In this document: one piece after another, positions 1 through 64,000 of the stretch
Layout of the letters: each line of letters opens with the position of its first letter
How positions within the stretch are numbered: the first letter of the stretch is position 1
Assembly (NCBI RefSeq): GCF_025399835.1
Contig: NZ_JAODVR010000001.1
Location: forward strand, 992,001 to 1,056,000
Source of the DNA: Haloarchaeobius sp. HME9146
GTDB taxonomy: Archaea > Halobacteriota > Halobacteria > Halobacteriales > Natrialbaceae
DNA: 64,000 nt
Direction: 5' to 3'
Made by a program: the position numbers and the translations under genes
Notes under the pieces: model-generated
The model's input: only the letters and a program-made list of their open reading frames with translations
Told to the model about the DNA's origin: nothing
Databases searched by the model: none

Positions 1-191
1 GAGCAGGTCGGCGGTCTCGTCGCTCACCAGCAACTCGTGTCGCGTGGTCGAGAGCGCGGCGAGTTGCTGGGAGCGCGCGGGTGTCCCCCGTCGGGCATCA
101 TCACCTGCTGGTCCCAGTTCAACAGCCCGGCGGCGTTCCCGATATTGGAGAGGCGGCGATACCGGTCGAGCAGGTCGTCGTATGCTGCCAT
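1..191 (-). CDS. M32 carboxypeptidase, N-terminal part (cut by window start)
   Basis: The reverse strand from an ATG at 191 reads about 63 codons without a stop and leaves the window. The translation contains LLNWDQQVMMPDGGTPARSQ, nearly the same as the N-terminus of the complete M32 carboxypeptidase at 1515-3029 (LNWDQEVMMPEEGTRARSQ). The visible part carries the conserved NWDQ.VMMP element but not the HExxH zinc site, which lies about 200 residues further on. It is a second M32 metallocarboxypeptidase (thermostable carboxypeptidase Taq type), which removes C-terminal residues from peptides in the cytosol. Whether the rest of the gene is intact cannot be judged here. Confidence 0.85.
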
Positions 192-253
192 ATCTCACAC
201 TGGGGCCGACGCGGTAATCAACGTCGGGGGTCAACCGCTGCGAGCAGGACGAC

Positions 254-1471
254 TCAGATGGGACGATACCACTCGACCGGGGCGTCCCGGTACGCCGTCG
301 GGGCCTCACCGACGTCCCACCCGAGCTCGGTCGTCTCGACGAAGGCGTAGGTCCGACCGTCGAGTGTGTAGGTGTCGCCCGTCGCCGAGTCGTCTCGCAG
401 CCCCACGGCCGCGTGACCGACCCCCTCAGCCGCGTTACCGTCGACGACCATCATCACCACGTCCAGATCGAACGGTGCAGTCGCCAGGAGGCCGGCCAGC
501 AACAACGACCGGTCCTCGCTGTCACCGCCGAGCTCGGTGACAGTTTGCGCGAGCGACTTCCGGTTGCTGTCGTAGCTCTCGGTCACCGATTTGGGGCCGT
601 TCGGCAGTGCCTGCACCACGTCGATGGCGTGGTTCACCAGCTCGCGGGGTGTGCTCGCGACGCCATCGGCAGACGCCTGCCCGACGATGCTCCGGGCGAG
701 CCGGGGGACGACGCCGTTGCGCACGGACGCCGAGACGAGTGACTGTGGGGCCAGTGTCTGGAAGGCGTAGTGCCCGGCCCGCAGGTAGGCTGACTTGGGG
801 ACCGAGAGCGCGATGCGGTGGTCCCCGACAGGGTACTCCACGCGGATTGCGCCCTCGACGCTGGTCCGGCGCGCGCCGCTGTCGTTCTCGACGTCGGCCA
901 GCTCTTCGGACGCCTGGGACCGGACCGCCGTGATACTGTCCGCGCTCACGAGGAACGGGTCCGTCTCGTGGAGGTGGACGGGCGCGGACTCCTCGGCGTC
1001 GCCACCAGGAAGCAACGCGACGGTGTAGTAGACGGTCCGGTGGTCCGGGGCCGCACGCGGGTCCAGCGGCACCGTCACGCCCGTCCGACCGTCGGCCGCG
1101 GGCTCGACGGTGACTCGCTTCTCGTCGTACACCTCGCCCGGCTCCGGCGCGGGGTATCCCTGTGCCCGGATTCGCAGCGTGAGCTCGTCGTCTGGGACCG
1201 TCTGCATGACGAGGCTGCTCGGGTCGACCAGGAACTGGAGCCCGCGCTGGTCGTACGCCCGGACGAACGAGCCACTGTCTGGCGGTTCGACACGCCGCTG
1301 GAGGTCACCCGGGTCGAGCGATGGTGCCTCAGGGTTAGCCGGTCGGGTCGTCCGCGTCGGGGTGACGCTGAACCGGTCGGGGCGATTCTGGATGGTCCCG
1401 CCACAGCCGGCGAGGAGGCTCACACCGCCGGTGACGCCGCTGAGGAATGCACGCCTGGAGGGCTGGGGCAT
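254..1471 (-). CDS. Tat-exported lipoprotein with a transglutaminase-like C-terminal domain
   Basis: This 405-residue protein starts MPQPSRRAFLSGVTGG, a twin-arginine signal followed by the lipobox LLAGC, so it is probably exported folded and lipid-anchored. A longer upstream reading lacks signal character, so I chose the ATG at 1471. The last 90 residues look like a transglutaminase-like (papain-fold) domain: GGDSEDRSLLLAGLL near 315, VGHAAVGL near 352 and YAFVETTELGW near 376. In active relatives the first motif reads GDCED, with a catalytic Cys; here that position is Ser, so the domain may be inactive or altered. It lies between two M32 carboxypeptidases. The substrate is unknown. Confidence 0.7.
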   Translation of the reverse strand: MPQPSRRAFLSGVTGGVSLLAGCGGTIQNRPDRFSVTPTRTTRPANPEAPSLDPGDLQRRVEPPDSGSFVRAYDQRGLQFLVDPSSLVMQTVPDDELTLRIRAQGYPAPEPGEVYDEKRVTVEPAADGRTGVTVPLDPRAAPDHRTVYYTVALLPGGDAEESAPVHLHETDPFLVSADSITAVRSQASEELADVENDSGARRTSVEGAIRVEYPVGDHRIALSVPKSAYLRAGHYAFQTLAPQSLVSASVRNGVVPRLARSIVGQASADGVASTPRELVNHAIDVVQALPNGPKSVTESYDSNRKSLAQTVTELGGDSEDRSLLLAGLLATAPFDLDVVMMVVDGNAAEGVGHAAVGLRDDSATGDTYTLDGRTYAFVETTELGWDVGEAPTAYRDAPVEWYRPI

Positions 1472-1514
1472 GCCCCTCAGTACTTGGAAGCTCCGCAAAA
1501 AGATTACGGGGAAG

Positions 1515-3029
1515 CTACAGGTCGTACAGCGCCCCGTACTTCGACTCGACGTAGTCGACGAAGTAGTCGGCCGTGAACTCCTCACCCGTGGCCTCGCGGA
1601 CGAGGTCGTCGGTCGTGTAGCGCTTGCCGTGGCGGTGAATCTTGTCCGTGAGCCAGGCGTGGAGCTCCTCGAAGTCGCCCTCGCGGACCTTCGATTCGAG
1701 GTCGTCGATGTCGTCCTCGGCGGCGTCGTAGAGCTGCGCCGCGAGGACCGACCCGAGCGAGTACGTCGAGAAGTAGCCGAAGGAGCCGTGGCTCCAGTGG
1801 ATGTCCTGCAGGCAGCCCTCCGCGTCGGTGTCGGGGCGGATGCCGAGGTACTGCTCGTACTTGTCGTTCCACGCTTCAGGGACGTCCTCGACGTCGAGGT
1901 CGCCCGAGATGAGTTCGCGCTCGATCTCGAAGCGGACCACGATGTGCATGTGGTAGGTGAGTTCGTCCGCCTCGACGCGGATGAGGTTGTCCTCCTTCAC
2001 CGTGTTCGCGGCCTCGTACACGTCACGCGGGGTGGCGTCCTCGAGCTGCGGGAAGCGCTCTTTCATCGCCGGCAGGAAGCGCTCCCAGAACGCCTCCGAG
2101 CGCCCGATGTGGTTCTCCCAGAGGCGGCTCTGGGACTCGTGGACGGTCAGGTCGCGGGCCTCGCCCAGCGGCGTCCCGTAGTGCTCGTCCGGCAGGCCGA
2201 GCGTGTAGCTGGCGTGGCCGAACTCGTGGATGGTCGAGGTGAGCGCGCCCAGCGGGTCCGCCGGGTTGAACCGCGTGGTCACGCGGGCGTCGAACTGCGT
2301 GCCGGTGGAGAACGGGTGCGGTGCCACGTCGAGGCGGCCGCGGTCCCAGTCGTAGCCGACGGTGTCGAGCACGTCACGGGCCAGTTCCTCCTGGGTGTCG
2401 GCGTCGAACTCGCCCTCGAACGGGGTGGCGAGTTCGACATCGGAGTCGCGGATGTCCTCGACGAGCGGGACGAGGTCCTCACGGAGCTGCGCCAGGGTCT
2501 CCTCGGCGGTATCGAGGCCGAGGTACGGCTCGTAGTCCTCGAACAGGACCTCGTAGGGGTCCTTGTCGGGGTCGATGTACTCGGCGTACTCCTTCTTCAG
2601 TTCGACCAGCTTCTCGAGGCTGGGGGCGAAGATGGAGAAGTCGTCCTCCGCCTTGGCCTTCTTCCACTTCGGGTGGGCCTCGGAGGTCGTCTCCGAAATC
2701 TCTTGGACGAGTTCGGTCGGGACGCGGGTCGCGCGCTCGTGCTTCCGGCGAATCTCGCGGACGACCGCCTCCTGCTCGGGGTCGAGGTCGGCGGCCTCGA
2801 GGTCGTCGAGGTAGCCGGCCATCTCGTCGCTGGTGAGCAGTTCGTGGCCGATAGCCGAGAGGGCAGAGAGCTGCTGGGAGCGGGCGCGTGTCCCCTCCTC
2901 GGGCATCATGACCTCCTGGTCCCAGTTCAGGACCTGCTGGGCGTACCCGACGTTCGAGAGGCGCTGGACCGTCGAGAGGAACTCCTCGTAGAGGTCCCCT
3001 GACTCTTCAGTGGCGGCTTCGGTTGCCAT
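1515..3029 (-). CDS. M32 family metallocarboxypeptidase
   Basis: This 504-residue cytosolic protein has the usual length of the family. The zinc site HEFGHASYTLGLPDEH is near residue 266 (HExxH), followed by the conserved HESQSRLWEN segment. The N-terminus carries VLNWDQEVMMPEEGTRARSQ, characteristic of the Taq carboxypeptidase family. The enzyme should remove single amino acids from peptide C-termini in protein turnover. The start ATG at 3029 gives an acidic N-terminal extension typical of haloarchaea. A second, partial paralogue lies at the left window edge. Confidence 0.96.
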   Translation of the reverse strand: MATEAATEESGDLYEEFLSTVQRLSNVGYAQQVLNWDQEVMMPEEGTRARSQQLSALSAIGHELLTSDEMAGYLDDLEAADLDPEQEAVVREIRRKHERATRVPTELVQEISETTSEAHPKWKKAKAEDDFSIFAPSLEKLVELKKEYAEYIDPDKDPYEVLFEDYEPYLGLDTAEETLAQLREDLVPLVEDIRDSDVELATPFEGEFDADTQEELARDVLDTVGYDWDRGRLDVAPHPFSTGTQFDARVTTRFNPADPLGALTSTIHEFGHASYTLGLPDEHYGTPLGEARDLTVHESQSRLWENHIGRSEAFWERFLPAMKERFPQLEDATPRDVYEAANTVKEDNLIRVEADELTYHMHIVVRFEIERELISGDLDVEDVPEAWNDKYEQYLGIRPDTDAEGCLQDIHWSHGSFGYFSTYSLGSVLAAQLYDAAEDDIDDLESKVREGDFEELHAWLTDKIHRHGKRYTTDDLVREATGEEFTADYFVDYVESKYGALYDL

Positions 3030-3424
3030 GTCGCGACAGTTTCGGTTCGAAACCCATCAATCTCGCGGTGTGGGTTACGTTCTCTGCCAGCAGAGACACA
3101 GTCCCCGGTGACGAGGTGTCAGACTGCCTCAGCGGTCGGTCACGGTCTCTCGACCGGTTCGGAGTGACCCCGCCAGTTGACGGTGGGTTTTGGCCGACTT
3201 TTACCCTCAGCTCCTCGAGCGTGAGTTTCCCCTAAAGTGGGGTCGTGCTGGGTGCTGGGTTAAAATCCATCGTCAAATCTCAACTCAAATATTTGGCTTA
3301 GTGTTGTAAGAACTGTCACTTTTCTTCCTTAAATCCAAGGCAGAATAGTACAATCAAAAACCATATGTATTGGCGGTAATCACCTCTGGAATGCATGACA
3401 AGAAAAATTTAGAAGCTATCGAAT
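3030..3424. other. Intergenic region, no gene seen
   Basis: This divergent 395-bp gap separates the M32 carboxypeptidase from the serine protease. The first half is GC-rich like the core genome and the second half (from about 3260) is AT-rich, which marks the entry into the lower-GC protease/lipoprotein pair. I see no RNA gene or plausible small coding sequence. Promoters for both neighbours must lie here. Confidence 0.6.
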
Positions 3425-4606
3425 ATGGGCCGAAGGCGGTTCATTAAATCGTTGTCTGGACTCGGAATATCTGGAATCACCCTCGAGTACCTTTCACAAG
3501 AGACTCTCGCGAAAACCGTCGGCGATCTGGACGACAACATCCCATACGTCGAACTCTTAGCCTTCAATAACCCGGAAGCGACAGTCGAAGACACAGATGC
3601 CCATGGTCGTGCGCCCGTATATCGGACGATTCCACGAGACAAGTGGGAGATTAATCAGTCTGCGCTTGATGGCGTCAGTAAGATTCGAAACCTCCTCAAA
3701 GCGGAGTTCAGAGGGCGAAAAGACCTAGGTGTCGAGATTCGTTCTGACGGTGACTCCGTCGCCAACCGAATCGTCGTCGTCTCTACGCAGTCGACCGAGG
3801 GGGACCGAACCCGAAGCGACCTTTCTCAGGTTCAGTCAGTCATACCCGACCGTGTAACGGGCGCTGTCGGAGAGGGCCACTCTGTGTATAGTAGAGAATT
3901 CCGGGTTGATTTCGAAACGGTCGAAGTCGAGCCTCAAGCCTTCTACGACAGTAACTACGACGGAAGTATCCCTGGTGGGTGTCAAATTGGAATCGCAGTA
4001 GATCTTGCAGATTACCCTGCCACGTCGACCTGTGGTGCGGAATTAAACAGGAATGGGAATCAGTTGATGGTGACTGCCGGCCACGTTATGGAGCCAGCCC
4101 AGGGTGAGAATAAGGTTCTCCAACCCAACGAGGGGGACCTCATCGGGGACCATGGGTGGCATAAAAACACCGACTACTTCGACGCCGGATACTCGTTCCA
4201 CGAAGACGGAATCTCTGCAGGTACAAAACTGGCGAACGACTATGGGGGGAGGAAATCTGAACCGATCGATGGTATCGTTACGTTCCTCGGTGTATACAAC
4301 CGGATGGGCGACGGGAAGTCACTGTATGTTCAGGGTCAAAGGACTGGATTACACTTTGTCGAGCCTCTCTCTGCTCGATTCGGCCCGGATGACTACGACG
4401 TCCAGTTCGTGACCAGTAAACCAGGAACGGAACGTGGCGATTCGGGTGCGCCACATTTCCTGAAACAGAACGGTAATGTCTACATCGCCGGTGTTCACGC
4501 TGGCGTGAAGACATCTGATAGGAAAGGGATAGCGACGTCCGCAGAGTACGTCGAAAAGGAGTTCGAATTCAAAATCCCACAGCAGAGTCGAGACACCATC
4601 AGTTAA
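3425..4606 (+). CDS. Tat-exported trypsin-like serine protease
   Basis: This 393-residue protein begins MGRRRFIKSLSGLGISGI, a twin-arginine signal. The region from about 185 to 380 has the layout of a chymotrypsin-fold protease: MVTAGHVM (His near 220), DYFDAGYSF (probable Asp near 253) and GTERGDSGAPHF (nucleophile Ser near 339). It is likely an extracellular or membrane-associated endopeptidase. The codon use and base composition are less GC-rich than the flanking genes, suggesting transfer or recent acquisition. A lipoprotein gene follows on the same strand after 76 bp. The substrate is unknown. Confidence 0.85.
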   Translation: MGRRRFIKSLSGLGISGITLEYLSQETLAKTVGDLDDNIPYVELLAFNNPEATVEDTDAHGRAPVYRTIPRDKWEINQSALDGVSKIRNLLKAEFRGRKDLGVEIRSDGDSVANRIVVVSTQSTEGDRTRSDLSQVQSVIPDRVTGAVGEGHSVYSREFRVDFETVEVEPQAFYDSNYDGSIPGGCQIGIAVDLADYPATSTCGAELNRNGNQLMVTAGHVMEPAQGENKVLQPNEGDLIGDHGWHKNTDYFDAGYSFHEDGISAGTKLANDYGGRKSEPIDGIVTFLGVYNRMGDGKSLYVQGQRTGLHFVEPLSARFGPDDYDVQFVTSKPGTERGDSGAPHFLKQNGNVYIAGVHAGVKTSDRKGIATSAEYVEKEFEFKIPQQSRDTIS

Positions 4607-4682
4607 TTGGTGTTTGTGAGACATACCGTCATTCGGAGGAAGCGCTCCACGACTAATCCCCGCAAATTTAGAAAACAACACT

Positions 4683-5345
4683 ATGAACCGACGATTGGTC
4701 CTCAAAGCCCTCGGATCAGCATCTTCAGTTGCACTCGCAGGCTGTCTATCGGATTCAGCCCCCACCTCGGATGGGACGACCAGTACCTCGACGACGGATT
4801 CAGGGTTCGATAGGGCACTCGACATCGCCGACGTTTCGATTCCGGATGACTCGCAGTTGGAGACGACTGTCGAGCTCGTATCCGATTCCGAGAAGTCACG
4901 CCCCCCAACCCTCCAGATAGCAGTCACAACGAACGTCGACCAGGAAGTCGAATTCGGCCCATACAGACCGTTCGGCTCTCCAACTGCAGCGGCCAGAAAC
5001 GGTGACGCTCAGCTCCTGCTCATCCCGGACCCACTGGACGTCGACGGCGGCCGATATTACGTTCCAGCAGACGGGAGTGAGGAGCACTTCGTCCCCGAAA
5101 CGCCCGCGGACGGGTGCTGGACTGCGACGACTACGGTCGAGGTGATCAACCAGGTCGCCGTCCAGGTCGACCTCGAAGCGGGAGATACCATCGAAACGTC
5201 GTATCGGCTATTGAACAGCCCTGGGAACCCATCGTGCTTCCCCGCCGGTCGCTACCGGGCGGCCGACACCCTTCGAACCAGTCCGAGTGGGGACGACGAC
5301 GAGTTAACGAGTCACGAGTGGGGTTTCACTATCGTCGTAGAGTAG
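4683..5345 (+). CDS. Haloarchaeal lipoprotein of unknown function
   Basis: This 220-residue protein begins MNRRLVLKALGSASSVALAGC, a Tat-type signal with lipobox. A short Ser/Thr linker then leads to a predicted beta-rich extracellular domain with several repeats of T.VEV and V.VDLE character. It has no catalytic motif that I recognise. It lies directly downstream of the serine protease in the same lower-GC segment and may be co-transcribed with it, so it could be an accessory or inhibitor of the protease (inference only). Confidence 0.75.
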   Translation: MNRRLVLKALGSASSVALAGCLSDSAPTSDGTTSTSTTDSGFDRALDIADVSIPDDSQLETTVELVSDSEKSRPPTLQIAVTTNVDQEVEFGPYRPFGSPTAAARNGDAQLLLIPDPLDVDGGRYYVPADGSEEHFVPETPADGCWTATTTVEVINQVAVQVDLEAGDTIETSYRLLNSPGNPSCFPAGRYRAADTLRTSPSGDDDELTSHEWGFTIVVE

Positions 5346-5389
5346 TCCCCCTCTCTCGCTCACCACCTCCTTCGAGGTTGACGCGCCGG

Positions 5390-6505
5390 CTAGCACCACC
5401 TCTCCGCTAACTCCAGATACGCCTCGTAACAGGTCTCCAGCACGGCCAGACTCACGCTCTCGTCGCGGGTGTGGGCCTCACCGGGTTCGCTGGGGCCACA
5501 GACGATGCACTCGGTTCCAGCCTGTGCGAGCCAGCCAGCGTCGGTCGCGTGGGGTTTGGTGACGTGCTGGCCCTGGCCAGACTGCACCTCTCGAACCGCT
5601 TCCAGCACCGCGTCGGCAAACTCATCGTCGTCGCAGCGCATCGGCGGGAGGTCCTGCACGACAGTCCACTCGACGTCCTCGAGTTCCTCGACGGATTCGA
5701 GGGCGGCGCGCTCGCCCGGGACGGTTCGCTCGTCGACGGTTATCTCGCAGGTCTCGGGGACGACGTTCCAGGCCGATCCACCGTCGATTTCGGTGACGAC
5801 GACGCTCCCCTCCAGCGTCTCTCCGGCGGCTTCGGTGGTCGGCCAGTCCAGGTTCTTGATGCGCTCGACGGCCTCGCAGCCGCGGTAGATGGCGTTCTCG
5901 CCCAGGTGGGGCTCGCTGGCGTGGGCGGCCGACCCGCGGGCCGTGACGGTGCTCCCGCGGCGGCCCTTGTGCGCCAGCGCCACGTCGACGATTCCTTCGG
6001 GAGAGTCGTACCCGGTCGAGCCCTCTGCGACGAGGGCGTGGTCCGGCGCGAATCCCTGCTCGATGGCGTACCGGGCCCCGACCCCGCCCACTTCCTCACC
6101 GACGAAGGAGGCGAACACGAGTTCGCAGTCGGGGTCCGCGTCGCGGAAGGCCAGCATGGCAGCCGCGACCGCACCCTTCATGTCCGCGCTCCCGCGGCCG
6201 TAGAGCCGGCCGTCCTCCTGATAGACGACGTAGTCGCCGCTAGCGTCGACCTGCGACTCGTCTGGGGGCACCACGTCGTGGTGGCCGACGAGGGCGAGGC
6301 TCCTCTCCCCGGAGCCCTTCCGGGCGATGACGTTGCCGCCGCGGGGTTCGCTGTCGGTCTCGTCGTGCTCGCCGGCGTCGTCCCTGGTGACGGTGGCGTC
6401 GGTGTGCTCGCGGAGCCAGCTCTCGATGAAATCCCCGACTTCGGCCTCGCCGTCGTGGCTCGGAATCGAGACGAGGTCGCGGGTGAGGGCGGTGAGTTCG
6501 TCCAT
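5390..6505 (-). CDS. M20 family metallopeptidase (ArgE/DapE type)
   Basis: This 371-residue cytosolic hydrolase starts at the ATG at 6505 (MDELTALTRDLVSIPS). Family motifs in order are ALVGHHDVVPP (first zinc His), YGRGSADMKGAVAA (bridging Asp), FASFVGEEVGG (catalytic Glu pair) and a C-terminal KPHATDAGWLAQ zinc-ligand segment. The family removes acyl or aminoacyl groups from amino acids or peptides using two zinc ions. ArgE, DapE and related deacylases cannot be told apart here, and the gene is not next to arginine or lysine biosynthesis genes. The long open frame continuing upstream is an antisense artefact of the neighbouring gene. Confidence 0.9.
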   Translation of the reverse strand: MDELTALTRDLVSIPSHDGEAEVGDFIESWLREHTDATVTRDDAGEHDETDSEPRGGNVIARKGSGERSLALVGHHDVVPPDESQVDASGDYVVYQEDGRLYGRGSADMKGAVAAAMLAFRDADPDCELVFASFVGEEVGGVGARYAIEQGFAPDHALVAEGSTGYDSPEGIVDVALAHKGRRGSTVTARGSAAHASEPHLGENAIYRGCEAVERIKNLDWPTTEAAGETLEGSVVVTEIDGGSAWNVVPETCEITVDERTVPGERAALESVEELEDVEWTVVQDLPPMRCDDDEFADAVLEAVREVQSGQGQHVTKPHATDAGWLAQAGTECIVCGPSEPGEAHTRDESVSLAVLETCYEAYLELAERWC

Positions 6506-6552
6506 GGCGGGGGCGACGGGCGTGGCAGGCAAGAAAGTTCGCGACAGGGAAC

Positions 6553-8184
6553 CTACGGGAACTGCTCGTACACCGGCGTCTCCTCGGTCTCTTCGCCCTC
6601 GGTCAGGCGGTGGACCGCCATCTCGACGCTGGCGACGTTCGCGGTCTGCTCCTCGCTCGCGGCCGCGACGGACTCCGCCTCGCTGGCTACCCGGTCCGCA
6701 GCCGAGGCGACCTGCTCGACCGAGGTCGCGAGCGTCTCGACGCCCTCGGCCTGCTGGTCCGCGGCGGCCGCCACGTCGTCCATCCCTGCAGCCGTGGCCC
6801 GCGCGGACTCGTGAATCTCGTCGAGGTGGGCGACCGTCTCGCGGACCTGCTCGGTCCCCACTTCGACCTGCTCGGCGGTCTCGTCGACGGTCTCGACCGT
6901 CTCGGTCGTCGCCTCGCGCACGCCCTCGACCGCCTCCTCTATCTCGTCGAGGTCGGCCTGGGCCTGCTCGGCGAAGGACTTCACCTCGGTCGCGATGACG
7001 CTCAGCGTGTCGCTGGTGGCGTCGGCCCGGGTCGCCTCGATGTTCGCGTTCGTCGCCAGGACCGACGTCCGCTCCGCGAGGGAATCGATGCGTTCGACCA
7101 CCTCGTCGATGTCGTCGGTCCGCTGTTCGAGGATGGCCGCGGCGTCCTCGACCTGTGCTGCTGCCTCCTCGATTGCAGCCAGCGAATCGAGTGCGCCGTC
7201 GGCCGCGTCGGCACCGTCCGCAGCCAGCGACTCGGTCCGTTCGCTCTCGGCGCGGACCTCGTCGGCCACGCTGGCGACCTCCTCGGCGGCCGCGCTCACC
7301 TCGTCCAGTTCGCCCGCCGTCGCCTGGATCTGGGCGGCCTGTCTCCCGGTCAGGTCGCTGATGGTCTGGGCGCTCTCCGAGACCGCGCTGGAGGCCTCGT
7401 GGAGCTCCTCGACCGGGCTCTGCACCTCCGATTCGACCTCGTGGGCGAGCTGTTCGCGACGTTCGATGGCGCGTTCGAGGCGCTGGCTGTAGGAGTCGAC
7501 GTAGGTGTCGGTCGCGACCTGCAGGTCGAGATTGATGATGCGCAACAGGGCGAGGACGTCCTGCATGCCGTCGTGGATGGCGTCTCGCACCGTCGCCTCG
7601 AACGACTCGTCGAGGCCGTCGGCCGCCTCGTCGCCGAAGCCGAGCGCGCCGACGAGCTTGCCGAGGCCACCCCCCGCGTCGTCGTCGCGTTCTTCTGCCC
7701 ACTGCTCGATGGCGTCGACCACCTGCCCCTGGACGCGGTCGTCGACCTCCGAGAGAATGAGGTCGTAGTAGACGCCGTACTGGCCGACGTAGTGCTTGAG
7801 GGGCATGTCCAGAATCTCGTGGAGCTTCCCGATGCGGGCCCGGTTCGCGAAGTACTGCTGGTCGTAGTCGCCGGTCGCCAGCGAGACGAGGTAGGCCCGC
7901 TGGGTCTGCTTGAGCAGCTCCACCCCCTTCGGGGAGCGCTCGATGACGGCGCGGGTCTGGTCGTACTGCAGGAGGTTCTCGTAGAAGTCGTCCGCGATGG
8001 CGTCCTGGTGCTCGCGCAGGAGCGGTTCGAGGTCGGCGAGTCGTCGCTCGTCCTCGCCGTCGAACCCGATGAACTCCTTGCGCCAGCGTACTTCGTCGGC
8101 GTCCAGTCCGATGTCCTCGACCAGTGCGGCGGCGTCGACGAATCGGTTCAGTCCACCCTGACCGAACTCCCGTTCCGGTTGCAT
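6553..8184 (-). CDS. hemAT: HemAT globin-coupled aerotaxis transducer
   Basis: This 543-residue soluble chemoreceptor has an N-terminal protoglobin domain (about 1-190) with LDMPLKHYVGQYGVYYDLI, containing the probable proximal heme His near 130. The C-terminal half is a long coiled methyl-accepting chemotaxis signalling domain whose hairpin tip (NIEATRADATSDTLSVIATE) is near 380. It has no membrane segment. HemAT binds oxygen through heme and signals to CheA/CheW to steer cells away from or towards oxygen. Its C-terminus approaches the M20 peptidase gene. No che genes lie nearby, which is normal for haloarchaeal transducers. Confidence 0.95.
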   Translation of the reverse strand: MQPEREFGQGGLNRFVDAAALVEDIGLDADEVRWRKEFIGFDGEDERRLADLEPLLREHQDAIADDFYENLLQYDQTRAVIERSPKGVELLKQTQRAYLVSLATGDYDQQYFANRARIGKLHEILDMPLKHYVGQYGVYYDLILSEVDDRVQGQVVDAIEQWAEERDDDAGGGLGKLVGALGFGDEAADGLDESFEATVRDAIHDGMQDVLALLRIINLDLQVATDTYVDSYSQRLERAIERREQLAHEVESEVQSPVEELHEASSAVSESAQTISDLTGRQAAQIQATAGELDEVSAAAEEVASVADEVRAESERTESLAADGADAADGALDSLAAIEEAAAQVEDAAAILEQRTDDIDEVVERIDSLAERTSVLATNANIEATRADATSDTLSVIATEVKSFAEQAQADLDEIEEAVEGVREATTETVETVDETAEQVEVGTEQVRETVAHLDEIHESARATAAGMDDVAAAADQQAEGVETLATSVEQVASAADRVASEAESVAAASEEQTANVASVEMAVHRLTEGEETEETPVYEQFP

Positions 8185-8316
8185 AGCTGACGAACGTGTT
8201 CGGGGAAACCTAAGCCCGCAGGGGGATTCTCACTCGGCTGGAATCTATGGCGGTGCCCGGATTCGCGGCGGACTCGCGTCCGTGCCCTTAAGAAGCGTGG
8301 CCTCCGAACACCGCAC

Positions 8317-10185
8317 ATGAACGTTGTACCGGACACGAGCGTGGTCATCGACGGCCGCGTGTCCGAGAAAGTCGACGCCGGCGAGTACGCGGGGGCCACC
8401 ATCTCGGTCCCGGAAGCCGTCGTCGCAGAGCTGGAATCGCAGGCGAACGCCGGGCTCGACACCGGCTGGGAGGGACTCGAAGAGCTGCAGCGGCTCGCGG
8501 ACCTCGCCGACGACGGGCGTATCACGCTCGAGTACGTCGGCAAGCGCCCCGACGCCCGCAGCATCGACCACGCCGCCGAGGGCGAGATCGACGCCCAGAT
8601 TCGCGACCTCGCCGCCGACATGGGCGCGACCTTCCTCACCAGCGACGTGGTGCAGTCCCACGTCGCCCAGGCGAAGGGCCTCGACGTGGAACTCCTCTCC
8701 GCGGAAGCCCGCGAGATAGACCGCCTCGCTGTCGAGAACTACTTCGACGAGGCGACCATGAGCGTCCACCTCAAGACGGGCACCGTCCCGAAGGCCAAGC
8801 GCGGCGACATCGGCGACATGCACTACGTCACCATCGCCGACGAGCCCCTCGAAGAGGCGACCATGGCGGAGTACGCCGACGAGATACTCAATGCTGCCAA
8901 GGAGTCCGCCGAGGGCTTCCTCGAACTCTCGCGCACGGGCATGGACATCGTCCAGTTCCGCAACTACCGCATCGCGGTCGCCCGCCCGCCGTTCTCGGAC
9001 GGTATCGAGATCACGGCGGTCCGGCCCATCGCCCAGACCGACATGGAGGACTACGAGCACAGTGGGGAGCTCAAAGACCGCATCCTGGAGCGCCAGCGCG
9101 GCATCCTCATCTCCGGGTCGCCCGGGGCCGGGAAGTCCACGTTCGCCCAGGCGGTCGCCCGCTTCATCTCGGACAACGACTACTCCGTCAAGACGATGGA
9201 GAAACCGCGCGACCTGCAGGTCGGCCCGGACATCACCCAGTACACGGAACTGGACGGCCAGATGGCCAACACGGCCGACGCCCTGCTGATGGTCCGCCCC
9301 GACTACACCATCTACGACGAGGTCAGGAAGACCAACGACTTCGAGGTCTTCGCGGACATGCGCCTCGCCGGCGTCGGGATGATCGGCGTCGTCCACGCCA
9401 CTCGGGCAATCGACGCGCTCCAGCGCCTCGTCGGCCGCGTGGAACTCGGCATGATTCCGCAGGTCGTCGACACCGTCGTCTACATCGAGGACGGTGAGAT
9501 CGCGAAGGTGTACGACGTCCAGACCGAGGTGAAGGTCCCCCATGGCCTCACCGAGGAGGACCTCGCGCGCCCCGTCATCACCATCAACGAGTTCGAGACG
9601 GGCCGCCCCGAGTACGAGATCTACACCTTCAACCGGCAGGTCGTCACCGTCCCGCTCACGGACGACGACGGCAAGAGCGACACCGGCGTCGACCGCATCG
9701 CCAAGCAGGAGATCGAGCGCGAGATCCGCTCCATCGCCCGCGGGCACGTCTCGGTCGACCTGAAGGGCCAGAACAGGGCGGTCGTCTACGTCGAGGACGA
9801 CGACATCTCGGCGGTCATCGGCAAGGGCGGCGGCCGCATCACCGATGTCGAGAACCGCCTCGGCATCGACATCGACGTGCGCACCCACGACGAGAACCCG
9901 AACTACCGCACCGGCGGCTCGGGCGGTGGCGGCGGTCAGACCCAGGGATCAGGACAGCAAGACACCGGCCAGCTCGTCACCCCCGAAATCACGTCCCGGC
10001 ACATCGTCATCCCGGTCGACGGCCACACCGGCGAAACTGTGGAGGTCCGCGCCGACGGCGACTACCTGTTCACGGCGACGGTCGGCCGCGGCGGCGAGGT
10101 GCAGGTCTCCCGTGGCTCGGCTATCGCCGACGAACTGGAGCGTGCCATCGACCGCAAGAACACCGTGACGGTTCACACGGCTTGA
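8317..10185 (+). CDS. PINc domain-P-loop ATPase with C-terminal KH domain
   Basis: This 622-residue protein has a PIN-type nuclease domain at its N-terminus (PDTSVVIDGRV, then acidic residues up to about 130). A secretion-ATPase-like domain follows, with Walker A GSPGAGKSTFAQ near 266 and RPDYTIYDEVRKTNDF as Walker B region. The KH RNA-binding motif AVIGKGGGRITDVENRLG lies near 500, and a Gly/Gln-rich linker precedes a small C-terminal domain. This architecture is conserved across archaea (COG1855). Its role is not settled; RNA binding or processing is likely from PIN plus KH. The ATG at 8317 immediately precedes the PIN core, fixing the start. Confidence 0.92.
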   Translation: MNVVPDTSVVIDGRVSEKVDAGEYAGATISVPEAVVAELESQANAGLDTGWEGLEELQRLADLADDGRITLEYVGKRPDARSIDHAAEGEIDAQIRDLAADMGATFLTSDVVQSHVAQAKGLDVELLSAEAREIDRLAVENYFDEATMSVHLKTGTVPKAKRGDIGDMHYVTIADEPLEEATMAEYADEILNAAKESAEGFLELSRTGMDIVQFRNYRIAVARPPFSDGIEITAVRPIAQTDMEDYEHSGELKDRILERQRGILISGSPGAGKSTFAQAVARFISDNDYSVKTMEKPRDLQVGPDITQYTELDGQMANTADALLMVRPDYTIYDEVRKTNDFEVFADMRLAGVGMIGVVHATRAIDALQRLVGRVELGMIPQVVDTVVYIEDGEIAKVYDVQTEVKVPHGLTEEDLARPVITINEFETGRPEYEIYTFNRQVVTVPLTDDDGKSDTGVDRIAKQEIEREIRSIARGHVSVDLKGQNRAVVYVEDDDISAVIGKGGGRITDVENRLGIDIDVRTHDENPNYRTGGSGGGGGQTQGSGQQDTGQLVTPEITSRHIVIPVDGHTGETVEVRADGDYLFTATVGRGGEVQVSRGSAIADELERAIDRKNTVTVHTA

Positions 10186-10212
10186 GGTCGGGGCGTCACC
10201 GCTTCGAGCCCG

Positions 10213-10443
10213 TCACAGCAACTCACAGGCCACGAGCGAGCCGACGCCGACGAGGGTCCAGACGACCCCGGCGTACCGCGTCAGCGCGACCTTCCACGTC
10301 GCCGGTTCGACGGGTCCACTGGACCGTCGCCCGATGGCATCCAGCATCTCGTCCCACCGTGCCAGTTTCACAGGCCAGAGGACCATGGGTGGCGCGAAGA
10401 AGATGCCCAGCAGGGCCATGCTGTAGTAGCTTCCAGAGCACAT
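10213..10443 (-). CDS. Small haloarchaeal membrane protein
   Basis: This 76-residue protein starts at the ATG at 10443 (MCSGSYYSMALLGIFFAPPM); an internal ATG at 10419 is also possible. It has two hydrophobic segments, one at the N-terminus and one at the C-terminus (AGVVWTLVGVGSLVACELL), with a charged loop WDEMLDAIGRR between them. The layout recalls short two-helix haloarchaeal membrane proteins of the DUF6199 kind, but I am not sure of the family. The gene is convergent with the PINc ATPase. Confidence 0.55.
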   Translation of the reverse strand: MCSGSYYSMALLGIFFAPPMVLWPVKLARWDEMLDAIGRRSSGPVEPATWKVALTRYAGVVWTLVGVGSLVACELL

Positions 10444-10552
10444 GCACTCGTGTCGGATACAGAGAAGTGACACATAGGTCTTCGGTGCCTCCGACCCGGC
10501 AGTTGCTCGTTCGGGCGACGACACCGTGTCCCTCCGTCGTCTGTCGTCTCGC

Positions 10553-11083
10553 TCACCCACAGGCGACGAGTTCCCAGGTGTACGTCGGCGGCTCCTCCGC
10601 GTATTCTGCGCCGGGTGCTCGCGCCGCGAACCGCTCGGTCACGTAGTACCAGCCGTGCGAAGGACTGCTTCCCAGCATCGTCCGAGTCCCGTCCCCCGAT
10701 TCTCCGAAGTCGACCTGCACCGATGCCGTGAGCAGCAATCCTGAGTCGAACCGCTCTACCACCCTCGCGTTCCAGCCGTCGAAGCCGGACACACTCACGT
10801 CTTCGTCCGCTTCCAGTTCGGCCGTGGCGTACGCCTTCTCGAAATCGATGGCGAACGTCTCGGCAGTGGCTTCCGTCAGGGAGGCCGGAAGCGACGGGTA
10901 CTCGCCCTCGGGGAGGGTGGTGACGGCACAGTCTTCACCGGGTACCGGAACACCGGTGGGTGCGCCCGTCGGATTCGTCGTGGTGCTCGCTGTCTCCGTC
11001 GTCGTCGTGGCTACTGGTGCGTCTCCACCGAGACAGCCACCGAGTAGTCCGAGCGCGGCGACGAGGAGGGTCCGTCGGTACAT
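10553..11083 (-). CDS. Haloarchaeal lipoprotein, function unknown
   Basis: This 176-residue protein starts MYRRTLLVAALGLLGGCLGG, a signal with lipobox LLGGC and paired arginines. A Thr-rich linker leads to a globular domain of about 130 residues (LPEGEYPSLPASLTEATAETFAIDFEKAYATAEL). The segment F..DFE.AY is common in haloarchaeal surface lipoproteins of unknown role. A TATA-like run of A/T lies just upstream (about 11084-11098), so the promoter is probably there. Confidence 0.75.
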   Translation of the reverse strand: MYRRTLLVAALGLLGGCLGGDAPVATTTTETASTTTNPTGAPTGVPVPGEDCAVTTLPEGEYPSLPASLTEATAETFAIDFEKAYATAELEADEDVSVSGFDGWNARVVERFDSGLLLTASVQVDFGESGDGTRTMLGSSPSHGWYYVTERFAARAPGAEYAEEPPTYTWELVACG

Positions 11084-11145
11084 AAATATATTTTTTTAGA
11101 CAATACCAAGTACTTTGTGCCGGGTCCGACCCCGGCATCCCTCGA

Positions 11146-11556
11146 TCACTCGTCGTCGTCCGCGTTCGGGTCGAGCAGGTAGTCACCGGCCCGCCAGGTG
11201 AACGTCAGGAACGCCGCGAAGTAGCCGGAACCCGCCCCGATCCAGCCCGCGAGACTACCCAGCGAGCCCTCGAACGCGGTCGCGGCACCCAGCGCGACGA
11301 TGAAGGCGGCCAGTTCCACGAAGACGAGGTCGCCGAACTTCCCGGCGTTCGAGCGATTCGCGAGGTAGTCGTCGGTGTCGAAGTTCGAGCCGATGAGGCC
11401 GAAGACGAGCAGGCCGGCCGGCGTCGAGAACGCGATGCCGATGGCGGTCCGCTGGGCCTCCGAGAGGCCGGCGATAGGTGTCGCCTGGACCGTGCCGGCG
11501 ACGATGCTCGCGAGGAACAGCGTCACCACCACGATGGCGAGTCGTTTGACGTTCAT
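11146..11556 (-). CDS. Four-helix membrane protein, function unknown
   Basis: This 136-residue protein has about four hydrophobic helices: MNVKRLAIVVVTLFLASIVAG at the N-terminus, IGIAFSTPAGLLVFGLIG, LVFVELAAFIVALGAATAF and LAGWIGAGSGYFAAFLTFTW. The tail is short and acidic (DPNADDDE). I do not recognise a family. It lies between a lipoprotein and a pilin-like protein on the same strand, with gaps of about 60 bp. Confidence 0.7.
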   Translation of the reverse strand: MNVKRLAIVVVTLFLASIVAGTVQATPIAGLSEAQRTAIGIAFSTPAGLLVFGLIGSNFDTDDYLANRSNAGKFGDLVFVELAAFIVALGAATAFEGSLGSLAGWIGAGSGYFAAFLTFTWRAGDYLLDPNADDDE

Positions 11557-11616
11557 GGGCAGTGGTACGACAGGCCGGGGAGAAAGGCGGTTCGGTGTGT
11601 GTCGCTGGCGGGGCGC

Positions 11617-12048
11617 TCACGCGCTCGTCTCGTTGCCGGCGAGGGTGTACTCGCCGACGATGTAGCTGCGCGAGCCGCGCTCGTAGATGAGCTGGACGGT
11701 CTGGCCGGACTGGACACCCGAGATGGTCGTCGAGTCGCCCGCACCGACCTCCGCGTCCGGCTCGATGCCGAAGTCGGTCGCGTCCCAGGTGGTCCGCGAG
11801 CCGTCGACGACTATCTGGAGGTCGCCGGCGGTCAGTGCCTCCCCGCCGTCGTGGGTGATACGCAGCTCCGTCTCGCCGGTCTGTTCGAACGCGAACTCGG
11901 TGTCCGGTGGGTTCAGCGGTTCCTGGCCGCCGAAGATGTAGGCACCGCCGACACCGAGGACGCTCGCGGCCAGCATCACGAACACCAGCGCGATGACCCA
12001 CGTCCGCTTCTCCTGTGGGGCGCGCTCGAACTCCGCCTCGTCGGTCAT
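11617..12048 (-). CDS. Type IV pilin-like single-pass membrane protein
   Basis: This 143-residue protein has a charged N-terminus and one hydrophobic helix (TWVIALVFVMLAASVLGVGG). The extracellular beta domain has FAFEQTGETELRITHDGGEAL and GDSTTISGVQSGQTVQLIYE, typical of haloarchaeal pilin and archaellin-like proteins (older DUF1628 group). The canonical prepilin peptidase site is not obvious: there is no SPVIG-type start to the helix. It may be a pilin-domain protein that stays membrane-anchored. Confidence is good for the domain type and low for function. Confidence 0.65.
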   Translation of the reverse strand: MTDEAEFERAPQEKRTWVIALVFVMLAASVLGVGGAYIFGGQEPLNPPDTEFAFEQTGETELRITHDGGEALTAGDLQIVVDGSRTTWDATDFGIEPDAEVGAGDSTTISGVQSGQTVQLIYERGSRSYIVGEYTLAGNETSA

Positions 12049-12150
12049 ATCACTCGCGTCGCGGTCGACCTACAAGTAGCATGCGGCTGTGACGGGTTCG
12101 CCGGCGGACAGCTGTCACTGTCAAGTGCTGAGACCGAAAGGAGAGTGGAC

Positions 12151-12429
12151 TTATTCGGCGCAGCAGGGTTCTGCGTCGCCGCCGTCCGCCGCGACCGCTT
12201 TCTCATCTATCTCGTAGAGGCTCTGTCTTGCGTCGGCGAAGTACACGTCCTGGTTGACGAGATCGATGTCCTGTAGCCGTTCGAGGGCGTACCGGACGGT
12301 TCGTGCGGAGAGCATGGACTCCTCGACGATCTGTTTCTGTGTGAGTGGCCCGTCGTACTCGAGTACTTTGAACACGAGCTTCGCACTCGGCGGGAGCTCC
12401 TCGAGATCTTCCCCAGTTGTAGCGGCCAT
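12151..12429 (-). CDS. Winged helix-turn-helix transcriptional regulator
   Basis: This 92-residue protein starts MAATTGEDLEELPPSAKLVF at 12429. Residues 14-75 form a compact winged helix (LTQKQIVEESMLSARTVRYA as helix-turn-helix, then a wing). This is the MarR/ArsR-like fold common in haloarchaea. The C-terminus ends EPCCAE, a vicinal cysteine pair that could bind metal or sense redox state (inference). A TATA-like element about 30 bp upstream (12453-12462) fits a leaderless transcript. The gene is divergent from the EMC6-like gene. Confidence 0.85.
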   Translation of the reverse strand: MAATTGEDLEELPPSAKLVFKVLEYDGPLTQKQIVEESMLSARTVRYALERLQDIDLVNQDVYFADARQSLYEIDEKAVAADGGDAEPCCAE

Positions 12430-12452
12430 CGTTACGAATCGAAAGCGTCCAC

Positions 12453-12522
12453 GCTCATAAAGATTGACCCCAACGGGTATGGCGGGCGCACACGCGAATC
12501 GCCAAGCGAACGCCTTTTTACG
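12453..12522. promoter_or_regulatory. Divergent promoter region between the HTH gene and the EMC6/ABCE1 pair
   Basis: Two TATA-like boxes face outward: CTTTATGAGC on the minus strand (12462-12453), about 30 bp before the HTH start at 12429, and CCTTTTTACG on the plus strand (12513-12522), about 30 bp before the start at 12544. Both spacings match haloarchaeal leaderless promoters. Confidence 0.55.
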
Positions 12523-12543
12523 AGTCGTCACACACCAACGACC

Positions 12544-12873
12544 ATGGCTACCGAAACAGCTGGCTCCGGCACCGACTCCGGGAGTCAGCACTTTGGGACG
12601 GTCACGCGCACGACGCTGTCGGCGGCGGCTGGCGTCGCCGCAGCGTTCGTCTCCGCGTGGCTCACGGGGGATATGGCTCCGGCAGCAGCCTCCCTCCACC
12701 AGCCCGCACAGGCGGTCGTCCTCGTCGCAATCGCCATCCAGCCCCTCATCCAGCGGCTGCTCGGCGTGTACAAGGACGACTTCGGCGCGAAGGACTTCCT
12801 CTTCATCGCGTTCATGACCTTCTCCATGTGGTTCGTCACGTGGGGCATCATGCTCAGCGCACAGGCCAACTGA
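12544..12873 (+). CDS. EMC6-like membrane protein
   Basis: This 109-residue protein has a short soluble N-terminus and three hydrophobic helices: TLSAAAGVAAAFVSAWLTG, AVVLVAIAIQPLIQRLLGVY and FLFIAFMTFSMWFVTWGIML. The size, topology and position directly upstream of ABCE1 match the haloarchaeal proteins annotated as EMC6-like, relatives of a subunit of the eukaryotic ER membrane protein complex that helps insert membrane proteins. It ends 2 bp before the ABCE1 start, so the two are co-transcribed. That link suggests coupling of translation recycling with membrane insertion (inference). Confidence 0.75.
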   Translation: MATETAGSGTDSGSQHFGTVTRTTLSAAAGVAAAFVSAWLTGDMAPAAASLHQPAQAVVLVAIAIQPLIQRLLGVYKDDFGAKDFLFIAFMTFSMWFVTWGIMLSAQAN

Positions 12874-12875
12874 CC

Positions 12876-14690
12876 ATGGCAGAGGACAGCATCGCGGTGG
12901 TCGACCTGGACCGGTGCCAGCCCGACCGCTGTAACTACGAATGCAAGAACTACTGTCCGCCCAACCGCACGGGGAAGGAGTGCATCACCCTGCGTGGTGA
13001 GGACGCCATGGAGGGCAAGCCCGACCAGGTGCGCATCTCCGAGGAGATCTGTCTGGGCGAGACGTGTGGTATCTGCGTCGAGAAGTGCCCGTTCGACGCC
13101 ATCGAGATCATCAACCTGCCACAGGAGCTGAACGAGGAACCGGCCCACCGCTACGGCGAGAACGCGTTCTCGCTGTACGGGCTGCCGGCGCCCGACTCGG
13201 GGCGCGTGACGGGTATCCTCGGCCCGAACGGTATCGGGAAGACGACGGCCGTCCACATCCTCGCGGGCGAGCTCTCGCCCAACCTCGGGGACTACGGCCA
13301 CGACCCCGACTGGGAGGAGATTCTCGACCGCTACCGCGGCACCGAGTTGCAGGACTTCCTGAAGTCCCTGCGCGACGGCGACGTGACCGTCGCCCGCAAG
13401 CCCCAGTACGTCGACCAGATCCCCAAGCAGTTCGACGGGGTCACCCGGACGCTGCTCGAATCCGCCGACGAGCGCGGTGTCCTCGACGAGCTGGCCGAGC
13501 GCCTCTCCATCACGCCGGTGCTCGACCAGCACATCGACAACCTCTCCGGTGGGGAGCTCCAGCGCGTCGCCCTGGCGGCGACGCTCGCCCGCGACGCGGA
13601 CTTCTACTTCCTGGACGAGATCACGCCGTACCTGGACATCGGCCAGCGCGTCACCGCGGCGCGACTCATCCGCGACCTCGCCGAGGACGGCGACCGGTCG
13701 ATGCTGGTGGTCGAGCACGACCTGGCCATCCTCGACCTGCTCGCGGACAACCTCCACGTCGCCTACGGTGAGCCCGGCGCGTACGGTGTCATCACGAAGC
13801 CGAAATCGGTGCGGAACGGTATCAACGAGTACCTCAAGGGCTACCTCGACAACGAGAACATGCGCATCCGCCCGAACGCCATCAAGTTCGAGGAGCACGC
13901 CCCGCGGACCGTCAGCAAGGGCGAGGTCATCGCGGAGTACCCCGACCTCGAGATGAGCTACGGCGAGGGCGAGTTCGGTCTGGAAGTCGAAGGCGGGAAG
14001 ATTCGCGAGAACGAGGTCCTGGGTATCGTCGGCCCGAACGGAATCGGGAAGTCGACGTTCGCCCAGTTGCTGAACGGTGGCATCGAGCCCACGAAGGGCG
14101 AGATCGACTTCGAGCTCGACATCTCCTACAAGCCGCAGTACATCGAGATCGACCAGCACATGCGGGTCGACGCGTTCCTCGCCTCCATCACGGACCAGTT
14201 CGGCTCCTCGTACTGGGAGACCGAGATCGCCAACCCGCTCCAGCTCGGCCGCATCATGGAGCAGAACCTCACCGACCTCTCGGGCGGTGAGCGCCAGCGC
14301 GTCGCCATCGCGGCGTGTCTCTCCGAGGACGCCGACCTCTACCTGCTCGACGAGCCATCCGCGCACCTCGACGTCGAACAGCGCGTGCAGGCCACGCGCG
14401 CAATCCGGCGCTACGCCGAGAGCCAGGACGCGACGGTCATGGTCATCGACCACGACATCTACATGATCGACCTGCTCGCGGACCGCCTGATGGTGTTCGA
14501 CGGCGAACCCGCGAAGCACGGACACGCGGGCACGCCCCAGGGCATGCGCTCGGGCATGAACGAGTTCCTCGCGAACCTCGACGTGACGTTCCGCCGCGAC
14601 GAGCGCACCAAGCGCCCGCGGGTGAACAAGCCGGACTCGCAGCTCGACCGCCAGCAGAAGTCCGAGGGCGAGTACTACTACGCGCCCTGA
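12876..14690 (+). CDS. ABCE1/Rli1 ribosome recycling ATPase
   Basis: This 604-residue cytosolic protein opens with two ferredoxin-like 4Fe-4S motifs: CQPDRCNYECKNYCP near residue 11 and CLGETCGICVEKCP near 53. Two ABC ATPase domains follow. Their Walker A loops are GPNGIGKTT and GPNGIGKST, and their signatures are LSGGELQRVA and LSGGERQRVA. The enzyme splits 70S ribosomes after termination with aRF1/aPelota in archaea. The start ATG at 12876 sits 2 bp after the upstream stop. Archaea use this protein in place of bacterial RRF/EF-G recycling, so it is strong evidence for an archaeal host. Confidence 0.98.
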   Translation: MAEDSIAVVDLDRCQPDRCNYECKNYCPPNRTGKECITLRGEDAMEGKPDQVRISEEICLGETCGICVEKCPFDAIEIINLPQELNEEPAHRYGENAFSLYGLPAPDSGRVTGILGPNGIGKTTAVHILAGELSPNLGDYGHDPDWEEILDRYRGTELQDFLKSLRDGDVTVARKPQYVDQIPKQFDGVTRTLLESADERGVLDELAERLSITPVLDQHIDNLSGGELQRVALAATLARDADFYFLDEITPYLDIGQRVTAARLIRDLAEDGDRSMLVVEHDLAILDLLADNLHVAYGEPGAYGVITKPKSVRNGINEYLKGYLDNENMRIRPNAIKFEEHAPRTVSKGEVIAEYPDLEMSYGEGEFGLEVEGGKIRENEVLGIVGPNGIGKSTFAQLLNGGIEPTKGEIDFELDISYKPQYIEIDQHMRVDAFLASITDQFGSSYWETEIANPLQLGRIMEQNLTDLSGGERQRVAIAACLSEDADLYLLDEPSAHLDVEQRVQATRAIRRYAESQDATVMVIDHDIYMIDLLADRLMVFDGEPAKHGHAGTPQGMRSGMNEFLANLDVTFRRDERTKRPRVNKPDSQLDRQQKSEGEYYYAP

Positions 14691-14770
14691 GCGCCTGTCT
14701 CCGTTCGGACGCCTGTCACCTTCGTATCGAACCGAAGCGGTAAGGTGCTATCAGTTCTATTTCCCAGTTC

Positions 14771-16087
14771 GTGACACGGCTCCCCCTCCACCTGCGACGG
14801 CTCACGTCGGCGCTCTCCCGCGTCCGTGAGCCGGGCGGCCGCGCCCGGCTGTTCGCGCTCCTGGCGCTGGTCTGTCTGGCCACCGCACTCGCTGGCTACG
14901 CTACCGCCCCCGCCGAACCGCGCCTGACCGTCGCCGAGGAACGGCCCCAGCACAACACGCTCATCGGCCTGCAGGGATACGCCGACGAGGGTCGCGTCAT
15001 CGAGGTGTCGCCCGATGGCGAGGTCGTCTGGGAGTACGATGGGCCGGGCGACATCTTCGACGTGGAGGCGGTGAACGCCTCGACGGTGCAGGTCGCGACC
15101 GCCGACACCGTCCCCGATTCCGACTGTCCCGAGCCGTACGCGAGCGACGAGACCGACGGCTGCGTCCGCAATGCCCTCCAGCTCGTCGACCGCGACACCA
15201 CAGACGTGGTCTGGGAGTACGCCTGGTACGACGTGGAGAAGCACGAGCACGAACTCCACGACGCCGACCGCTACGTGGTCGATGGCGAGCCCCGGTACGT
15301 GCTGGTCGACATGGGCAACGACCGCGTGTTCGCGGTCGACGAATCGGGCGAGAAACTGTGGCAGTGGAACGCCACGGATACCTACGACCGGCCCGACGAC
15401 ATGGGACCGGAGTCCGACTGGACGCACATGAACGACGTGGACCGCATCGAACCGGGCGTCTTCCAGGTGAGCCTGCGGAACTTCGACACCGTCGTCGAAC
15501 TCCACGTGGCCGACGACGGCTCGGTCCGGGTCGAACCGGTCATCGGCCCGAACCAGTTCGCGGGCGCGGCCGGACCGCTGTACGAACAGCACAACCCCGA
15601 CCGGCTGGGCGACGGCTCGCTGCTCGTCGCCGACAGCGAACACGACCGCATCGTCGAGTTCGATTCAGACGGACAGGTGACCTGGCAGGCCGGCGGCAGC
15701 GGCCTGTTCGACTGGCCGCGCGACGGTGACCGGCTGTCGAACGGGCACACGCTCGTCACCGACTCGTACAACGACCGGGTCGTCGAACTCGACGAGAACG
15801 GCGAGGTCGTCTGGGCGGTCGAGACGGGTGACCTGCCGTACGAGGCCGACCGGGTGCAGCCGCGCGAGCCCGCCACCGCGGACGGGAGCGCCGACGGCCC
15901 GAGCGCGTCGGAGGCTGAGCTGTCCTCGAACATCGTCGCCGGCTCGACGGTCGGCAGCTACCTCGAGCTGGCGGTGTCCATCTCGAAGTACGTGCTCCCG
16001 AACGGGCTCGCAGAACAGCTCTACGCGTTGCTCGCGACCATCGTGTTGCTCGGCGTGGCGGGCGTCGAGGGCTATCGGGCTCGCTGA
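14771..16087 (+). CDS. Membrane-anchored arylsulfotransferase-like beta-propeller protein
   Basis: This 438-residue protein probably starts at GTG 14771, since no better ATG precedes the N-terminal hydrophobic helix (LFALLALVCLATALAGYA). The body is a repeated propeller of short blades such as GRVIEVSPDGEVVWEYDGPG and NDRVVELDENGEVVWAVE, with WTHMNDVDRI typical of the arylsulfotransferase (ASST) family. A second hydrophobic helix lies near the C-terminus (LYALLATIVLLGVAGVEGY). Haloarchaea carry several such proteins; the sulfotransferase activity is unproven for them. Its 3' end overlaps the convergent gene by 16 bp. Confidence 0.75.
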   Translation: MTRLPLHLRRLTSALSRVREPGGRARLFALLALVCLATALAGYATAPAEPRLTVAEERPQHNTLIGLQGYADEGRVIEVSPDGEVVWEYDGPGDIFDVEAVNASTVQVATADTVPDSDCPEPYASDETDGCVRNALQLVDRDTTDVVWEYAWYDVEKHEHELHDADRYVVDGEPRYVLVDMGNDRVFAVDESGEKLWQWNATDTYDRPDDMGPESDWTHMNDVDRIEPGVFQVSLRNFDTVVELHVADDGSVRVEPVIGPNQFAGAAGPLYEQHNPDRLGDGSLLVADSEHDRIVEFDSDGQVTWQAGGSGLFDWPRDGDRLSNGHTLVTDSYNDRVVELDENGEVVWAVETGDLPYEADRVQPREPATADGSADGPSASEAELSSNIVAGSTVGSYLELAVSISKYVLPNGLAEQLYALLATIVLLGVAGVEGYRAR

Positions 16088-16782
16088 CCGGGACGCCCGC
16101 GGAGCAGGTCGGCGGTGTCTTCGAAGAACGCTGGAACCGACAGCGGCGTGTCCGGGGCGAACAGGAACAGGGTGCCAGCTTCGGGGTCGCCGTCGGGCGT
16201 GAGCCAGACGACGGTGCCCGCCTCGGTCGTGGTCAGCGTGCCGACCGGTCGGTCGCTGCCGGCTGTCGCGACGGCGCCGTCACGAACCGCCTCGTACAGC
16301 CCGGTCGCTTCGGACTGGGAAAGGGTCAGGTCGTCCTCGCGGTAGACGACCTCGACCGACGCCGGCGTGCAGTGTGCGACACCGGCGAGGCCCCACCCGG
16401 TCCGGGACTGGACGACGCTGACGAGCAGGTCGTCGGAGTAGTCCGCGACGGCCGAGAGCGCCTCGATGATGACCGTCTCGTTCGGGCCGCCCTTGCGGAC
16501 GAATTCGGTCGAGAACTGCTCCATGTACTCGGTCGCCAGCTCTTTCGCCGCCCCGAACGTCGTGGTGGTCCCGACGGTCAGGGGCACGGCGAAGTCGGAC
16601 GAGAACAGTCGGTGAACGCGGACGGTGTAGCCCGCGGGCGTCATGGCGCTGGCTCTCCCCGCAGGTGAGTCGTAGCGCGGCAGGACGCTGACGGTCAGGT
16701 TGCGCGCCTCGTGGTAGAACTCGGCCCCGTGTCGCCCCTCGTACTCGCGGACCCATCCCTCCGGAAGCCCATCCCCCCGCAT
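16072..16782 (-). CDS. Hypothetical haloarchaeal protein next to archaemetzincin
   Basis: This 236-residue protein starts MRGDGLPEGWVREYEGRHGA at 16782, four bases after the stop of the archaemetzincin gene, so the two are one transcript. A longer start at 16815 would overlap the upstream gene and is less likely. The sequence has no signal peptide or membrane helix and shows mixed alpha/beta segments (VEVVYREDDLTLSQSEATGL). I do not recognise a domain. The operon link suggests a shared process with the protease. Confidence 0.7.
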   Translation of the reverse strand: MRGDGLPEGWVREYEGRHGAEFYHEARNLTVSVLPRYDSPAGRASAMTPAGYTVRVHRLFSSDFAVPLTVGTTTTFGAAKELATEYMEQFSTEFVRKGGPNETVIIEALSAVADYSDDLLVSVVQSRTGWGLAGVAHCTPASVEVVYREDDLTLSQSEATGLYEAVRDGAVATAGSDRPVGTLTTTEAGTVVWLTPDGDPEAGTLFLFAPDTPLSVPAFFEDTADLLRGRPGQRAR

Positions 16783-16786
16783 CACC

Positions 16787-17308
16787 TCAGAGCACCATTC
16801 GCTGGCAGGTGCCACACAGCGTCTCTTCTTTGACGTCGACCTCGCGGACCGTCGGCGAGAAGTTCATCACGCAGCGGTTGTTGTCGCAGTGTTCGAGACC
16901 GAGTGTGTGGCCGATCTCGTGGACGATCTCCTTGCGGATGCGGTCCTCGAAGATCTCCTCGGAGCTCTTGTGCGAGAACCCACCGTCACTGGAGGTCTGC
17001 AGTCGGTACGTGGAGACGACGCTCCCGCTGCCGTCGAGATAGGCCAGTCCGAAGACGTAGTTCCGTCGGCGATAGAAGAGGTCCTTGGGGGTGACGGCGA
17101 TGTTCTTCTCCCCGTTACCAACGCGCTCTGCCAGCTGGATGAACTCCTCGGCAGAGTACTGGTTGCGTTTGGGGTCGTACGCACCACTGGGCAGCGACTG
17201 GGGCTCGTGAACGGTCACGTTACAGTTGTAGACCGTCCGCAGCCCTTCGGATGCCGCCCGCTTGACTGGTGCGGACACGTCACCCACAGGAACGATGTCG
17301 ACGTGCAT
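16787..17308 (-). CDS. amzA: Archaemetzincin metalloprotease
   Basis: This 173-residue protein starts MHVDIVPVGDVSAPVKRAAS at 17308. Its catalytic site is HEIGHTLGLEHCDNNRCVMN, followed by a second zinc site of Cys residues ending CGTCQRM. The pattern HExxHxxGxxHC with a four-Cys site defines archaemetzincins (M54), which are close to the typical 170-200 residues. It probably cleaves peptides in the cytosol; native substrates are unknown. It is transcribed divergently from the UPF0146 gene. Confidence 0.95.
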   Translation of the reverse strand: MHVDIVPVGDVSAPVKRAASEGLRTVYNCNVTVHEPQSLPSGAYDPKRNQYSAEEFIQLAERVGNGEKNIAVTPKDLFYRRRNYVFGLAYLDGSGSVVSTYRLQTSSDGGFSHKSSEEIFEDRIRKEIVHEIGHTLGLEHCDNNRCVMNFSPTVREVDVKEETLCGTCQRMVL

Positions 17309-17347
17309 GCCAAACGATAAGGCAGCTTCGGGCATAAACATCCCGCC

Positions 17348-17749
17348 GTGGTAACCGATTCGACACCCGGTCTCTGCGGGTGGTTAGCGAAGTACGAGGC
17401 GGTCGTCGAGGTCGGCATCGGCAACCGGACCGACGTGGCCGCCTGCCTCGCCGAGCGCGGGGTCCGGGTCACCGCCACCGACATCCACGACCGGTCGGTT
17501 CCCGAGGGGGTCCGGTTCGTCCGCGACGACGTGACCGCGCCCGACCTCGACGTGTACCGCGACGCCGAGGTGCTCTACGCGCTGAACCTCCCGCCCGAGC
17601 TGCACCGGCCCGTCTGGGACGTCGCGAAGCGCGTCGGCGCGGACTTCGTGTTCACGACGCTGGGTGGCGACCAGCCCGCGATTCCGGTCGACCGCGAGAC
17701 GATTCCGGGCGATACGCTGTATCTCGCACGGGCCGGCCCTGGTCGGTAA
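17348..17749 (+). CDS. UPF0146 family protein (Rossmann-fold methyltransferase-like)
   Basis: This 133-residue protein probably starts at GTG 17348. It has an SAM-methyltransferase-like first strand and loop ([17 protein letters not shown]), then [12 protein letters not shown], a typical acidic end of strand 2. It is shorter than full methyltransferases and lacks later catalytic motifs, as is usual for the archaeal UPF0146 family. The function is unknown. The gene is followed after 65 bp by a HAD phosphatase gene on the same strand. Confidence 0.8.
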
Positions 17750-17814
17750 GTTCGACGACACGATGCCTTGCCGGTCCGATAGGCCCATTACCTGTGAGGT
17801 TAGTGTCCGTGAAC

Positions 17815-18690
17815 ATGGAGGCAGACACGGTCGTCCTCGACATCGACGGGGTGCTCGTGGACGTGGCGGACTCCTATCGCCGAGCCATCGTGGAGTCCGT
17901 CGAGCGCGTCTACGACCAGACCATCCGCAAAGAGGACATCCAGTCGTTCAAGGACGCCGGTGGATTCAACAACGACTGGGAGCTGACGTACGCCGCGGCA
18001 CTGTACGTGCTGGCGCTCCGCGAGGGCTGTTCGCTCTCGCTCGACGAGTTCACGAACGAGATTCGCGAGCACGGCGGCGGCCTCGACAGCGCCGAACTCG
18101 CCATGGGCGCCGAGGTCGGCGCGAACGCGTTCGAGCGCATCAAAGAGCAGTGGGACCCCGAGCGCCTGCGCGACGTGTTCCAGCAGCTCTACCTCGGGAG
18201 CGACCTGTATCGCACGCTCGAAGGCGGCGAGCCGGACATCGACTGCGAGGGGTTCATCCACGACGAACCGATCATCATCGAACCCGAGACCATCGAGGTG
18301 CTCCAGGCGAACTTCGACGTCGGTGTCGTCACCGGCCGTCCCTCGGCCGAGGCCGACATCGCGCTCTCGCGGGTCGGGCTGGACATTCCCGACGAGCACC
18401 GCTTCACGATGGACGACTGGGAGGAGGGTAAGCCACACCCGCACGCCCTCATGACGCTCGCGGAGCGCTTCGACAGCGAGGACGTGGTGTTCGTCGGCGA
18501 CACCATCGACGACGTGACGACGGCCCGCCGGGCGAACGAGGAGGACGATTCTCGCACGTACACCGGCGTCGGCGTCCTCACCGGCGGCCTGACCGGTGTC
18601 GAGGGCAAACAGAAGTTCGTCGCCTACGGCGCACAGGCCATCCTCGACGACGTGAACCTGCTGCCGGGGCTGCTCGGCGTCGAGCAGTAG
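17815..18690 (+). CDS. HAD superfamily hydrolase (haloarchaeal TIGR01548 type)
   Basis: This 291-residue enzyme starts [23 protein letters not shown] motif I is DIDGVLVD near residue 9, motif II is [11 protein letters not shown], and the motif III/IV region is KPHPHALM plus [17 protein letters not shown] helical cap lies between about 30 and 130. It should hydrolyse a phosphate monoester, substrate unknown. The subfamily was defined largely on haloarchaeal sequences, sometimes next to histidine biosynthesis genes, which is not the case here. Confidence 0.88.
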
Positions 18691-18727
18691 GGAAAGGTTC
18701 TCGGTCGCGTTCTCGGAACTATCGCCT

Positions 18728-19111
18728 ATGCCCGACCAGCCCTCCCTCTCGCGGTCGCTGTATCCCCTGTTGCTTCTGGCGTGGGTGCTGCCTGCGTGGC
18801 TTACCCCACCAGACCCCTTCACGCAACTCCTGTCGTTCGTCCCGGGCATCCTGCTGGCGTTGGTGGCCGGGTTCTGGTTCTCTCGGACTGGCTATCGGGC
18901 GCTCGATGCAACCATCTCGGACCTCTGGCTGTTCGCGGTCACCGTCCTCGGTGGAGTGATACTGGGTTCGCTCCTCGCGCCGGACCCGACGCTGACGACG
19001 CTCCAGACGGGACTCTTGCTGCTCGCGGCGCTCCTCGTCGGGGGCTGGCTCGCGTTCGCGCCGAGCGCCGCGCCGGTTCGCCGTCGCCTCGGCCGAAACC
19101 GTCCCGAGTGA
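18728..19111 (+). CDS. Four-helix membrane protein, function unknown
   Basis: This 127-residue protein has hydrophobic helices at about 10-27 (LYPLLLLAWVLPAWL), 32-50 (LLSFVPGILLALVAGFWF), 62-82 (DLWLFAVTVLGGVILGSLLA) and 88-110 (LLLLAALLVGGWLAFA), with a basic C-terminal tail. I do not recognise a family. It lies between the HAD hydrolase and another membrane protein on the same strand, with short gaps. Confidence 0.65.
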   Translation: MPDQPSLSRSLYPLLLLAWVLPAWLTPPDPFTQLLSFVPGILLALVAGFWFSRTGYRALDATISDLWLFAVTVLGGVILGSLLAPDPTLTTLQTGLLLLAALLVGGWLAFAPSAAPVRRRLGRNRPE

Positions 19112-19149
19112 ATAGCAATTTTATACGATACCGGTACAATCTCTCCCCA

Positions 19150-19551
19150 ATGAGTCTGATACTGCGGCGTCTCTCCTGGGCCGTCCCACTCGGGGCTGCC
19201 CCTGCGGTCGTCGGTGGCACAACCTTCAGCCCACCCGACGTGTTCAGCACGGTCGCCTACATCGGCGCAGCGCTCCCCCTGACACTCCTGCTCGGGTACC
19301 ACGTCGCGAGCAAAGAGAACCCGAAAGAGGGGCGGCGGCCGAACCGGCTCTGGCTGTTCGCGGGCTGCCTGCTCGCGCTGTTGCTCGTCGCCGGCGCGGC
19401 GTTCAGCCGGCTCGACCCCACGATGCTCTGGGAGCTCAGACAGGAGTACCAGCTCGGCGCGGTCGCCGGAAGCGTCGGCGGCCTCTTCCTCGTCGCCGAG
19501 GTCGTCATCTACTACGGCGTGTTCGACCGGCTCCACGGCCTGTTCTCCTGA
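19150..19551 (+). CDS. Four-helix membrane protein, function unknown
   Basis: This 133-residue protein starts MSLILRRLSWAVPLGAAPAV at 19150 and has about four hydrophobic segments, including VAYIGAALPLTLLLGYHVA, LWLFAGCLLALLLVAGAAF and LGAVAGSVGGLFLVAEVVIY. The loop KENPKEGRRPNR is basic. A TATA-like element (ATTTTATACG, about 19119-19128) lies roughly 25 bp upstream. The family is not recognised. Confidence 0.65.
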   Translation: MSLILRRLSWAVPLGAAPAVVGGTTFSPPDVFSTVAYIGAALPLTLLLGYHVASKENPKEGRRPNRLWLFAGCLLALLLVAGAAFSRLDPTMLWELRQEYQLGAVAGSVGGLFLVAEVVIYYGVFDRLHGLFS

Positions 19552-19629
19552 ATCCCGGCCGCGCTTCTGACACCGGCCTGGGCTGCCGACTCCGAACCCT
19601 TATTTCCCATCCGCAACCACGACACACGT

Positions 19630-20298
19630 ATGCGAATCGCACTACTCGGCGGTACTGGTGACATCGGGCAGGGGCTCGCCCTGCGCTGGGCCTACGACAC
19701 GGACCACGAGATACTCATCGGGTCGCGCGACCCGGAGAAGGCACGGACGATGGCCGAGGAGTACGAGACCGAACTCGACAGCCGCGGCGTCGACGTGACG
19801 GTCAACGGCTTCGCCAACGAGATGGCGGCCGACCGGGCAGACGTCGTCGTCCTCGCCGTCCCGCCGTACCACGTCGCGGACACGGTCGAGAGCGTCGCCG
19901 ACAAGCTCGACGAGGACACCATCCTGGTCTCGCCCGCGGTCGGCATGAAGGGCGACGAGGACGGGATGCACTACCACCGCCCTGGCGCGGGGTCGGTGAC
20001 GGCACTCGCCGCGAAGGCCGCCCCGGAGGGCGTCTCCACGGTCGGCGCGTTCCACAACCTCTCCGCGGACCGCCTCGCGAACCTCGACGCCGAGCTCGAC
20101 CTCGACACGCTCCTCGTCGGGGACGACCCCGACGCGAAGGACATCGTGAGCCGACTCGCCGACGAGATCGAGGGGCTGCGCCCGCTCGACGCCGGCCCGC
20201 TGGCCAACGCGGCCGAGGTCGAGAGCATCACGCCGCTCGTCATCAACATCGCCCGCTACAACGACGGGATGCACGACGTGGGCGTCACGTTCCACTGA
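19630..20298 (+). CDS. npdG: F420H2:NADP oxidoreductase
   Basis: This 222-residue enzyme starts MRIALLGGTGDIGQGLALRW, an N-terminal dinucleotide-binding GxGxxG-like loop, followed by HEILIGSRDPEKA, the NADP 2'-phosphate contact region. VVLAVPPYHVADTVES and the C-terminal TPLVINIARYN match the archaeal F420-dependent NADP reductases (Fno). It transfers hydride between reduced coenzyme F420 and NADP. The F420 side-chain ligase gene cofE and mer lie about 35 kb away in this window, so the pathway is present. Confidence 0.93.
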   Translation: MRIALLGGTGDIGQGLALRWAYDTDHEILIGSRDPEKARTMAEEYETELDSRGVDVTVNGFANEMAADRADVVVLAVPPYHVADTVESVADKLDEDTILVSPAVGMKGDEDGMHYHRPGAGSVTALAAKAAPEGVSTVGAFHNLSADRLANLDAELDLDTLLVGDDPDAKDIVSRLADEIEGLRPLDAGPLANAAEVESITPLVINIARYNDGMHDVGVTFH

Positions 20299-20654
20299 GT
20301 CACGGCGACGCCACTGCTCGGGGTTTCTGAGTATCGAAAACGGCCGGCACGAACGCGCGAGTCACAGCGAACTGGTCGCGGATCGAAACGAAGCGGGAGA
20401 CCTGAGAGTCGCCGGTCTCGGTGACGGCTCTCGAAGCGGTGCGAGGCCGAATCGGTGTCGACCCCCCGAGCGCCCTCCCCCCAGAAGGCGCTTACGACAC
20501 CTGCAGCCGTCGCCACGCTTGTCCGCTCCCGCACCTTGGTATTGGGTGGCACGGGGGACGAGGCTTTCCTTCGAGACCGAAGTCGGCCACGCCTGATTCT
20601 TTTCCTCGCTGGCGAAGCAATGTACGTCGATGAGGGGCTGTCGAGGGCGCGGCG
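20299..20654. other. Intergenic region, no gene seen
   Basis: This 356-bp convergent gap lies between npdG and the Bat-type regulator. Several open frames cross it on both strands but none has haloarchaeal codon bias, a family match or a plausible start, and they look like chance frames in GC-rich DNA. I find no tRNA or CRISPR-like structure. An unrecognised small RNA or terminator cannot be excluded. Confidence 0.5.
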
Positions 20655-21332
20655 TTACTCGTTGATGAGCGTCGTCTCGACCAGCGCGCAGAGCCCGCGC
20701 CGGAGGCGCTGGGAGAAGGCGTTGTCGCTGATTCCGAGGAGCTCGCCGAGTTCCATCGCGCTCGTCCGCCGCGGCACCTCGAAGTAGCCGTGTTGGAACG
20801 CCAGCACGATGGCCTCTCGCTGCTCGTCCGAGATGAGCGACGTGTCGCGGGGGACGTGCGGGTTGTAGATGCGCCGGAGCAACACCCGGATGTCCGCCTC
20901 GTTGCACCTGTCCCTGAACGCCCGGAGCGCGGGGCGTTCGTCGAACTGGATGCGCAGGTCCCAGCCCTCTCCGATACCGGTGCCTTCGAGCAACTTGGCG
21001 TTCGTCTCCTCCAGTATCGTCACCAGCCCGTCGAGCTCCTCGGTCCAGCGGACCTCGAACAGGGTCCGGTCGCCGTCGTCGGTCCGTTCGATGACGTCGC
21101 TGGTCGCGGCCGAGGCCTCGAGGCTCGCCCTGGCTTCGTCCCGCTCCCCGTTCGAGACCCAGATGAGTGGCATCCGCCCCCCGTCGATGGGAACGATTCG
21201 TTCCAGTTCGACACGGGCATTGGGGACGTTTTCGAACACGCGGCCGAGCTCGAACGCGTGCGCTGGCACGGTCACGTCGGCGATGACCATGTGTGACTCG
21301 TCAGTCATCGGTGCCTCTCCGGCGGAGTCCAT
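20655..21332 (-). CDS. Bat-type HTH-10 transcriptional regulator
   Basis: This 225-residue protein has an N-terminal ligand-sensing-like domain and a C-terminal bacterio-opsin-activator helix-turn-helix (HTH-10). The diagnostic part is DEQREAIVLAFQHGYFEVPR, then ELGELLGISDNAFSQRLRRG. Haloarchaea encode many such regulators, which bind promoters through the C-terminal helix pair. The ATG at 21308 (MTDESHMVIADV) is an alternative start. The regulated genes are unknown, though the divergent position near thioredoxin may matter. Confidence 0.88.
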   Translation of the reverse strand: MDSAGEAPMTDESHMVIADVTVPAHAFELGRVFENVPNARVELERIVPIDGGRMPLIWVSNGERDEARASLEASAATSDVIERTDDGDRTLFEVRWTEELDGLVTILEETNAKLLEGTGIGEGWDLRIQFDERPALRAFRDRCNEADIRVLLRRIYNPHVPRDTSLISDEQREAIVLAFQHGYFEVPRRTSAMELGELLGISDNAFSQRLRRGLCALVETTLINE

Positions 21333-21419
21333 ACTGACCGTAACTCACGTTGCATGGAAAAGCGCGGCCATGCTATCACATGGCCAACCAAGTTCTCGAC
21401 CGGTGAAAACGCGAGACGT

Positions 21420-21689
21420 CTATGCGCCGGCCTTCTCGAGGGCGTCCTCGAGATCGTCGCGTTGCGTGACGCCGACGAAGCGCTCGACGATGCCGTCGTC
21501 GTTCTCGATGATGAGGGTCGGGAGCGAGCGTACCTGGTACTCGTTCGCCACGTCCTGCTCCTCGTCGACGTTCACCTTCTCGACACTGAAGCGGCCCTCC
21601 CAGTCCTCTTCGAGTTCCTCGAGGATGGGGTCTTGCGTCTTGCACGGGCCACACCAGTCCGCATAGAAGTCCTTGAGCGTGACTGCCAT
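21420..21689 (-). CDS. Thioredoxin
   Basis: This 89-residue thioredoxin fold starts MAVTLKDFYADWCGPCKTQD at 21689, with the redox site WCGPCK near 12-17 and the cis-proline segment VRSLPTLIIEN near 54. It is slightly shorter than bacterial thioredoxin (about 105), lacking the first strand/helix, as in other haloarchaeal thioredoxin-like proteins. It reduces protein disulfides in the cytosol. Confidence 0.93.
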   Translation of the reverse strand: MAVTLKDFYADWCGPCKTQDPILEELEEDWEGRFSVEKVNVDEEQDVANEYQVRSLPTLIIENDDGIVERFVGVTQRDDLEDALEKAGA

Positions 21690-21848
21690 AACGAGTCGAA
21701 AATTCCCTCGCGCCGCGCATAAGGGTTTGGTTCGCGGGCGCTCCAGTAGCCGTCGCGCACGACCGTCGCGGTCCGGCCTCACGACGACCCCGCCCCCGAC
21801 TCGGCCCGTGTCGAAAGACTTAGAGGCGTCCGGACTGGACGGAGGGAT

Positions 21849-22010
21849 ATGAGCAAGGGCCAGAACTCCGGCGGCCTCATGTCGAGCGCCGGACTCGTCC
21901 GTTACTTCGACGCCGAGGACCGCAACGCCATCCGAGTCGACCCGAAGACCATCGTCGCATTTGGTGTCTTCTTCGGTGCGCTCGTCCTCGTGATGCGCGT
22001 CGCACTGTAA
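21849..22010 (+). CDS. Sec61 beta / SecG-like preprotein translocase subunit
   Basis: This 53-residue protein is easily missed because of its length. It starts [20 protein letters not shown], continues [18 protein letters not shown] and ends in one hydrophobic helix ([15 protein letters not shown]). The pattern GLxxYFxxE......DP and a single C-terminal helix is the archaeal Sec61 beta signature. It is the small tail-anchored subunit of the SecYE-beta channel. It is 55 bp upstream of pdxT on the same strand. Confidence 0.93.
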
Positions 22011-22064
22011 CCACGGCGACGGACGAACACGACGTTTTTCTTCGACCGGTCGTTACCAGCGAGT

Positions 22065-22670
22065 ATGACACTCACAGCCGGCGTCATCGCCGTCCAGGGC
22101 GACGTCTCGGAACACGCCGACGCCATCCGGCGCGCGGGCGAGGCCCACGGCGAGGACGTGACCGTCCACGAGATCCGGAAGTCGGGCATCGTCCCCGACT
22201 GCGACCTGTTGTTGCTGCCCGGCGGGGAATCGACGACCATCTCGCGCCTCCTCCACGACGAGGGCATCGACGAGGAGATACTCGCCCACGTCGAGGCGGA
22301 CAAGCCGCTGCTCGCGACGTGTGCCGGGCTCATCGTCTCCTCGACCGACGCGAAGGACGACCGCGTCCGGACGCTCGACCTCGTCGACGTGACCGTCGAC
22401 CGGAACGCGTTCGGCCGCCAGAAGGACAGCTTCGAGGCACCGCTGGACGTCGCGGGGCTCGACGAGCCGTTCCCCGCGGTGTTCATCCGCGCGCCGCTCA
22501 TCGACGAGGTCGGTGACGACGTCGAGGTGCTCGCCGAGTGGGACGGCAAGCCGGTCGCGGTCCGCGACGGCCCGGTCATCGGGACCTCGTTCCACCCCGA
22601 GCTCACCCCCGACGTTCGCCTTCACCGGCTCGCGTTCTTCGCCGCGGAAGCCGAGCAGCTTGCACGCTGA
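22065..22670 (+). CDS. pdxT: Pyridoxal 5'-phosphate synthase glutaminase subunit
   Basis: This 201-residue class I glutaminase starts MTLTAGVIAVQGDVSEHADA. Its motifs are LLLPGGESTTISRLL, LATCAGLIV with the nucleophile Cys near 86, and a C-terminal GTSFHPELTPD with the His/Glu of the triad. It releases ammonia from glutamine for PdxS, which makes pyridoxal 5'-phosphate from ribose 5-phosphate and glyceraldehyde 3-phosphate. The pdxS partner is not in this window. Confidence 0.96.
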   Translation: MTLTAGVIAVQGDVSEHADAIRRAGEAHGEDVTVHEIRKSGIVPDCDLLLLPGGESTTISRLLHDEGIDEEILAHVEADKPLLATCAGLIVSSTDAKDDRVRTLDLVDVTVDRNAFGRQKDSFEAPLDVAGLDEPFPAVFIRAPLIDEVGDDVEVLAEWDGKPVAVRDGPVIGTSFHPELTPDVRLHRLAFFAAEAEQLAR

Positions 22671-22709
22671 GAACGCAGGCTTTTCTTGCTGGCACCCTTC
22701 CGTCGGGCT

Positions 22710-23159
22710 ATGAAGGCATCCATCGACACGGTACGCGTCGCCGGGACCCAGGATGGGCCCGTTCCGGTGGTCGTACTCGAGGTCGAGGAGGACGACGACG
22801 TGTTGCCTATCTTCATCGGATTCGACGAAGCCATCGCCATCGTCCGTGGGCTGGACGCCACGGACATCGGGCGACCGCTCACCCACGACCTCCTGCTGGA
22901 CGTGATGGAGGAACTGGGCGGGCGCGTGACGAAGGTGGTCGTGAGCCGTGTCGATTCGGGGACCTACATCGCCGACCTGCACGTGAACACGCCGCGGGGC
23001 GACGTGGTGATCGATGCCCGACCCAGCGACTCCCTCGCGCTGGCTGCCCGCACGAACGCACCCCTCGAGGTCGACGACGACGTGTACGAGGACGGCCGCC
23101 GTGCCCGCGAGGAGTTCGACACGCTCGACGACATCCGTGAGGTAGCCGACTACGCATGA
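22710..23159 (+). CDS. Bifunctional nuclease (BFN) family protein
   Basis: This 149-residue protein starts MKASIDTVRVAGTQDGPVPV at 22710. It carries the DUF151/BFN pattern: VVLEVEEDDDVLPIFIGFDE, then RPLTHDLLLDVMEELGGRV and DARPSDSLALAARTNAPLEV. Related plant and archaeal proteins have been reported to cleave RNA and DNA, though the role in archaea is unclear. It overlaps the start of hisE by four bases (ATGA), so the two are translationally coupled. Confidence 0.9.
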   Translation: MKASIDTVRVAGTQDGPVPVVVLEVEEDDDVLPIFIGFDEAIAIVRGLDATDIGRPLTHDLLLDVMEELGGRVTKVVVSRVDSGTYIADLHVNTPRGDVVIDARPSDSLALAARTNAPLEVDDDVYEDGRRAREEFDTLDDIREVADYA

Positions 23160-23452
23160 CCGAAAGCACCGACGCGATTCTCGACGACCTGTTCGCGGTC
23201 ATCGAAGACCGCAAGGAAACGCTCCCCGAGGACTCCTACACCGCCAGCCTGTTCACCCACGAGAAGGGCGAGAACGCGGTGCTGGAGAAGCTCGGTGAAG
23301 AGGCGACCGAACTGATTCTCGCCGCGAAGGACGACGACCACGAGGAGATCGCTCACGAGAGCGCCGACATCATCTACCACCTGCTCGTGCTGCTCTCGAT
23401 GAAGGACATGGACGTGAGCGACCTGCGCGCGGAGCTGGCCGACCGCCGGTGA
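23156..23452 (+). CDS. hisE: Phosphoribosyl-ATP diphosphatase
   Basis: This 98-residue all-alpha enzyme starts MTESTDAILDDLFAVIEDRK. It has the HisE/MazG-type metal site in LGEEATELILAAK and HESADIIYHLLVLL. It is the normal single-domain length and not fused to HisI. It hydrolyses phosphoribosyl-ATP to phosphoribosyl-AMP, the second step of histidine synthesis. It overlaps the upstream BFN gene by four bases. Confidence 0.96.
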   Translation: MTESTDAILDDLFAVIEDRKETLPEDSYTASLFTHEKGENAVLEKLGEEATELILAAKDDDHEEIAHESADIIYHLLVLLSMKDMDVSDLRAELADRR

Positions 23453-23590
23453 CGCTTTCGGTCGCCGTTGCACGGGTGACACACTGCCTGCGATTGAGTA
23501 TCCAATGGAAATTACCAGAACAAACTACTATAAACTAGGGTAAGGTTTCGAATATCTTTTCCGGCGCTCCTTGGCACACACTCACACGCC

Positions 23591-24463
23591 ATGCAACGCA
23601 ACAGGCGTTCATTCCTGAAGGCGACGGGCGCATCACTCGGTTCCATCGGGCTCCTCGGGGCGACGGCGTCGACGGCAGCCGCCTCGGTCCACGACCGCTG
23701 GGAACCCGCGGATTCGAGCAACTACACGAACGCGAGCCGCACCGCGAGCGATATGCGCTGGCTCGTGATCCACACCATCGAGGGCTCGTACGAGGGCTGC
23801 ATCAGCTGGTTCCAGAACCCCGACGCGAACGTGAGTTCGCACTACGTCGTCGGCAACCAGTCGAACCAGATAACGAAGATGGTCCGACTGGAGGACATCG
23901 CGTGGACCCAGGGCAACTGGGAGTACAACGAGACGGGCGTCTCCATCGAGCTGGAGGGCTACGCCAACGAGACGGACTTCAACGACACCATCTACCAGCA
24001 GGCCGCCGAGGTGGCACGCCACGTCTGTGACACCTACGGCATCCCCACGCAACACCCGACGTACGATCTGGCACCCTGTTCGGCGTACTCCGGCGAAGGC
24101 GGTATCATCGGCCACAACCAGGTGCCAGACCCCAACGACTGCTCACAGGTCACCGGCGGCAAGTACGACCCCGGCAACACCTGGGACTGGGACTACTTCA
24201 TGTCGCTCGTGAACGATGGCTCGGGCGGCGGTGGCGGCGGGTGGTCGGACGGCGACATCGTCCACTGCACCGCCGACCTCAACACCCGCGAGCGGCCGAA
24301 TCTGGATTCGTCGGTGGTGGCGACGATGCCGACCGGCTCGAACGCCGAGATCGTCAATGGACCCACCGACGAAGACGGCTACACCTGGTGGGGCCTGCAC
24401 TGGCTTGATTACGACATCTGGGGCTGGTCGGTCGAGGCGTACCTCGACGCGGGCTACGCCTGA
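23591..24463 (+). CDS. Tat-exported N-acetylmuramoyl-L-alanine amidase-like protein with SH3b domain
   Basis: This 290-residue protein starts MQRNRRSFLKATGASLGSIG, a twin-arginine signal with an Ala-rich cleavage region near 35. Residues 50-200 form an amidase_2/PGRP domain: WLVIHTIEG (zinc His), SSHYVVGNQSNQITKMV and GHNQVPDPNDC (second zinc His). The usual third ligand before DPGxxWDW is not a His here (KYDPGNTWDWDYF); a nearby Cys may substitute. A Gly linker leads to a C-terminal SH3b-like domain (LNTRERPNLDSSVVATMPTG). Haloarchaea lack murein, so the natural substrate is either foreign bacterial wall or another polymer. Confidence 0.87.
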   Translation: MQRNRRSFLKATGASLGSIGLLGATASTAAASVHDRWEPADSSNYTNASRTASDMRWLVIHTIEGSYEGCISWFQNPDANVSSHYVVGNQSNQITKMVRLEDIAWTQGNWEYNETGVSIELEGYANETDFNDTIYQQAAEVARHVCDTYGIPTQHPTYDLAPCSAYSGEGGIIGHNQVPDPNDCSQVTGGKYDPGNTWDWDYFMSLVNDGSGGGGGGWSDGDIVHCTADLNTRERPNLDSSVVATMPTGSNAEIVNGPTDEDGYTWWGLHWLDYDIWGWSVEAYLDAGYA

Positions 24464-24523
24464 ACGGCCACCGGCGGCGAGCGCTACGAGTCGCTCTCAC
24501 ACGGACGAGACGGGATAAACGCG

Positions 24524-24532
24524 CTTTTATGG
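24524..24532 (+). promoter_or_regulatory. TATA-like box of the NOG1 gene
   Basis: The sequence CTTTTATGG lies about 30 bp before the ATG at 24554, the expected spacing for a haloarchaeal leaderless promoter, and supports that start. Confidence 0.5.
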
Positions 24533-24553
24533 CCGCTTGTCATAGCACCTTGC

Positions 24554-25516
24554 ATGATTTTCGAGAATCTTCCGACGACACCACGGTCGGAGGAACTCAT
24601 CGACAAGGCGTTCTCCCGCGCCGCCCGCGCAGGCCGGGCCAAGTCGGGACACGACGCCCAGACGTCGATGCTCCAGACGGCGTCGAACATCCTTTCGGAC
24701 AATCTGGAGAACGTCGTGACGGCCTGGCCGGACTTCGACGAGGTCGACCCGTTCTACTACGAGCTCGCGGACGCCATCGTCGACGTCGACGAGGTGCGCA
24801 AGTCGCTGTCGGAGGTCACCTGGGCCTCCCGCAAGACCGCCGAGATTCGCAGCGAGTACGAGGGCCGGATGCGCCGGAACGACCTCGACACCGCCCGCAA
24901 GTTCCGGAAGCAGGCGTTCGCGCGCCTCGCGGACGTCGTCGAGGAGGTCGAAGACGACCTGCTCCGTCTCGGTGCGGCCCGTGACGAGCTGAAGACGCTG
25001 CCCGATATCAACCCGGACGAGCCCGCAATCGTCGTCGCCGGCTACCCGAACGTCGGGAAGTCCTCGTTCGTGAACGCGGTCACCCGCGCCCGCCACGAGA
25101 CCGCGACCTACCCGTTCACGACGAAGGGTATCGGCGTCGGTCACTTCGAGCGCCAGCGCATCCGCTACCAGATCGTCGACACTCCGGGGTTGCTCGACCG
25201 CCCGCCCCAGGACCGCAACGACATCGAGGCGCAGGCGGTCTCGGCGCTCACGCACCTCGCGGACTGCGTGCTGTTCGTCCTCGACGCGAGCGCGAACTGT
25301 GGGTACCCGCTCGACGACCAGCTGGAGCTGCTCGCCGCGGTCGAAGACCAGTTCGGCGACGTGCCCGTCATCACCGTCTGCAACAAGAGCGACGTCTCTC
25401 GGGACGTCGAGGCAGACTACTACATGAGTGTGACCGAGGACGAGAACCTGGACACCGTCCTCGATGCAGCCGTCGACGCTATCGGGTACGAGCCCGAGCT
25501 GCCGTTCGACGGCTGA
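24554..25516 (+). CDS. NOG1 family GTPase
   Basis: This 320-residue GTPase starts MIFENLPTTPRSEELIDKAF, the NOG1 N-terminal helical domain. The G domain begins near 155 with G1 GYPNVGKSSF, followed by G2 region TTYPFTTKG (as TYPFTTKG), G3 DTPGLLDRP and G4 NKSD. NOG1 proteins act in assembly of the large ribosomal subunit in eukaryotes; the archaeal form is probably also ribosome-associated. The TATA-like box 30 bp upstream supports the start. Confidence 0.95.
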   Translation: MIFENLPTTPRSEELIDKAFSRAARAGRAKSGHDAQTSMLQTASNILSDNLENVVTAWPDFDEVDPFYYELADAIVDVDEVRKSLSEVTWASRKTAEIRSEYEGRMRRNDLDTARKFRKQAFARLADVVEEVEDDLLRLGAARDELKTLPDINPDEPAIVVAGYPNVGKSSFVNAVTRARHETATYPFTTKGIGVGHFERQRIRYQIVDTPGLLDRPPQDRNDIEAQAVSALTHLADCVLFVLDASANCGYPLDDQLELLAAVEDQFGDVPVITVCNKSDVSRDVEADYYMSVTEDENLDTVLDAAVDAIGYEPELPFDG

Positions 25517-25547
25517 GTCGGGCGTCCTGTTCTCCGCGGTGGTCGTC

Positions 25548-26282
25548 CTATTCGACCTCGTACACGATGTTGACGTTCACCTTCACGTCGATTGGGCCGG
25601 GTTCGAGCGTCGTACTGTCCTCGGCCGGGGCGGAACGATACACCGGGTACGGCGGCTGGTAGCCGGCGCTGGAGACGCTGATGGTCTTGACCTTCGTGAT
25701 GGAGACGCCGGCAGCGCTGGCGGCCGCGTTCGCGTCCGCCTCGGCAGCGTCGACCGCCTTCGCGATGGCGTCGGACCGCAACTCGGCGATGCGCTCGTCG
25801 CTCAGTTTGAACGAGACGCTGTCGACGCGGGCCGCGCCGTTGGCGACGGCGATGTCGATGATGCGCCCGGCGTCGCTCACGTTGTCGGTCTCCACCTCGT
25901 AGGCGTGGACCGCGGTGTAGCCGGTTATCTCACGGCCCTCTTTGTAGTTGTACTGTGGGACGAGCCGGTAGCTCGTCGTCTTCACGTCGTCGTCGGGAAT
26001 CCCGGCGGCCCGGAGCGCGTCACGCATGCTCGTCGCGTCCTGTGCCGCGAAGGTTCGGGCGCTGTCGGCGGTCTTGCCCTCGCGTTCGACCGCGATGGAG
26101 ACGACCACGAGGTCGGCGGGTGCCGAGACGGTGCCCGTCCCGGAGACCGAGACGGTGCTCTTCGAGTCGCCGTCGTCGGTGCTGGCAGCGACGCTCCCGT
26201 CGTCGATAGAACCGGCCATCCCGAGGCAGCCGGCGGTCGTGACCAGTAGCGCCACGAGTGCGACCATGAGTTTCAGCTTCAT
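25548..26282 (-). CDS. SIMPL domain lipoprotein
   Basis: This 244-residue protein starts MKLKLMVALVALLVTTAGC, a lipobox signal. Residues 40-240 form a SIMPL (DUF541) domain: VSVSGTGTVSAPADLVVVSI, REGKTADSARTFAAQDATSM and the C-terminal KVNVNIVYEVE. SIMPL proteins are periplasmic or surface proteins in bacteria and archaea with no agreed function. Here it is lipid-anchored at the cell surface. The gene is convergent with NOG1. Confidence 0.9.
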   Translation of the reverse strand: MKLKLMVALVALLVTTAGCLGMAGSIDDGSVAASTDDGDSKSTVSVSGTGTVSAPADLVVVSIAVEREGKTADSARTFAAQDATSMRDALRAAGIPDDDVKTTSYRLVPQYNYKEGREITGYTAVHAYEVETDNVSDAGRIIDIAVANGAARVDSVSFKLSDERIAELRSDAIAKAVDAAEADANAAASAAGVSITKVKTISVSSAGYQPPYPVYRSAPAEDSTTLEPGPIDVKVNVNIVYEVE

Positions 26283-26333
26283 GCTACGCTCTGGTAGGCG
26301 AGGAACCGAGAAGAACTATCGAGAACCCACCAG

Positions 26334-27644
26334 TTAGCCGATTTCCTGAACGTTCTTGGCCGACTCGTATTCCATGTACCGGACCTCGACGGCCACGTCG
26401 TTGCCGTTCACGACGTTCTCGCGTAGCTGTTCGGGGAGCCCAGGATACGTCTCTCCCGGTGGTCTGGCGAGCGTGACGACGACCTGCTCGGGCCGCGGGT
26501 CGAAGATACGCTGGTAGAGGTTCTCCTCGTGGACGAGCTTCACGTCGACGAGCCTGAGTTCGGGGTAGTCGTTGACGGTCGTCTCGACCCCGGCGACCAT
26601 GTCGTCCTCGATGGCCGCGGTCGTGTAGGACATGTAGGTGACGCCGCCGAGGAACACCGACAGGATCGCGATGGACGCGACGAGAACGGCGACGCGTTTG
26701 AGGGTCGCCGTCCGGGCCTCGTCCAGCCGGAGCCAGTGTTCGGGTCGGTAGCCGGAGTACCAGAGCGTGGCCGTCGCGGCGAGGTTGATTGAGAGGACGT
26801 TGACGAGGACGAGGACGCTCGCACCGAGGACCACCAGTGGTTTCATGTAGGCGATGCCGATGCCGATGACGGCGGTCGGCGGGACGAGCGCGACCGCGAT
26901 CATGACGCCCACGAGGGAGGCGGAGACGCCCGAACGCATCGACATCGCGCCGGCGATACCGGCCCCGAGTGCCACCGCCAGTGAGAGGATATCGGGGCGC
27001 AATCGCTCCTGGACCTGCCCGACGGTCAGGATGTCCATCGGGGGGATGAGGTGGAGGGTCCGGAGCAACGCCGCGAACGCCGCGGCGGCGACGACCGCCA
27101 GAACGAGGCCGAGTATCTGGAGCCGGGCCCCACGCGAGAAGAGGTCCGCGTCGTCGAGGACCGTCCCGACGCTCGCGGCCATCGCGGGGCCGATGAGTGG
27201 CGCGATGACCATCGAGCCGACGACGACGGCGGCCGAGTCGAGCAACACGCCGGCCGTGGCGATGACGACGCTCACCACGGTCAACAGGGCGTACGCCGGC
27301 ACTTCGGGAGCCATCTCCCTGGCCTGTGACTTCAGTTCCTCGCGGGAGATCCGGTTCGAGGTCTCCTCCTCCTTTGCGTACTTCTCTTTGAGTCGCTCGA
27401 ACTTCTTGGAGACCACCGTCTCGGCGTCCACGACGACTGTGTAGGACTGGCGCTCGATACCGGCCTCGCGGAGCTCCTGGAGGATCGGCTCGACGGCCTC
27501 GGACGGCAACGGGAACGAGACGACACCCGTGTACTTCCGGCCGCTGGTCTCGTCGGTGAGCACGTAATCGATGTCCTCGTCGTCGAGGAGGTCGAGGACG
27601 GCCTCGCGCTTGCCCGCCGGAATCATGACCTGGACGAGTCGCAC
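26334..27644 (-). CDS. TIGR00341 / DUF389 family membrane protein
   Basis: This 436-residue protein is best started at GTG 27644 (reading VRLVQVMIPAGKREAVLDLL), as relatives begin at this point; a longer frame upstream looks non-coding. A cytoplasmic N-terminal domain of about 130 residues is followed by six to eight helices (AYALLTVVSVVIATAGVLLD, SAAVVVGSMVIAPLIGPAMA) and a C-terminal soluble domain after about 350. The family's function is unknown. Confidence 0.88.
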   Translation of the reverse strand: MRLVQVMIPAGKREAVLDLLDDEDIDYVLTDETSGRKYTGVVSFPLPSEAVEPILQELREAGIERQSYTVVVDAETVVSKKFERLKEKYAKEEETSNRISREELKSQAREMAPEVPAYALLTVVSVVIATAGVLLDSAAVVVGSMVIAPLIGPAMAASVGTVLDDADLFSRGARLQILGLVLAVVAAAAFAALLRTLHLIPPMDILTVGQVQERLRPDILSLAVALGAGIAGAMSMRSGVSASLVGVMIAVALVPPTAVIGIGIAYMKPLVVLGASVLVLVNVLSINLAATATLWYSGYRPEHWLRLDEARTATLKRVAVLVASIAILSVFLGGVTYMSYTTAAIEDDMVAGVETTVNDYPELRLVDVKLVHEENLYQRIFDPRPEQVVVTLARPPGETYPGLPEQLRENVVNGNDVAVEVRYMEYESAKNVQEIG

Positions 27645-27837
27645 GTCCGTTCCGACGGGTAGCTGATAGAAATAGCTCCCGCCTGTGGGTCTCCGTCTTG
27701 GATGGCGAACAGGCGACGCTCGATGGCTGCTGCCGGGGAGGGCGTCGCGCAACCGCTGGGTCACCGGCAGTCGCAGTCAGGGCACGGCCGGGTTGGCCGC
27801 GGCATCGGATAAGAAGCCTCGGTGAGTGGTACGGGGG

Positions 27838-28098
27838 TCAGGGACGCAGGCCGCGAACCGCGCCCACCAGCCACTTCGTGGCCGGGAAGAGCCAGCGCTC
27901 GTGGCGGAACCGGTTGTAGCCGTGGATGGTCAGGCCGAGGAAGACGATGCCGGTGAGGAGTGCGGTGAACAGGAGGGCGGTCTCGGTCGGGAGGGCGTAG
28001 GCGGCGACGAGAAACCCGACCAGCGCTGCGAGGGTCGCTGGCACCAGCGCGTCGACGACGCCGAGGGAGAGGGCAGCGAGCGATTCACCGAAGGCCAT
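27838..28098 (-). CDS. Small two-helix membrane protein
   Basis: This 86-residue protein starts [20 protein letters not shown] at 28098. It has two hydrophobic helices ([17 protein letters not shown] and [20 protein letters not shown]) and a basic C-terminal half ([20 protein letters not shown]). I do not recognise a family. It is divergent from engB. Confidence 0.65.
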
Positions 28099-28215
28099 AC
28101 CACATCCGAGGGGCCTGGGTGTCATAGACCCAGCGTTCGCAGTGAGTGTTCACCGCGCAGGGACGGGCCGACCGAACCAGACACGCTTTTCCCCGTCCCC
28201 GGGCTACGACCGTCC

Positions 28216-28833
28216 ATGTTCGAGAACCGCCCGAACCGAGAGAGCGAGGTCGTCCTGGTAGGGCGGTCGAACGTCGGCAAGTCGACGCTGATGCGCCAGC
28301 TCACCGGGCACCGCTTCGACACGGGTGGCAAGCCCGGTGTGACGCGCTCGCCGAACCACTACGACTGGGCACCCGAGGACTTCATGATAACCGACCTGCC
28401 CGGCTTCGGCTTCATGTCCGGGGTGGCCGAGGAGCAACGCGAGGCCATCAAGGACGACATCGTCCACTACCTCGAGGAGTACGCCGACAACTTCCTGGTC
28501 GGCGTCGTCGTGGTCGACGGCAAGAGCGTCATCGACATCATCGACCGCCACTCCGGCCCGGACTCCATACCCTACGACGTGGAGATGTTCCACTTCCTGC
28601 AGGAACTCGGCGTCCCCACCGTCGTCGCGGTCAACAAGATGGACAAGGTCGACGACAAGGACGAACGCCTGAACGACCTCTGTGACCGTCTCGGCCTCTA
28701 CCCGCCGTGGAAGCAGTGGCAGGACACCATCGCCCCCATCTCGGCGAAGCAGGGCCGTATCGACCCGTTCGAGCAGGCCGTCCGGTCCATCCTCCACGAC
28801 CACAAGCGCGACGACCTGCTGAAGTTCTTCTGA
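28216..28833 (+). CDS. engB: GTP-binding protein EngB
   Basis: This 205-residue GTPase has G1 [17 protein letters not shown]3 DLPGFGFM and G4 NKMDK. It starts [20 protein letters not shown] at 28216. The length and the short N-terminus match the YihA/EngB family, which acts in ribosome assembly in bacteria; the archaeal role is inferred. A NUDIX gene follows on the same strand. Confidence 0.95.
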
Positions 28834-28922
28834 GCCGGCCACACCGTTCCGGCCGGGCCCTTCAGGCCACCACGACTGCGATGGCCGATGGTGATAAGTC
28901 GCTGGCTCAAGACGACACTACG

Positions 28923-29369
28923 ATGACATCTGGTGGGCGGTACGTGGTGAACGTCGAGGCGGCCATCTACAGCGGTGGGGAGTACCTGCTCGTCGAGCGT
29001 GCTCCCGACGAGGACCACGCACCCGGGACCCTCGCCCTCGTCGGCGGGACCGTCGAACGCACCGACCACGACACGAGCGCACTCGAGAGCACTGTCCACC
29101 GCGAGGTCCGCGAGGAGGTCGGGCTGTCGGTCACCGACCTGCAGTACGTCCAGAGCAACGCCTTCGTCACCGATTCCGGAGACCCCTGTCTCAACGTCGT
29201 CTTCCTGGCTCGTCACGACGGTGGCGACGCCCGCATCGCGGCCCCCGACGAGGTTGCCGCCCTGCACTGGCTCACACCATCGGCGGTGGAGAGCCATCCG
29301 GACGTCCCCGAGTGGACGGCTGCCTTCGTCGCGTTGAGCGACGAGCGACGCCGGGCCCTCGAGTGGTGA
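28923..29369 (+). CDS. NUDIX hydrolase
   Basis: This 148-residue enzyme starts MTSGGRYVVNVEAAIYSGGE at 28923; a TATA-like GATAAG about 28 bp upstream supports this, although an ATG at 28881 is also possible. The Nudix box begins GGTVERTDHD and ends HREVREEVGL, with a slightly longer loop in the middle than the canonical GX5EX7REUXEEXGU. It should hydrolyse a nucleoside diphosphate linked to another group; the substrate is unknown. It ends exactly where the convergent GNAT gene ends. Confidence 0.88.
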   Translation: MTSGGRYVVNVEAAIYSGGEYLLVERAPDEDHAPGTLALVGGTVERTDHDTSALESTVHREVREEVGLSVTDLQYVQSNAFVTDSGDPCLNVVFLARHDGGDARIAAPDEVAALHWLTPSAVESHPDVPEWTAAFVALSDERRRALEW

Positions 29370-29849
29370 CTACACGAACTTCTTCTCCATGAGTTTGACC
29401 GCCAGCTCGGCAGTGACGCCGTTCCCCGTGGTCTCGACCACATCGGCACCGACCACGTCCCAGCCAGCCTGCCGGTAGAACGGGACCGCGTTCAGCGACG
29501 CCCACAGGTAACAGCCGTCGAGCCCGGCGTCCCTGGCCGTCCCCTCGAGGTGTGCCAGCAGCGCGGAGCCGACGCCACGCCTCGCTGCCGCCGGCTTGAC
29601 GTACACCGCCCGAACTTCGCCGTCGTCGACCGCCAGATGCCCGAAGCCGACGACCTCTCCGTCGAGTTCCGCGACGACGAAGTGCTCGCCCGGCTCGTCG
29701 TACGGGTACTTCTCGGGGTCCTTCCGGCCAGCCCATGCGAGCACCTGTCGGTCGTCGTAGTGGGTGCGCCCGAGTTCACGTGCCGAGGCCGCGTGCAGGC
29801 TGGCGACGGCAGGCATGTCCTTGTGCGTGGCCGGTCGGACGGTGACCAT
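29370..29849 (-). CDS. GNAT family N-acetyltransferase
   Basis: This 159-residue enzyme starts MVTVRPATHKDMPAVASLHA at 29849. Its acetyl-CoA pyrophosphate loop is AAARRGVGSALLAHLE near 98 and a conserved NAVPFYRQAGWDV follows. The protein acetylates an unknown amine substrate. Its stop codon abuts the stop of the NUDIX gene on the other strand with no gap. Confidence 0.9.
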   Translation of the reverse strand: MVTVRPATHKDMPAVASLHAASARELGRTHYDDRQVLAWAGRKDPEKYPYDEPGEHFVVAELDGEVVGFGHLAVDDGEVRAVYVKPAAARRGVGSALLAHLEGTARDAGLDGCYLWASLNAVPFYRQAGWDVVGADVVETTGNGVTAELAVKLMEKKFV

Positions 29850-29939
29850 ACGGCCAGAGACGTGACTCTTGGCCAAGAGTGCAGCGACCGTACAGGAACG
29901 GTTGTCGGACCGGTTCGTCGCTGTCGGCCGAGCGTTCGA

Positions 29940-30008
29940 GAGTTGGTGGCTCGGGGTAAGTCCTCGTCACAAGGGGCTCAGAGGGGGCAAGACGATTTCT
30001 GTTAGTAG
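29940..30008 (+). repeat. Dispersed island repeat, copy 1 (right part only)
   Basis: This copy contains GTGGCTCGGGG, CCTCGTCACAAGGGGCTC and the right end TTTCTGTTAGTAG, matching copies 2-4 at 30813, 34518 and 43233. The left half of the element is missing, so it is truncated. It marks the left edge of the accessory island. In one frame it reads as a false protein tail, so apparent open frames across it should not be called genes. Confidence 0.85.
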
Positions 30009-30044
30009 TTCCGTGCCGACGCCGAGTGGTAGTAACCTTTACCC

Positions 30045-30060
30045 AGTAGAACATTCTACT
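30045..30060. promoter_or_regulatory. Palindromic operator upstream of the toxin-antitoxin pair
   Basis: The 16-bp sequence AGTAGAACATTCTACT has perfect 7-bp inverted arms around CA. It lies 7 bp upstream of the antitoxin ATG (30068) and just downstream of a weak TATA-like stretch (TAACCTTTACCC). This is the expected place for autoregulation by a VapB-type antitoxin. Confidence 0.6.
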
Positions 30061-30067
30061 TCACTAT

Positions 30068-30343
30068 ATGGCCACCTCGGTGAAGATGGACGACGACACG
30101 AAATCCCGGCTCGAACGGTTACAGGCCGAAATCCGCCTGGAGACCGGTAAGCGAGTCACACAGCAGGAGATCCTCGCTCGGCTCGTCGAGCGCGCCATCG
30201 AGTCAAAGGCAGACCTCATCGATTCGTTCCGCGAGAAACGGGTTCCCATCTCCGACGCCGAGCGCGAGTCGTTCCACGACGGGATGATTTCTTCTGGAAC
30301 CACGACGAGCGAAGATGACATCGACGACGTGCTATACGGATGA
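30068..30343 (+). CDS. VapB-like antitoxin
   Basis: This 91-residue acidic protein starts MATSVKMDDDTKSRLERLQA. The N-terminal KMDDDTKSRLERLQAEI and RVTQQEILARLVERAI resemble a ribbon-helix-helix DNA-binding domain; the C-terminal half (SFREKRVPISDAERESFHDG) would wrap the toxin. It overlaps the toxin start by four bases (ATGA), typical of toxin-antitoxin operons. A perfect palindrome in its promoter fits autoregulation. Confidence 0.85.
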   Translation: MATSVKMDDDTKSRLERLQAEIRLETGKRVTQQEILARLVERAIESKADLIDSFREKRVPISDAERESFHDGMISSGTTTSEDDIDDVLYG

Positions 30344-30768
30344 GTGTCCTCGTCGACACCGGCGTCTTCTTCGCCCACCACGACAGGGACGCCGAGCGCC
30401 ACGATGCTGCAGTGGAAACGTTTGACAACCTCCTCGATGGCGCGTACGGACAACCCTACACGTGCGACTACGTGCTCGACGAGACGGTGACGCTGACGCG
30501 CGTTCGAACCGGGTCGTTCGAGGCGGCGGATACTGTCGTCAGCCGTATCCTCGGTGAGGAGCCGTTCCCGGACGTGTTTGAAATGGTTCACGCTGGGCCA
30601 GCCGAGGTGCGTGGTGCGCTGGAGATGTTCCGGACCTACGACGACCACGACCTCAGTTTCACCGACGCCATGCTGGTCCACCTCTGTGAACACCGCGATA
30701 TCGACGCCGTTCTGAGCTTCGACGACGACTTCGATGGGGTCGTCAACCGTATCGAGCCTGGTCGGTGA
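30340..30768 (+). CDS. VapC-like PIN domain ribonuclease toxin
   Basis: This 142-residue PIN protein starts MSVLVDTGVFFAHHDRDAER. The acidic active-site residues are visible: Asp in VLVDTG, Glu in VLDETVTL, Asp in SFTDAMLVH and Asp in LSFDDDFDGV. VapC toxins cleave RNA, commonly tRNA, and are neutralised by the upstream antitoxin. It is at the left edge of the accessory island. Confidence 0.9.
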   Translation: MSVLVDTGVFFAHHDRDAERHDAAVETFDNLLDGAYGQPYTCDYVLDETVTLTRVRTGSFEAADTVVSRILGEEPFPDVFEMVHAGPAEVRGALEMFRTYDDHDLSFTDAMLVHLCEHRDIDAVLSFDDDFDGVVNRIEPGR

Positions 30769-30812
30769 ACGCAGGTCCTTCTCACGCGGGTCTCGAAGTC
30801 GAATCACGACGG

Positions 30813-30924
30813 TCTACGAATAGATTCCTGAGAACGCCGGGTACAGGCCGTCAGAAGTCGGTGGCTCGGGGAAAGTCCTCGTCACAAGGGGCTCGGAGGG
30901 GGCGAGATGATTTCTGTTAGTAGA
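30813..30924 (+). repeat. Dispersed island repeat, copy 2 (complete)
   Basis: This complete copy runs from TCTACGAATAGA to TCTGTTAGTAGA. The two ends are imperfect inverted repeats (TCTACGAATAGA against TCTACTAACAGA read from the other end, 10 of 12 matching). This is the structure of a small non-autonomous transposon, with no coding sequence of its own. The 20 bp to the left (TCTCGAAGTCGAATCACGAC) is also shared with copy 4. Confidence 0.8.
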
Positions 30925-30968
30925 ATATTCGAGTTTCCGAGTTATAATTTGAATCTTCAGGTTGTATT

Positions 30969-31709
30969 TCAGTCACTCCGCCTCGGTTCCTTCAGTCCGA
31001 GGTGTTCTTCGATGGCCCTGAATCTATTTCCCCATGGGTCAGTTGGGTGTTCCCACCACTCATCACTTGGTCTGGTCATGTGGTCTGTAGCGATTATCAT
31101 TATCTGACCGTTAGATAGTTCTTCGACTCGCCATGCTGGACTTGAAAGAATCGTATCCCGTCCCAATCTCTCAATAAATCTTTCTGAAAATATTGTAGAC
31201 CAAAACACCCTAGGAAGTTGTCCTTTCTCGATTTCCTCCTTTGATATATACGGGTCTTCTTCGTTTCCAGCCTCAGCGAGCCCAAATGAAAACGAAGGCG
31301 TGAGGTAATTTCCCACCTCCGAAATGATTTCCAGAAGAGTTTCTAAATTCTGTCCGGCAGATATAGTAGTTTTACTACCGGATTTACCAAAGGCCGCTGT
31401 ATTAACGTGTATGCTTATTGTTGGGACCTCAGGAATCGAAGGAACGCCTGGGTTAAGAAGTAGATTGACATTAAACAGCTCTGATTCGATTTGGAGCCTT
31501 CCATAGTTCTCTTCAAAGATGGCCGAAGTCGAATTTTCTAAATTACCAAGATCTCGTTCCGCTAATGACTGTGAATGTTTATTCTTGTACTTGTAGCTAC
31601 GATGCTCCTCTCCAAGGACCACCTCACATATATTAACAACCTTACGGAAGTCAGATACTGTGAAACCTTCCAGACTAAGATAATGGTTTGTGAACCAATC
31701 GGTGCCCAT
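30969..31709 (-). CDS. Immunity-like protein (DUF3396/Imm52-type layout)
   Basis: This 246-residue AT-rich gene has no signal or membrane helix. The last third contains PRVFWSTIFSERFIERLG, then SPAWRVEELSNGQIMIIATD. The W..I.SE...E.LG....L..PAW.VEEL..G arrangement recalls the C-terminal part of DUF3396/Imm52-type immunity proteins that guard against bacterial polymorphic toxins (family assignment uncertain). A paralogue, broken by a stop, lies at 32154-32825. With no toxin directly beside it, this would be an orphan immunity gene. Confidence 0.55.
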   Translation of the reverse strand: MGTDWFTNHYLSLEGFTVSDFRKVVNICEVVLGEEHRSYKYKNKHSQSLAERDLGNLENSTSAIFEENYGRLQIESELFNVNLLLNPGVPSIPEVPTISIHVNTAAFGKSGSKTTISAGQNLETLLEIISEVGNYLTPSFSFGLAEAGNEEDPYISKEEIEKGQLPRVFWSTIFSERFIERLGRDTILSSPAWRVEELSNGQIMIIATDHMTRPSDEWWEHPTDPWGNRFRAIEEHLGLKEPRRSD

Positions 31710-31789
31710 ATCCAGTCTACAGTTTGAAACGTTTAGTAACTATCGTCACTTCATAGCCGAATTTATCCTTGTTTCGATTTGTCTATTTA

Positions 31790-31882
31790 CGCGCCTTACT
31801 GCACCGCTTCGCGACCGACGAAACGACCGTCGACACCGAGACCGCGGTCATCTACTTCCGGGCGTGTGCTCGCCGCAATTGA
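31790..31882 (+). pseudogene. C-terminal remnant of an unknown GC-rich gene
   Basis: A short high-GC stretch inside AT-rich DNA reads ALLHRFATDETTVDTETAVI and ends ACARRN with a stop at 31880-31882. It has haloarchaeal codon bias but no start codon or upstream body, so it looks like the tail of a deleted gene. The parent gene is not recognised. Confidence 0.35.
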
Positions 31883-31915
31883 TAAAGGGGGCACGACGAG
31901 TACCTTCACACCAGA

Positions 31916-32086
31916 ATGGCGTCCAGTACCGATTCCTCGCCGCCAGTTGACGAAGAAGCCCGCCGACTGTACGAGCGGTATCAGGCGGCCGAGAGCGACG
32001 AGGAACGCCACGCGATTCTCCTCGAGATGGGGAAACTGGATGGCCGTCGGCACGAAGAGATTTACGAGGCACTGGAAGACGAGTGA
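31916..32086 (+). CDS. Small acidic protein, first copy of a duplicated 56-codon gene
   Basis: This 56-residue protein starts MASSTDSSPPVDEEARRLYE, then RYQAAESDEERHAILLEMGK, and ends EEIYEALEDE. It is highly charged, probably helical, and lacks Cys or membrane segments. A second, frameshifted copy lies at 34735. A TATA-like TGATAAAGG lies about 30 bp upstream. The function is unknown; duplication next to two immunity-like genes suggests the unit moved together with them. Confidence 0.7.
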   Translation: MASSTDSSPPVDEEARRLYERYQAAESDEERHAILLEMGKLDGRRHEEIYEALEDE

Positions 32087-32153
32087 GCGTGTTTCTACGT
32101 CGGACTGTTACGGTCGCCCGACTGTAACGAGCAGGCGGGAAATACCCAGAGAA

Positions 32154-32825
32154 CTACGGATTTTGGCCGTCGAGAAGATAGCGATCCACTGGATGGTCTC
32201 GCTTGACGTCTGCCCATGGTGCTTTCGTTTTAATTAGTAGAACACTACCTGTTTCCAGTTCTTCAACCTTCCATGCAGGAGCGTCGAGTACTCTCTCTTT
32301 CCCACCAAGTTGCTCCATCAGAGGTTCTGAATAGATCGCAATCCATGGAATTCGTTCGATCGTAAAATCAGCCTCTACAGGGAGAACTTCGACTGGAGAC
32401 GGTCCAACCCCATGGGTGGGTTGATAATTGACAACATAATACGGATCCAGTTCGATTGCGAGTTCCCGAATTAGATCGACGAATGCTTTTGTGAATCCAG
32501 AATATTCTTCGAACGATTAATCCTCGTCATCTGGGATTACGTAATCTGCGGGGGTAGTAATAATTGCACAAACGTTTGGAATTATATCTAAGTCGATTCC
32601 AACATTTATATTCAGTCTAGTTTCACCGTGAACCCAGTATAACCGTAGCCCACCCCTCTTTTTAGAATCTAATTCTAATTCCATCTCGGTAGGGTCAACC
32701 AGTCTTCCGTCGCTGTCCTTTCCCTTAAGTCCAACCTTAGAACAAACTATGGGAACTCTGTCTACTACCGCTTTTTCATCGAGTTGGGATTTTGAGTAAA
32801 ACTTTACATTCGCTGTCCCTTCCAT
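32154..32825 (-). pseudogene. Immunity-like gene interrupted by one in-frame TAA
   Basis: An N-terminal part of 102 codons (MEGTANVKFYSKSQLDEKAV to VIPDDED) ends in TAA at 32517-32519. The same frame continues for another 120 codons to TAG at 32154. The second part contains PWIAIYSEPLMEQLGG and APAWKVEELETGSVLLIKT, homologous to and at nearly the same position as in the intact 246-residue protein at 30969-31709. Removing the one stop gives a protein of about 223 residues. It is a broken paralogue, or less likely two separate peptides. Confidence 0.7.
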
Positions 32826-32884
32826 ATCTACAGTTCTCAGTATTTTCTCGGTGCTTGTTTATACTAATACCTAAACAGGGAATT

Positions 32885-33121
32885 ATGGGCATCGAGATAC
32901 ATTATCACGAAAGGTGCGGCAAGTGTGGGAATATTAGAAAATTTTTTAAATTCGCGAGATATTGACTATGATGGATATTTTTTCCGCCACAGAGCGAGAG
33001 GGTTAAAGAGGTTGTTGGTGATGGTAACAAGCCGGTATTATTCCCGGAGAGAGAAAGTGAAGAACCGGTAGTAGGTCATGAATCCATAATGGAATGGTTG
33101 ACCCGTAATTGTTCGGATTAA
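32885..33121 (+). pseudogene. Decayed glutaredoxin/thioredoxin-fold gene
   Basis: From ATG 32885 the reading is MGIEIHYHERCGKCGNIRKF, with a CGKC redox-like motif, and it then hits a stop after about 26 codons. Two other frames continue the same protein: first IDYDGYFF, then VKEVVGDGNKPVLFPERE and VVGHESIMEWLTRNCSD. The order CxxC, then V.G.NKPVLF, then V.GHESI..WL is that of a glutaredoxin or GST N-terminal domain. Two frameshifts therefore disrupt it, one near a T/A homopolymer at about 32945. Confidence 0.6.
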
Positions 33122-33128
33122 AAGCCAA

Positions 33129-33245
33129 TCAATGTGGCCGGATTAAATTTCGGACTATGTTTAGGTAGTCTTCAATTGGCCCGAGTGGGACCCAATCATC
33201 CTCATCTAAACTACTTGCGAGTTCGAGTTCTTGTTCGTCAGTTCG
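33129..33245 (-). pseudogene. Gene tail fragment containing DWVPLGPIEDYLN (copy A)
   Basis: Read on the minus strand, this fragment gives LRGVTRTDEQELELASSLDE, DDWVPLGPIEDYLN, then IVRNLIRPH and a stop. It has no start codon and lies in another frame just downstream of the 340-residue gene. A similar stretch, DWVSLGPIEDYLNTV, recurs at 34874-34950. It is the tail of an unrecognised small protein family carried in the island. Confidence 0.45.
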
Positions 33246-33247
33246 TG

Positions 33248-34270
33248 TTACTCCACGGAGTACCCGTGCCGCTCGAGTTCTGCCCTCGCTATCTGTCGTT
33301 TCGACTTGTCTTCGTGGTGTTCCGCGACGTGTCTGAGATTCTGGCGAGCCTCCTCGGACTCGATATGCTGGCCGAGCAGGTCAGCTGCGCGCTGGGCCGT
33401 CTCGTCGTCTTCGTACCAGAGTGGAAGCCAGCTCTGTGCTGCCGCGATACTACGCTCGTCGTCGACCTCACGAAGTGCCATCAGTACTTCCCTACTTAGC
33501 CAGTCAGCACGCTCCGATACCATCGACAGCTTGTACTCGATCTCGTCGTACTCCGAGATTGCCGTTTCGAGGAACTCGGGAAGCGGGTCGTTCTCCTCGA
33601 TGTACTTGCGCATCTTCGGCAAGTCTACGTTCTCGAAGATGAACGCTCGCAGGTCTTTTTCCGTCCGCGAGACTTCGTACTCGTCCAACGACCCGGTTTC
33701 TCTGTAGACGGTTAGCATCGCCTCGGCATCGTCACGCAGCCGACGAAGGATGACGGGTTTCCGAAGATAGAACGGCGGGTCGTCTTCGTCCTCTATCTGG
33801 TCCAATTCGACTGTCACCCAGTCGATTATTGCCTGAGCAAGAGTCTCTTGATTTACCAGTATCGACTTCTCCTGGTCCAGATTGATAGGAGCTAATCCTT
33901 CGACATCCACACCGAGACTAACATACTCGTCATCCTCAGGGTACAAACCATCATTGTCAATCTGAATGAGTCCGAGTCGTGTTCGACCGTCCTCAACAGT
34001 TGTTACAAGGATGGCCTCTAGACCCGCTTCGTATACAGTGAATTTGGCCAGTATCGAATCCTCCCCCGTCAACAATCGGGGGACAGCCTCAAGGGAGAGT
34101 CGTTCACCGAAGTCCGAATCATCTACCCACCCTCTGAATTCGAACGACTCCCCACGCCTGTCTGTCACGGTCAGGAACCCGTAATCTTCGCTGTAAAGGT
34201 GTGCACGACGTATTTTGATGTCCCGCCGATTGCTTCCTTCGCGCGCCGATATAGTGTAATTCGCTAACAT
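33248..34270 (-). CDS. Hypothetical 340-residue protein of the accessory island
   Basis: This protein starts MLANYTISAREGSNRRDIKI at 34270. The N-terminal half is beta-rich (YGFLTVTDRRGESFEFRGWV, ILVTTVEDGRTRLGLIQIDN). The C-terminal half is helical, acidic and repeat-like (EYKLSMVSERADWLSREVLM, RQNLRHVAEHHEDKSKRQIA). It has no signal or membrane segment and I recognise no family. Its size and position among immunity-like genes make a role in the toxin module possible but unproven. Its base composition is intermediate. Confidence 0.65.
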   Translation of the reverse strand: MLANYTISAREGSNRRDIKIRRAHLYSEDYGFLTVTDRRGESFEFRGWVDDSDFGERLSLEAVPRLLTGEDSILAKFTVYEAGLEAILVTTVEDGRTRLGLIQIDNDGLYPEDDEYVSLGVDVEGLAPINLDQEKSILVNQETLAQAIIDWVTVELDQIEDEDDPPFYLRKPVILRRLRDDAEAMLTVYRETGSLDEYEVSRTEKDLRAFIFENVDLPKMRKYIEENDPLPEFLETAISEYDEIEYKLSMVSERADWLSREVLMALREVDDERSIAAAQSWLPLWYEDDETAQRAADLLGQHIESEEARQNLRHVAEHHEDKSKRQIARAELERHGYSVE

Positions 34271-34734
34271 ATTTAGCCCTCTTCAGATGACGCTAAACCA
34301 ATATGGATCTGCTCGATGTGTTCTGGAACAGCACTCTCTGATGAGCAATCGAGGCGGAAACCCATCCGCCTGATGACCACTCTTCCCATCCTGAACCGGG
34401 ATTCCATCGTACGACATCCGGCCCATTCTCTGGATACATAGTTCTAATCGGCACTGTCTAGTTAACCCCCCTGCGCTGGCGTTCGTCCATCAAGCGACTG
34501 ATGCGGTCGCTGAAGTTTCTACGAATAGATTCCTGAAAACGCTTGTTACAGCCCGTCAGAAGTCGGTGGCTCGGGGAAAGTCCTCGTCACAAGGGGCTCG
34601 GAGGGGGCAAGACGATTTCTGTTAGTAGATTCGGTAAGCAATCTCACCGTTTGGTTGAGGATATCGGAGACACTACATCGTGTCCTGTTCAGGGTAACTG
34701 ACACATACAGCCATCAAACACGTTCAAACGAGCG
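34271..34734. other. Low-GC spacer with a short open frame and repeat copy 3
   Basis: This 464-bp spacer holds repeat copy 3 (34518-34629). On the minus strand a 48-codon frame (34293-34439) begins MYPENGPDVVRWNPGSGWEE and continues WSSGGWVSASIAHQRVLF. It is Trp/Gly-rich and has no recognisable family, so it is either a fragment or chance. No other gene is seen. Confidence 0.4.
34518..34629 (+). repeat. Dispersed island repeat, copy 3 (complete)
   Basis: This is a complete copy nearly identical to copy 2, from TCTACGAATAGA to TCTGTTAGTAGA. The upstream flank differs from copies 2 and 4, so the element itself, and not a longer segment, was copied here. Confidence 0.8.
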
Positions 34735-34888
34735 ATGACCTCCAGTACGGATTCCTCATCGCGGGTCAACGAAGAAGCCCGCCGACTGTACGAGCGGTAT
34801 CAGGCGGCCGAGAGCGAGGAGGAACGTCACGCGATTCTCCTCGAGAGGAGGGGAACTCGATGGAGATCATCAATTGGACTGTATTTAG
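34735..34888 (+). pseudogene. Frameshifted second copy of the 56-codon gene
   Basis: The first 37 codons (MTSSTDSSSRVNEEARRLYE, RYQAAESEEERHAILLE) match the intact gene at 31916. Near 34845-34851 one extra base in a G-rich run moves the frame; correcting it restores ERGELDG and a stop at 34886-34888. The tail overlaps the fragment at 34874-34950. Confidence 0.65.
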
Positions 34889-34950
34889 GTAGTCCTCAAT
34901 TGGCCCGAGTGAGACCCAATCAAGCGCAGTATGACGATTCACCAGAGCAT
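34874..34950 (-). pseudogene. Gene tail fragment containing DWVSLGPIEDYLN (copy B)
   Basis: On the minus strand this stretch reads ALVNRHTALDWVSLGPIEDY and then LNTVQ. It matches copy A at 33129-33245 in protein and DNA sequence over about 50 bp. It is a remnant without start or stop. Confidence 0.4.
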
Positions 34951-35012
34951 TTAAATAGAATGTAAATAACCGGAATATTCATTCCACCTGCAAAGAAGTA
35001 TTATTATGCCCA

Positions 35013-35351
35013 ATGGAATTCCAGATTGATGGTGAAATACTCCGCATTAATGATTCACAAATCTCTCTACGTGGAGAAATCAAAGAAGTCCTCACGGCGG
35101 GAAACGTGGCAGTAGTTCTGCTCAAGGTCCCGGAAGCTGAAATTGATAACAGGAACGTTCTGGGAATCAACTCTTCTGGTGATCAGATATGGGAGATTGA
35201 CCCTGTTGCATCAGCCTCTGAAGAAGATGCTCCTTTCATAGATCTCGTTGAGAGAGAAGGAGAAATATGGGCCCTCAATTGGCGTGGTGACGAATGGTGT
35301 ATCTCACCTGAGACCGGGGAGATTAAGGAAAAAAACTTCCGGCGCTTCTAA
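35013..35351 (+). CDS. Probable cognate immunity protein of the toxin
   Basis: This 112-residue AT-rich gene starts MEFQIDGEILRINDSQISLR. The central and C-terminal part NVLGINSSGDQIWEIDP, EIWALNWRGDEWCISPETGE, IKEKNFRRF follows a pattern (NV.....G..IW.I....-..A..W.G....I...TG.I....F) that I recall from many small proteins adjacent to bacterial Rhs/CdiA/LXG-type toxins. It has no signal, so it would act in the cytosol. Its stop directly abuts the toxin gene's stop on the opposite strand, which is unusual, since immunity genes normally follow their toxin on the same strand. Confidence 0.65.
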   Translation: MEFQIDGEILRINDSQISLRGEIKEVLTAGNVAVVLLKVPEAEIDNRNVLGINSSGDQIWEIDPVASASEEDAPFIDLVEREGEIWALNWRGDEWCISPETGEIKEKNFRRF

Positions 35352-38300
35352 TTAAGGGATTGATATAGCGTTCCAGTTACCCTGAGACAGACTCTGTGCC
35401 TTCTTTTGCACGATTATGTTTTCTTCATCGTCTATTCTCCGTTTATTTTCGAACTTCTCTTCTGGGATTCTTTCACCTAATTGGAATTGGGTAGCTCCCT
35501 GTTCACCCCCGAAGTTTGCCTTAACATCACCTAATCTCACTTGGGTCCCCTCTGGAACGGTTACATCTGACACGTAAGTAGGTGCCTCTGGGAGGGAGAA
35601 TTTGGACTGGATTTCTTCAGCAGACAGTCCTTGAATTGATTCTTCATTCATCATCCATGCTCTAGCCTGATTATCTTCACCGTGTACTCTCACAAACTGC
35701 CGCTGTTGTCTGGTGTTGAACTCGACAACGATTGACCCGGGAGTATACGGATCTGCATAATCTGCAGGGAATTCCTTAGAATTCACCTCTGTCGCGGTCC
35801 TAAACTCAGTAATGCTTTCTTTGTCCAGATTGGCCTCAATCCGGTCGAACGCCCTGTCCACAGCAGAAGGCCCAATATCCGGTGAAGAGACAGTTTTCAT
35901 CAGACCTACACCTGCATCTGTCTCTTCAAGCGTCTCAACGAAGCGCCGACGGTTACTTGAATCAAGATTTCCGAACGTATCGGTCAGCCCCTCAATATCT
36001 TCTGCGTTCAAGTTGTTGTTTCGCTTGTAGGACCGTGCAACACGTCGCGTGAATCCATCTCGGAACTCAGTGAACTCCGAGTAGACGCTATCCGGAAGGT
36101 CATCGGAGAGCGCAGCGAATCCTTCGAAGACATCGAAATCACATCCGCCTCTATTCGGGACCGACTGGATTCGCGCACCAGACGCCAGAACGCCCCTACA
36201 GGCTACCTGGGAGGCGGCCTCGATGCCGTCGCGATCCATTTTCCGTAGGTCGTCAGCCACATCGTCGTCGGACCGCCTGAGCAGCCGACTGACCCGCTCT
36301 TTCGCAGTGTCCGACAGCCGGTTCAGTTTCCCCCCGACCGTCTTCGCGCCCTGAGTGACGCGCCACTGCTTGCCGACGGTCTGCACCGAGTCGAGCATCC
36401 CGTGCATCGTATCTGAGTCGATGCCAGTCCGTCTGGAGACACCACTCGCTAACCGATAGCCGGTCTTCGCCGCAGGTCCGGTGATGTACTTCGCTTTCGC
36501 ACCGGCCTTGGCCTTCTGAGCTTTCCGGTAGTAGCTCAGTGCCTTCGCGACCTTCGGCTTCGACGCCGCTTCCTGAACCTTGTCCAGCTTCTTGAACTTC
36601 GTCGCCGCACCACTTCCACCGGCAGCAGACAGCGCGACTTCGAAGGTGGCGACACCCGCGTAGTAGCCCTTCTCGAAGGCTTTGTAGTTCGATTCGTGTT
36701 TGACCTGCTGAGCCTGCGGGTCGTAGTAGGGGTTGGTGACCCGCATCTCCTGCTGGTACTGCTGGACCATCGCCCCGGGCAATTTCTCAGCGTTCTCGAC
36801 GAGCGCGACGTACTGTTTGTAGTCGGCTGCCTGTTCGACGTACCCGACCGGGTCCGTCATCGCTTTCCGGATGGTCTCACCCATCCCACCGGCACTCTTT
36901 GAGACACCAGAGACGTAGCCGAGCCCAGCGGCTTCCTCCGGACTCAGGTCGTTCAGGACTTCCAGTTCCTCACCGGCCTGGATGTAGAAGTTCGAACTGG
37001 AGAACCCAGTCACCGTCTTCTGATTGCCGTGGTTGTCGGCGACGGTCAGTCGGAGCTTGTTCGTCTGGAGTCCGGTCAACAGTGCCTTGTCGAGACCGAC
37101 GACGACGACCTCGGAGATGAGGGGTTCCTCAAGGTCGGAGTAGACGAGCGATTCGACTCGCTTCTTGCCATCGAGTTTGACGGTGTAGTTGCGTTCACCG
37201 CTGGGGTCGTTGACGCGGGCTTCGATGAGGTACTGGCCTTCGACACCGTTCTTGCCGCCCCAGCCTTCGCTGTAGATGACGTTATTGTAGTTCGAGCGCA
37301 CCACCCGAATCTCCGGCGGGGTGATGTCGAACATCGTGGGGTCCTCGTTGACTTCGAGTTCCCGAGCGTCAGGGATGCTGTCACCGTCGGAGTCAGTGCC
37401 ACTTGGGTCGGTGCCGAGCTCGAATTCTTGCTCGTCGGAGAGGGTGTCGTCGTCGGAGTCGCGGTCGTACGGGTCGCTCCTGACGGTCGGGTTCGAGACG
37501 AACTGGCCCGCGTTCGTATCGGGGTCAGCCGTGGCTTTCTGGAACGATTGCGCGTCCGAGTGGGTCGCGATGAGGTCGACCTCCCAGCCGTCGACTTCCA
37601 TCTCGTCGCCGATGGTGTCACCGTCAGTGTCGGGGTCGGCCGGGTTCGAGTGAAGCTCCTCGATCCAGAGGAACGAGCTGTACTCGGTTTCGACCTCTTC
37701 GAGCGAGATCTCTTCGTCATCGCGAAGACCGTCACCGTCAGTGTCCGCACTGTAAGGGTCGAGCCGGACCTGTGAGGCGTCGCCTTTGGGCAGAAGCCAG
37801 TGACGACGTTCGTAGGAGTCCGGGATGGTGTCGCCGTCGGCGTCACCGAACGCCCGGATGTGGCTCATCTCGACCGTGGCGTTGTTCACGGTCGTGACGT
37901 TGACAGTAATCTCCTCGCCGGCGAAGTAGGTCACCCAGAACTGATGGTCGTCCTCGTTCATCTCCGAGAGGTCCTCGGTGAAGCGCAGGTCGTCCTTCAC
38001 GAACGTGATGTTCGCCCGGGAACGCTCGTCAGGAATCTCGACGATGATGTCCGTCTCCAGGTAGGACGCTTTCGAGTCCGGAATCTCGACTTCGAACGAG
38101 GTCGTAGTTATCTCGACCGGGGGGCTGCAGGGCTCTTCCGTGCCGGGGTCGGTTTCGTTGTCCCCCGAACTGGAATCGTCCCCGGTCCCGCCACCGTTCT
38201 CTGGGTCGTTGATGTAGTCGAGGGTGCCGAGCGTGCTCTCACAGGTTTCATTGGTTTCCCCGCCAGTTTCACCACCAGTTTCGCCGTCACAGTCGGTGTC

Positions 38301-41300
38301 GCCACCGTAGCCGGGATCATTGATGTTGTCGAGCGTGCCAAGCGAACTCTCGCAGGTTTCGTTGGTCCCGTCGTCCGTCTCATCGTCACAGTCGGTGTCG
38401 CCACCGTAGCCGGGGTCGTTGATGTAGTCGAGGCTGCTGTACGTCTCCTCACAGCCACCATCGGTGGAGCCGTCGTCGGTGCCGCCGTCGGTACCATCAT
38501 CGCTGCCATCGTCGCTGTCACAGTCGGTATCGCCACCGGTGCCGGGGTCGTTGATGTAATCGAGGATACTGTACGTTCCATCACAGCCGCCATCGTCGGT
38601 ACCGCCGTCAGTGCTGCCGTCGTCGGTACCGCCGTCAGTGCTGCCGTCGTCGGTACCGCCGTCAGTGCTGCCGTCGTCGGTACCGCCGTCAGTGCTGCCA
38701 TCGTCGGTACCGCCGTCAGTGCTGCCGTCATCGGTACCGCCATCAGTGCCGTCGTCGGTACCACCATCAGTGCCGTCGTCGGTACCACCATCAGTGCCGT
38801 CGTCGGTACCACCATCAGTGCCGTCGTCGGTGCCGTCATCGGTGCCGTCGTCTCCGCCGCCGCCACCACCACAGGTGCTGGGGCAGATGATCAGTTGTGT
38901 CGTCAGGTTCTCCGAATCGTCCGTGAGTTCGTCGGACTCGAGAGATTTGGTCGGTTCGTCGATGCCCGGTTCTCTCGTCGGCCCGCTGGTTTTGATCGAG
39001 CTTCCGTCTTCCGTGGGTGTGCTGGCACCAACGACAATCGTCGAGCCACTCGTTCCACACTCACCGTCGCAAGTGAGGTTCGCATCCCTGCTGTTGAAAT
39101 CGACCGCTCTCTTGCCTTCGTTGGTCAGTGCCTTCTCCCAGGCGCTCGTGTCGATGACTGCGAAGTAGCCGTCCGAGTCGACGGTCGCTGACAGCGACCC
39201 GTTCTCTGCATCGGTCTTCGTCGGAACCCGATGCCATCTATCGGCACCAGACCCGTTCCAGGTGTAGATCGCGAGTGATTTCCCGGCAGTATCGAGGGTA
39301 CTCTGCTCGACGGGTATCGCGATTTCTAACCCGTCAACCTCACCTTGTTTCTGAATCTGGACGGTCTCGCTCGCGGTGACGTTCGTCCCCTCGTGGAACG
39401 ATGGCTCAGTCTCGACACTCGGTGCGTCCGGGACTTCCCCCTCAGCAGCGACTGTCACCGAGACGCCGCTCTCGTTGTCGGTCCTCGAGGACGAGAACGT
39501 CTCGTTGCCGTCGAGCACACCGTCGCCGTCAGTGTCGGCGACGAGCGGGTCCGTCCCTGCATTCAGTTCTTCAGCATCGTCTAGTCCATCGGAGTCTGTG
39601 TCGACAGCAAGCGGATCGGTCCCGTACTCTTCGACCTCTGCACCGTCGAGCAGGCCGTCGGTGTCGGTGTCGTTCACAAGGGGCTCCGTCCCGATTTCGA
39701 CCTCCCGAGTCGTGGTGAGGTTGTCCGAATCGAAGTCGTCCAGCGCGTCGTTTACGCCGTCACCGTCCGTGTCGGCACGAACTGCCGACAGCCCGTGCGT
39801 CGCAATCTCGTACTCGTCGGTGAGGTTGTCGCCGTCGGTGTCGACGACGAACGGGTCGGTACCGAGGAACTGCTCGCGGAACGTCGTGACGTTGTCGCCG
39901 TCGAAGTCCTCGGCACCGTCGATGAGGCCGTTCTCGCTCTCGTCCACGTCGGTCCGTGCGGAGTCACTGTTGTTGTCCAGCGGGTCCGTCTCGGCGGTGT
40001 TCAGCTCGAAGCCATCGCCGAGGCCGTCACCGTCGGTGTCACGCACCAGCGGGTCGGTCCCGTTCTGTTGCTCTTCGAGGTTCGACAGGCCGTCACCATC
40101 GAGGTCTTCCTCAGCGTCGGTGAGGTTGTTCGCGGACTCGTTCAGCCCGGTCGCCGTGGAGTTCGAGTTCACCGCAAGCGGCGACGTCTTCGTCTGGTTG
40201 ACCTCGAACGCGTCGGTCAGGCCGTCGTCGTCGGTGTCCGGGTCGACCGGACTCGTCCCAACTTGCTGCTCGGCGAGGTTCCGGAGCGTATCCCCGTCGG
40301 GGTCCTCGTAGGTGTCGTTCAGCCCGTCACCATCGGAATCCACCGCCAGTGGCGACGTGAGATTGTAGTTCACCTCGAAGCCGTCCAGCAGTTGGTCGTT
40401 GTCGGTGTCGGGGTCGAACGGTTTCGTCCCCAGTTCAGCCTCGATGGATGTAATCAGTGCGTCCTTGTCGAAGTCCTCGCTCCCGTCGATGACCGCGTTC
40501 CCGCTCTCGTCAGGCACGGTCCGGTTGGAGTCGGAGTCCGGCACCAGCGGGTCCGTCTCGGTCGTATTGACTTCGTAGCCGTCGGTCAGGTTGTCGGCGT
40601 CGGTGTCGGCGACGAACGGGTGCGTGCCGTAGAACTGCTCGTCCAGATGAATCAGTCCGTCAGCATCCGTGTCTTCGACGCTGTCGTTCTCGCCGTCCGA
40701 ATCCGTGTCCGAAGCCAGCGGGTCGATGCGGTCGTCGTACTCGATCTCGAAGGCGTCGGTCAGGCGGTCGTCGTCGGTGTCTGGGTCGAACGGGTCCGTG
40801 CCAACCGTGGCTTCGAGCGCGTTGACGACGCTGTCGGTGTCGAAGTCCTCCTGGCCGTCGTCGGTCCCGTCGTTGGCCTCGTCGACGTCGGTCAGCGGCG
40901 TGTCACTGTCGGCGTCGACGGGGCTCGTCTCGGTGGTGTAGTACTCGTAGTCGTCGGTCAGGTTGTCGCCGTCCGTGTCCGCGTCGACGGGACTCGTACC
41001 GAGTTCCTGTTCGAGGAGGTTCTGGAGCGTGTCGTTGTCGTGGTCCTCTTTGGCGTCGCCGACGCCGTCACCGTCGGTGTCTGCGACGGTCCCGTCGATG
41101 GGGTCGTAGGCGACTTCGAACGGGTCGAGCAGCTTGTCGTCGTCGGTGTCTTCGTCGAACGGGTCCGTGCCGTGTTTGGCCTCGACGTGGTTCGCGAGGG
41201 TGTCGTTCTCGAAGTCCTCGTTCCCGTCGATGACGCCGTTGTCCGAGAAGTTCTGGCCGACGAGCGGCGTGTCGCTGTCCTCGTCGAGCGGCGCGGTCTC

Positions 41301-42926
41301 CGTGATGTCGACCTCGTAGCCGTCTTCGAGCAGGTCGTCGTCGGTGTCGACGTCCAGGAGGTCGGTGCCGTGGGTCTGCTCGCGCACGTTGATGAGCGCG
41401 TCACCGTCGAGGTCCTCCTCGGCGTCACTGACGCCGTCATCGTCGGTGTCGGGGTCGTGGGGGCTGATGCCGTCGGTCTCGAATTCGAGGCCGTCGAGCA
41501 GGCGGTCGTCGTCGGTGTCCGGGTCGAGGGGGTCGAGGTCGTGTTCGCGTTCGGTGACCGAGACCAGGCCGTCCTGGTCGAAGTCCTCCAGGCCGTCGAG
41601 CGTCCCGTTTCCAGCCTCGTCGCGGTCGGTGGCCGTCGAGTCGCTGTCGGGGTTCAGCGGGTCGGTCTTCGTGGAATCGCGCTCGTAGTAGTCCGGGAGG
41701 CCGTCGCCGTCGAGTTTGAGCACTTCGAAGCCGACCTGGGGCGCGTCGCCGACCGGAGTATACGTGACTGTCTCCGGTTCGGTGTCTTCATCCTCGGTGC
41801 CGCTGGACTGGGCCGAGGTCTTGCCCTTGTTCTTGCCGTTCTCCTTCCCCTTCGACTTCTTCTTGTCCTTGCCGTTGCCTTTCTTGCCCTGGTTTCCGCC
41901 GTCGGAGTCCTCGTCTTCTGCGGAGCGGGCGGCGGCGTAGGTCCCGTCGACCTGTTTGTCGGCGACGGAGACGTTGATAGTGTTGACTGCTTCCGAGAGC
42001 GTAATCGTGAACTGGAAGGTGCCGTTCGCGGCTGGCGCGGTCGAGGTGTTGAGGGGGACCGTGGTCTGCTGGTCGCCGTTGAGGGTGACGGTGACCTCCG
42101 AGAGCTGGTAGGCCCGCGGGTCCGAGACCGTCCCGATGACAACCTTCTCCATCGAGCCGTTGTGGTAGGGGTCCTCGCGGGTGAGGATGGTGACCTCGGG
42201 CGTGCTGCCAGCGTCGAGTTCGTCGAGTGCTCGCTGGGCGTGCACCCACGCATCACCGAAGGCGCGGATGGCGCGTTCGCGGTATTTCTGGCGCTGTTTG
42301 AACGCGCCCTTCGCGGAGTTCGCCTGCGGTTCCTTCTGGAGTTCGGCGACCCCTTGCTCGTAATCCTGCTTGGCTGCGTCGAGTTGTGCCTGGGCAGCGT
42401 CGAGGCTGGCCTGGGATGCGCCGCGAGCACTCACGCGGTCGAGTGCGCGCTGTGCGTCTTCGATGGCGATATCAGTCGTTTGCTGGTCTGCCTTTGCGAG
42501 GTGCGTGGTGATCTCGTCGACGGTCGCGCGCTGTCCCTTCTTGTGGAACTTGGCGAGGTCGTGGACGATTGCGGCGTCCTGTGAGAAGATGGCGCGAGTA
42601 GAGAGCCGAACCGGGTCGCGATAGGAGGAGAGCGAGGAATCGATGGTGGAGATGGCGTCAGACTTCCGGCGGTCCTGTGCCGGGTTCTTGCTGGAGAGCG
42701 ATTGAAGAGAAGAGCGCGCGAGTTGTTTTCGAACTTTCGCTGGTGTGCCACCTGTGTCGGTGGTCGCGAGTGTGTTCGAATCGAGCTGGTCCGGGCCCTG
42801 TGAGAACTGGGAGGTGTCGAGTGTGGAACCGGGGCTGGCGGGCTGTGCCGATACCACGGGCGCGAATGTTGCAGTAACGATGAGGAGGGATAAGATTACA
42901 GCGTTCAATCCCTTGAAATTGTTCAT
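35352..42926 (-). CDS. Giant secreted polymorphic toxin-like protein with calcium-type repeats
   Basis: This 2524-residue protein starts MNNFKGLNAVILSLLIVTAT, a Sec signal peptide. In order it has an alpha-helical, coiled-coil-prone region (about 140-245), a Lys/Gly-rich stretch (about 340-370), a long array of Asp-rich calcium-type repeats with spacing like DxDxDGxxD (about 400-1150), a beta domain, a Gly/Thr/Asp linker (about 1350-1490) and four Cys-flanked repeats with LDYINDPG (about 1445-1575). A second Asp-rich array (about 1690-1865) and a pre-toxin region (VSGVSKSAGGMGETIRKAMT, GYYAGVATFEVALSAAGG) follow. The C-terminal domain (about 2395-2505: RQFVRVHGEDNQARAWM, YVSDVTVPEGTQVRLGDV, ANFGGEQGATQFQLGERIP) resembles polymorphic toxin tips. 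Confidence 0.75.
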   Translation of the reverse strand: MNNFKGLNAVILSLLIVTATFAPVVSAQPASPGSTLDTSQFSQGPDQLDSNTLATTDTGGTPAKVRKQLARSSLQSLSSKNPAQDRRKSDAISTIDSSLSSYRDPVRLSTRAIFSQDAAIVHDLAKFHKKGQRATVDEITTHLAKADQQTTDIAIEDAQRALDRVSARGASQASLDAAQAQLDAAKQDYEQGVAELQKEPQANSAKGAFKQRQKYRERAIRAFGDAWVHAQRALDELDAGSTPEVTILTREDPYHNGSMEKVVIGTVSDPRAYQLSEVTVTLNGDQQTTVPLNTSTAPAANGTFQFTITLSEAVNTINVSVADKQVDGTYAAARSAEDEDSDGGNQGKKGNGKDKKKSKGKENGKNKGKTSAQSSGTEDEDTEPETVTYTPVGDAPQVGFEVLKLDGDGLPDYYERDSTKTDPLNPDSDSTATDRDEAGNGTLDGLEDFDQDGLVSVTEREHDLDPLDPDTDDDRLLDGLEFETDGISPHDPDTDDDGVSDAEEDLDGDALINVREQTHGTDLLDVDTDDDLLEDGYEVDITETAPLDEDSDTPLVGQNFSDNGVIDGNEDFENDTLANHVEAKHGTDPFDEDTDDDKLLDPFEVAYDPIDGTVADTDGDGVGDAKEDHDNDTLQNLLEQELGTSPVDADTDGDNLTDDYEYYTTETSPVDADSDTPLTDVDEANDGTDDGQEDFDTDSVVNALEATVGTDPFDPDTDDDRLTDAFEIEYDDRIDPLASDTDSDGENDSVEDTDADGLIHLDEQFYGTHPFVADTDADNLTDGYEVNTTETDPLVPDSDSNRTVPDESGNAVIDGSEDFDKDALITSIEAELGTKPFDPDTDNDQLLDGFEVNYNLTSPLAVDSDGDGLNDTYEDPDGDTLRNLAEQQVGTSPVDPDTDDDGLTDAFEVNQTKTSPLAVNSNSTATGLNESANNLTDAEEDLDGDGLSNLEEQQNGTDPLVRDTDGDGLGDGFELNTAETDPLDNNSDSARTDVDESENGLIDGAEDFDGDNVTTFREQFLGTDPFVVDTDGDNLTDEYEIATHGLSAVRADTDGDGVNDALDDFDSDNLTTTREVEIGTEPLVNDTDTDGLLDGAEVEEYGTDPLAVDTDSDGLDDAEELNAGTDPLVADTDGDGVLDGNETFSSSRTDNESGVSVTVAAEGEVPDAPSVETEPSFHEGTNVTASETVQIQKQGEVDGLEIAIPVEQSTLDTAGKSLAIYTWNGSGADRWHRVPTKTDAENGSLSATVDSDGYFAVIDTSAWEKALTNEGKRAVDFNSRDANLTCDGECGTSGSTIVVGASTPTEDGSSIKTSGPTREPGIDEPTKSLESDELTDDSENLTTQLIICPSTCGGGGGGDDGTDDGTDDGTDGGTDDGTDGGTDDGTDGGTDDGTDGGTDDGSTDGGTDDGSTDGGTDDGSTDGGTDDGSTDGGTDDGSTDGGTDDGGCDGTYSILDYINDPGTGGDTDCDSDDGSDDGTDGGTDDGSTDGGCEETYSSLDYINDPGYGGDTDCDDETDDGTNETCESSLGTLDNINDPGYGGDTDCDGETGGETGGETNETCESTLGTLDYINDPENGGGTGDDSSSGDNETDPGTEEPCSPPVEITTTSFEVEIPDSKASYLETDIIVEIPDERSRANITFVKDDLRFTEDLSEMNEDDHQFWVTYFAGEEITVNVTTVNNATVEMSHIRAFGDADGDTIPDSYERRHWLLPKGDASQVRLDPYSADTDGDGLRDDEEISLEEVETEYSSFLWIEELHSNPADPDTDGDTIGDEMEVDGWEVDLIATHSDAQSFQKATADPDTNAGQFVSNPTVRSDPYDRDSDDDTLSDEQEFELGTDPSGTDSDGDSIPDARELEVNEDPTMFDITPPEIRVVRSNYNNVIYSEGWGGKNGVEGQYLIEARVNDPSGERNYTVKLDGKKRVESLVYSDLEEPLISEVVVVGLDKALLTGLQTNKLRLTVADNHGNQKTVTGFSSSNFYIQAGEELEVLNDLSPEEAAGLGYVSGVSKSAGGMGETIRKAMTDPVGYVEQAADYKQYVALVENAEKLPGAMVQQYQQEMRVTNPYYDPQAQQVKHESNYKAFEKGYYAGVATFEVALSAAGGSGAATKFKKLDKVQEAASKPKVAKALSYYRKAQKAKAGAKAKYITGPAAKTGYRLASGVSRRTGIDSDTMHGMLDSVQTVGKQWRVTQGAKTVGGKLNRLSDTAKERVSRLLRRSDDDVADDLRKMDRDGIEAASQVACRGVLASGARIQSVPNRGGCDFDVFEGFAALSDDLPDSVYSEFTEFRDGFTRRVARSYKRNNNLNAEDIEGLTDTFGNLDSSNRRRFVETLEETDAGVGLMKTVSSPDIGPSAVDRAFDRIEANLDKESITEFRTATEVNSKEFPADYADPYTPGSIVVEFNTRQQRQFVRVHGEDNQARAWMMNEESIQGLSAEEIQSKFSLPEAPTYVSDVTVPEGTQVRLGDVKANFGGEQGATQFQLGERIPEEKFENKRRIDDEENIIVQKKAQSLSQGNWNAISIP
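38593..38830 (-). repeat. Tandem coding repeats in the toxin linker
   Basis: About five copies of a 27-bp unit (38593-38733) encode GGTDDGSTD, and about four copies of a 24-bp unit (38755-38830) encode DDGTDGGT. They are in frame and specify a flexible acidic Gly/Thr/Asp linker. Repeat number could vary between strains. This is a coding minisatellite and not a CRISPR array, as there are no unique spacers. Confidence 0.8.
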
Positions 42927-42950
42927 GTTACTGAGACTGTCTTTTCCAGC

Positions 42951-42960
42951 ATAATTTAAT
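42951..42960 (-). promoter_or_regulatory. TATA-like box of the toxin gene
   Basis: Minus-strand ATTAAATTAT lies 25-34 bp upstream of the ATG at 42926, giving a leaderless transcript and supporting that start over a longer upstream frame. The box is strong compared with most in this window. Confidence 0.55.
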
Positions 42961-43425
42961 ACTTTTGGCCAGTTTCGAGCGTGAAATTGTATAGCACAGG
43001 CCGCTACAGCCAAAATTCTTAAATCAGAAATGGTTATCTGTCATAGGAATCTGCAATATCTACCACTGGCCGTGATTTTGGACACCTACCTCTGTTGGTT
43101 ACGAACGATTCGTCTGTACGACTGGGAGCTTTCGCTCTAGAGTTACACCGAGTGACGGCTGGCAGCTTGCGGACAGTAGCTGGTGGTAGATTCAATTCTC
43201 GCCACGAGTGTCTCGAAGTCGAATCACGACGTTCTACGAATAGATTCCTGAGAACGCTTGTTACAGCCCGTCAGAAGTCGGTGGCTCGGGGAAAGTCCTC
43301 GTCACAAGGGGCTCGGAGGGGGTAACTGTCGTCACTGCCACCGACTAGCCGTCGGAGGTCGAGCGTCAAGAATCCACCTTTCTGGCTCCGGAAAAACCGC
43401 AGAAACCGATAGAGAAGAGAACCGC
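42961..43425. other. Spacer between toxin gene and sugar transporter
   Basis: This spacer contains the toxin promoter region, an AT-rich flank and repeat copy 4 (43233-43322). No plausible gene is seen; open frames through the repeat are artefacts. Confidence 0.5.
43233..43322 (+). repeat. Dispersed island repeat, copy 4 (left part)
   Basis: This copy has the left end TCTACGAATAGA and matches copies 2 and 3 as far as GGGGCTCGGAGGGGG, where it stops; the right end is missing. The 20 bp before it (TCTCGAAGTCGAATCACGAC) is shared with copy 2. It marks the right edge of the accessory island. Confidence 0.85.
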
Positions 43426-44508
43426 CTAGCCTTCCACACCGCCGAACGACAGCCCGCCCTCGATGTACCGCTGTGCGAAGAGGTACACGAGGCCGAGGGG
43501 CGTCGCGAACAGCAGCGCGAACGAGGAGAACCGCGCCCACGGGATGGAGTACTCGCCGATGATGGAGTACAGTCCGACCGGGAGCGTGTAGTTCTCGGTG
43601 CCGAGCAGCGTCTGGGCGACGATGAACTCGGTCCAGCCGGTGAGGAAGGTGAAGATGAACACCGTCGCCAGACCGGCCTTCGACAGTGGCAGGATGATCT
43701 CGGTGACGACGCGCCACGGGGGTGCGCCGTCGACGATGGCGGCTTCTTCGTAGGAGACGGGGATGCCGTCCATGTACGTCTTGAGCAGCCAGGTGTTGAA
43801 CGGCACGGCGGTGGCGGCGTAGTACACCGAGAGTGCCAGCTTGCTGTTGTTGACGCCGAGCTGGACGAAGACGGTGTAGAGCCCGATGAGCAGGGCGATA
43901 CCGAGGCCGCCGCCCACCTGCGTCAGCAGGACGTAGCCGAACAGGATCTTGTTCCGGCCGATGAACTCGCGCCGGGAGAGCGCGTACGCGCCCGGCACGA
44001 TGAGCGACATCGCGATGAGGACCGTCGGGACGGCGACGGTCATGCTGTTCACGAAGAACTGCTTGAAGCCGGATGGGTTCTCGATGCCGTAGGTGGAGGC
44101 GTCGAGGAACGTGACCGAGGGGGTGTTGACTACGATGGCGGCGTTGGTCAGCGGGATGTTGAAGCTGATGGCGTACGCCGGGAGGATGAGGTCGCCGATG
44201 ACCCACACGAAGTTCCGCATCGTGGGGTTCTTCGGGAAGAGGCTGAGGCCACCCGTGGAGTAGATGGAGCCACCGGAGCCCGACAGCGCCGAGATGAGGA
44301 TCCAGTACAGCGGGAACAGCAGTGCGAGCACGACGATGGTCGCGCCGATGGTGATGCCCGCCGTCTTGAGTGGCTTCGTCGGGGAGATCTTCCCCTCCTG
44401 GATGGCGTGGATGGTGTACCGGATCTCCCGGGCGAATTCGACCGGGACCATCGCGACGTTCTTGGTGTCCTCCTTGATGCTGCGGCCGACGGAGCGAAGC
44501 AGGCTCAT
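43426..44508 (-). CDS. Sugar ABC transporter permease (MalG type)
   Basis: This 360-residue inner subunit starts MSLLRSVGRSIKEDTKNVAM at 44508, with a cytoplasmic N-terminus and about six helices (GATIVVLALLFPLYWILISA first). The permease loop motif EEAAIVDGAPPWRVVTEIIL contacts the ATPase. It overlaps the upstream permease by four bases (ATGA). With the gene at 44505 it forms the channel of a maltose/oligosaccharide-type importer. Confidence 0.92.
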   Translation of the reverse strand: MSLLRSVGRSIKEDTKNVAMVPVEFAREIRYTIHAIQEGKISPTKPLKTAGITIGATIVVLALLFPLYWILISALSGSGGSIYSTGGLSLFPKNPTMRNFVWVIGDLILPAYAISFNIPLTNAAIVVNTPSVTFLDASTYGIENPSGFKQFFVNSMTVAVPTVLIAMSLIVPGAYALSRREFIGRNKILFGYVLLTQVGGGLGIALLIGLYTVFVQLGVNNSKLALSVYYAATAVPFNTWLLKTYMDGIPVSYEEAAIVDGAPPWRVVTEIILPLSKAGLATVFIFTFLTGWTEFIVAQTLLGTENYTLPVGLYSIIGEYSIPWARFSSFALLFATPLGLVYLFAQRYIEGGLSFGGVEG

Positions 44509-45470
44509 GCTTCGTTCACCCCGTCTGCGAGCCGTCCTTTCTTGACGTTCAGCCACATGAACACGCCGATGATGACGACGGCGATGAGGCTGATCGCGGC
44601 ACCCTCACCGTACTGGGAGAACGAGAACGCCTCCTTGTACGCGTAGAGGATGATGAGTTCGTTGGCGCGTGCGGGTCCGCCCTCGTTGAACACGAAGGGG
44701 ATGAGCAGCTGCTGGAACGACGCGGCCGCGGTCAGGATGGACGCGAACAGCACGGGTCGCTTGATGGATGGGAGCGTCACGTGCAGGAAGCGCGAGAAGT
44801 AGCCCGCGCCGTCGACCATCGCGGCCTCGTGGAGTTCGTCCGGGACGTTCTGGAGCGCGCTCACGGTGATGATGACCATGAACGGGTACGCGAGCCAGGC
44901 TTCGGTGACGTTGTACGCGAGGAACGCCATCCAGCGCTGGCTCATCCACGCGATGGACTCGAAGCCGAGCATCGCGAGCACCTGGTTGGCGAGGCCGAAC
45001 TCGGCGGAGCTGAAGATGCCGCGCCAGACGGTGATGGTGAAGATGGCCGGCAGCCCCATCGGGACGATGATGAGCGAGCGCATGAAGCGCTTGCCACGGA
45101 CGCGCTCGCCGGTCACGACGAGGGCGATGCCGAGGCTCACGCAGATCTTCAGCGCGACGCTCGTGGCGACGAACAGCCAGGTGATGCCGAACGAGTTCCA
45201 GAACGCGGGGTCCGAGAGGACGGTGATGTAGTTCTCCAGCCCGATGAAGGTGGCTTCACCGAAGGTGAGCAGCGACAGTGCCCCCTCGCCGGCGAACAGG
45301 TTCGACGGCTTGGCGTTCGTGAAGGACACCCCGATCAGGTACATGATGGGGAACAGCATGAACGCCGAGAACATGAACAGTCCCGGCAGCACGAGGAGCA
45401 GAGAGGCGTCTCCCCGCTCCAAGAAGGGGATGTCTTCGACCCGCGATGCGATGCCAGATTCGGTACTCAT
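44505..45470 (-). CDS. Sugar ABC transporter permease (MalF type)
   Basis: This 321-residue permease starts MSTESGIASRVEDIPFLERG. It has about six helices and the EAA loop DELHEAAMVDGAGYFSRFLH. It lies 3 bp downstream of the solute-binding protein and overlaps the second permease by four bases, so all three are co-transcribed. Confidence 0.92.
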   Translation of the reverse strand: MSTESGIASRVEDIPFLERGDASLLLVLPGLFMFSAFMLFPIMYLIGVSFTNAKPSNLFAGEGALSLLTFGEATFIGLENYITVLSDPAFWNSFGITWLFVATSVALKICVSLGIALVVTGERVRGKRFMRSLIIVPMGLPAIFTITVWRGIFSSAEFGLANQVLAMLGFESIAWMSQRWMAFLAYNVTEAWLAYPFMVIITVSALQNVPDELHEAAMVDGAGYFSRFLHVTLPSIKRPVLFASILTAAASFQQLLIPFVFNEGGPARANELIILYAYKEAFSFSQYGEGAAISLIAVVIIGVFMWLNVKKGRLADGVNEA

Positions 45471-45473
45471 GCG

Positions 45474-46781
45474 CTACTCCCAGTTGGCCCGGATTTCCTT
45501 CTCGGCCTGTTCGAGGGCGGCTGCGGGCTCGGCGTCGCCGTTGAACACCTTGGTGAGTGCGGAGCCAACGGGACTCCAGACCTTGTTCATCTTCGGGTGC
45601 GTCGGCATCGGGGTCCCCATGGCGACGGACTCGGAGAAGGCGCTGACCTCGTCCGGCAGTTCGTCACTGCCCGCGAGGCTGGAGAGGACCGGGATGGCAC
45701 CCTGCTCCTTGGCGGCCTGAAGCGCGCGGTCCTCGTTCGTGACGTGCCACTCGGCGAACTGCCGGGCGGCGGCCGCGCTGGCGTCGCCGTCTTCCATGCC
45801 CTTCGAGAAGTACCACATCGTGATACCCGTGTAGGGGTTCGGCTCGCCACCCTCCGGCATCGGGAGCTTCGTGACGCCGTAGTTCACGCCCTTCTCGTTG
45901 AGCGTCGCGAGGTACCACGGACCGTTGATGGCGAAGGCGGCGTTGCCCTCCGCGAAGACGGCTGCCTGGGCCTCGTAGCCCGGGTCCTTGGGCATGTACG
46001 GCTTGAAGTTGTCGAGCGCGAAGTTGAGTCCCTTGACCGTCTCGGACTTGGTGAGCCCGAGCATCGGGTCCTTGTCGGGGTTGAAGTAGTAGCCGCCGAA
46101 GGCCTGCAGCCAGGCGCTGGCGAAGTACGGGTCGAACGGCATGCCGAGACCGTACTGGCTGCTGCTGGGGTCGTGGTAGTCGTCCATGACGGCCCGCATG
46201 TCGGCGACGCTCTCCGGTGCCTCGTCGACGATGTCTTTATTGTAGATGAGGGTGACCGTCTCCGCGGAGTGCGGGAGACCGACGGTGTTGCCGTTGAACT
46301 GGACGGCCTGTGCGGCCGCGTCCGTGAACGAGTCCAGTTCGATGGAGAGCTGGTCGCTCTGGTCGGTGAGGAAGCCGCGCTGGGAGTAGTCGCCGACCCA
46401 GTCGTGCGCCCACTCGAACAGCTTCGGGCCCTGTCCCGCGGGAATCGCACTGGTCGTCTTCTTCGCGAGGTCCGCGATGTCTGCACCCTTGATGGTGTGC
46501 TTGGTGTCGCTGTTGAACTGCTCGATGGCTTCCTTGCGCGCCGGGATCTCCGTGTCGGGGAGGCTGTACCAGACCTTCGCGGTTCCAGCCGGTCCCGTGG
46601 ATTCGGTCGCCTCCGAGTCACCGGAGCCCGAGTCGTCGTCGCTCCCGCCGCCACCGCCGCTGTTGTCGTCGTTCGCCTGCGTCGCGGTTGATTGCTCCTG
46701 GACGCCCACGCAGCCTGCGAGCGTTCCGAGGGTCCCTGCCACACCGAGCTTCTTGAGCACTGCCCTGCGTTCCATTGACAT
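45474..46781 (-). CDS. Sugar ABC transporter substrate-binding lipoprotein
   Basis: This 435-residue protein starts MSMERRAVLKKLGVAGTLGT at 46781, a Tat-type signal with lipobox LAGC. A TATA-like GATTTAAGGT 30 bp upstream fixes this start. An acidic Gly/Ser linker precedes a family 1 solute-binding domain (VWYSLPDTEIPARKEAIEQF, NAAFAINGPWYLATLNEKGV). The domain resembles maltose/oligosaccharide binding proteins. The surrounding glucoamylases suggest an alpha-glucan oligosaccharide substrate. Confidence 0.92.
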   Translation of the reverse strand: MSMERRAVLKKLGVAGTLGTLAGCVGVQEQSTATQANDDNSGGGGGSDDDSGSGDSEATESTGPAGTAKVWYSLPDTEIPARKEAIEQFNSDTKHTIKGADIADLAKKTTSAIPAGQGPKLFEWAHDWVGDYSQRGFLTDQSDQLSIELDSFTDAAAQAVQFNGNTVGLPHSAETVTLIYNKDIVDEAPESVADMRAVMDDYHDPSSSQYGLGMPFDPYFASAWLQAFGGYYFNPDKDPMLGLTKSETVKGLNFALDNFKPYMPKDPGYEAQAAVFAEGNAAFAINGPWYLATLNEKGVNYGVTKLPMPEGGEPNPYTGITMWYFSKGMEDGDASAAAARQFAEWHVTNEDRALQAAKEQGAIPVLSSLAGSDELPDEVSAFSESVAMGTPMPTHPKMNKVWSPVGSALTKVFNGDAEPAAALEQAEKEIRANWE

Positions 46782-46810
46782 GGTGAATATTAGATGAATT
46801 AGTCCTTCAC

Positions 46811-46860
46811 ACCTTAAATCATTCGGCTCCGTCACTATTGTTTCAACAACTCCTGTTGTT
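46811..46860 (-). promoter_or_regulatory. Promoter and inverted-repeat operator of the sugar transporter operon
   Basis: Minus-strand GATTTAAGGT (46811-46820) is a TATA-like box 30 bp before the start. Beyond it lie two overlapping palindromes: TTGTTTCAACAA (46838-46849) and AACAACTCCTGTTGTT (46845-46860, perfect 6-bp arms). An upstream position suits an activator. The second stem could also act as a weak terminator for the glucoamylase, whose stop is at 46872. Confidence 0.5.
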
Positions 46861-46871
46861 ACCCCCGTGTT

Positions 46872-49493
46872 CTAGGACCCTCCAGTGGCGGAGATGGTGG
46901 CCCGGGCCGTCGCGAGGCCGACCGATTCGAGCGGGCCGTCGCCGCTGGCCGCGACGACGGTGACCGTGTTCCGCCCCTCGACCAGTGTGACGGTCGCGTC
47001 GAACCCGCCATCGGAGATGGGAACTCGCGTGGTCTCGGCACCGGTCCGGATGATGACACTGGCCGCGTCGGTCGTCCCCGACACCGAGACCGTCTCCGAG
47101 TCCACGACGGATTCGGGGAAGGTGACGTCGAGTGCAGGGGCAGATGGACTCCCGCCCGCGTAGCGCGTGCGAACGAATTCGGGCGTCTCGACCGGGTCAC
47201 CCGAATCGATGCTCCAGGCCAGCCGGACGAACTGTGCCATGCTCCACGACAGGGGAGTCGCACTCCCCGTCCCTTCGCCGAACTCCCAGCCGTACGCCGT
47301 GGCGTCCTCGCGGTCCCACACCTGCTCGGGAATCATCCGGCCCTCGTTGGCGAAGCGGGCCATCGTCGCGAGCAGGTTCGCCGGCGCGAGGTCCTCCGAG
47401 TCCGTGCCGGCGCGAAGTTCGTACTCGGCTCGTTCGCCGGTGAAGATGGGCCACAGCCGCCCCTTCGTGTTGGGTGCGACCGACCAGGGGGCACCGGACT
47501 CGCCCTCGCCGTAGCCGTCCCCGTTGTAGCGGTACCAGGCCGGGCCGTTGGGGGTGTCGACGCGGATGGTTTCGTCGACGACCGCCAGCGAGTTCCGTAT
47601 CAGGTCGTCGTCCGGGTCGACGATACCCAGCCGGACGAGTTCGAGGAACCCCGCGTCGATGACAGCCCGCTCGTCGAGCGTCGGCCCCCCGTTTGCGAGG
47701 CCGCGGTCCGCCCCGTCGTCCGGGTCGCGGTCGTCGTTCACCCGGACGTAGTACGGCGGCTCGTGGCCGTCCGCGCCGGTCGTGGTCGCACACCACTCCG
47801 AGACGCCGTCGCGCCAGCGGTCCGCGAGACCGAGGTAGACCAGCGCGTCCTCGCGCTCGCCCTCGTCCGCGGCGAGCCGGGCGGCACACGCGAGGCCCGC
47901 GATCTCGGCCGCGATGGTGCTGGGTGAGAAGCCACCTTCCTCCTCCCAGCGTTCCTGGGCCGTCTCGGGGCCGCTCTTGGCGACGTAGTCCGCGGACGCC
48001 TTGATGGACGCGTAGTCGTATGCAGCCTCCTCGAATCCGTGACCGTGGCGTTCACGCAGCTGGTAGGCCATCACGAGCGGGAACGCGATGTTGTCGAGCT
48101 GCTCGCCGCCCCAGCGGGTGCGCCCGTCGAGGTAGGTGTTTTGCGGGAGGAAGCCCTGGTCGTCCGGCTGGACGGTCAGGAGGTACTCCGTGGCCGCGAT
48201 GGCCGCGTCGGCGTGGCCCATCGCGTCGAGGGCGGTGAACGACTGGTAGAGGTCGCGCGACCAGACGAAGTTGTAGCCGATGTCGCGGGCCTCGTCGGCG
48301 ATGACGCCCTTGCCCCAGGGGACCGACGGGGAGGCGATGCCCGCGCCGTGGAACGTCTTGTCTTCGACGGCACGCAGGGCCATCGCCGCGGTCCGGTACT
48401 GCGGTTCGAGGGTGTCGTCGCCGGCGACCGACTCGGGGATTCCCACGTCCTCGAAGAAGGACTGCCAGGAGGCACGGTAGTCCGCCCGGACCGTGTCGTA
48501 GCCACGGTCCAGTGCCCGCCGGGCCTCGGCCGTCGCGTCCTCGGCGGCTGCGTCCTGCACGAAGCCGATGGCGGCCGTCGTCTCGGTGCTGCCCGACCCC
48601 AGTCGCCCGGCCAGCACGAGGTTCCCGTCGGCCGACTCGCTGGGTTCGACGGCACGACCCTGCTCGACCAGCGCCTTCGCGGACTCGGTCTCCACGTCAC
48701 CCACGGTGGCCCAGTCGAAACCGTCGGCGGCGGCGACGCTGGCGGCGACCACGTACGGGTCACCGTCCTCGTCGCGGACCGCGCCACCCGTGGGTGCGTC
48801 CTGTGCGGCGAGGGCGTACCCATCGCCGTCTTCGAGGCGGACACCCGCGTCGCCCGAGACTGCCGAGGAGATGGCCGGGCGCGCGACGAGGTAGAGGTCG
48901 AACGCGTCGGCGGCGTCGAACGCGATATCCAGAAGGATGGCATCGCCCGCCGGGTCGGCGGCGTACTCGACCGCGAGCGACCAGTCGTGGTCGTCGGTCG
49001 CCGCGACCTCGTGACGGTACAGCAGCGCGTCGTCTTCGGTCGGCACGACCTGCCGGTCGACCGCCTCGTCGTCCCGGCGGTTCGCGTTGTGCGTCCGGAC
49101 GACGTAGCCCTCGCCGTCGGTCACGAGGAAGTCCACGGTGCGGAAGTGCATGAGGTCGACGCGGGGGAACCGCGGCTCGGTGAGGGCACCCTCCGTGAGG
49201 GTGAACCAGACGCGCGAAGGGTCGTCGGCGGCGTGGTCCGCGACGGTTCCGAGGCCGTACTTCTCGCCGGTCGTCCAGAAGGGCGCGAGCTCGACCGGGT
49301 CGAGTTCCGGCGTCGCGGTCGCGGTTCCAGTCCCCGAATCGGCCCCCGTGCCTGTCCCGCCACTGGCCGTCGTTCCCGCACTGTCGCTCTGTCCGTTGCA
49401 TCCGGCGAGACCGACCGTCGCGGCACTTCCGAGGCTCCCGAGCAGCGCACGTCGCGTCGGCCGTCTCCGGTCTGCGGGGCTTTCGTCACTCAT
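46872..49493 (-). CDS. Exported GH15 glucoamylase-like enzyme
   Basis: This 873-residue enzyme starts MSDESPADRRRPTRRALLGS at 49493, a Tat signal with lipobox AGC. A Thr/Gly linker leads to the GH15 N-terminal beta domain, then the catalytic barrel with NFVWSRDLYQSFTALDAMGH and KGRLWPIFTGERAEY. About 90 C-terminal residues look like an Ig-like domain (VSVSGTTDAASVIIRTGAET). It would release glucose from alpha-glucan ends outside the cell, feeding the transporter. Its stop is 91 bp from the transporter start on the same strand. Confidence 0.9.
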   Translation of the reverse strand: MSDESPADRRRPTRRALLGSLGSAATVGLAGCNGQSDSAGTTASGGTGTGADSGTGTATATPELDPVELAPFWTTGEKYGLGTVADHAADDPSRVWFTLTEGALTEPRFPRVDLMHFRTVDFLVTDGEGYVVRTHNANRRDDEAVDRQVVPTEDDALLYRHEVAATDDHDWSLAVEYAADPAGDAILLDIAFDAADAFDLYLVARPAISSAVSGDAGVRLEDGDGYALAAQDAPTGGAVRDEDGDPYVVAASVAAADGFDWATVGDVETESAKALVEQGRAVEPSESADGNLVLAGRLGSGSTETTAAIGFVQDAAAEDATAEARRALDRGYDTVRADYRASWQSFFEDVGIPESVAGDDTLEPQYRTAAMALRAVEDKTFHGAGIASPSVPWGKGVIADEARDIGYNFVWSRDLYQSFTALDAMGHADAAIAATEYLLTVQPDDQGFLPQNTYLDGRTRWGGEQLDNIAFPLVMAYQLRERHGHGFEEAAYDYASIKASADYVAKSGPETAQERWEEEGGFSPSTIAAEIAGLACAARLAADEGEREDALVYLGLADRWRDGVSEWCATTTGADGHEPPYYVRVNDDRDPDDGADRGLANGGPTLDERAVIDAGFLELVRLGIVDPDDDLIRNSLAVVDETIRVDTPNGPAWYRYNGDGYGEGESGAPWSVAPNTKGRLWPIFTGERAEYELRAGTDSEDLAPANLLATMARFANEGRMIPEQVWDREDATAYGWEFGEGTGSATPLSWSMAQFVRLAWSIDSGDPVETPEFVRTRYAGGSPSAPALDVTFPESVVDSETVSVSGTTDAASVIIRTGAETTRVPISDGGFDATVTLVEGRNTVTVVAASGDGPLESVGLATARATISATGGS

Positions 49494-49601
49494 TGTCGTG
49501 GTATCTGGTGGCGTGGAGAGCAAAAGTGCTACGAAATTATGCATCACAGTTTTCGCTGAGAGGGCAAGAACTATACTGTGGGAAAACGACTCATGCCAAT
49601 A

Positions 49602-50732
49602 ATGGCTACAGTCACGCTGGATAACCTACGAAAGGAGTTCGACAACGGGCGCATCGTCGCCGTCGACGACGTCTCGATAGATGTCGCGGATGGCGAGTTC
49701 GTCACCGTCGTCGGCCCGTCGGGGTGCGGTAAGTCCACGACGCTTCGGATGCTCGCGGGCCTCGAATCGCCCACCTCGGGTCGCATCACGATCGGTGGCG
49801 AGGACGTTACGGACGTCCACGCGCGCCGTCGCGACGTGGCGATGGTGTTCCAGAACTACGCGCTCTACCCGCACAAGACCGTGTCCCAGAACATGGGCTT
49901 CGGCCTGCGCATGAGCACCGACCTCTCGAAAGAGGAACGTCAGCAGCGCGTGCTCGAGACGGCCGAGATGATGGGCATCGAGGACCTGCTCGACGACAAG
50001 CCGGACGAGCTCTCCGGCGGGCAGAAACAGCGCGTCGCGCTGGGCCGCGCCATCGTCCGCGAACCCGACGTGTTCCTCTTCGACGAACCGCTGTCGAACC
50101 TGGACGCGAAGCTCCGGACCTCGATGCGGACCGAGATCCAGCGCCTCCAGGCCGACCTCGACACGACCGCCATCTACGTCACCCACGACCAGGAGGAGGC
50201 GATGACGATGGGTGACCGCATCGTCATCCTGAAAGACGGTGAACTCCAGCAGGTGGGCAAGCCCAAGGAGGTGTACAACAACCCGGCGAACGAGTTCGTC
50301 GGCGGCTTCGTCGGCTCCCCGAGCATGAACTTCTTCGACGTCGAGATCGACGACACCGGTGGCAGCATCAGTCTCAAGGGCCCGGATGGCTTCGACTTCC
50401 AGCTCGCCGAGTCCGAGGCGGCACGCCTGCGCGACGCGGACACCGGCGACGAGGTCCGCCTCGGTATCCGCCCGGAGGACGTCTTCGTCACCGAGGGCGG
50501 CCCGAACGCCCAGACGACCACGCTCGACGTGCTCGAACCCATCGGGAGCGACAACTACCTCTACCTCGACATCGGGGACGACTTCATCGCCCGCGTCGAC
50601 TCCGACATCGAGCCCGAACCCGGCGAGCAGATACAGGTCACCTTCGACTCCAGCGACGTCCACCTCTTCGACATCGAGACCGGTGAGTCGCTGTTCCTGC
50701 AGTCGGCCGAGGAGCGCGCCGTCACCGCCTGA
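49602..50732 (+). CDS. Sugar ABC transporter ATPase (MalK/UgpC type)
   Basis: This 376-residue ATPase starts MATVTLDNLRKEFDNGRIVA at 49602. It has Walker A GPSGCGKSTT, signature LSGGQKQRVALG, Walker B FLFDEPLSNLDA and H-loop YVTHDQEEAMTMGD, then a C-terminal TOBE/regulatory domain (EVRLGIRPEDVFVTEGG). It is divergent from the exported glucoamylase and powers the importer encoded at 43426-46781. TATA-like CTATACTG lies about 30 bp upstream. Confidence 0.94.
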   Translation: MATVTLDNLRKEFDNGRIVAVDDVSIDVADGEFVTVVGPSGCGKSTTLRMLAGLESPTSGRITIGGEDVTDVHARRRDVAMVFQNYALYPHKTVSQNMGFGLRMSTDLSKEERQQRVLETAEMMGIEDLLDDKPDELSGGQKQRVALGRAIVREPDVFLFDEPLSNLDAKLRTSMRTEIQRLQADLDTTAIYVTHDQEEAMTMGDRIVILKDGELQQVGKPKEVYNNPANEFVGGFVGSPSMNFFDVEIDDTGGSISLKGPDGFDFQLAESEAARLRDADTGDEVRLGIRPEDVFVTEGGPNAQTTTLDVLEPIGSDNYLYLDIGDDFIARVDSDIEPEPGEQIQVTFDSSDVHLFDIETGESLFLQSAEERAVTA

Positions 50733-50858
50733 GCCCGGTCGAACTCTCTCGATTTTCTCCGCCTCTTTCCGCCCACCGTTTCCGGTCGAGACGCATCGCT
50801 GGCCAGTCGAGGGGCCCGCGAGAGACACCGCCGAGAAAACAGTCGTCGGTCGTGGCCG

Positions 50859-52916
50859 CTACTGGTCCGCGACGGCCCGACGCGGCTCCAGGATGTCGTA
50901 CTCGTCCATGAGTGCGACCGTCGCCAGCCGGAGCGCGTGCGGCCAGCCCAGCGGGGTCGCGCTGTCGGGCGTCCCATCGTCGAACACCTGCTCGGGGAGG
51001 TAGCCGGTGTCCATGCACAGCGGGCCGCCGGGGAGGACGAGGTCGAGGAGGTCGCGGGCAAGCGCGGCGAACTGGTCGGCGCGGTCGTCGTCGTGGTCCG
51101 CCAGCAGCGCCGCGAGACTGGCGGCGGCGTGTGCGCCCCACGCGGTCGAGACGGACCAGATCTTCTCGTCGTGTTGGTCGCGCTTTCGCCAGCCGTCGCC
51201 CTCGTACCGGATGAGTCCCTTCACGCCCTCGCTCGGCTCGCGCCAGAGGGCCTCGGTGATGGTCTCGACGTGGGAGACGAGGCGGTCGAGGCGCTCGTCG
51301 TCGACCGGTTCGAGCCGGTCGTAGGTGCGGTGTGCGGCGACGACTGCCAGCGTCGCGGAGTCACAGCGTCCGTCGAGGACGGCACCCTCCTCGTCGTCGG
51401 TGTACTCGCGGAGCGCGTAGATGCCCTTCTCCGGGACCCACAGGTCGTCCATGGCCTCGTACACCTCGTGGGCGCGGGCTGTCGCGTGGTCGGCGACCTC
51501 GTCACCGGCGGTCTCCGTGGTCGCCAGCGTCGCGTAGGCTTCGAGGAACGTCGCGGCGGTGTGGGTGAACCGGCCGGTCATGTCCTCCCAGGCGTTCTGG
51601 CAGATCTCCGGGCGACCGTCGTCTTCGAGGGTCTCGTCGAGGCTCTCGAGGGCGGTCTCGAGCGTCTCGGTCACGTCGGGTGCGTTCCCGTCGTCCGCGG
51701 TCGCGTCGGCGTACGCGCCGAGGAACGCGATGACGCTCCCGGTCTGGTCGGCCTGGTAATCCACGTCGTCGCCGGCTTCGAGGCGGCCGTTCGCCCACCC
51801 GGGGGCGAGGCTGCCGTCGTGCGGCCAGACGCGGTGGGGCCACGAGCCGTCGTCGCGCTGGGTGTCGCGGTAGGCTGCCGCGCTCCGGTCGTGCCAGGCG
51901 TCGAGGTCGAGGTCGTACTCCTGGGCGGACTCCAGCAGGAACAGGGAGATCTCGGCGTCGTCGCGGAACCAGGTGTAACCGTAGCCACCGGAGTAGGCGT
52001 AGAACGGGTCGAAGTCGGGGCCGGCGATGCGCAGGCCGGTCCGGCCCGAGAGGAGGGAGAGGACACGGATGTCGGCGGCCATCGCCTCCGCGTAGGGGTG
52101 GTCCCCAGGGACGGACACGTCGACCTGTTCGGCGGCGGCGTCCTCGAGCGCCGCGGCAGAGGTATAGCTCGATGCGAGGTCGTCGAGCTGGTCGAGAGCG
52201 TCACCGCGGCCGACCTCGTCGCTGTCGGTCAGCAGCGTGGTCACCGTCGCGGCTCCGTCTTCGACCGGGAGGAAGGCGACGAGGTTGCCGCTCAGACGGG
52301 CTTCCTCGTAGCGACCGTTGCTGATGGGCCGGGGGAGGTCGACGGGCTCGTCGTCGAGTATCTCGCCGTACTTCGCGGCGACCTGCCCCTGTATCTCGGA
52401 GAAGCCGGTCGTGCTCCCGACGAAGTCGTGTTCGTCGGTGTGGAACACCTCGATGGCGTCGTCGTGGTGGAGCTGGCCGATGCGGGTGTCCTGGGAGTCG
52501 GGGGCGAAGCCGACGAAGGCGACGACCTCGACGGACGCCGGTTCGAGGTTATCGCAGTCGAAGTGGGTGACGTGTGCGTCCCCCAGCGTCAGGTCGAACT
52601 GCGTGACGGTTCCGAGGTGGGTGTCGTGTTCGGTGACGACCAGGCCGGTGTCGTCGGAGTACTCCTGCGAGGCGGTCTGGCAGTGGTCGAACCACACGAT
52701 GTCGCCGTCGACGCGGAGCCCGAACCGCGAGCGCTCCAGTCCGTTGAGACCGGTGAGAGGATAGCCGTAGTCAGAGAGAGACCCGTCAGGATCGACGTGG
52801 ACGAGGCGACCGTCGCGCCCCGAGAAGTGGCCGGTCGTCGACCGGCACTCGCCCGGGAACGCCGTCGCATCGTGCCTGTGATGTTTGTAGTCGTTGAGTG
52901 CGTCCCGTAATTGCAT
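50859..52916 (-). CDS. Cytoplasmic GH15 glucoside hydrolase
   Basis: This 685-residue protein starts MQLRDALNDYKHHRHDATAF at 52916, without a signal peptide. The N-terminal beta domain is followed by a GH15 barrel with YGYTWFRDDAEISLFLLESA and ENAW-type segments (QNAWEDMTGRFTHTAATFLE), and GWPHALRLATVALMDEYD at the end. It would hydrolyse imported maltodextrins or trehalose-type sugars in the cytosol. A TATA-like TTATTATGC is 25-33 bp upstream. Its partner outside the cell is the GH15 at 46872. Confidence 0.9.
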   Translation of the reverse strand: MQLRDALNDYKHHRHDATAFPGECRSTTGHFSGRDGRLVHVDPDGSLSDYGYPLTGLNGLERSRFGLRVDGDIVWFDHCQTASQEYSDDTGLVVTEHDTHLGTVTQFDLTLGDAHVTHFDCDNLEPASVEVVAFVGFAPDSQDTRIGQLHHDDAIEVFHTDEHDFVGSTTGFSEIQGQVAAKYGEILDDEPVDLPRPISNGRYEEARLSGNLVAFLPVEDGAATVTTLLTDSDEVGRGDALDQLDDLASSYTSAAALEDAAAEQVDVSVPGDHPYAEAMAADIRVLSLLSGRTGLRIAGPDFDPFYAYSGGYGYTWFRDDAEISLFLLESAQEYDLDLDAWHDRSAAAYRDTQRDDGSWPHRVWPHDGSLAPGWANGRLEAGDDVDYQADQTGSVIAFLGAYADATADDGNAPDVTETLETALESLDETLEDDGRPEICQNAWEDMTGRFTHTAATFLEAYATLATTETAGDEVADHATARAHEVYEAMDDLWVPEKGIYALREYTDDEEGAVLDGRCDSATLAVVAAHRTYDRLEPVDDERLDRLVSHVETITEALWREPSEGVKGLIRYEGDGWRKRDQHDEKIWSVSTAWGAHAAASLAALLADHDDDRADQFAALARDLLDLVLPGGPLCMDTGYLPEQVFDDGTPDSATPLGWPHALRLATVALMDEYDILEPRRAVADQ

Positions 52917-53210
52917 TACATGGGGCAAGGACCCCCCGCATAATAACAGTTGGTGTAATAGTCGTTCAAAATTTCACCGGTAGGCGAAGTAACACTTGCC
53001 GGAACCCGACACGCCGGCGGTGCATGAGCTATCAGGCACACTCGGGACAGCAGGCACTGTTCGTCGGGTGATTCAAATACCAGAACGGGGCCAGACCGGC
53101 TGTGCAGTAATCGATGCCGTCCGGCGGTCCAGGCGGGTGCGCAGCGTGCCCCGGACGACCCACAGTCGCAGGTGGAATAGACACTGCCTGCCAGACGCCG
53201 CCTGTTCGCC
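52917..53210. other. Intergenic region with the GH15 promoter
   Basis: This spacer of about 290 bp lies between the GH15 gene and the NUDIX fusion gene. It contains the TATA-like box near 52941 (minus strand) for the GH15 enzyme. No convincing small gene is seen; frames across it lack codon bias. Confidence 0.5.
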
Positions 53211-54524
53211 CTACGAATCCCGGCCGGTCGGACGCTGCACCGCGTCGGAGTCGTCGTCGCTCTCCTCCCCGTCCCACGTCTCCAGCGACGCGAGCTCCTC
53301 GGCGACCTCGCGTACGTCCCGGCTGTCCAGGTCCCCCCGCTCGGTGACGATGGTATCGACGAGATGCGGCGGCGTCTCGTCGAACACCGGATTCGAGACC
53401 GAGAGCGGTGCGTCGCCATCGTAGACCGCCGACCGCCGTCCCGTCTCCAGATTGACCGTCTCCTCAGTGCTCACCTTGTCCGTCGAGCAGACGACGTAGA
53501 GCGGGATCTCCTCGTGTGCGGCCGCGAGTGCTGCGGCCCGCGTCCCGGTCTTGTTCACGACCGTCCCGTCGGGCAGCACCGTGTCGGCCCCGACTAGCAC
53601 CGCGTCCACGTCCTCGGTTGCCATCGTGTGAGCGACCCCTGCGTCGGTCACGAGGGTGACCGGGTACTCGTCGACGAGCGCCTCGGCCACGGCGACGCCC
53701 TCGCCACCGGGGCGGGACTCGGCGACGAACAGCTCCATCGGGCTCCCGTCACGGAGTGCGCCGAGGACCGTCCCCGACCGCGAGAGCGTCAGGACCGTCC
53801 GGTCGCTGATGAGTGCGCCCGCCCGGACCGCCGCGTCGGTATCGGCCGTCACGGCGCGGTGGATGCCGTCGATGGCGTGCTGTTCCAGGCTCGCGGCCGA
53901 CTGGTCCGCGCTCGCCAGTGCCCGGTTCACCCGGTTCTTGAGCACGGCCATGCTCGGCCGAGCGCGGAGGAGCCGCTGGCCGAGATCGGTGAGTTCGTCC
54001 CACGCCTCGTCGTCGTCGGCTCCCTCCTGGACGAGCAGACCGGCCCGGTCGCGGAGCACCTCCAGTGCGCGGAGCGACAGGTACGCCGCGCCGTGCTGGT
54101 CGTCTGCGGTGATGTCCCGGACTGTCGGCGCGACCCGCTGGTAGGCCGTCCAGAGCTCCGGCACCGCGTCGCGCCGGGGTATCTCGGTCGGTGACACCCA
54201 CTCGTACTCGTCGTGTTCGTCGCTCAGCGTCACGTCCTGGGTCTCGCAGTCGAACAGGTACGGGTGGACCACCCAGTCGCGGTCCAGGTCTTCGTCCGTG
54301 AACCGGACGGGCGTGCCGGTTCCGACCAGCTCGATTGCCGTCTCGTCCAGCCCGGTCTCCTCCGAAATCTCGACGAGGGCCTGCTCGTCCGGGGCGTCCT
54401 CGGCGAAGCCCGAGACACCGCCCCACTGCCCCGTGTACGTCCCGACCGCGTCGCTCCGTCGGAGTAGCAACACCGTGCCCTCGTTTCGCAGGAACGCAGT
54501 CACGACGTGGGTTCCGTCGCTCAT
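53211..54524 (-). CDS. NUDIX domain fused to eIF2B alpha/beta/delta-like domain
   Basis: This 437-residue protein starts MSDGTHVVTAFLRNEGTVLL at 54524. Residues 1-140 form a NUDIX domain (GVSGFAEDAPDEQALVEISE, then ETGL, with a slightly degenerate box). Residues 150-420 resemble the eIF2B alpha/beta/delta and ribose-1,5-bisphosphate isomerase fold: DRTVLTLSRSGTVLGALRD, FVAESRPGGEGVAVAEAL, AVLVGADTVLPDGTVVNKTG and YVVCSTDKVS. The likely partner is a sugar or nucleotide phosphate, as in ribose-1,5-bisphosphate isomerase. Substrate and role are not established. Confidence 0.85.
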   Translation of the reverse strand: MSDGTHVVTAFLRNEGTVLLLRRSDAVGTYTGQWGGVSGFAEDAPDEQALVEISEETGLDETAIELVGTGTPVRFTDEDLDRDWVVHPYLFDCETQDVTLSDEHDEYEWVSPTEIPRRDAVPELWTAYQRVAPTVRDITADDQHGAAYLSLRALEVLRDRAGLLVQEGADDDEAWDELTDLGQRLLRARPSMAVLKNRVNRALASADQSAASLEQHAIDGIHRAVTADTDAAVRAGALISDRTVLTLSRSGTVLGALRDGSPMELFVAESRPGGEGVAVAEALVDEYPVTLVTDAGVAHTMATEDVDAVLVGADTVLPDGTVVNKTGTRAAALAAAHEEIPLYVVCSTDKVSTEETVNLETGRRSAVYDGDAPLSVSNPVFDETPPHLVDTIVTERGDLDSRDVREVAEELASLETWDGEESDDDSDAVQRPTGRDS

Positions 54525-54607
54525 GGTCGACACGACGACTGCCCGGGTCCTGAACGTTCCCCTCCGGCGCGCGGAGGTTTTTGTCGACAGGGGTCACACC
54601 TTCTGGC

Positions 54608-55108
54608 ATGGTTCGACTGGCCATCATCAGCGACACACACGTCCCCTCTCGCGAAGCGCGCATCCCGGATTGGGTCCGGGAGACGTGCGAGCAAGCGGAC
54701 CACGTGGTCCACGCGGGCGACTTCGACTCCCCGGAAGCGTACGAGACGGTTCAGGAGTTCTCGCCCGAACTCACCGCAGTCGCCGGGAACGTGGACCCCC
54801 CATCGCTCGACCTGCCGGAGGTCGCCGTGCTCGAACTCGGCGGCGTCACCTTCGTCGTCACCCACGGGACCGGCCCGCTCGACGGCTACCGGAACCGGGT
54901 CGTCGGGACGGTCGAACGCAGTGCTGACGGTGACGCGGTCGGAATCTGTGGCCACACGCACGAGGTCATGGACGAGCCGGTCCGCGGGGTCCGACTCCTG
55001 AACCCCGGGAGTGCGACCGGTGCAGCCCCGGCTATCGAGGCGACCATGTACGTCGCCGAGGTCGAAGACGGCGAGCTGTCGGTCGAGTTGCGGGAGGGTC
55101 CCCGGTAG
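54608..55108 (+). CDS. YfcE/MJ0936-type metallophosphoesterase
   Basis: This 166-residue enzyme starts MVRLAIISDTHVPSREARIP at 54608. Metal-binding motifs are ISDTH, HAGDFDS, AGNVD, FVVTHGTG and ICGHTHEVM, in the order of the calcineurin-like superfamily. It should hydrolyse a phosphodiester or phosphomonoester in the cytosol; the substrate is unknown. The gene is divergent from the NUDIX fusion. Confidence 0.92.
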   Translation: MVRLAIISDTHVPSREARIPDWVRETCEQADHVVHAGDFDSPEAYETVQEFSPELTAVAGNVDPPSLDLPEVAVLELGGVTFVVTHGTGPLDGYRNRVVGTVERSADGDAVGICGHTHEVMDEPVRGVRLLNPGSATGAAPAIEATMYVAEVEDGELSVELREGPR

Positions 55109-55164
55109 GGGCACACGTTTCCAACATCGGCGGTCTTTTCTCCGGCGCTCCCACACCCCTGTGC

Positions 55165-55923
55165 ATGGAACTACTGCCCGTACCCGACATCCCGGAGATT
55201 CGGGAAGGGGACGACATCGCCGCCATCGTGTCCGAGCGGCTCGACCTTCAGCCGGACGACGTGGTTGTGGTCGCCTCGACCATCGTCTCGAAGGCGGAGG
55301 GGCGGTCCGCGGACCTCGCGGACTTCCCCGCCGGGCCGCGAGCCCGCGAGATCGCACAGAACCTCGAAGCCATCACGGGCGACGAGAAGGACCCGCGGTT
55401 CGCCCAGGCGGTCCTGGAGGAGTCGACGGAACTGCTGATGGAGGAGCCGTTCTTGCTGACCGAGACGCGCTTCGGCCACGTCGGCGTCAACGCCGGCATC
55501 GACCGGTCGAACATCCCGGGACACGACCTGCTCTTGCTCCCGGAGAACCCGACCGCGAGCGCCCAGCGCATCCACGAGGGGCTCGAACACGAGAACCCGG
55601 TCGTCGTCACGGACACGAGTGGCCGGCCGTTCCGCCACGGCCAGACCGCCGTCGCCATCGGCTGGGCAGGCATGCACGCCAGCCGAGACTGGCGCGGCGA
55701 ACACGACCGCGACGGTCGCGAACTCGGCGTGACGGTCCAGTGTGTCGTCGACGAACTCGCCGCGGCGGCGAACCTGGTGGCTGGCGAGGGTGCCGGTGGC
55801 ACGCCCGTGACGGTCGCCCGCGGCTGGGAGTTCGGCGACCACGAGGGCCACGACCTCGTGTTCCGCGACGTCGAGTCTGACTTCGTCCGCCAGGCGCTCC
55901 GGGGGTGGGAGTACGATGCGTAG
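55165..55923 (+). CDS. cofE: Coenzyme F420-0:L-glutamate ligase
   Basis: This 252-residue enzyme starts MELLPVPDIPEIREGDDIAA. The segments VVVVASTIVSKAEGRSADL, HVGVNAGIDRSNIPG, VVVTDTSGRPFRHGQTAVAI and ASRDWRGEHDRDGRELGVTV match CofE, which adds glutamate to F420-0 with GTP. It overlaps mer by eight bases, so the F420-utilising reductase is co-expressed. Confidence 0.95.
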   Translation: MELLPVPDIPEIREGDDIAAIVSERLDLQPDDVVVVASTIVSKAEGRSADLADFPAGPRAREIAQNLEAITGDEKDPRFAQAVLEESTELLMEEPFLLTETRFGHVGVNAGIDRSNIPGHDLLLLPENPTASAQRIHEGLEHENPVVVTDTSGRPFRHGQTAVAIGWAGMHASRDWRGEHDRDGRELGVTVQCVVDELAAAANLVAGEGAGGTPVTVARGWEFGDHEGHDLVFRDVESDFVRQALRGWEYDA

Positions 55924-56899
55924 GCTCGGCATCGAGCTCACGCCAGAACACCCGATGGACGAGCTGCTGGCGACCGCACAGGCCGCCGAGGACGCCGGCT
56001 TCGACACGCTGTTCGCTTCCTCGCATCACTTCAACCGCGACCCGTTCGTGGTCTGTGACCGCATCGCTCGCGAGACCGACCTCGACGTGGGGCCGGGGGT
56101 CGTCAACCCCTACGAGACGCATCCGGTCTCGCTCGCCTCGCGGATGGCGACGCTCGACGAGACTACTGACGGGAGTGCCGTCTTCGGTATCGGCGCGGGG
56201 GACAAGTCGGCCCTCTCGAACCTCGGCTACGAGCACGACCGGCCGCTCCGACGGGTGCTGGAGTCGTTCAAGGTCGCCCAGCGACTCTGGGACGGCGAGC
56301 GCGTGAACCACGACGGCACCTTCCAGGCGACCGCCGCCGAGTTGAACTTCGACGTCGGCCACATCCCGGTGTACGTCGGGGCGCAGGGACCCCACATGAT
56401 CCGGATGGCCGCGAAACACGCCGACGGCGTCCTGCTCAACGGCTCGCATCCGCGGGACTTCGAGTGGGCTGCCGAGCGCGTCGAGGAAGGATTAGCGGAG
56501 CGTCCCGACTCTCGCGGCGAGTTCGACTTCGCGGCGTTCGCCAGCGTCTCTATCGCGGAGGACGCACAGGCGGCCCGCGAGGCGGCGCGGCCGCCGGTCG
56601 CGTTCATCGCGGCCGGGGCTGCCCCGCCGGTGCTCGACCGGCACGGACTGGACCACGACGCGGTGGCAGCGGTGGGCGAGGCACTCGGTGAGGGTGAGTT
56701 CACGGAGGCGTTCGGGCGCGTCACGGAGCCGATGCTGGACGCGTTCTGTATCGCGGGCACGCCGGACCAGGTTGGTGAGAAGATCGCCGACGTACTCGAG
56801 TACGCCGATAGTTTCGTTGCGGGGACGCCGCTCGGGCCGGAGCCGACTACTGCGCCCCGCCTTCTGGCGGCGGCGATCGAGCGAAGCTCTGGACGATAG
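55916..56899 (+). CDS. mer: F420-dependent 5,10-methylenetetrahydromethanopterin reductase-like enzyme
   Basis: This 327-residue TIM-barrel flavin/F420 enzyme starts MRRLGIELTPEHPMDELLAT. It has GFDTLFASSHHFNRDPFVVC, GIGAGDKSALSNLGYEHDRP and PVYVGAQGPHMIRMAAKHAD, the pattern of luciferase-like F420 proteins and Mer. Haloarchaea lack methanogenesis; their Mer-like protein probably reduces methylene to methyl folate. It overlaps cofE at its 5' end and a convergent small gene at its 3' end by 53 bp. Confidence 0.9.
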   Translation: MRRLGIELTPEHPMDELLATAQAAEDAGFDTLFASSHHFNRDPFVVCDRIARETDLDVGPGVVNPYETHPVSLASRMATLDETTDGSAVFGIGAGDKSALSNLGYEHDRPLRRVLESFKVAQRLWDGERVNHDGTFQATAAELNFDVGHIPVYVGAQGPHMIRMAAKHADGVLLNGSHPRDFEWAAERVEEGLAERPDSRGEFDFAAFASVSIAEDAQAAREAARPPVAFIAAGAAPPVLDRHGLDHDAVAAVGEALGEGEFTEAFGRVTEPMLDAFCIAGTPDQVGEKIADVLEYADSFVAGTPLGPEPTTAPRLLAAAIERSSGR

Positions 56900-57098
56900 C
56901 GCTGCCGAGGCCACCGAGGGCGAGGACGCCGAAGCCACCGGCCGCGGCGGCGGTCAGCAGGCCACCGACGGCCAGCAGGACGAACGACAGCGGGTCGCCG
57001 TTCTGGGCGACCGCGGTGAACCCCTCGATTATCTGTTCGACGTTGTAGATCGGGTCGGTCGCACTCTGCAGGACGACCCCCGGGAGTCCGCTTACCAT
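56847..57098 (-). CDS. Small membrane protein antisense to the mer tail
   Basis: This 83-residue protein starts MVSGLPGVVLQSATDPIYNV at 57098. It has an amphipathic N-terminal half and one long hydrophobic segment (FVLLAVGGLLTAAAAGGFGV, LALGGL). The last 53 bp lie antisense to mer. I do not recognise the family, but the hydrophobic pattern supports a real gene. Confidence 0.65.
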   Translation of the reverse strand: MVSGLPGVVLQSATDPIYNVEQIIEGFTAVAQNGDPLSFVLLAVGGLLTAAAAGGFGVLALGGLGSAIVQSFARSPPPEGGAQ

Positions 57099-57170
57099 AC
57101 CTGAGCGTTCGAGCACTGGTACTTGATTCTGTCCGTTGGCATCAAGACGACCGAGGGCCAATGGGGCGCT

Positions 57171-57422
57171 ATGCCCCACGACAGGTCGCTGGACGAGTTC
57201 GGGTCGGACACGACGGACGAGGAGCGAAGCGAGGCCGACGACGCGGCGGCCGGGTCGACGACCGAGACCGACCAGGCACCACCGGTCTCGGATTCGTCGC
57301 CGGCCGTGACGACCTACAGCTGGGTTCCCGAAGGCGGTGAGTGCGCGAGCTGTGGCACCGCGACCCAGCGTCGCTGGCGTGACCAGGCCGGCTTCGTTTG
57401 TGTTGACTGTAAGGAGTGGTGA
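57171..57422 (+). CDS. Small zinc-ribbon protein (haloarchaeal DUF7573 type)
   Basis: This 83-residue protein starts MPHDRSLDEFGSDTTDEERS at 57171. A disordered acidic N-terminus is followed by a zinc ribbon: GECASCGTATQRRWRDQAGF and VCVDCKEW (CxxC...CxxC). It is likely a nucleic-acid or protein-binding adaptor. The family is a haloarchaeal one of unknown role. Confidence 0.75.
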   Translation: MPHDRSLDEFGSDTTDEERSEADDAAAGSTTETDQAPPVSDSSPAVTTYSWVPEGGECASCGTATQRRWRDQAGFVCVDCKEW

Positions 57423-57700
57423 ATCGAGCGGGCTATCGGCCGAGATGTAGAAAGGACGCAAGAAGCGGTCGACGCTGCCGGTATCTGGTGGGCGTGGGGT
57501 TGTCTCCCACAGCCAACGTTACAAGGGTGGGGCCGCTAGTGTCATCAAATCCCACTGCGGTGGGTGGTCGGATGGGCCAGGTTACCGGATGCGTACTACG
57601 TTACCACAGCGAACAAAAAACATATGCGGGTGACCAACGCACCGCACAACAACGGCCCTCCACCGTTCACTGTCGACCGGACTGGTCGGTTTATCCACCT
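57423..57700. other. Intergenic region before the MoxR operon
   Basis: This 278-bp gap has an A/T-rich patch (ACAAAAAACATATG, near 57613-57626) about 75-90 bp upstream of the MoxR start. No gene is seen. A longer frame into the MoxR gene exists but the start at 57701 matches the family. Confidence 0.5.
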
Positions 57701-58693
57701 ATGACGGATGCAAACACCCCAGACGCTGCGCCGCAGACGAGCCGCCCTGAAACCAATCTCGACGCACTTCCGATAGACGAGGCGGCACAGGTGAGCCGGG
57801 ACGTCATCGCGAACGTCGAGAACGTCATCGTCGGCCATCACGACGAGATCGAGCACGTCGTGACGACCGTGCTTGCACGTGGCCACGTGCTCCTCGAAGA
57901 CGTCCCCGGCGTCGGCAAGACGATGCTGGCGCGGGCGATTGCGGCATCTATCGACTGTTCGTTCAAGCGCGTCCAGTTCACACCGGACCTGCTCCCCTCC
58001 GATATCACCGGTGTGAACGTGTTCAACCAGAAGACCCGCGAGTTCGACTTCCAGGAAGGACCCGTGTTCGCCAACATGGTGCTGGGCGACGAGATCAACC
58101 GCGCCCCACCGAAGACGCAGTCCGCACTGCTGGAAGCCATGGAGGAGGAACAGGTCACCATCGACGGGACGACCCGCAAACTCCCCCAGCCGTTCACGGT
58201 CATCGCGACCCAGAACTCCGTCGAGCCGAACCGGACCTACGAACTCCCGCTCGCGGAGGTCGACCGCTTCATGAAGAAACTCCACCTGGGCTACCCGAAC
58301 CAGGAGGAGGAGTCCGAGATGCTCGCCCGCGTCGTCGGCCACCACCCCATCGAAAGCCTCGAACCCGTGACCGACATCGAGACCATCCGCCGGGCCCGTG
58401 AGACGGTCGCAGCCGTGACGGTCAAACAGGCCGTCCGCGACTATGGCACCCGGCTCTCCCAGTACACGCGTGAGCACGCCAAACTCGGCGTCTCACCCCG
58501 TGGGACCATCGCTCTCTTCCGGGCGGCACAGGCCCGTGCCGTCCTCGAGGGGCGTGACTACGTCATCCCCGAGGACGTGCAGGTCGAGGCACCGCGTGTG
58601 CTGAGTCACCGGATCCGGCTCGAAGCAAGTGGCCCCCGCGACCAGGGTGTCCAGGTCGTCGAGGAGGCCCTGGAGAACGTCCGAGTCGAATGA
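57701..58693 (+). CDS. MoxR family AAA+ ATPase
   Basis: This 330-residue ATPase starts MTDANTPDAAPQTSRPETNL at 57701. It has Walker A DVPGVGKTMLARA, Walker B VLGDEINRAPPKTQSALLEA, sensor VIATQNSVEPNRTYELPLAE and a C-terminal helical lid. MoxR ATPases act as chaperones, often with von Willebrand or DUF58 partners. It overlaps the DUF58 gene by four bases. Confidence 0.95.
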   Translation: MTDANTPDAAPQTSRPETNLDALPIDEAAQVSRDVIANVENVIVGHHDEIEHVVTTVLARGHVLLEDVPGVGKTMLARAIAASIDCSFKRVQFTPDLLPSDITGVNVFNQKTREFDFQEGPVFANMVLGDEINRAPPKTQSALLEAMEEEQVTIDGTTRKLPQPFTVIATQNSVEPNRTYELPLAEVDRFMKKLHLGYPNQEEESEMLARVVGHHPIESLEPVTDIETIRRARETVAAVTVKQAVRDYGTRLSQYTREHAKLGVSPRGTIALFRAAQARAVLEGRDYVIPEDVQVEAPRVLSHRIRLEASGPRDQGVQVVEEALENVRVE

Positions 58694-59703
58694 TACTCAC
58701 GAGACGTGGTATCGGGGCGGTCGTGCTCGTCGTCGTCACGAGCGCGATGGCGGTCCGGTTCGGGTCGCGCCAGCTCGGGGCTATCATCATCCCCGTGGTG
58801 GTCGCCCTGCTCGGGGCCGGCATCCAGCTCTACATGACCGGGCGACCCGAGGTCCGACGCAAGCTCCCCGACGAAGGCTACATCGGCGAGATGAAAGAGG
58901 TCGGGCTCGAGTTCGACCTCTCCTCGCCCGTCGGTGCCCGCGTGGTCGACGACATCCCCGCCGGCCTTCGCGCGGTCGGGAACGAGTTCGACACGACCAT
59001 CGGTAGCAACGAACTGACCTACGAGATAGAGTACCTCTTCCGTGGCCACCACGAGCTCGGCCCGCTCTCGGTGACGGTCCGGGACGTGCTCGGGCTCACC
59101 GAACGAACCTACACCTACAGCATGCACGACACCGTCCTCGTCTACCCGCGGGTCTACACCCTCACGGGGGCGACCCGCCACGACCTGAACCTCCTGCCCG
59201 AGGGGTCGCCAGAGCACAACCGCGAGGAGTTCGACAGCCTCCGCGAGTACGCTCGCGGTGACTCTCTCCGGGACGTTCACTGGAAATCGAGCGCCAAGCG
59301 CCCGGCGGACGACCTCGTCGTCAAGGAGTTCATCGCCGAGGACGACCTCGGTGACGTGAAGATCGCCGCCGAGGCGGCCGACGGCTGGGACGACGAGATG
59401 GCCGAAGCTGCGGCCAGCATCGCCCTGTACCTGCTCGACGCCGGTATCGCGGTCGGGCTGGCCGCCCCGAACGGTGACCTCTCCGTCGGTGCCGGGGCTG
59501 ACCAGCGCGAGGCGATACTGCACAACCTCGCGACCGTCGGTCCCGGACAGGTCCCCGAAAGTTACCGGGAGGAGGCGGATATCGTCATCGTCGCAAGCGA
59601 GATGACCGGCGTCAGCGTCGAGATGCAGAACGGGACGGTCCCGTTCGACTCGTTCGTCGGTAGCTCGACGGCTGCCGCCACCACCCAGGAGGCCACAGCA
59701 TGA
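58690..59703 (+). CDS. DUF58 domain membrane-anchored protein
   Basis: This 337-residue protein starts MILTRRGIGAVVLVVVTSAM with two N-terminal hydrophobic helices. It lacks the usual long extracellular loop. The DUF58 core motif GDSLRDVHWKSSAK near 198 identifies the family. A VWA-like fold would follow. It overlaps MoxR and the transglutaminase gene by four bases each, giving a tight three-gene operon. Confidence 0.93.
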   Translation: MILTRRGIGAVVLVVVTSAMAVRFGSRQLGAIIIPVVVALLGAGIQLYMTGRPEVRRKLPDEGYIGEMKEVGLEFDLSSPVGARVVDDIPAGLRAVGNEFDTTIGSNELTYEIEYLFRGHHELGPLSVTVRDVLGLTERTYTYSMHDTVLVYPRVYTLTGATRHDLNLLPEGSPEHNREEFDSLREYARGDSLRDVHWKSSAKRPADDLVVKEFIAEDDLGDVKIAAEAADGWDDEMAEAAASIALYLLDAGIAVGLAAPNGDLSVGAGADQREAILHNLATVGPGQVPESYREEADIVIVASEMTGVSVEMQNGTVPFDSFVGSSTAAATTQEATA

Positions 59704-61976
59704 GCACTCGAACCGGCTCCGCCGCCAGTACCGCCGCGGCGACGGCCCAGGACGAGGTGAACTGGTATCGGCTGTTCGCCCTCGGCGGGCTCGCCGTCCT
59801 GACCGCGACGTGGGTGACGGTCCTCTACAAGCTCACGCAGGTCGTTGGCGGTTCGTTCGCTCTACTGTTCGCGGTCACGCTCTGTATCGCGCTCGCGGCG
59901 GTCCTCTCGCGGGTCATCTCCGAGCGGGTCGCCGCGGTGTTGACCGGGACGTTGCTCGTCGGAAGCTACCTGTTCTACATCCTCTCGACGCCGAACGGGC
60001 TCCAGGTGCTCATCCAGGCCTGGGACAAGATTCTCGCGGACACCATCGCGTTGCTCACCGGGCTCACCATCCTCCGGCTGAAGGAGGCGAGCCTGTGGAT
60101 ACTCGGGTTCGCACCCGCGCCCGTGTTCTTCTCGTGGTTCCTGGCGTTCCGCCGCCGCTACGTCTGGGCGGCGGTCACCGGGGGCCTCGCGTTCCTCGTC
60201 CTCATCCTCACCGGCGACGCCGCGACCTACCTCGGCAACCAGGGCTGGTTGCTCCGTGGCATGCTGTTCGGCGGGACGCTCGGTGGCATCGCGATGATCG
60301 GGTTCGGCGAACTCGAACGGCGTGGTGGCTCCATCCTGCAGGCGGACGTGCTCGTCGTGCTGTTCACGCTGATGCTCATCGCGTCGGCCATCCAGCTCCC
60401 GTTCGCCGGCGAGGCCCTGCGACTGTACGACACCGGGCCGACGACGGTCGAGGGGAGCCTTACCGAGGCTCCCGGTGAGTCGACCATCCTCGGCAGCATC
60501 GAACTCTCGCCCGAGGTGCGATTCACCACCCAGATGGACGAGCCACAGTACATGCGCGTCGGCGCGTACGACCGCTTCACCGGCGGGAAGTGGATACGAA
60601 CCGGCCAGTCACAACCGTACTCCGGCGAACTCGACGGGCCACCCGGGGAGACCGAGCGGGTGAGCCAGCTCGTGACCGTCAAGTCCGACCTGAACGTCAT
60701 GCCGGCGGCGAACCAGCCGATCCGGGTCGACGGACAGGTGCGCGATTTCACCCAGGTCACCGAACTGGGCAGCCTGCGTTCGTCGGTCCGGTTCCAGCCC
60801 AACGACACCTACCGCGTCATCAGCGAGGTGCCGACGGCCGGCCCCGCGACGCTGCGGACCGCCGGCACCGACTACCCCGACGAGGTAACGTCGCGATACC
60901 TGGCGGACAGCAACCAGCCGGACTTCTCCACCGAGTTCGAGCAGCGGACCCAGGCGATCGTCGACGACGCGGACGCCGAGAACCCCTACGAGACCGCGGT
61001 CGCCATCGAGAACTGGCTGGAAGCGAACAAGGAGTACTCGCTCGAGGTGAACCGCCCGCAGGGTAACATCGCGGAGAACTTCCTGCTCAACATGGACCGC
61101 GGCTACTGCGTCTACTACGCCACCACGATGACGATGATGCTCCGGGCACAGGACATCCCGGCGCGGTACGTCGTCGGCTACACGCCGGGCCAGCAGGTCG
61201 ACGAGAACGAGTGGGTCATGCGCGGCCTGAACTCGCACGCGTGGGTCGAGGTGTACTTCCCCGAGGTGGGCTGGGTCAAGTTCGACCCGACTCCGGCAGG
61301 GCCGCGCGAGGACGCCGAGTACGAGCGTGTCTCCGACGCACGTCAGGACGGCGAGCCGAACGTCGACACCGGCGACAGCGAGGACCAGCCGCTCACGACG
61401 ACGCCGGAACCGACCACGACCTCGAACGGGACATTCAACGACTCGAACCAGACGCGGACGTTCCGGACGCCGAACCTCGGCCAGACGACGCCCCAGGGTG
61501 ACGGGCAGTTCAACGGTAGCTTCCCGAGCGCGACCACCGGTGGTGGCGGGAGCGGCGGCTTCGACGGCTTCACCGACGGCCAGCGCCGGTTGCTCGCGTT
61601 CGGCTTCGTCGCCATGGTCGGGCTCGTCGCGAGCGCCCACCGGGCAGGGGTCACCGGCGCGGTCCAGCGCGAGGCCAAGATGCGCTGGCAGGGTGCGAGG
61701 CGCGAGCCCGACACCGACGTGGTCCGGGCCGTCGAACGACTCGAACTCCTGCTTGAGCGCAAGTACCGACCACGGCGCGCGAAGGAATCACCCAGACGGT
61801 ACATCTCCAGACTCTCGGTGTCGGGACTCGACGCCAGGGCCGAGCGCGTCGGTGAACTCCACGAGAAGGCGGTGTACGGGCCCGGAGTGAGCCAGGCCGA
61901 GGCGGACGAAGCGGTCGAACTGGTCGACGCGATCGTCCGGTCCCAGACGCCGCTACTCCGTCGATTCGCCGGGTAA
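59700..61976 (+). CDS. TgpA-like membrane transglutaminase (DUF3488/DUF4129)
   Basis: This 758-residue protein starts [20 protein letters not shown]. Its N-terminal part (about 25-240) has roughly six to seven helices. An extracellular transglutaminase domain follows with catalytic Cys near 470 ([14 protein letters not shown]), His near 513 ([10 protein letters not shown]) and Asp near 529 (VKFDPTPAG). A Thr-rich linker, another helix near 635 and a C-terminal DUF4129-type domain close it. The membrane and extracellular parts together with MoxR and DUF58 are a widespread cassette of unclear role, possibly protein cross-linking or cell-surface peptide processing. Confidence 0.93.
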
Positions 61977-62123
61977 CGCTTCGACGACTCGGCCGCGCTT
62001 CGGCGCGGTCGTGGTCACCCTATATAATACCGGTCGTCGCAGAGATTTCCAACAGTTGTCGTATCACCGAAGACGGCTGAAATCACCGTTGCGGTTCCGT
62101 TCGTTGCACGCACACCCGATAGT

Positions 62124-62133
62124 GTTTAATAGG
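62124..62133 (+). promoter_or_regulatory. TATA-like box of the SUI1 gene
   Basis: GTTTAATAGG lies about 25-34 bp upstream of the ATG at 62158, a leaderless spacing, and supports this start over an upstream in-frame extension. Confidence 0.5.
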
Positions 62134-62157
62134 GCGATTTCGTACATGCGCAGTGTA

Positions 62158-62451
62158 ATGTCGGAAGTCTGCTCGACGTGTGGATTGCCCGAGGAACTCT
62201 GCGTCTGCGAGGACGTCGCTAAGGGTGATACTGAACTCACAATCCGCATTGACGAGCGCAGATACGGTAAGGAAGTAACGGTCATCGAAGGGTTCGGTTC
62301 GAAAGACGTCGACCTCGACAGTCTTTCGTCCGACCTCAAATCGAAGTTCGCCTGCGGTGGGACGGTCGAAGACGACCACATCGAACTGCAGGGCAACCAC
62401 TCGGGCCGCATCGAGGATTTCCTCCGCGACCGCGGATTCAACGTCGCCTGA
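62158..62451 (+). CDS. Translation initiation factor aIF1 (SUI1)
   Basis: This 97-residue protein starts [20 protein letters not shown] at 62158. It has an N-terminal Cys-rich segment ([13 protein letters not shown]), then the SUI1 fold with [20 protein letters not shown] and [20 protein letters not shown]. It monitors start-codon selection on the small ribosomal subunit. Confidence 0.96.
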
Positions 62452-62572
62452 ATCCACGCGTCACCGTGTCTTTTCGTATTTGTTGCGAGCGATAGCGCCA
62501 GCCGTGTGAGTCGGCCCGTGGACTCTCGTCGTCGAGTCCTCGGCTCGGCCGAGCACAGGGCGTCGCCCCGGC

Positions 62573-62941
62573 TCAGAAGGGTGCGTCGGTCGCGTTCTCG
62601 TCGGTCGCACCGTCGTCCGAACTGCCGTTTCCTTCGTCGAACTCCCACTCCCACGCTTCCAGGCCACCGGCCATGCTCTCGACGGTCCCGTCGAAGCCTT
62701 CGTAGGAGCCGATGAGGCGGGCAGCCTGCACGCTGGCTTGCCCGTGCGGGCAGACCGTGACCACGTGGTCACAGCCCTCGAAGCGCTCTACGTCCTTCGC
62801 GAGCCGCTGGAAGGGGAGGTTCGTCGAGCCGGGGATGTGTGCCCGCTGGTAGTTCAGTTCGTTGCGGATGTCGACTACACAGACGTCACTGTCCGTATCG
62901 AGGAGTTCCTTGACCTCGTCGGGCTGGATCTCGCCGTCCAT
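62573..62941 (-). CDS. Rhodanese domain sulfurtransferase-like protein
   Basis: This 122-residue protein starts MDGEIQPDEVKELLDTDSDV at 62941. It has VVDIRNELNYQRAHIPGSTN and the active loop VCPHGQASVQAARLIG with the catalytic Cys. The loop reads CPHGQAS, differing from the common CRSGxRS, so acceptor specificity may differ. A Ser/Asp-rich tail ends it. Confidence 0.92.
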   Translation of the reverse strand: MDGEIQPDEVKELLDTDSDVCVVDIRNELNYQRAHIPGSTNLPFQRLAKDVERFEGCDHVVTVCPHGQASVQAARLIGSYEGFDGTVESMAGGLEAWEWEFDEGNGSSDDGATDENATDAPF

Positions 62942-63157
62942 CGTTGGCGGTAGTTGACCAGCACGCCGGTTAAGCGTGCTGGACACGGAACCGTCGTGAG
63001 ACGGCCGGCTCCAGGGGTTCAAATACGAAGCCGCGGCCAGCATCGTCGATGCTGTGAGTCTCGCCCGCTGTCGAACGAGGCTGGTGTCCGGTGCACCGGC
63101 AGTGGGTTCCGGCGCGGTGCACCGGCTGTTCGCTACCCGATGCCAGCGACTGCTGTG

Positions 63158-64000
63158 CTAACTGTACGAGCCGAACAGCGGGAACGAGGAGTCGATGTTC
63201 CCTGTCGTGATGAGGCTGCTGTCGCCGCGGCCCTTGCCGGCGTTGTTCTGGTCGTCGAACACCTGGTCGTCGTTGAGCCGGAGGTCCGAGCCGAGGTCGG
63301 CCGCGAGCGCGTCGAGGTTCGACCGGGCGGAACTCGACGCGAGCGCGCTACCCAGCAATACGACAGCGCCGCCGTTCGAGACGAACGTCGAGAGTGCGTC
63401 GACCTCGCCGGTGGTGAACGCCTGCGGCGGGTTCGTGATGAGGATCGCGCGAGCCGTCGAGAGCGCGTTGTCGCCCACCCCGTCGAGCGTGTTCACCTGC
63501 TCGAACGCGATGTCCTGGCCTTCGAGATACCGCTGGTAGTGGACCGCGTCCTCGTTCGAGAGCGCGTGCTCGGCGTTGAACTGGCCGTGGCCACCGTCGA
63601 TGAGGAGCTGGCCGGACGTCGAGGAAAGGTAGTCGACGAGGTTGGTGAGGAACACCTCGTGCTGGCCGGTCTGCTGGTCCTCGTAGGCTTCGTTGATGGA
63701 GAGTCCGCCGACCATGGCAACACTCGCAGACTCGTCCACGCCGACGAGCGGAATCTGGTCGTAGCTGACGCCACCGGAGAGCTGCTGGTACGCCGTCGAC
63801 TCAGCGAACACCGGCACGCGGCCCGGGTCGATGGCACCGGTGTCGGTTCGTACCGACGAGACCTTCGGGAAGAACAGCTCGGAGACGGGGTCGTCGTCGA
63901 CCTCGCTCGTGTTCGCGGGGTCGCTCTGGGCCCAGACCCCCGCTCCGGCGGCCTGTGCGTCGTGCTCGGCCTGCCAGAAGTCGTCGTGTTTCGTCAGGCT
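63158..64000 (-). CDS. Secreted nuclease-like protein with DUF4350-type domain (cut by window end)
   Basis: On the minus strand the frame is open to the window end, giving at least 280 residues. The first visible part, LTKHDDFWQAEHDAQAAGAG then VWAQSDP, resembles the last helix of the staphylococcal-nuclease (thermonuclease) fold, which often ends A...A...G.GLW. The rest (AILITNPPQAFTTGEVDALS, TFVSNGGAVVLLGSALASSS) looks like a DUF4350/glutamine-amidotransferase-like domain, followed by a short tail. The N-terminus and any signal peptide lie outside. Confidence 0.65.
   Translation of the reverse strand, partial: SLTKHDDFWQAEHDAQAAGAGVWAQSDPANTSEVDDDPVSELFFPKVSSVRTDTGAIDPGRVPVFAESTAYQQLSGGVSYDQIPLVGVDESASVAMVGGLSINEAYEDQQTGQHEVFLTNLVDYLSSTSGQLLIDGGHGQFNAEHALSNEDAVHYQRYLEGQDIAFEQVNTLDGVGDNALSTARAILITNPPQAFTTGEVDALSTFVSNGGAVVLLGSALASSSARSNLDALAADLGSDLRLNDDQVFDDQNNAGKGRGDSSLITTGNIDSSFPLFGSYS

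Follow-up and report, generated by a model that had tools for sequence, protein, structure and literature searches.

A probable secreted AmpD-class amidase acting on bacterial peptidoglycan in Haloarchaeobius sp. HME9146

The gene at 23591-24463 of the window, by which we mean the whole 64,000-nucleotide stretch of DNA analysed here, probably specifies an extracellular enzyme of the AmpD/AmiE (Amidase_2) class, a zinc-dependent N-acetylmuramoyl-L-alanine amidase with bacterial peptidoglycan as its substrate. The basis of this reading is the domain, the fold match and the conserved site, together with gene position, selection, the partner domains of relatives and the absence of PF00905. The protein would fold in the cytoplasm, leave through the Tat pathway and be released without a lipid anchor; its acidity would adapt it to brine, and an SH3b-like domain would hold it on bacterial walls. 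By analogy with AmpD, zinc bound by H61, H175 and D193 would activate water with assistance from E120 and K191, and the bond cut would be the one joining N-acetylmuramic acid to L-alanine. The expected outcome would be that bacteria in the same brine are weakened or lysed, or that their walls are digested.

Domain architecture and zinc site

The open reading frame, 23591-24463 on the forward strand, begins with ATG and specifies 290 residues, which divide as follows.

23591..24463, + strand: whole gene, predicted exported Amidase_2 plus SH3b-like protein, 290 aa (ORF, Pfam)
23591..23686, + strand: Tat-type signal region, residues 1-32, with RRSFLK, hydrophobic core and AAAS (sequence; cleavage site inferred by eye)
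23699..24220, + strand: amidase domain, residues 37-210 (Pfam, profile alignment, AlphaFold model, fold match)
23771..23773, + strand: H61, predicted first zinc ligand (aligned with His of AmpDh2 and AmiD)
23948..23950, + strand: E120, position of the AmpD catalytic Glu (alignment)
24113..24115, + strand: H175, predicted second zinc ligand (alignment)
24161..24163, + strand: K191, AmpD Lys position two before the Asp ligand (alignment)
24167..24169, + strand: D193, predicted third zinc ligand, AmpD-type Asp (alignment)
24221..24241, + strand: glycine-rich linker, residues 211-217 (sequence; pLDDT <50 at 211-215)
24242..24460, + strand: SH3b-like domain, residues 218-290 (homology; beta-strands in model)

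Residues 54-196 match Amidase_2 (PF01510) at 83.9 bits against a Pfam cut-off of 26, a match that takes in positions 4-131 of the 131 in the profile. The protein was modelled with AlphaFold (mean pLDDT 81.6, pTM 0.65, with residues 1-28 and 211-215 below 50), and the top solved-structure match of the model by VIA-align is the AmpD chain 2y2b_B (Z 18.0, rmsd 2.2, 152 residues). Foldseek likewise returns AmpD first (E 1.1e-8), and phage and bacterial amidases and PGRPs follow AmpD in the structure matches. An earlier note on this DNA had described an Amidase_2/PGRP-type domain, and both the Pfam score and the AmpD fold bear it out. The profile match, with the purifying selection described below, rules out a chance reading frame.

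The same note named an SH3b domain and a Tat signal, and each holds in part. Against SH3_3 (PF08239) the C-terminal region reaches 14.4 bits, under the Pfam cut-off of 27, but its identity to the pair of C-terminal copies of Halorubellus salinus is 71% and 46%, and the orthologue that carries them scores 30.8 bits and so passes; for these reasons the domain is called SH3b-like by homology only. At the N-terminus the RRSFLK motif, the hydrophobic stretch and AAAS are plain to see, yet the Tat profiles stay under their cut-offs (13.9 versus 22.7 in Pfam, 13.8 versus 16.7 in NCBIfam). The twin-arginine position reads RRSFL, RRQFL, RRQFL and RRDIL in the congeners G001, G003 and G004 and in Halorubellus salinus, respectively. 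These sub-threshold SH3_3 and Tat scores count against the amidase reading. As no lipobox cysteine follows the signal, the protein is probably released rather than lipid-anchored. The pI computed for residues 33-290 is 4.09, with 15% Asp+Glu and 3.5% Lys+Arg, an acidity that would fit, as expected, a protein working in brine. A scan for bacterial-type promoters and terminators found none. An upstream CTATAAA, noticed by eye, was considered as a conserved archaeal promoter and rejected on its absence from G001 and Halorubellus; no claim is made for it.

A profile of 16 relatives retrieved the solved chains of AmpD (E 9.6e-17), AmpDh2, AmiD, XlyA and AmpDh3. In the AmpD alignment, E120, H175, K191 and D193 correspond to the Glu of SIGIELEG, GH and K-T-D-P-G, with D193 lying in K-Y-D-P-G opposite K-T-D-P-G of AmpD, and H61 is covered by the AmpDh2 and AmiD alignments. 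H61, E120, H175 and D193 are invariant among the 16 profile sequences; K191 varies. One published source gives the AmpD triad as His/His/Asp and those of Ts2631 and T7 lysozyme as His/His/Cys (PMC6361986), and another assigns His/His/Asp to AmiE and AmpD and His/His/Cys to T7 lysozyme (PMC7404271). H61, H175 and D193 with E120 and K191 thus reproduce the His/His/Asp triad, Glu and Lys of an AmpD/AmiE-type zinc amidase. The third zinc ligand had earlier been called altered; aligned with AmpD, D193 proves to be the ordinary Asp of this class. Loss of all zinc ligands, one finding that was to refute the original proposal, does not apply, the ligands being all present.

Across 83 compared relatives (79 plus eight sequences, minus three phage endolysins and the protein of Streptomyces plasmid pCQ4, with the broken copies L040/L061 and L065 standing outside the count), His-Glu-His plus Asp or Cys is intact in every one, which rules out a dead active site. 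It also bears on whether the product could be a PGRP-like sensor or decoy that binds without catalysis, as many eukaryotic PGRPs of the same fold do according to PMC6361986; in such a protein loss of the zinc ligands and Glu would be expected, and we regard this as very improbable.

Chromosomal site, distribution and family tree

The gene lies between two conserved neighbours.

23156..23452, + strand: hisE-type phosphoribosyl-ATP diphosphatase, conserved left neighbour (TIGR03188, 99.2 bits)
24554..25516, + strand: NOG1-type GTPase, conserved right neighbour (PF17835, PF06858)

The order hisE-amidase-NOG1 recurs in four of the six genomes of the genus (the window genome G000, G001, G003 and G004) and in Halorubellus salinus, a member of another genus (L049); G003, G004 and Halorubellus carry a second SH3b copy. 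The congeners G002 and G005 have no Amidase_2, and there hisE and NOG1 adjoin with about 70-75 bases between the matches. Compared with the G001 orthologue by the Nei-Gojobori method, the amidase gives dN 0.062 and dS 0.395 (dN/dS about 0.16), and the neighbouring GTPase dN 0.032 and dS 0.321. Synteny and dN/dS together imply that the gene has long stood at this site under purifying selection, and that it was lost from, or never gained by, two species. For the window copy, the conserved chromosomal site rules out a recent plasmid gene, and the syntenic orthologues in other haloarchaeal genomes rule out bacterial contamination. A viral origin was also considered and rejected; viral contigs gave three pattern-matching stretches, none of them confirmed by tblastn. 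Two features of the site count against the amidase reading, namely that the surrounding genes are of a housekeeping kind and that two of the six genus members do without Amidase_2.

Elsewhere in the window, an ORF of 2553 aa (35352-43013, reverse strand) carries TSP3-type repeats (PF18884, five stretches), while its C-terminal region matches nothing in Pfam, and adjoins a stretch of low G+C content (30001-36000, 49-52%); it may be the other antagonistic system that the earlier note had in mind. Two ABC permeases, a Tat-lipoprotein-like binding protein and a large secreted glycosidase-like protein, all named by eye from the ORFs, occupy 43426-49547 on the reverse strand.

Within the family, 31 of 125 genomes have Amidase_2; in the haloarchaeal class it occurs in 50 of 391 species genomes and 20 of 86 genera; two of those 50 genomes count solely on divergent Amidase_2 proteins that the family profile does not match (L144 in G085, L145 in G387). 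The window genome has a single Amidase_2 gene. No match to the transpeptidase family PF00905 was found in it, although 10 of 14 controls have one; the description of the organism as an archaeon without murein is supported to the extent of this single family. PF01832 and PF01471 gave no match in the window genome either, and the single M23 protein that it encodes, on a different contig, shows no other Pfam domain, all of which counts against the amidase reading.

Ten relatives were scanned for additional domains, and SH3_3 (3/10), PG_binding_1 (2/10) and Glucosaminidase (2/10) exceed their cut-offs. Such fusions make bacterial peptidoglycan the likely target. The intact site, the partner domains of relatives, the lack of PF00905 and the published precedent (PMC12352652) support the earlier claim that the enzyme acts on no murein of its own cell, its target being probably bacterial.

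Haloarchaeal surface glycans are diverse, and stable vertical inheritance at one site would suit a household function, so the domain might have been redirected to an archaeal surface glycan, glycoprotein or peptide. The complete AmpD-type site, the fusions to SH3_3, PG_binding_1 or Glucosaminidase seen in relatives, and the dispensability of the gene in two congeners all argue against this, and we consider it improbable.

We describe each site by its His, Glu, His, the residue two before the ligand, and the ligand. The 79 aligned domains comprise 40 HEHHD, 6 HEHKD, 12 HEHRC, 9 HEHKC and 8 HEHTC, one HEHHC (phage) and three gapped sequences (two phage endolysins and the Streptomyces plasmid protein); eight further places, outside the tree, are HEHHD (5) and HEHKD (3). 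All 29 haloarchaeal Cys forms (L002-L011, L016-L030, L044 and L046-L048) fall in a single clade (SH-aLRT 99.6, bootstrap 100) that adjoins Asp-type haloarchaeal sequences, and Asp occupies the third-ligand position in all 15 bacterial tree sequences that have a letter there. The simplest reading is that one Asp-to-Cys change occurred in the haloarchaeal family, on a tree whose root is uncertain owing to the very long phage branch. An attempt to name a bacterial donor was dropped, the phage outgroup branch measuring 1.73 substitutions and several deep nodes being weakly supported. Eleven loci are outside the tree alignment (L001, L012, L037, L040, L042, L061, L065, L069, L119, L120 and L122), either as duplicates or re-fetched copies (L122 is L013 fetched again) or, for L040/L061 and L065, as broken or partial genes.

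Some sequences of this set deserve separate mention. The amidases L053 and L055, from metagenome-assembled genomes labelled Thermoprotei and Halobacteriales, cluster with bacterial sequences (91.8/94), by either binning contamination or separate transfers. In Halorubellus salinus a second Amidase_2 copy (L065:5986-6369) is cut short, its domain reaching only profile position 68 of 131; it runs into sequence resembling the glucosaminidase end of fused paralogues and looks like a decayed fusion. The amidase frame of Halorussus litoreus (L040/L061) has neither an in-frame Met nor a Tat start; either the gene is broken or its sequence contains an error.

Probable muropeptide loci in other haloarchaea

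Halorussus limi, H. aquaticus and H. vallis each carry a plasmid on which an amidase gene of this family lies with genes for AnmK, a beta-lactamase-family serine hydrolase, NamZ and NagZ; nearby are genes for two permeases, two ATPases and an SBP_bac_5 protein. In H. limi, AnmK scores 453 against an equivalog cut-off of 387 and NagZ 224 against 207 (NF003740), and NamZ has both of its Pfam halves. By eye, the amidase and the binding protein of these loci begin with Tat-type signals, and NamZ, NagZ and AnmK with none. The H. limi cluster spans L073:6825-30295, with versions at L074, L075 and L132-L135; its contents are AnmK, NamZ, often NagZ and the serine hydrolase, an Opp-type importer and an IclR regulator, and it also carries a 391-aa 'putative glycoside hydrolase' without a Pfam match. 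Among the versions in four other NamZ genomes, that of G180 includes the amidase and those of G099, G188 and G146 do not; NagZ is present in the G099 and G188 regions and was not found in those of G180 and G146. Two further haloarchaeal plasmids, those of Halocatena salina (one of three places viewed) and Haladaptatus halobius, complete the set that carries a homologue, and neither has such a cluster within 15 kb.

NamZ is found in 16 of the 391 genomes, and AnmK in 15 of these and nowhere else, with the two forming one cluster in all seven regions examined. Amidase_2 accompanies NamZ in 11 of 16 genomes, versus 39 of the 375 others, and at the genus level in 8 of 12 versus 12 of 74; the counts are uncorrected for ancestry, and shared ancestry inflates the association. 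Only two of the 11 genomes having both (G180 and G410, from the listed coordinates) have the amidase beside NamZ. Judging from gene content, the Halorussus-type locus probably serves muropeptide use. Bacillus subtilis has a comparable set of AmiE, NagZ and NamZ. Among the matches listed in the open-access literature, none describes haloarchaea that use muropeptides, and such a locus in this group is possibly new.

The proximity of some relatives to genes that look suited to the consumption of wall fragments makes feeding a serious alternative to warfare. The window enzyme could digest the walls of dead or living bacteria for uptake of the stem peptides, the sugar part going unused here, a tentative reading that draws on the loci of the three Halorussus plasmids, where AnmK, NamZ and NagZ accompany an Opp-type importer, and on the co-occurrence just described. 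Against it, neither AnmK nor NamZ has a match in the window genome or its five congeners, which implies that the full feeding pathway is unavailable and that only the peptides could be used. The amidases borne in the clusters also lie on another branch of the tree and have no SH3b, five of the 16 NamZ genomes are without Amidase_2, and the lack of correction for ancestry weakens the counts. A broader proposal, that some haloarchaea eat peptidoglycan by way of an exported Amidase_2, an Opp-type importer and cytoplasmic NamZ, NagZ and AnmK, with the window amidase a stand-alone supplier of stem peptides, we think rather unlikely.

Comparison with known systems and the purpose of the enzyme

According to Strock et al. 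2025 (PMC12352652), 175 of 3,706 archaeal genomes encode modular peptidoglycan hydrolases, and two of these enzymes, both of Halogranum salarium, kill a halophilic bacterium, so that the concept of haloarchaeal antibacterial peptidoglycan hydrolases is already known. Those enzymes resemble the window protein in being haloarchaeal and patchily distributed and in having a Tat-type signal (here a motif with sub-threshold profile scores), a catalytic domain with one of wall-binding type, and peptidoglycan as target (predicted here). They differ in composition, Woldo being an M23 and Danwoldo a glucosaminidase protein with two PG_binding_1 domains each, whereas the window protein joins Amidase_2 to SH3b. 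Of the modular definition used there, the window protein has the catalytic part, and its binding domain is sub-threshold here and above threshold in the orthologue; a search for catalytic plus binding domains at the Pfam cut-off would therefore miss it.

With AmpD, AmpDh2, AmiD and AmiE the window protein shares the fold, the zinc ligands and the Glu and Lys positions; unlike them it is archaeal and has a predicted export signal and a C-terminal SH3b-like domain. AmpD is specific for anhydro-muropeptides, according to PMC7404271. The window protein scores 34.8 bits against the AmpD equivalog NF008758 (NCBIfam), under its cut-off of 143, and thus belongs to the same class without being AmpD itself. 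T7-lysozyme-type amidases and PGRPs have the fold and the first two ligands in common with it but use Cys as the third, a form also present in the separate haloarchaeal Cys clade of the window amidase's own family. In the plasmid and phage collections the nearest bacterial and phage homologues are amidases of Streptomyces and Nonomuraea (at most about 42% identity) and endolysins of Streptomyces phages (at most 35%); the phage relatives come from 18 records, all of Streptomyces phages, with identities of 29-35%. All plasmid and phage records cover less than 80% of the query, which implies that their homology does not extend to the SH3b part.

The enzyme may be a weapon that kills bacterial competitors by breaking their walls, a tentative reading about as probable as that of food. 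Woldo and Danwoldo kill Halalkalibacterium halodurans (PMC12352652), and the window protein is predicted to be unanchored and to bear a signal and a domain of wall-binding type; its occurrence is patchy (31 of the 125 family genomes). Its chromosomal site, conserved in two genera, is nevertheless unlike the plasmid bias that Strock et al. report; no clustering with other antibacterial genes was seen, and homologues are present in catabolic loci. Of the interpretation originally proposed for this gene, a probably bacterial target is supported; antagonism stays a candidate purpose, against which stand the probable muropeptide loci of homologues in other haloarchaea and a conserved chromosomal site unlike that of a transient plasmid weapon. 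We weight a peptidoglycan amidase activity highly and its use as a weapon or for peptide scavenging about equally, and the enzyme may serve both.

If the feeding reading is true, killing of bacteria would be predation and not competition. To the few archaeal wall-cutting enzymes the window gene adds a case that is chromosomally fixed and long inherited, and the finding of NamZ with AnmK gives two testable answers, weapon or food, to the question of what such enzymes do for an archaeon.
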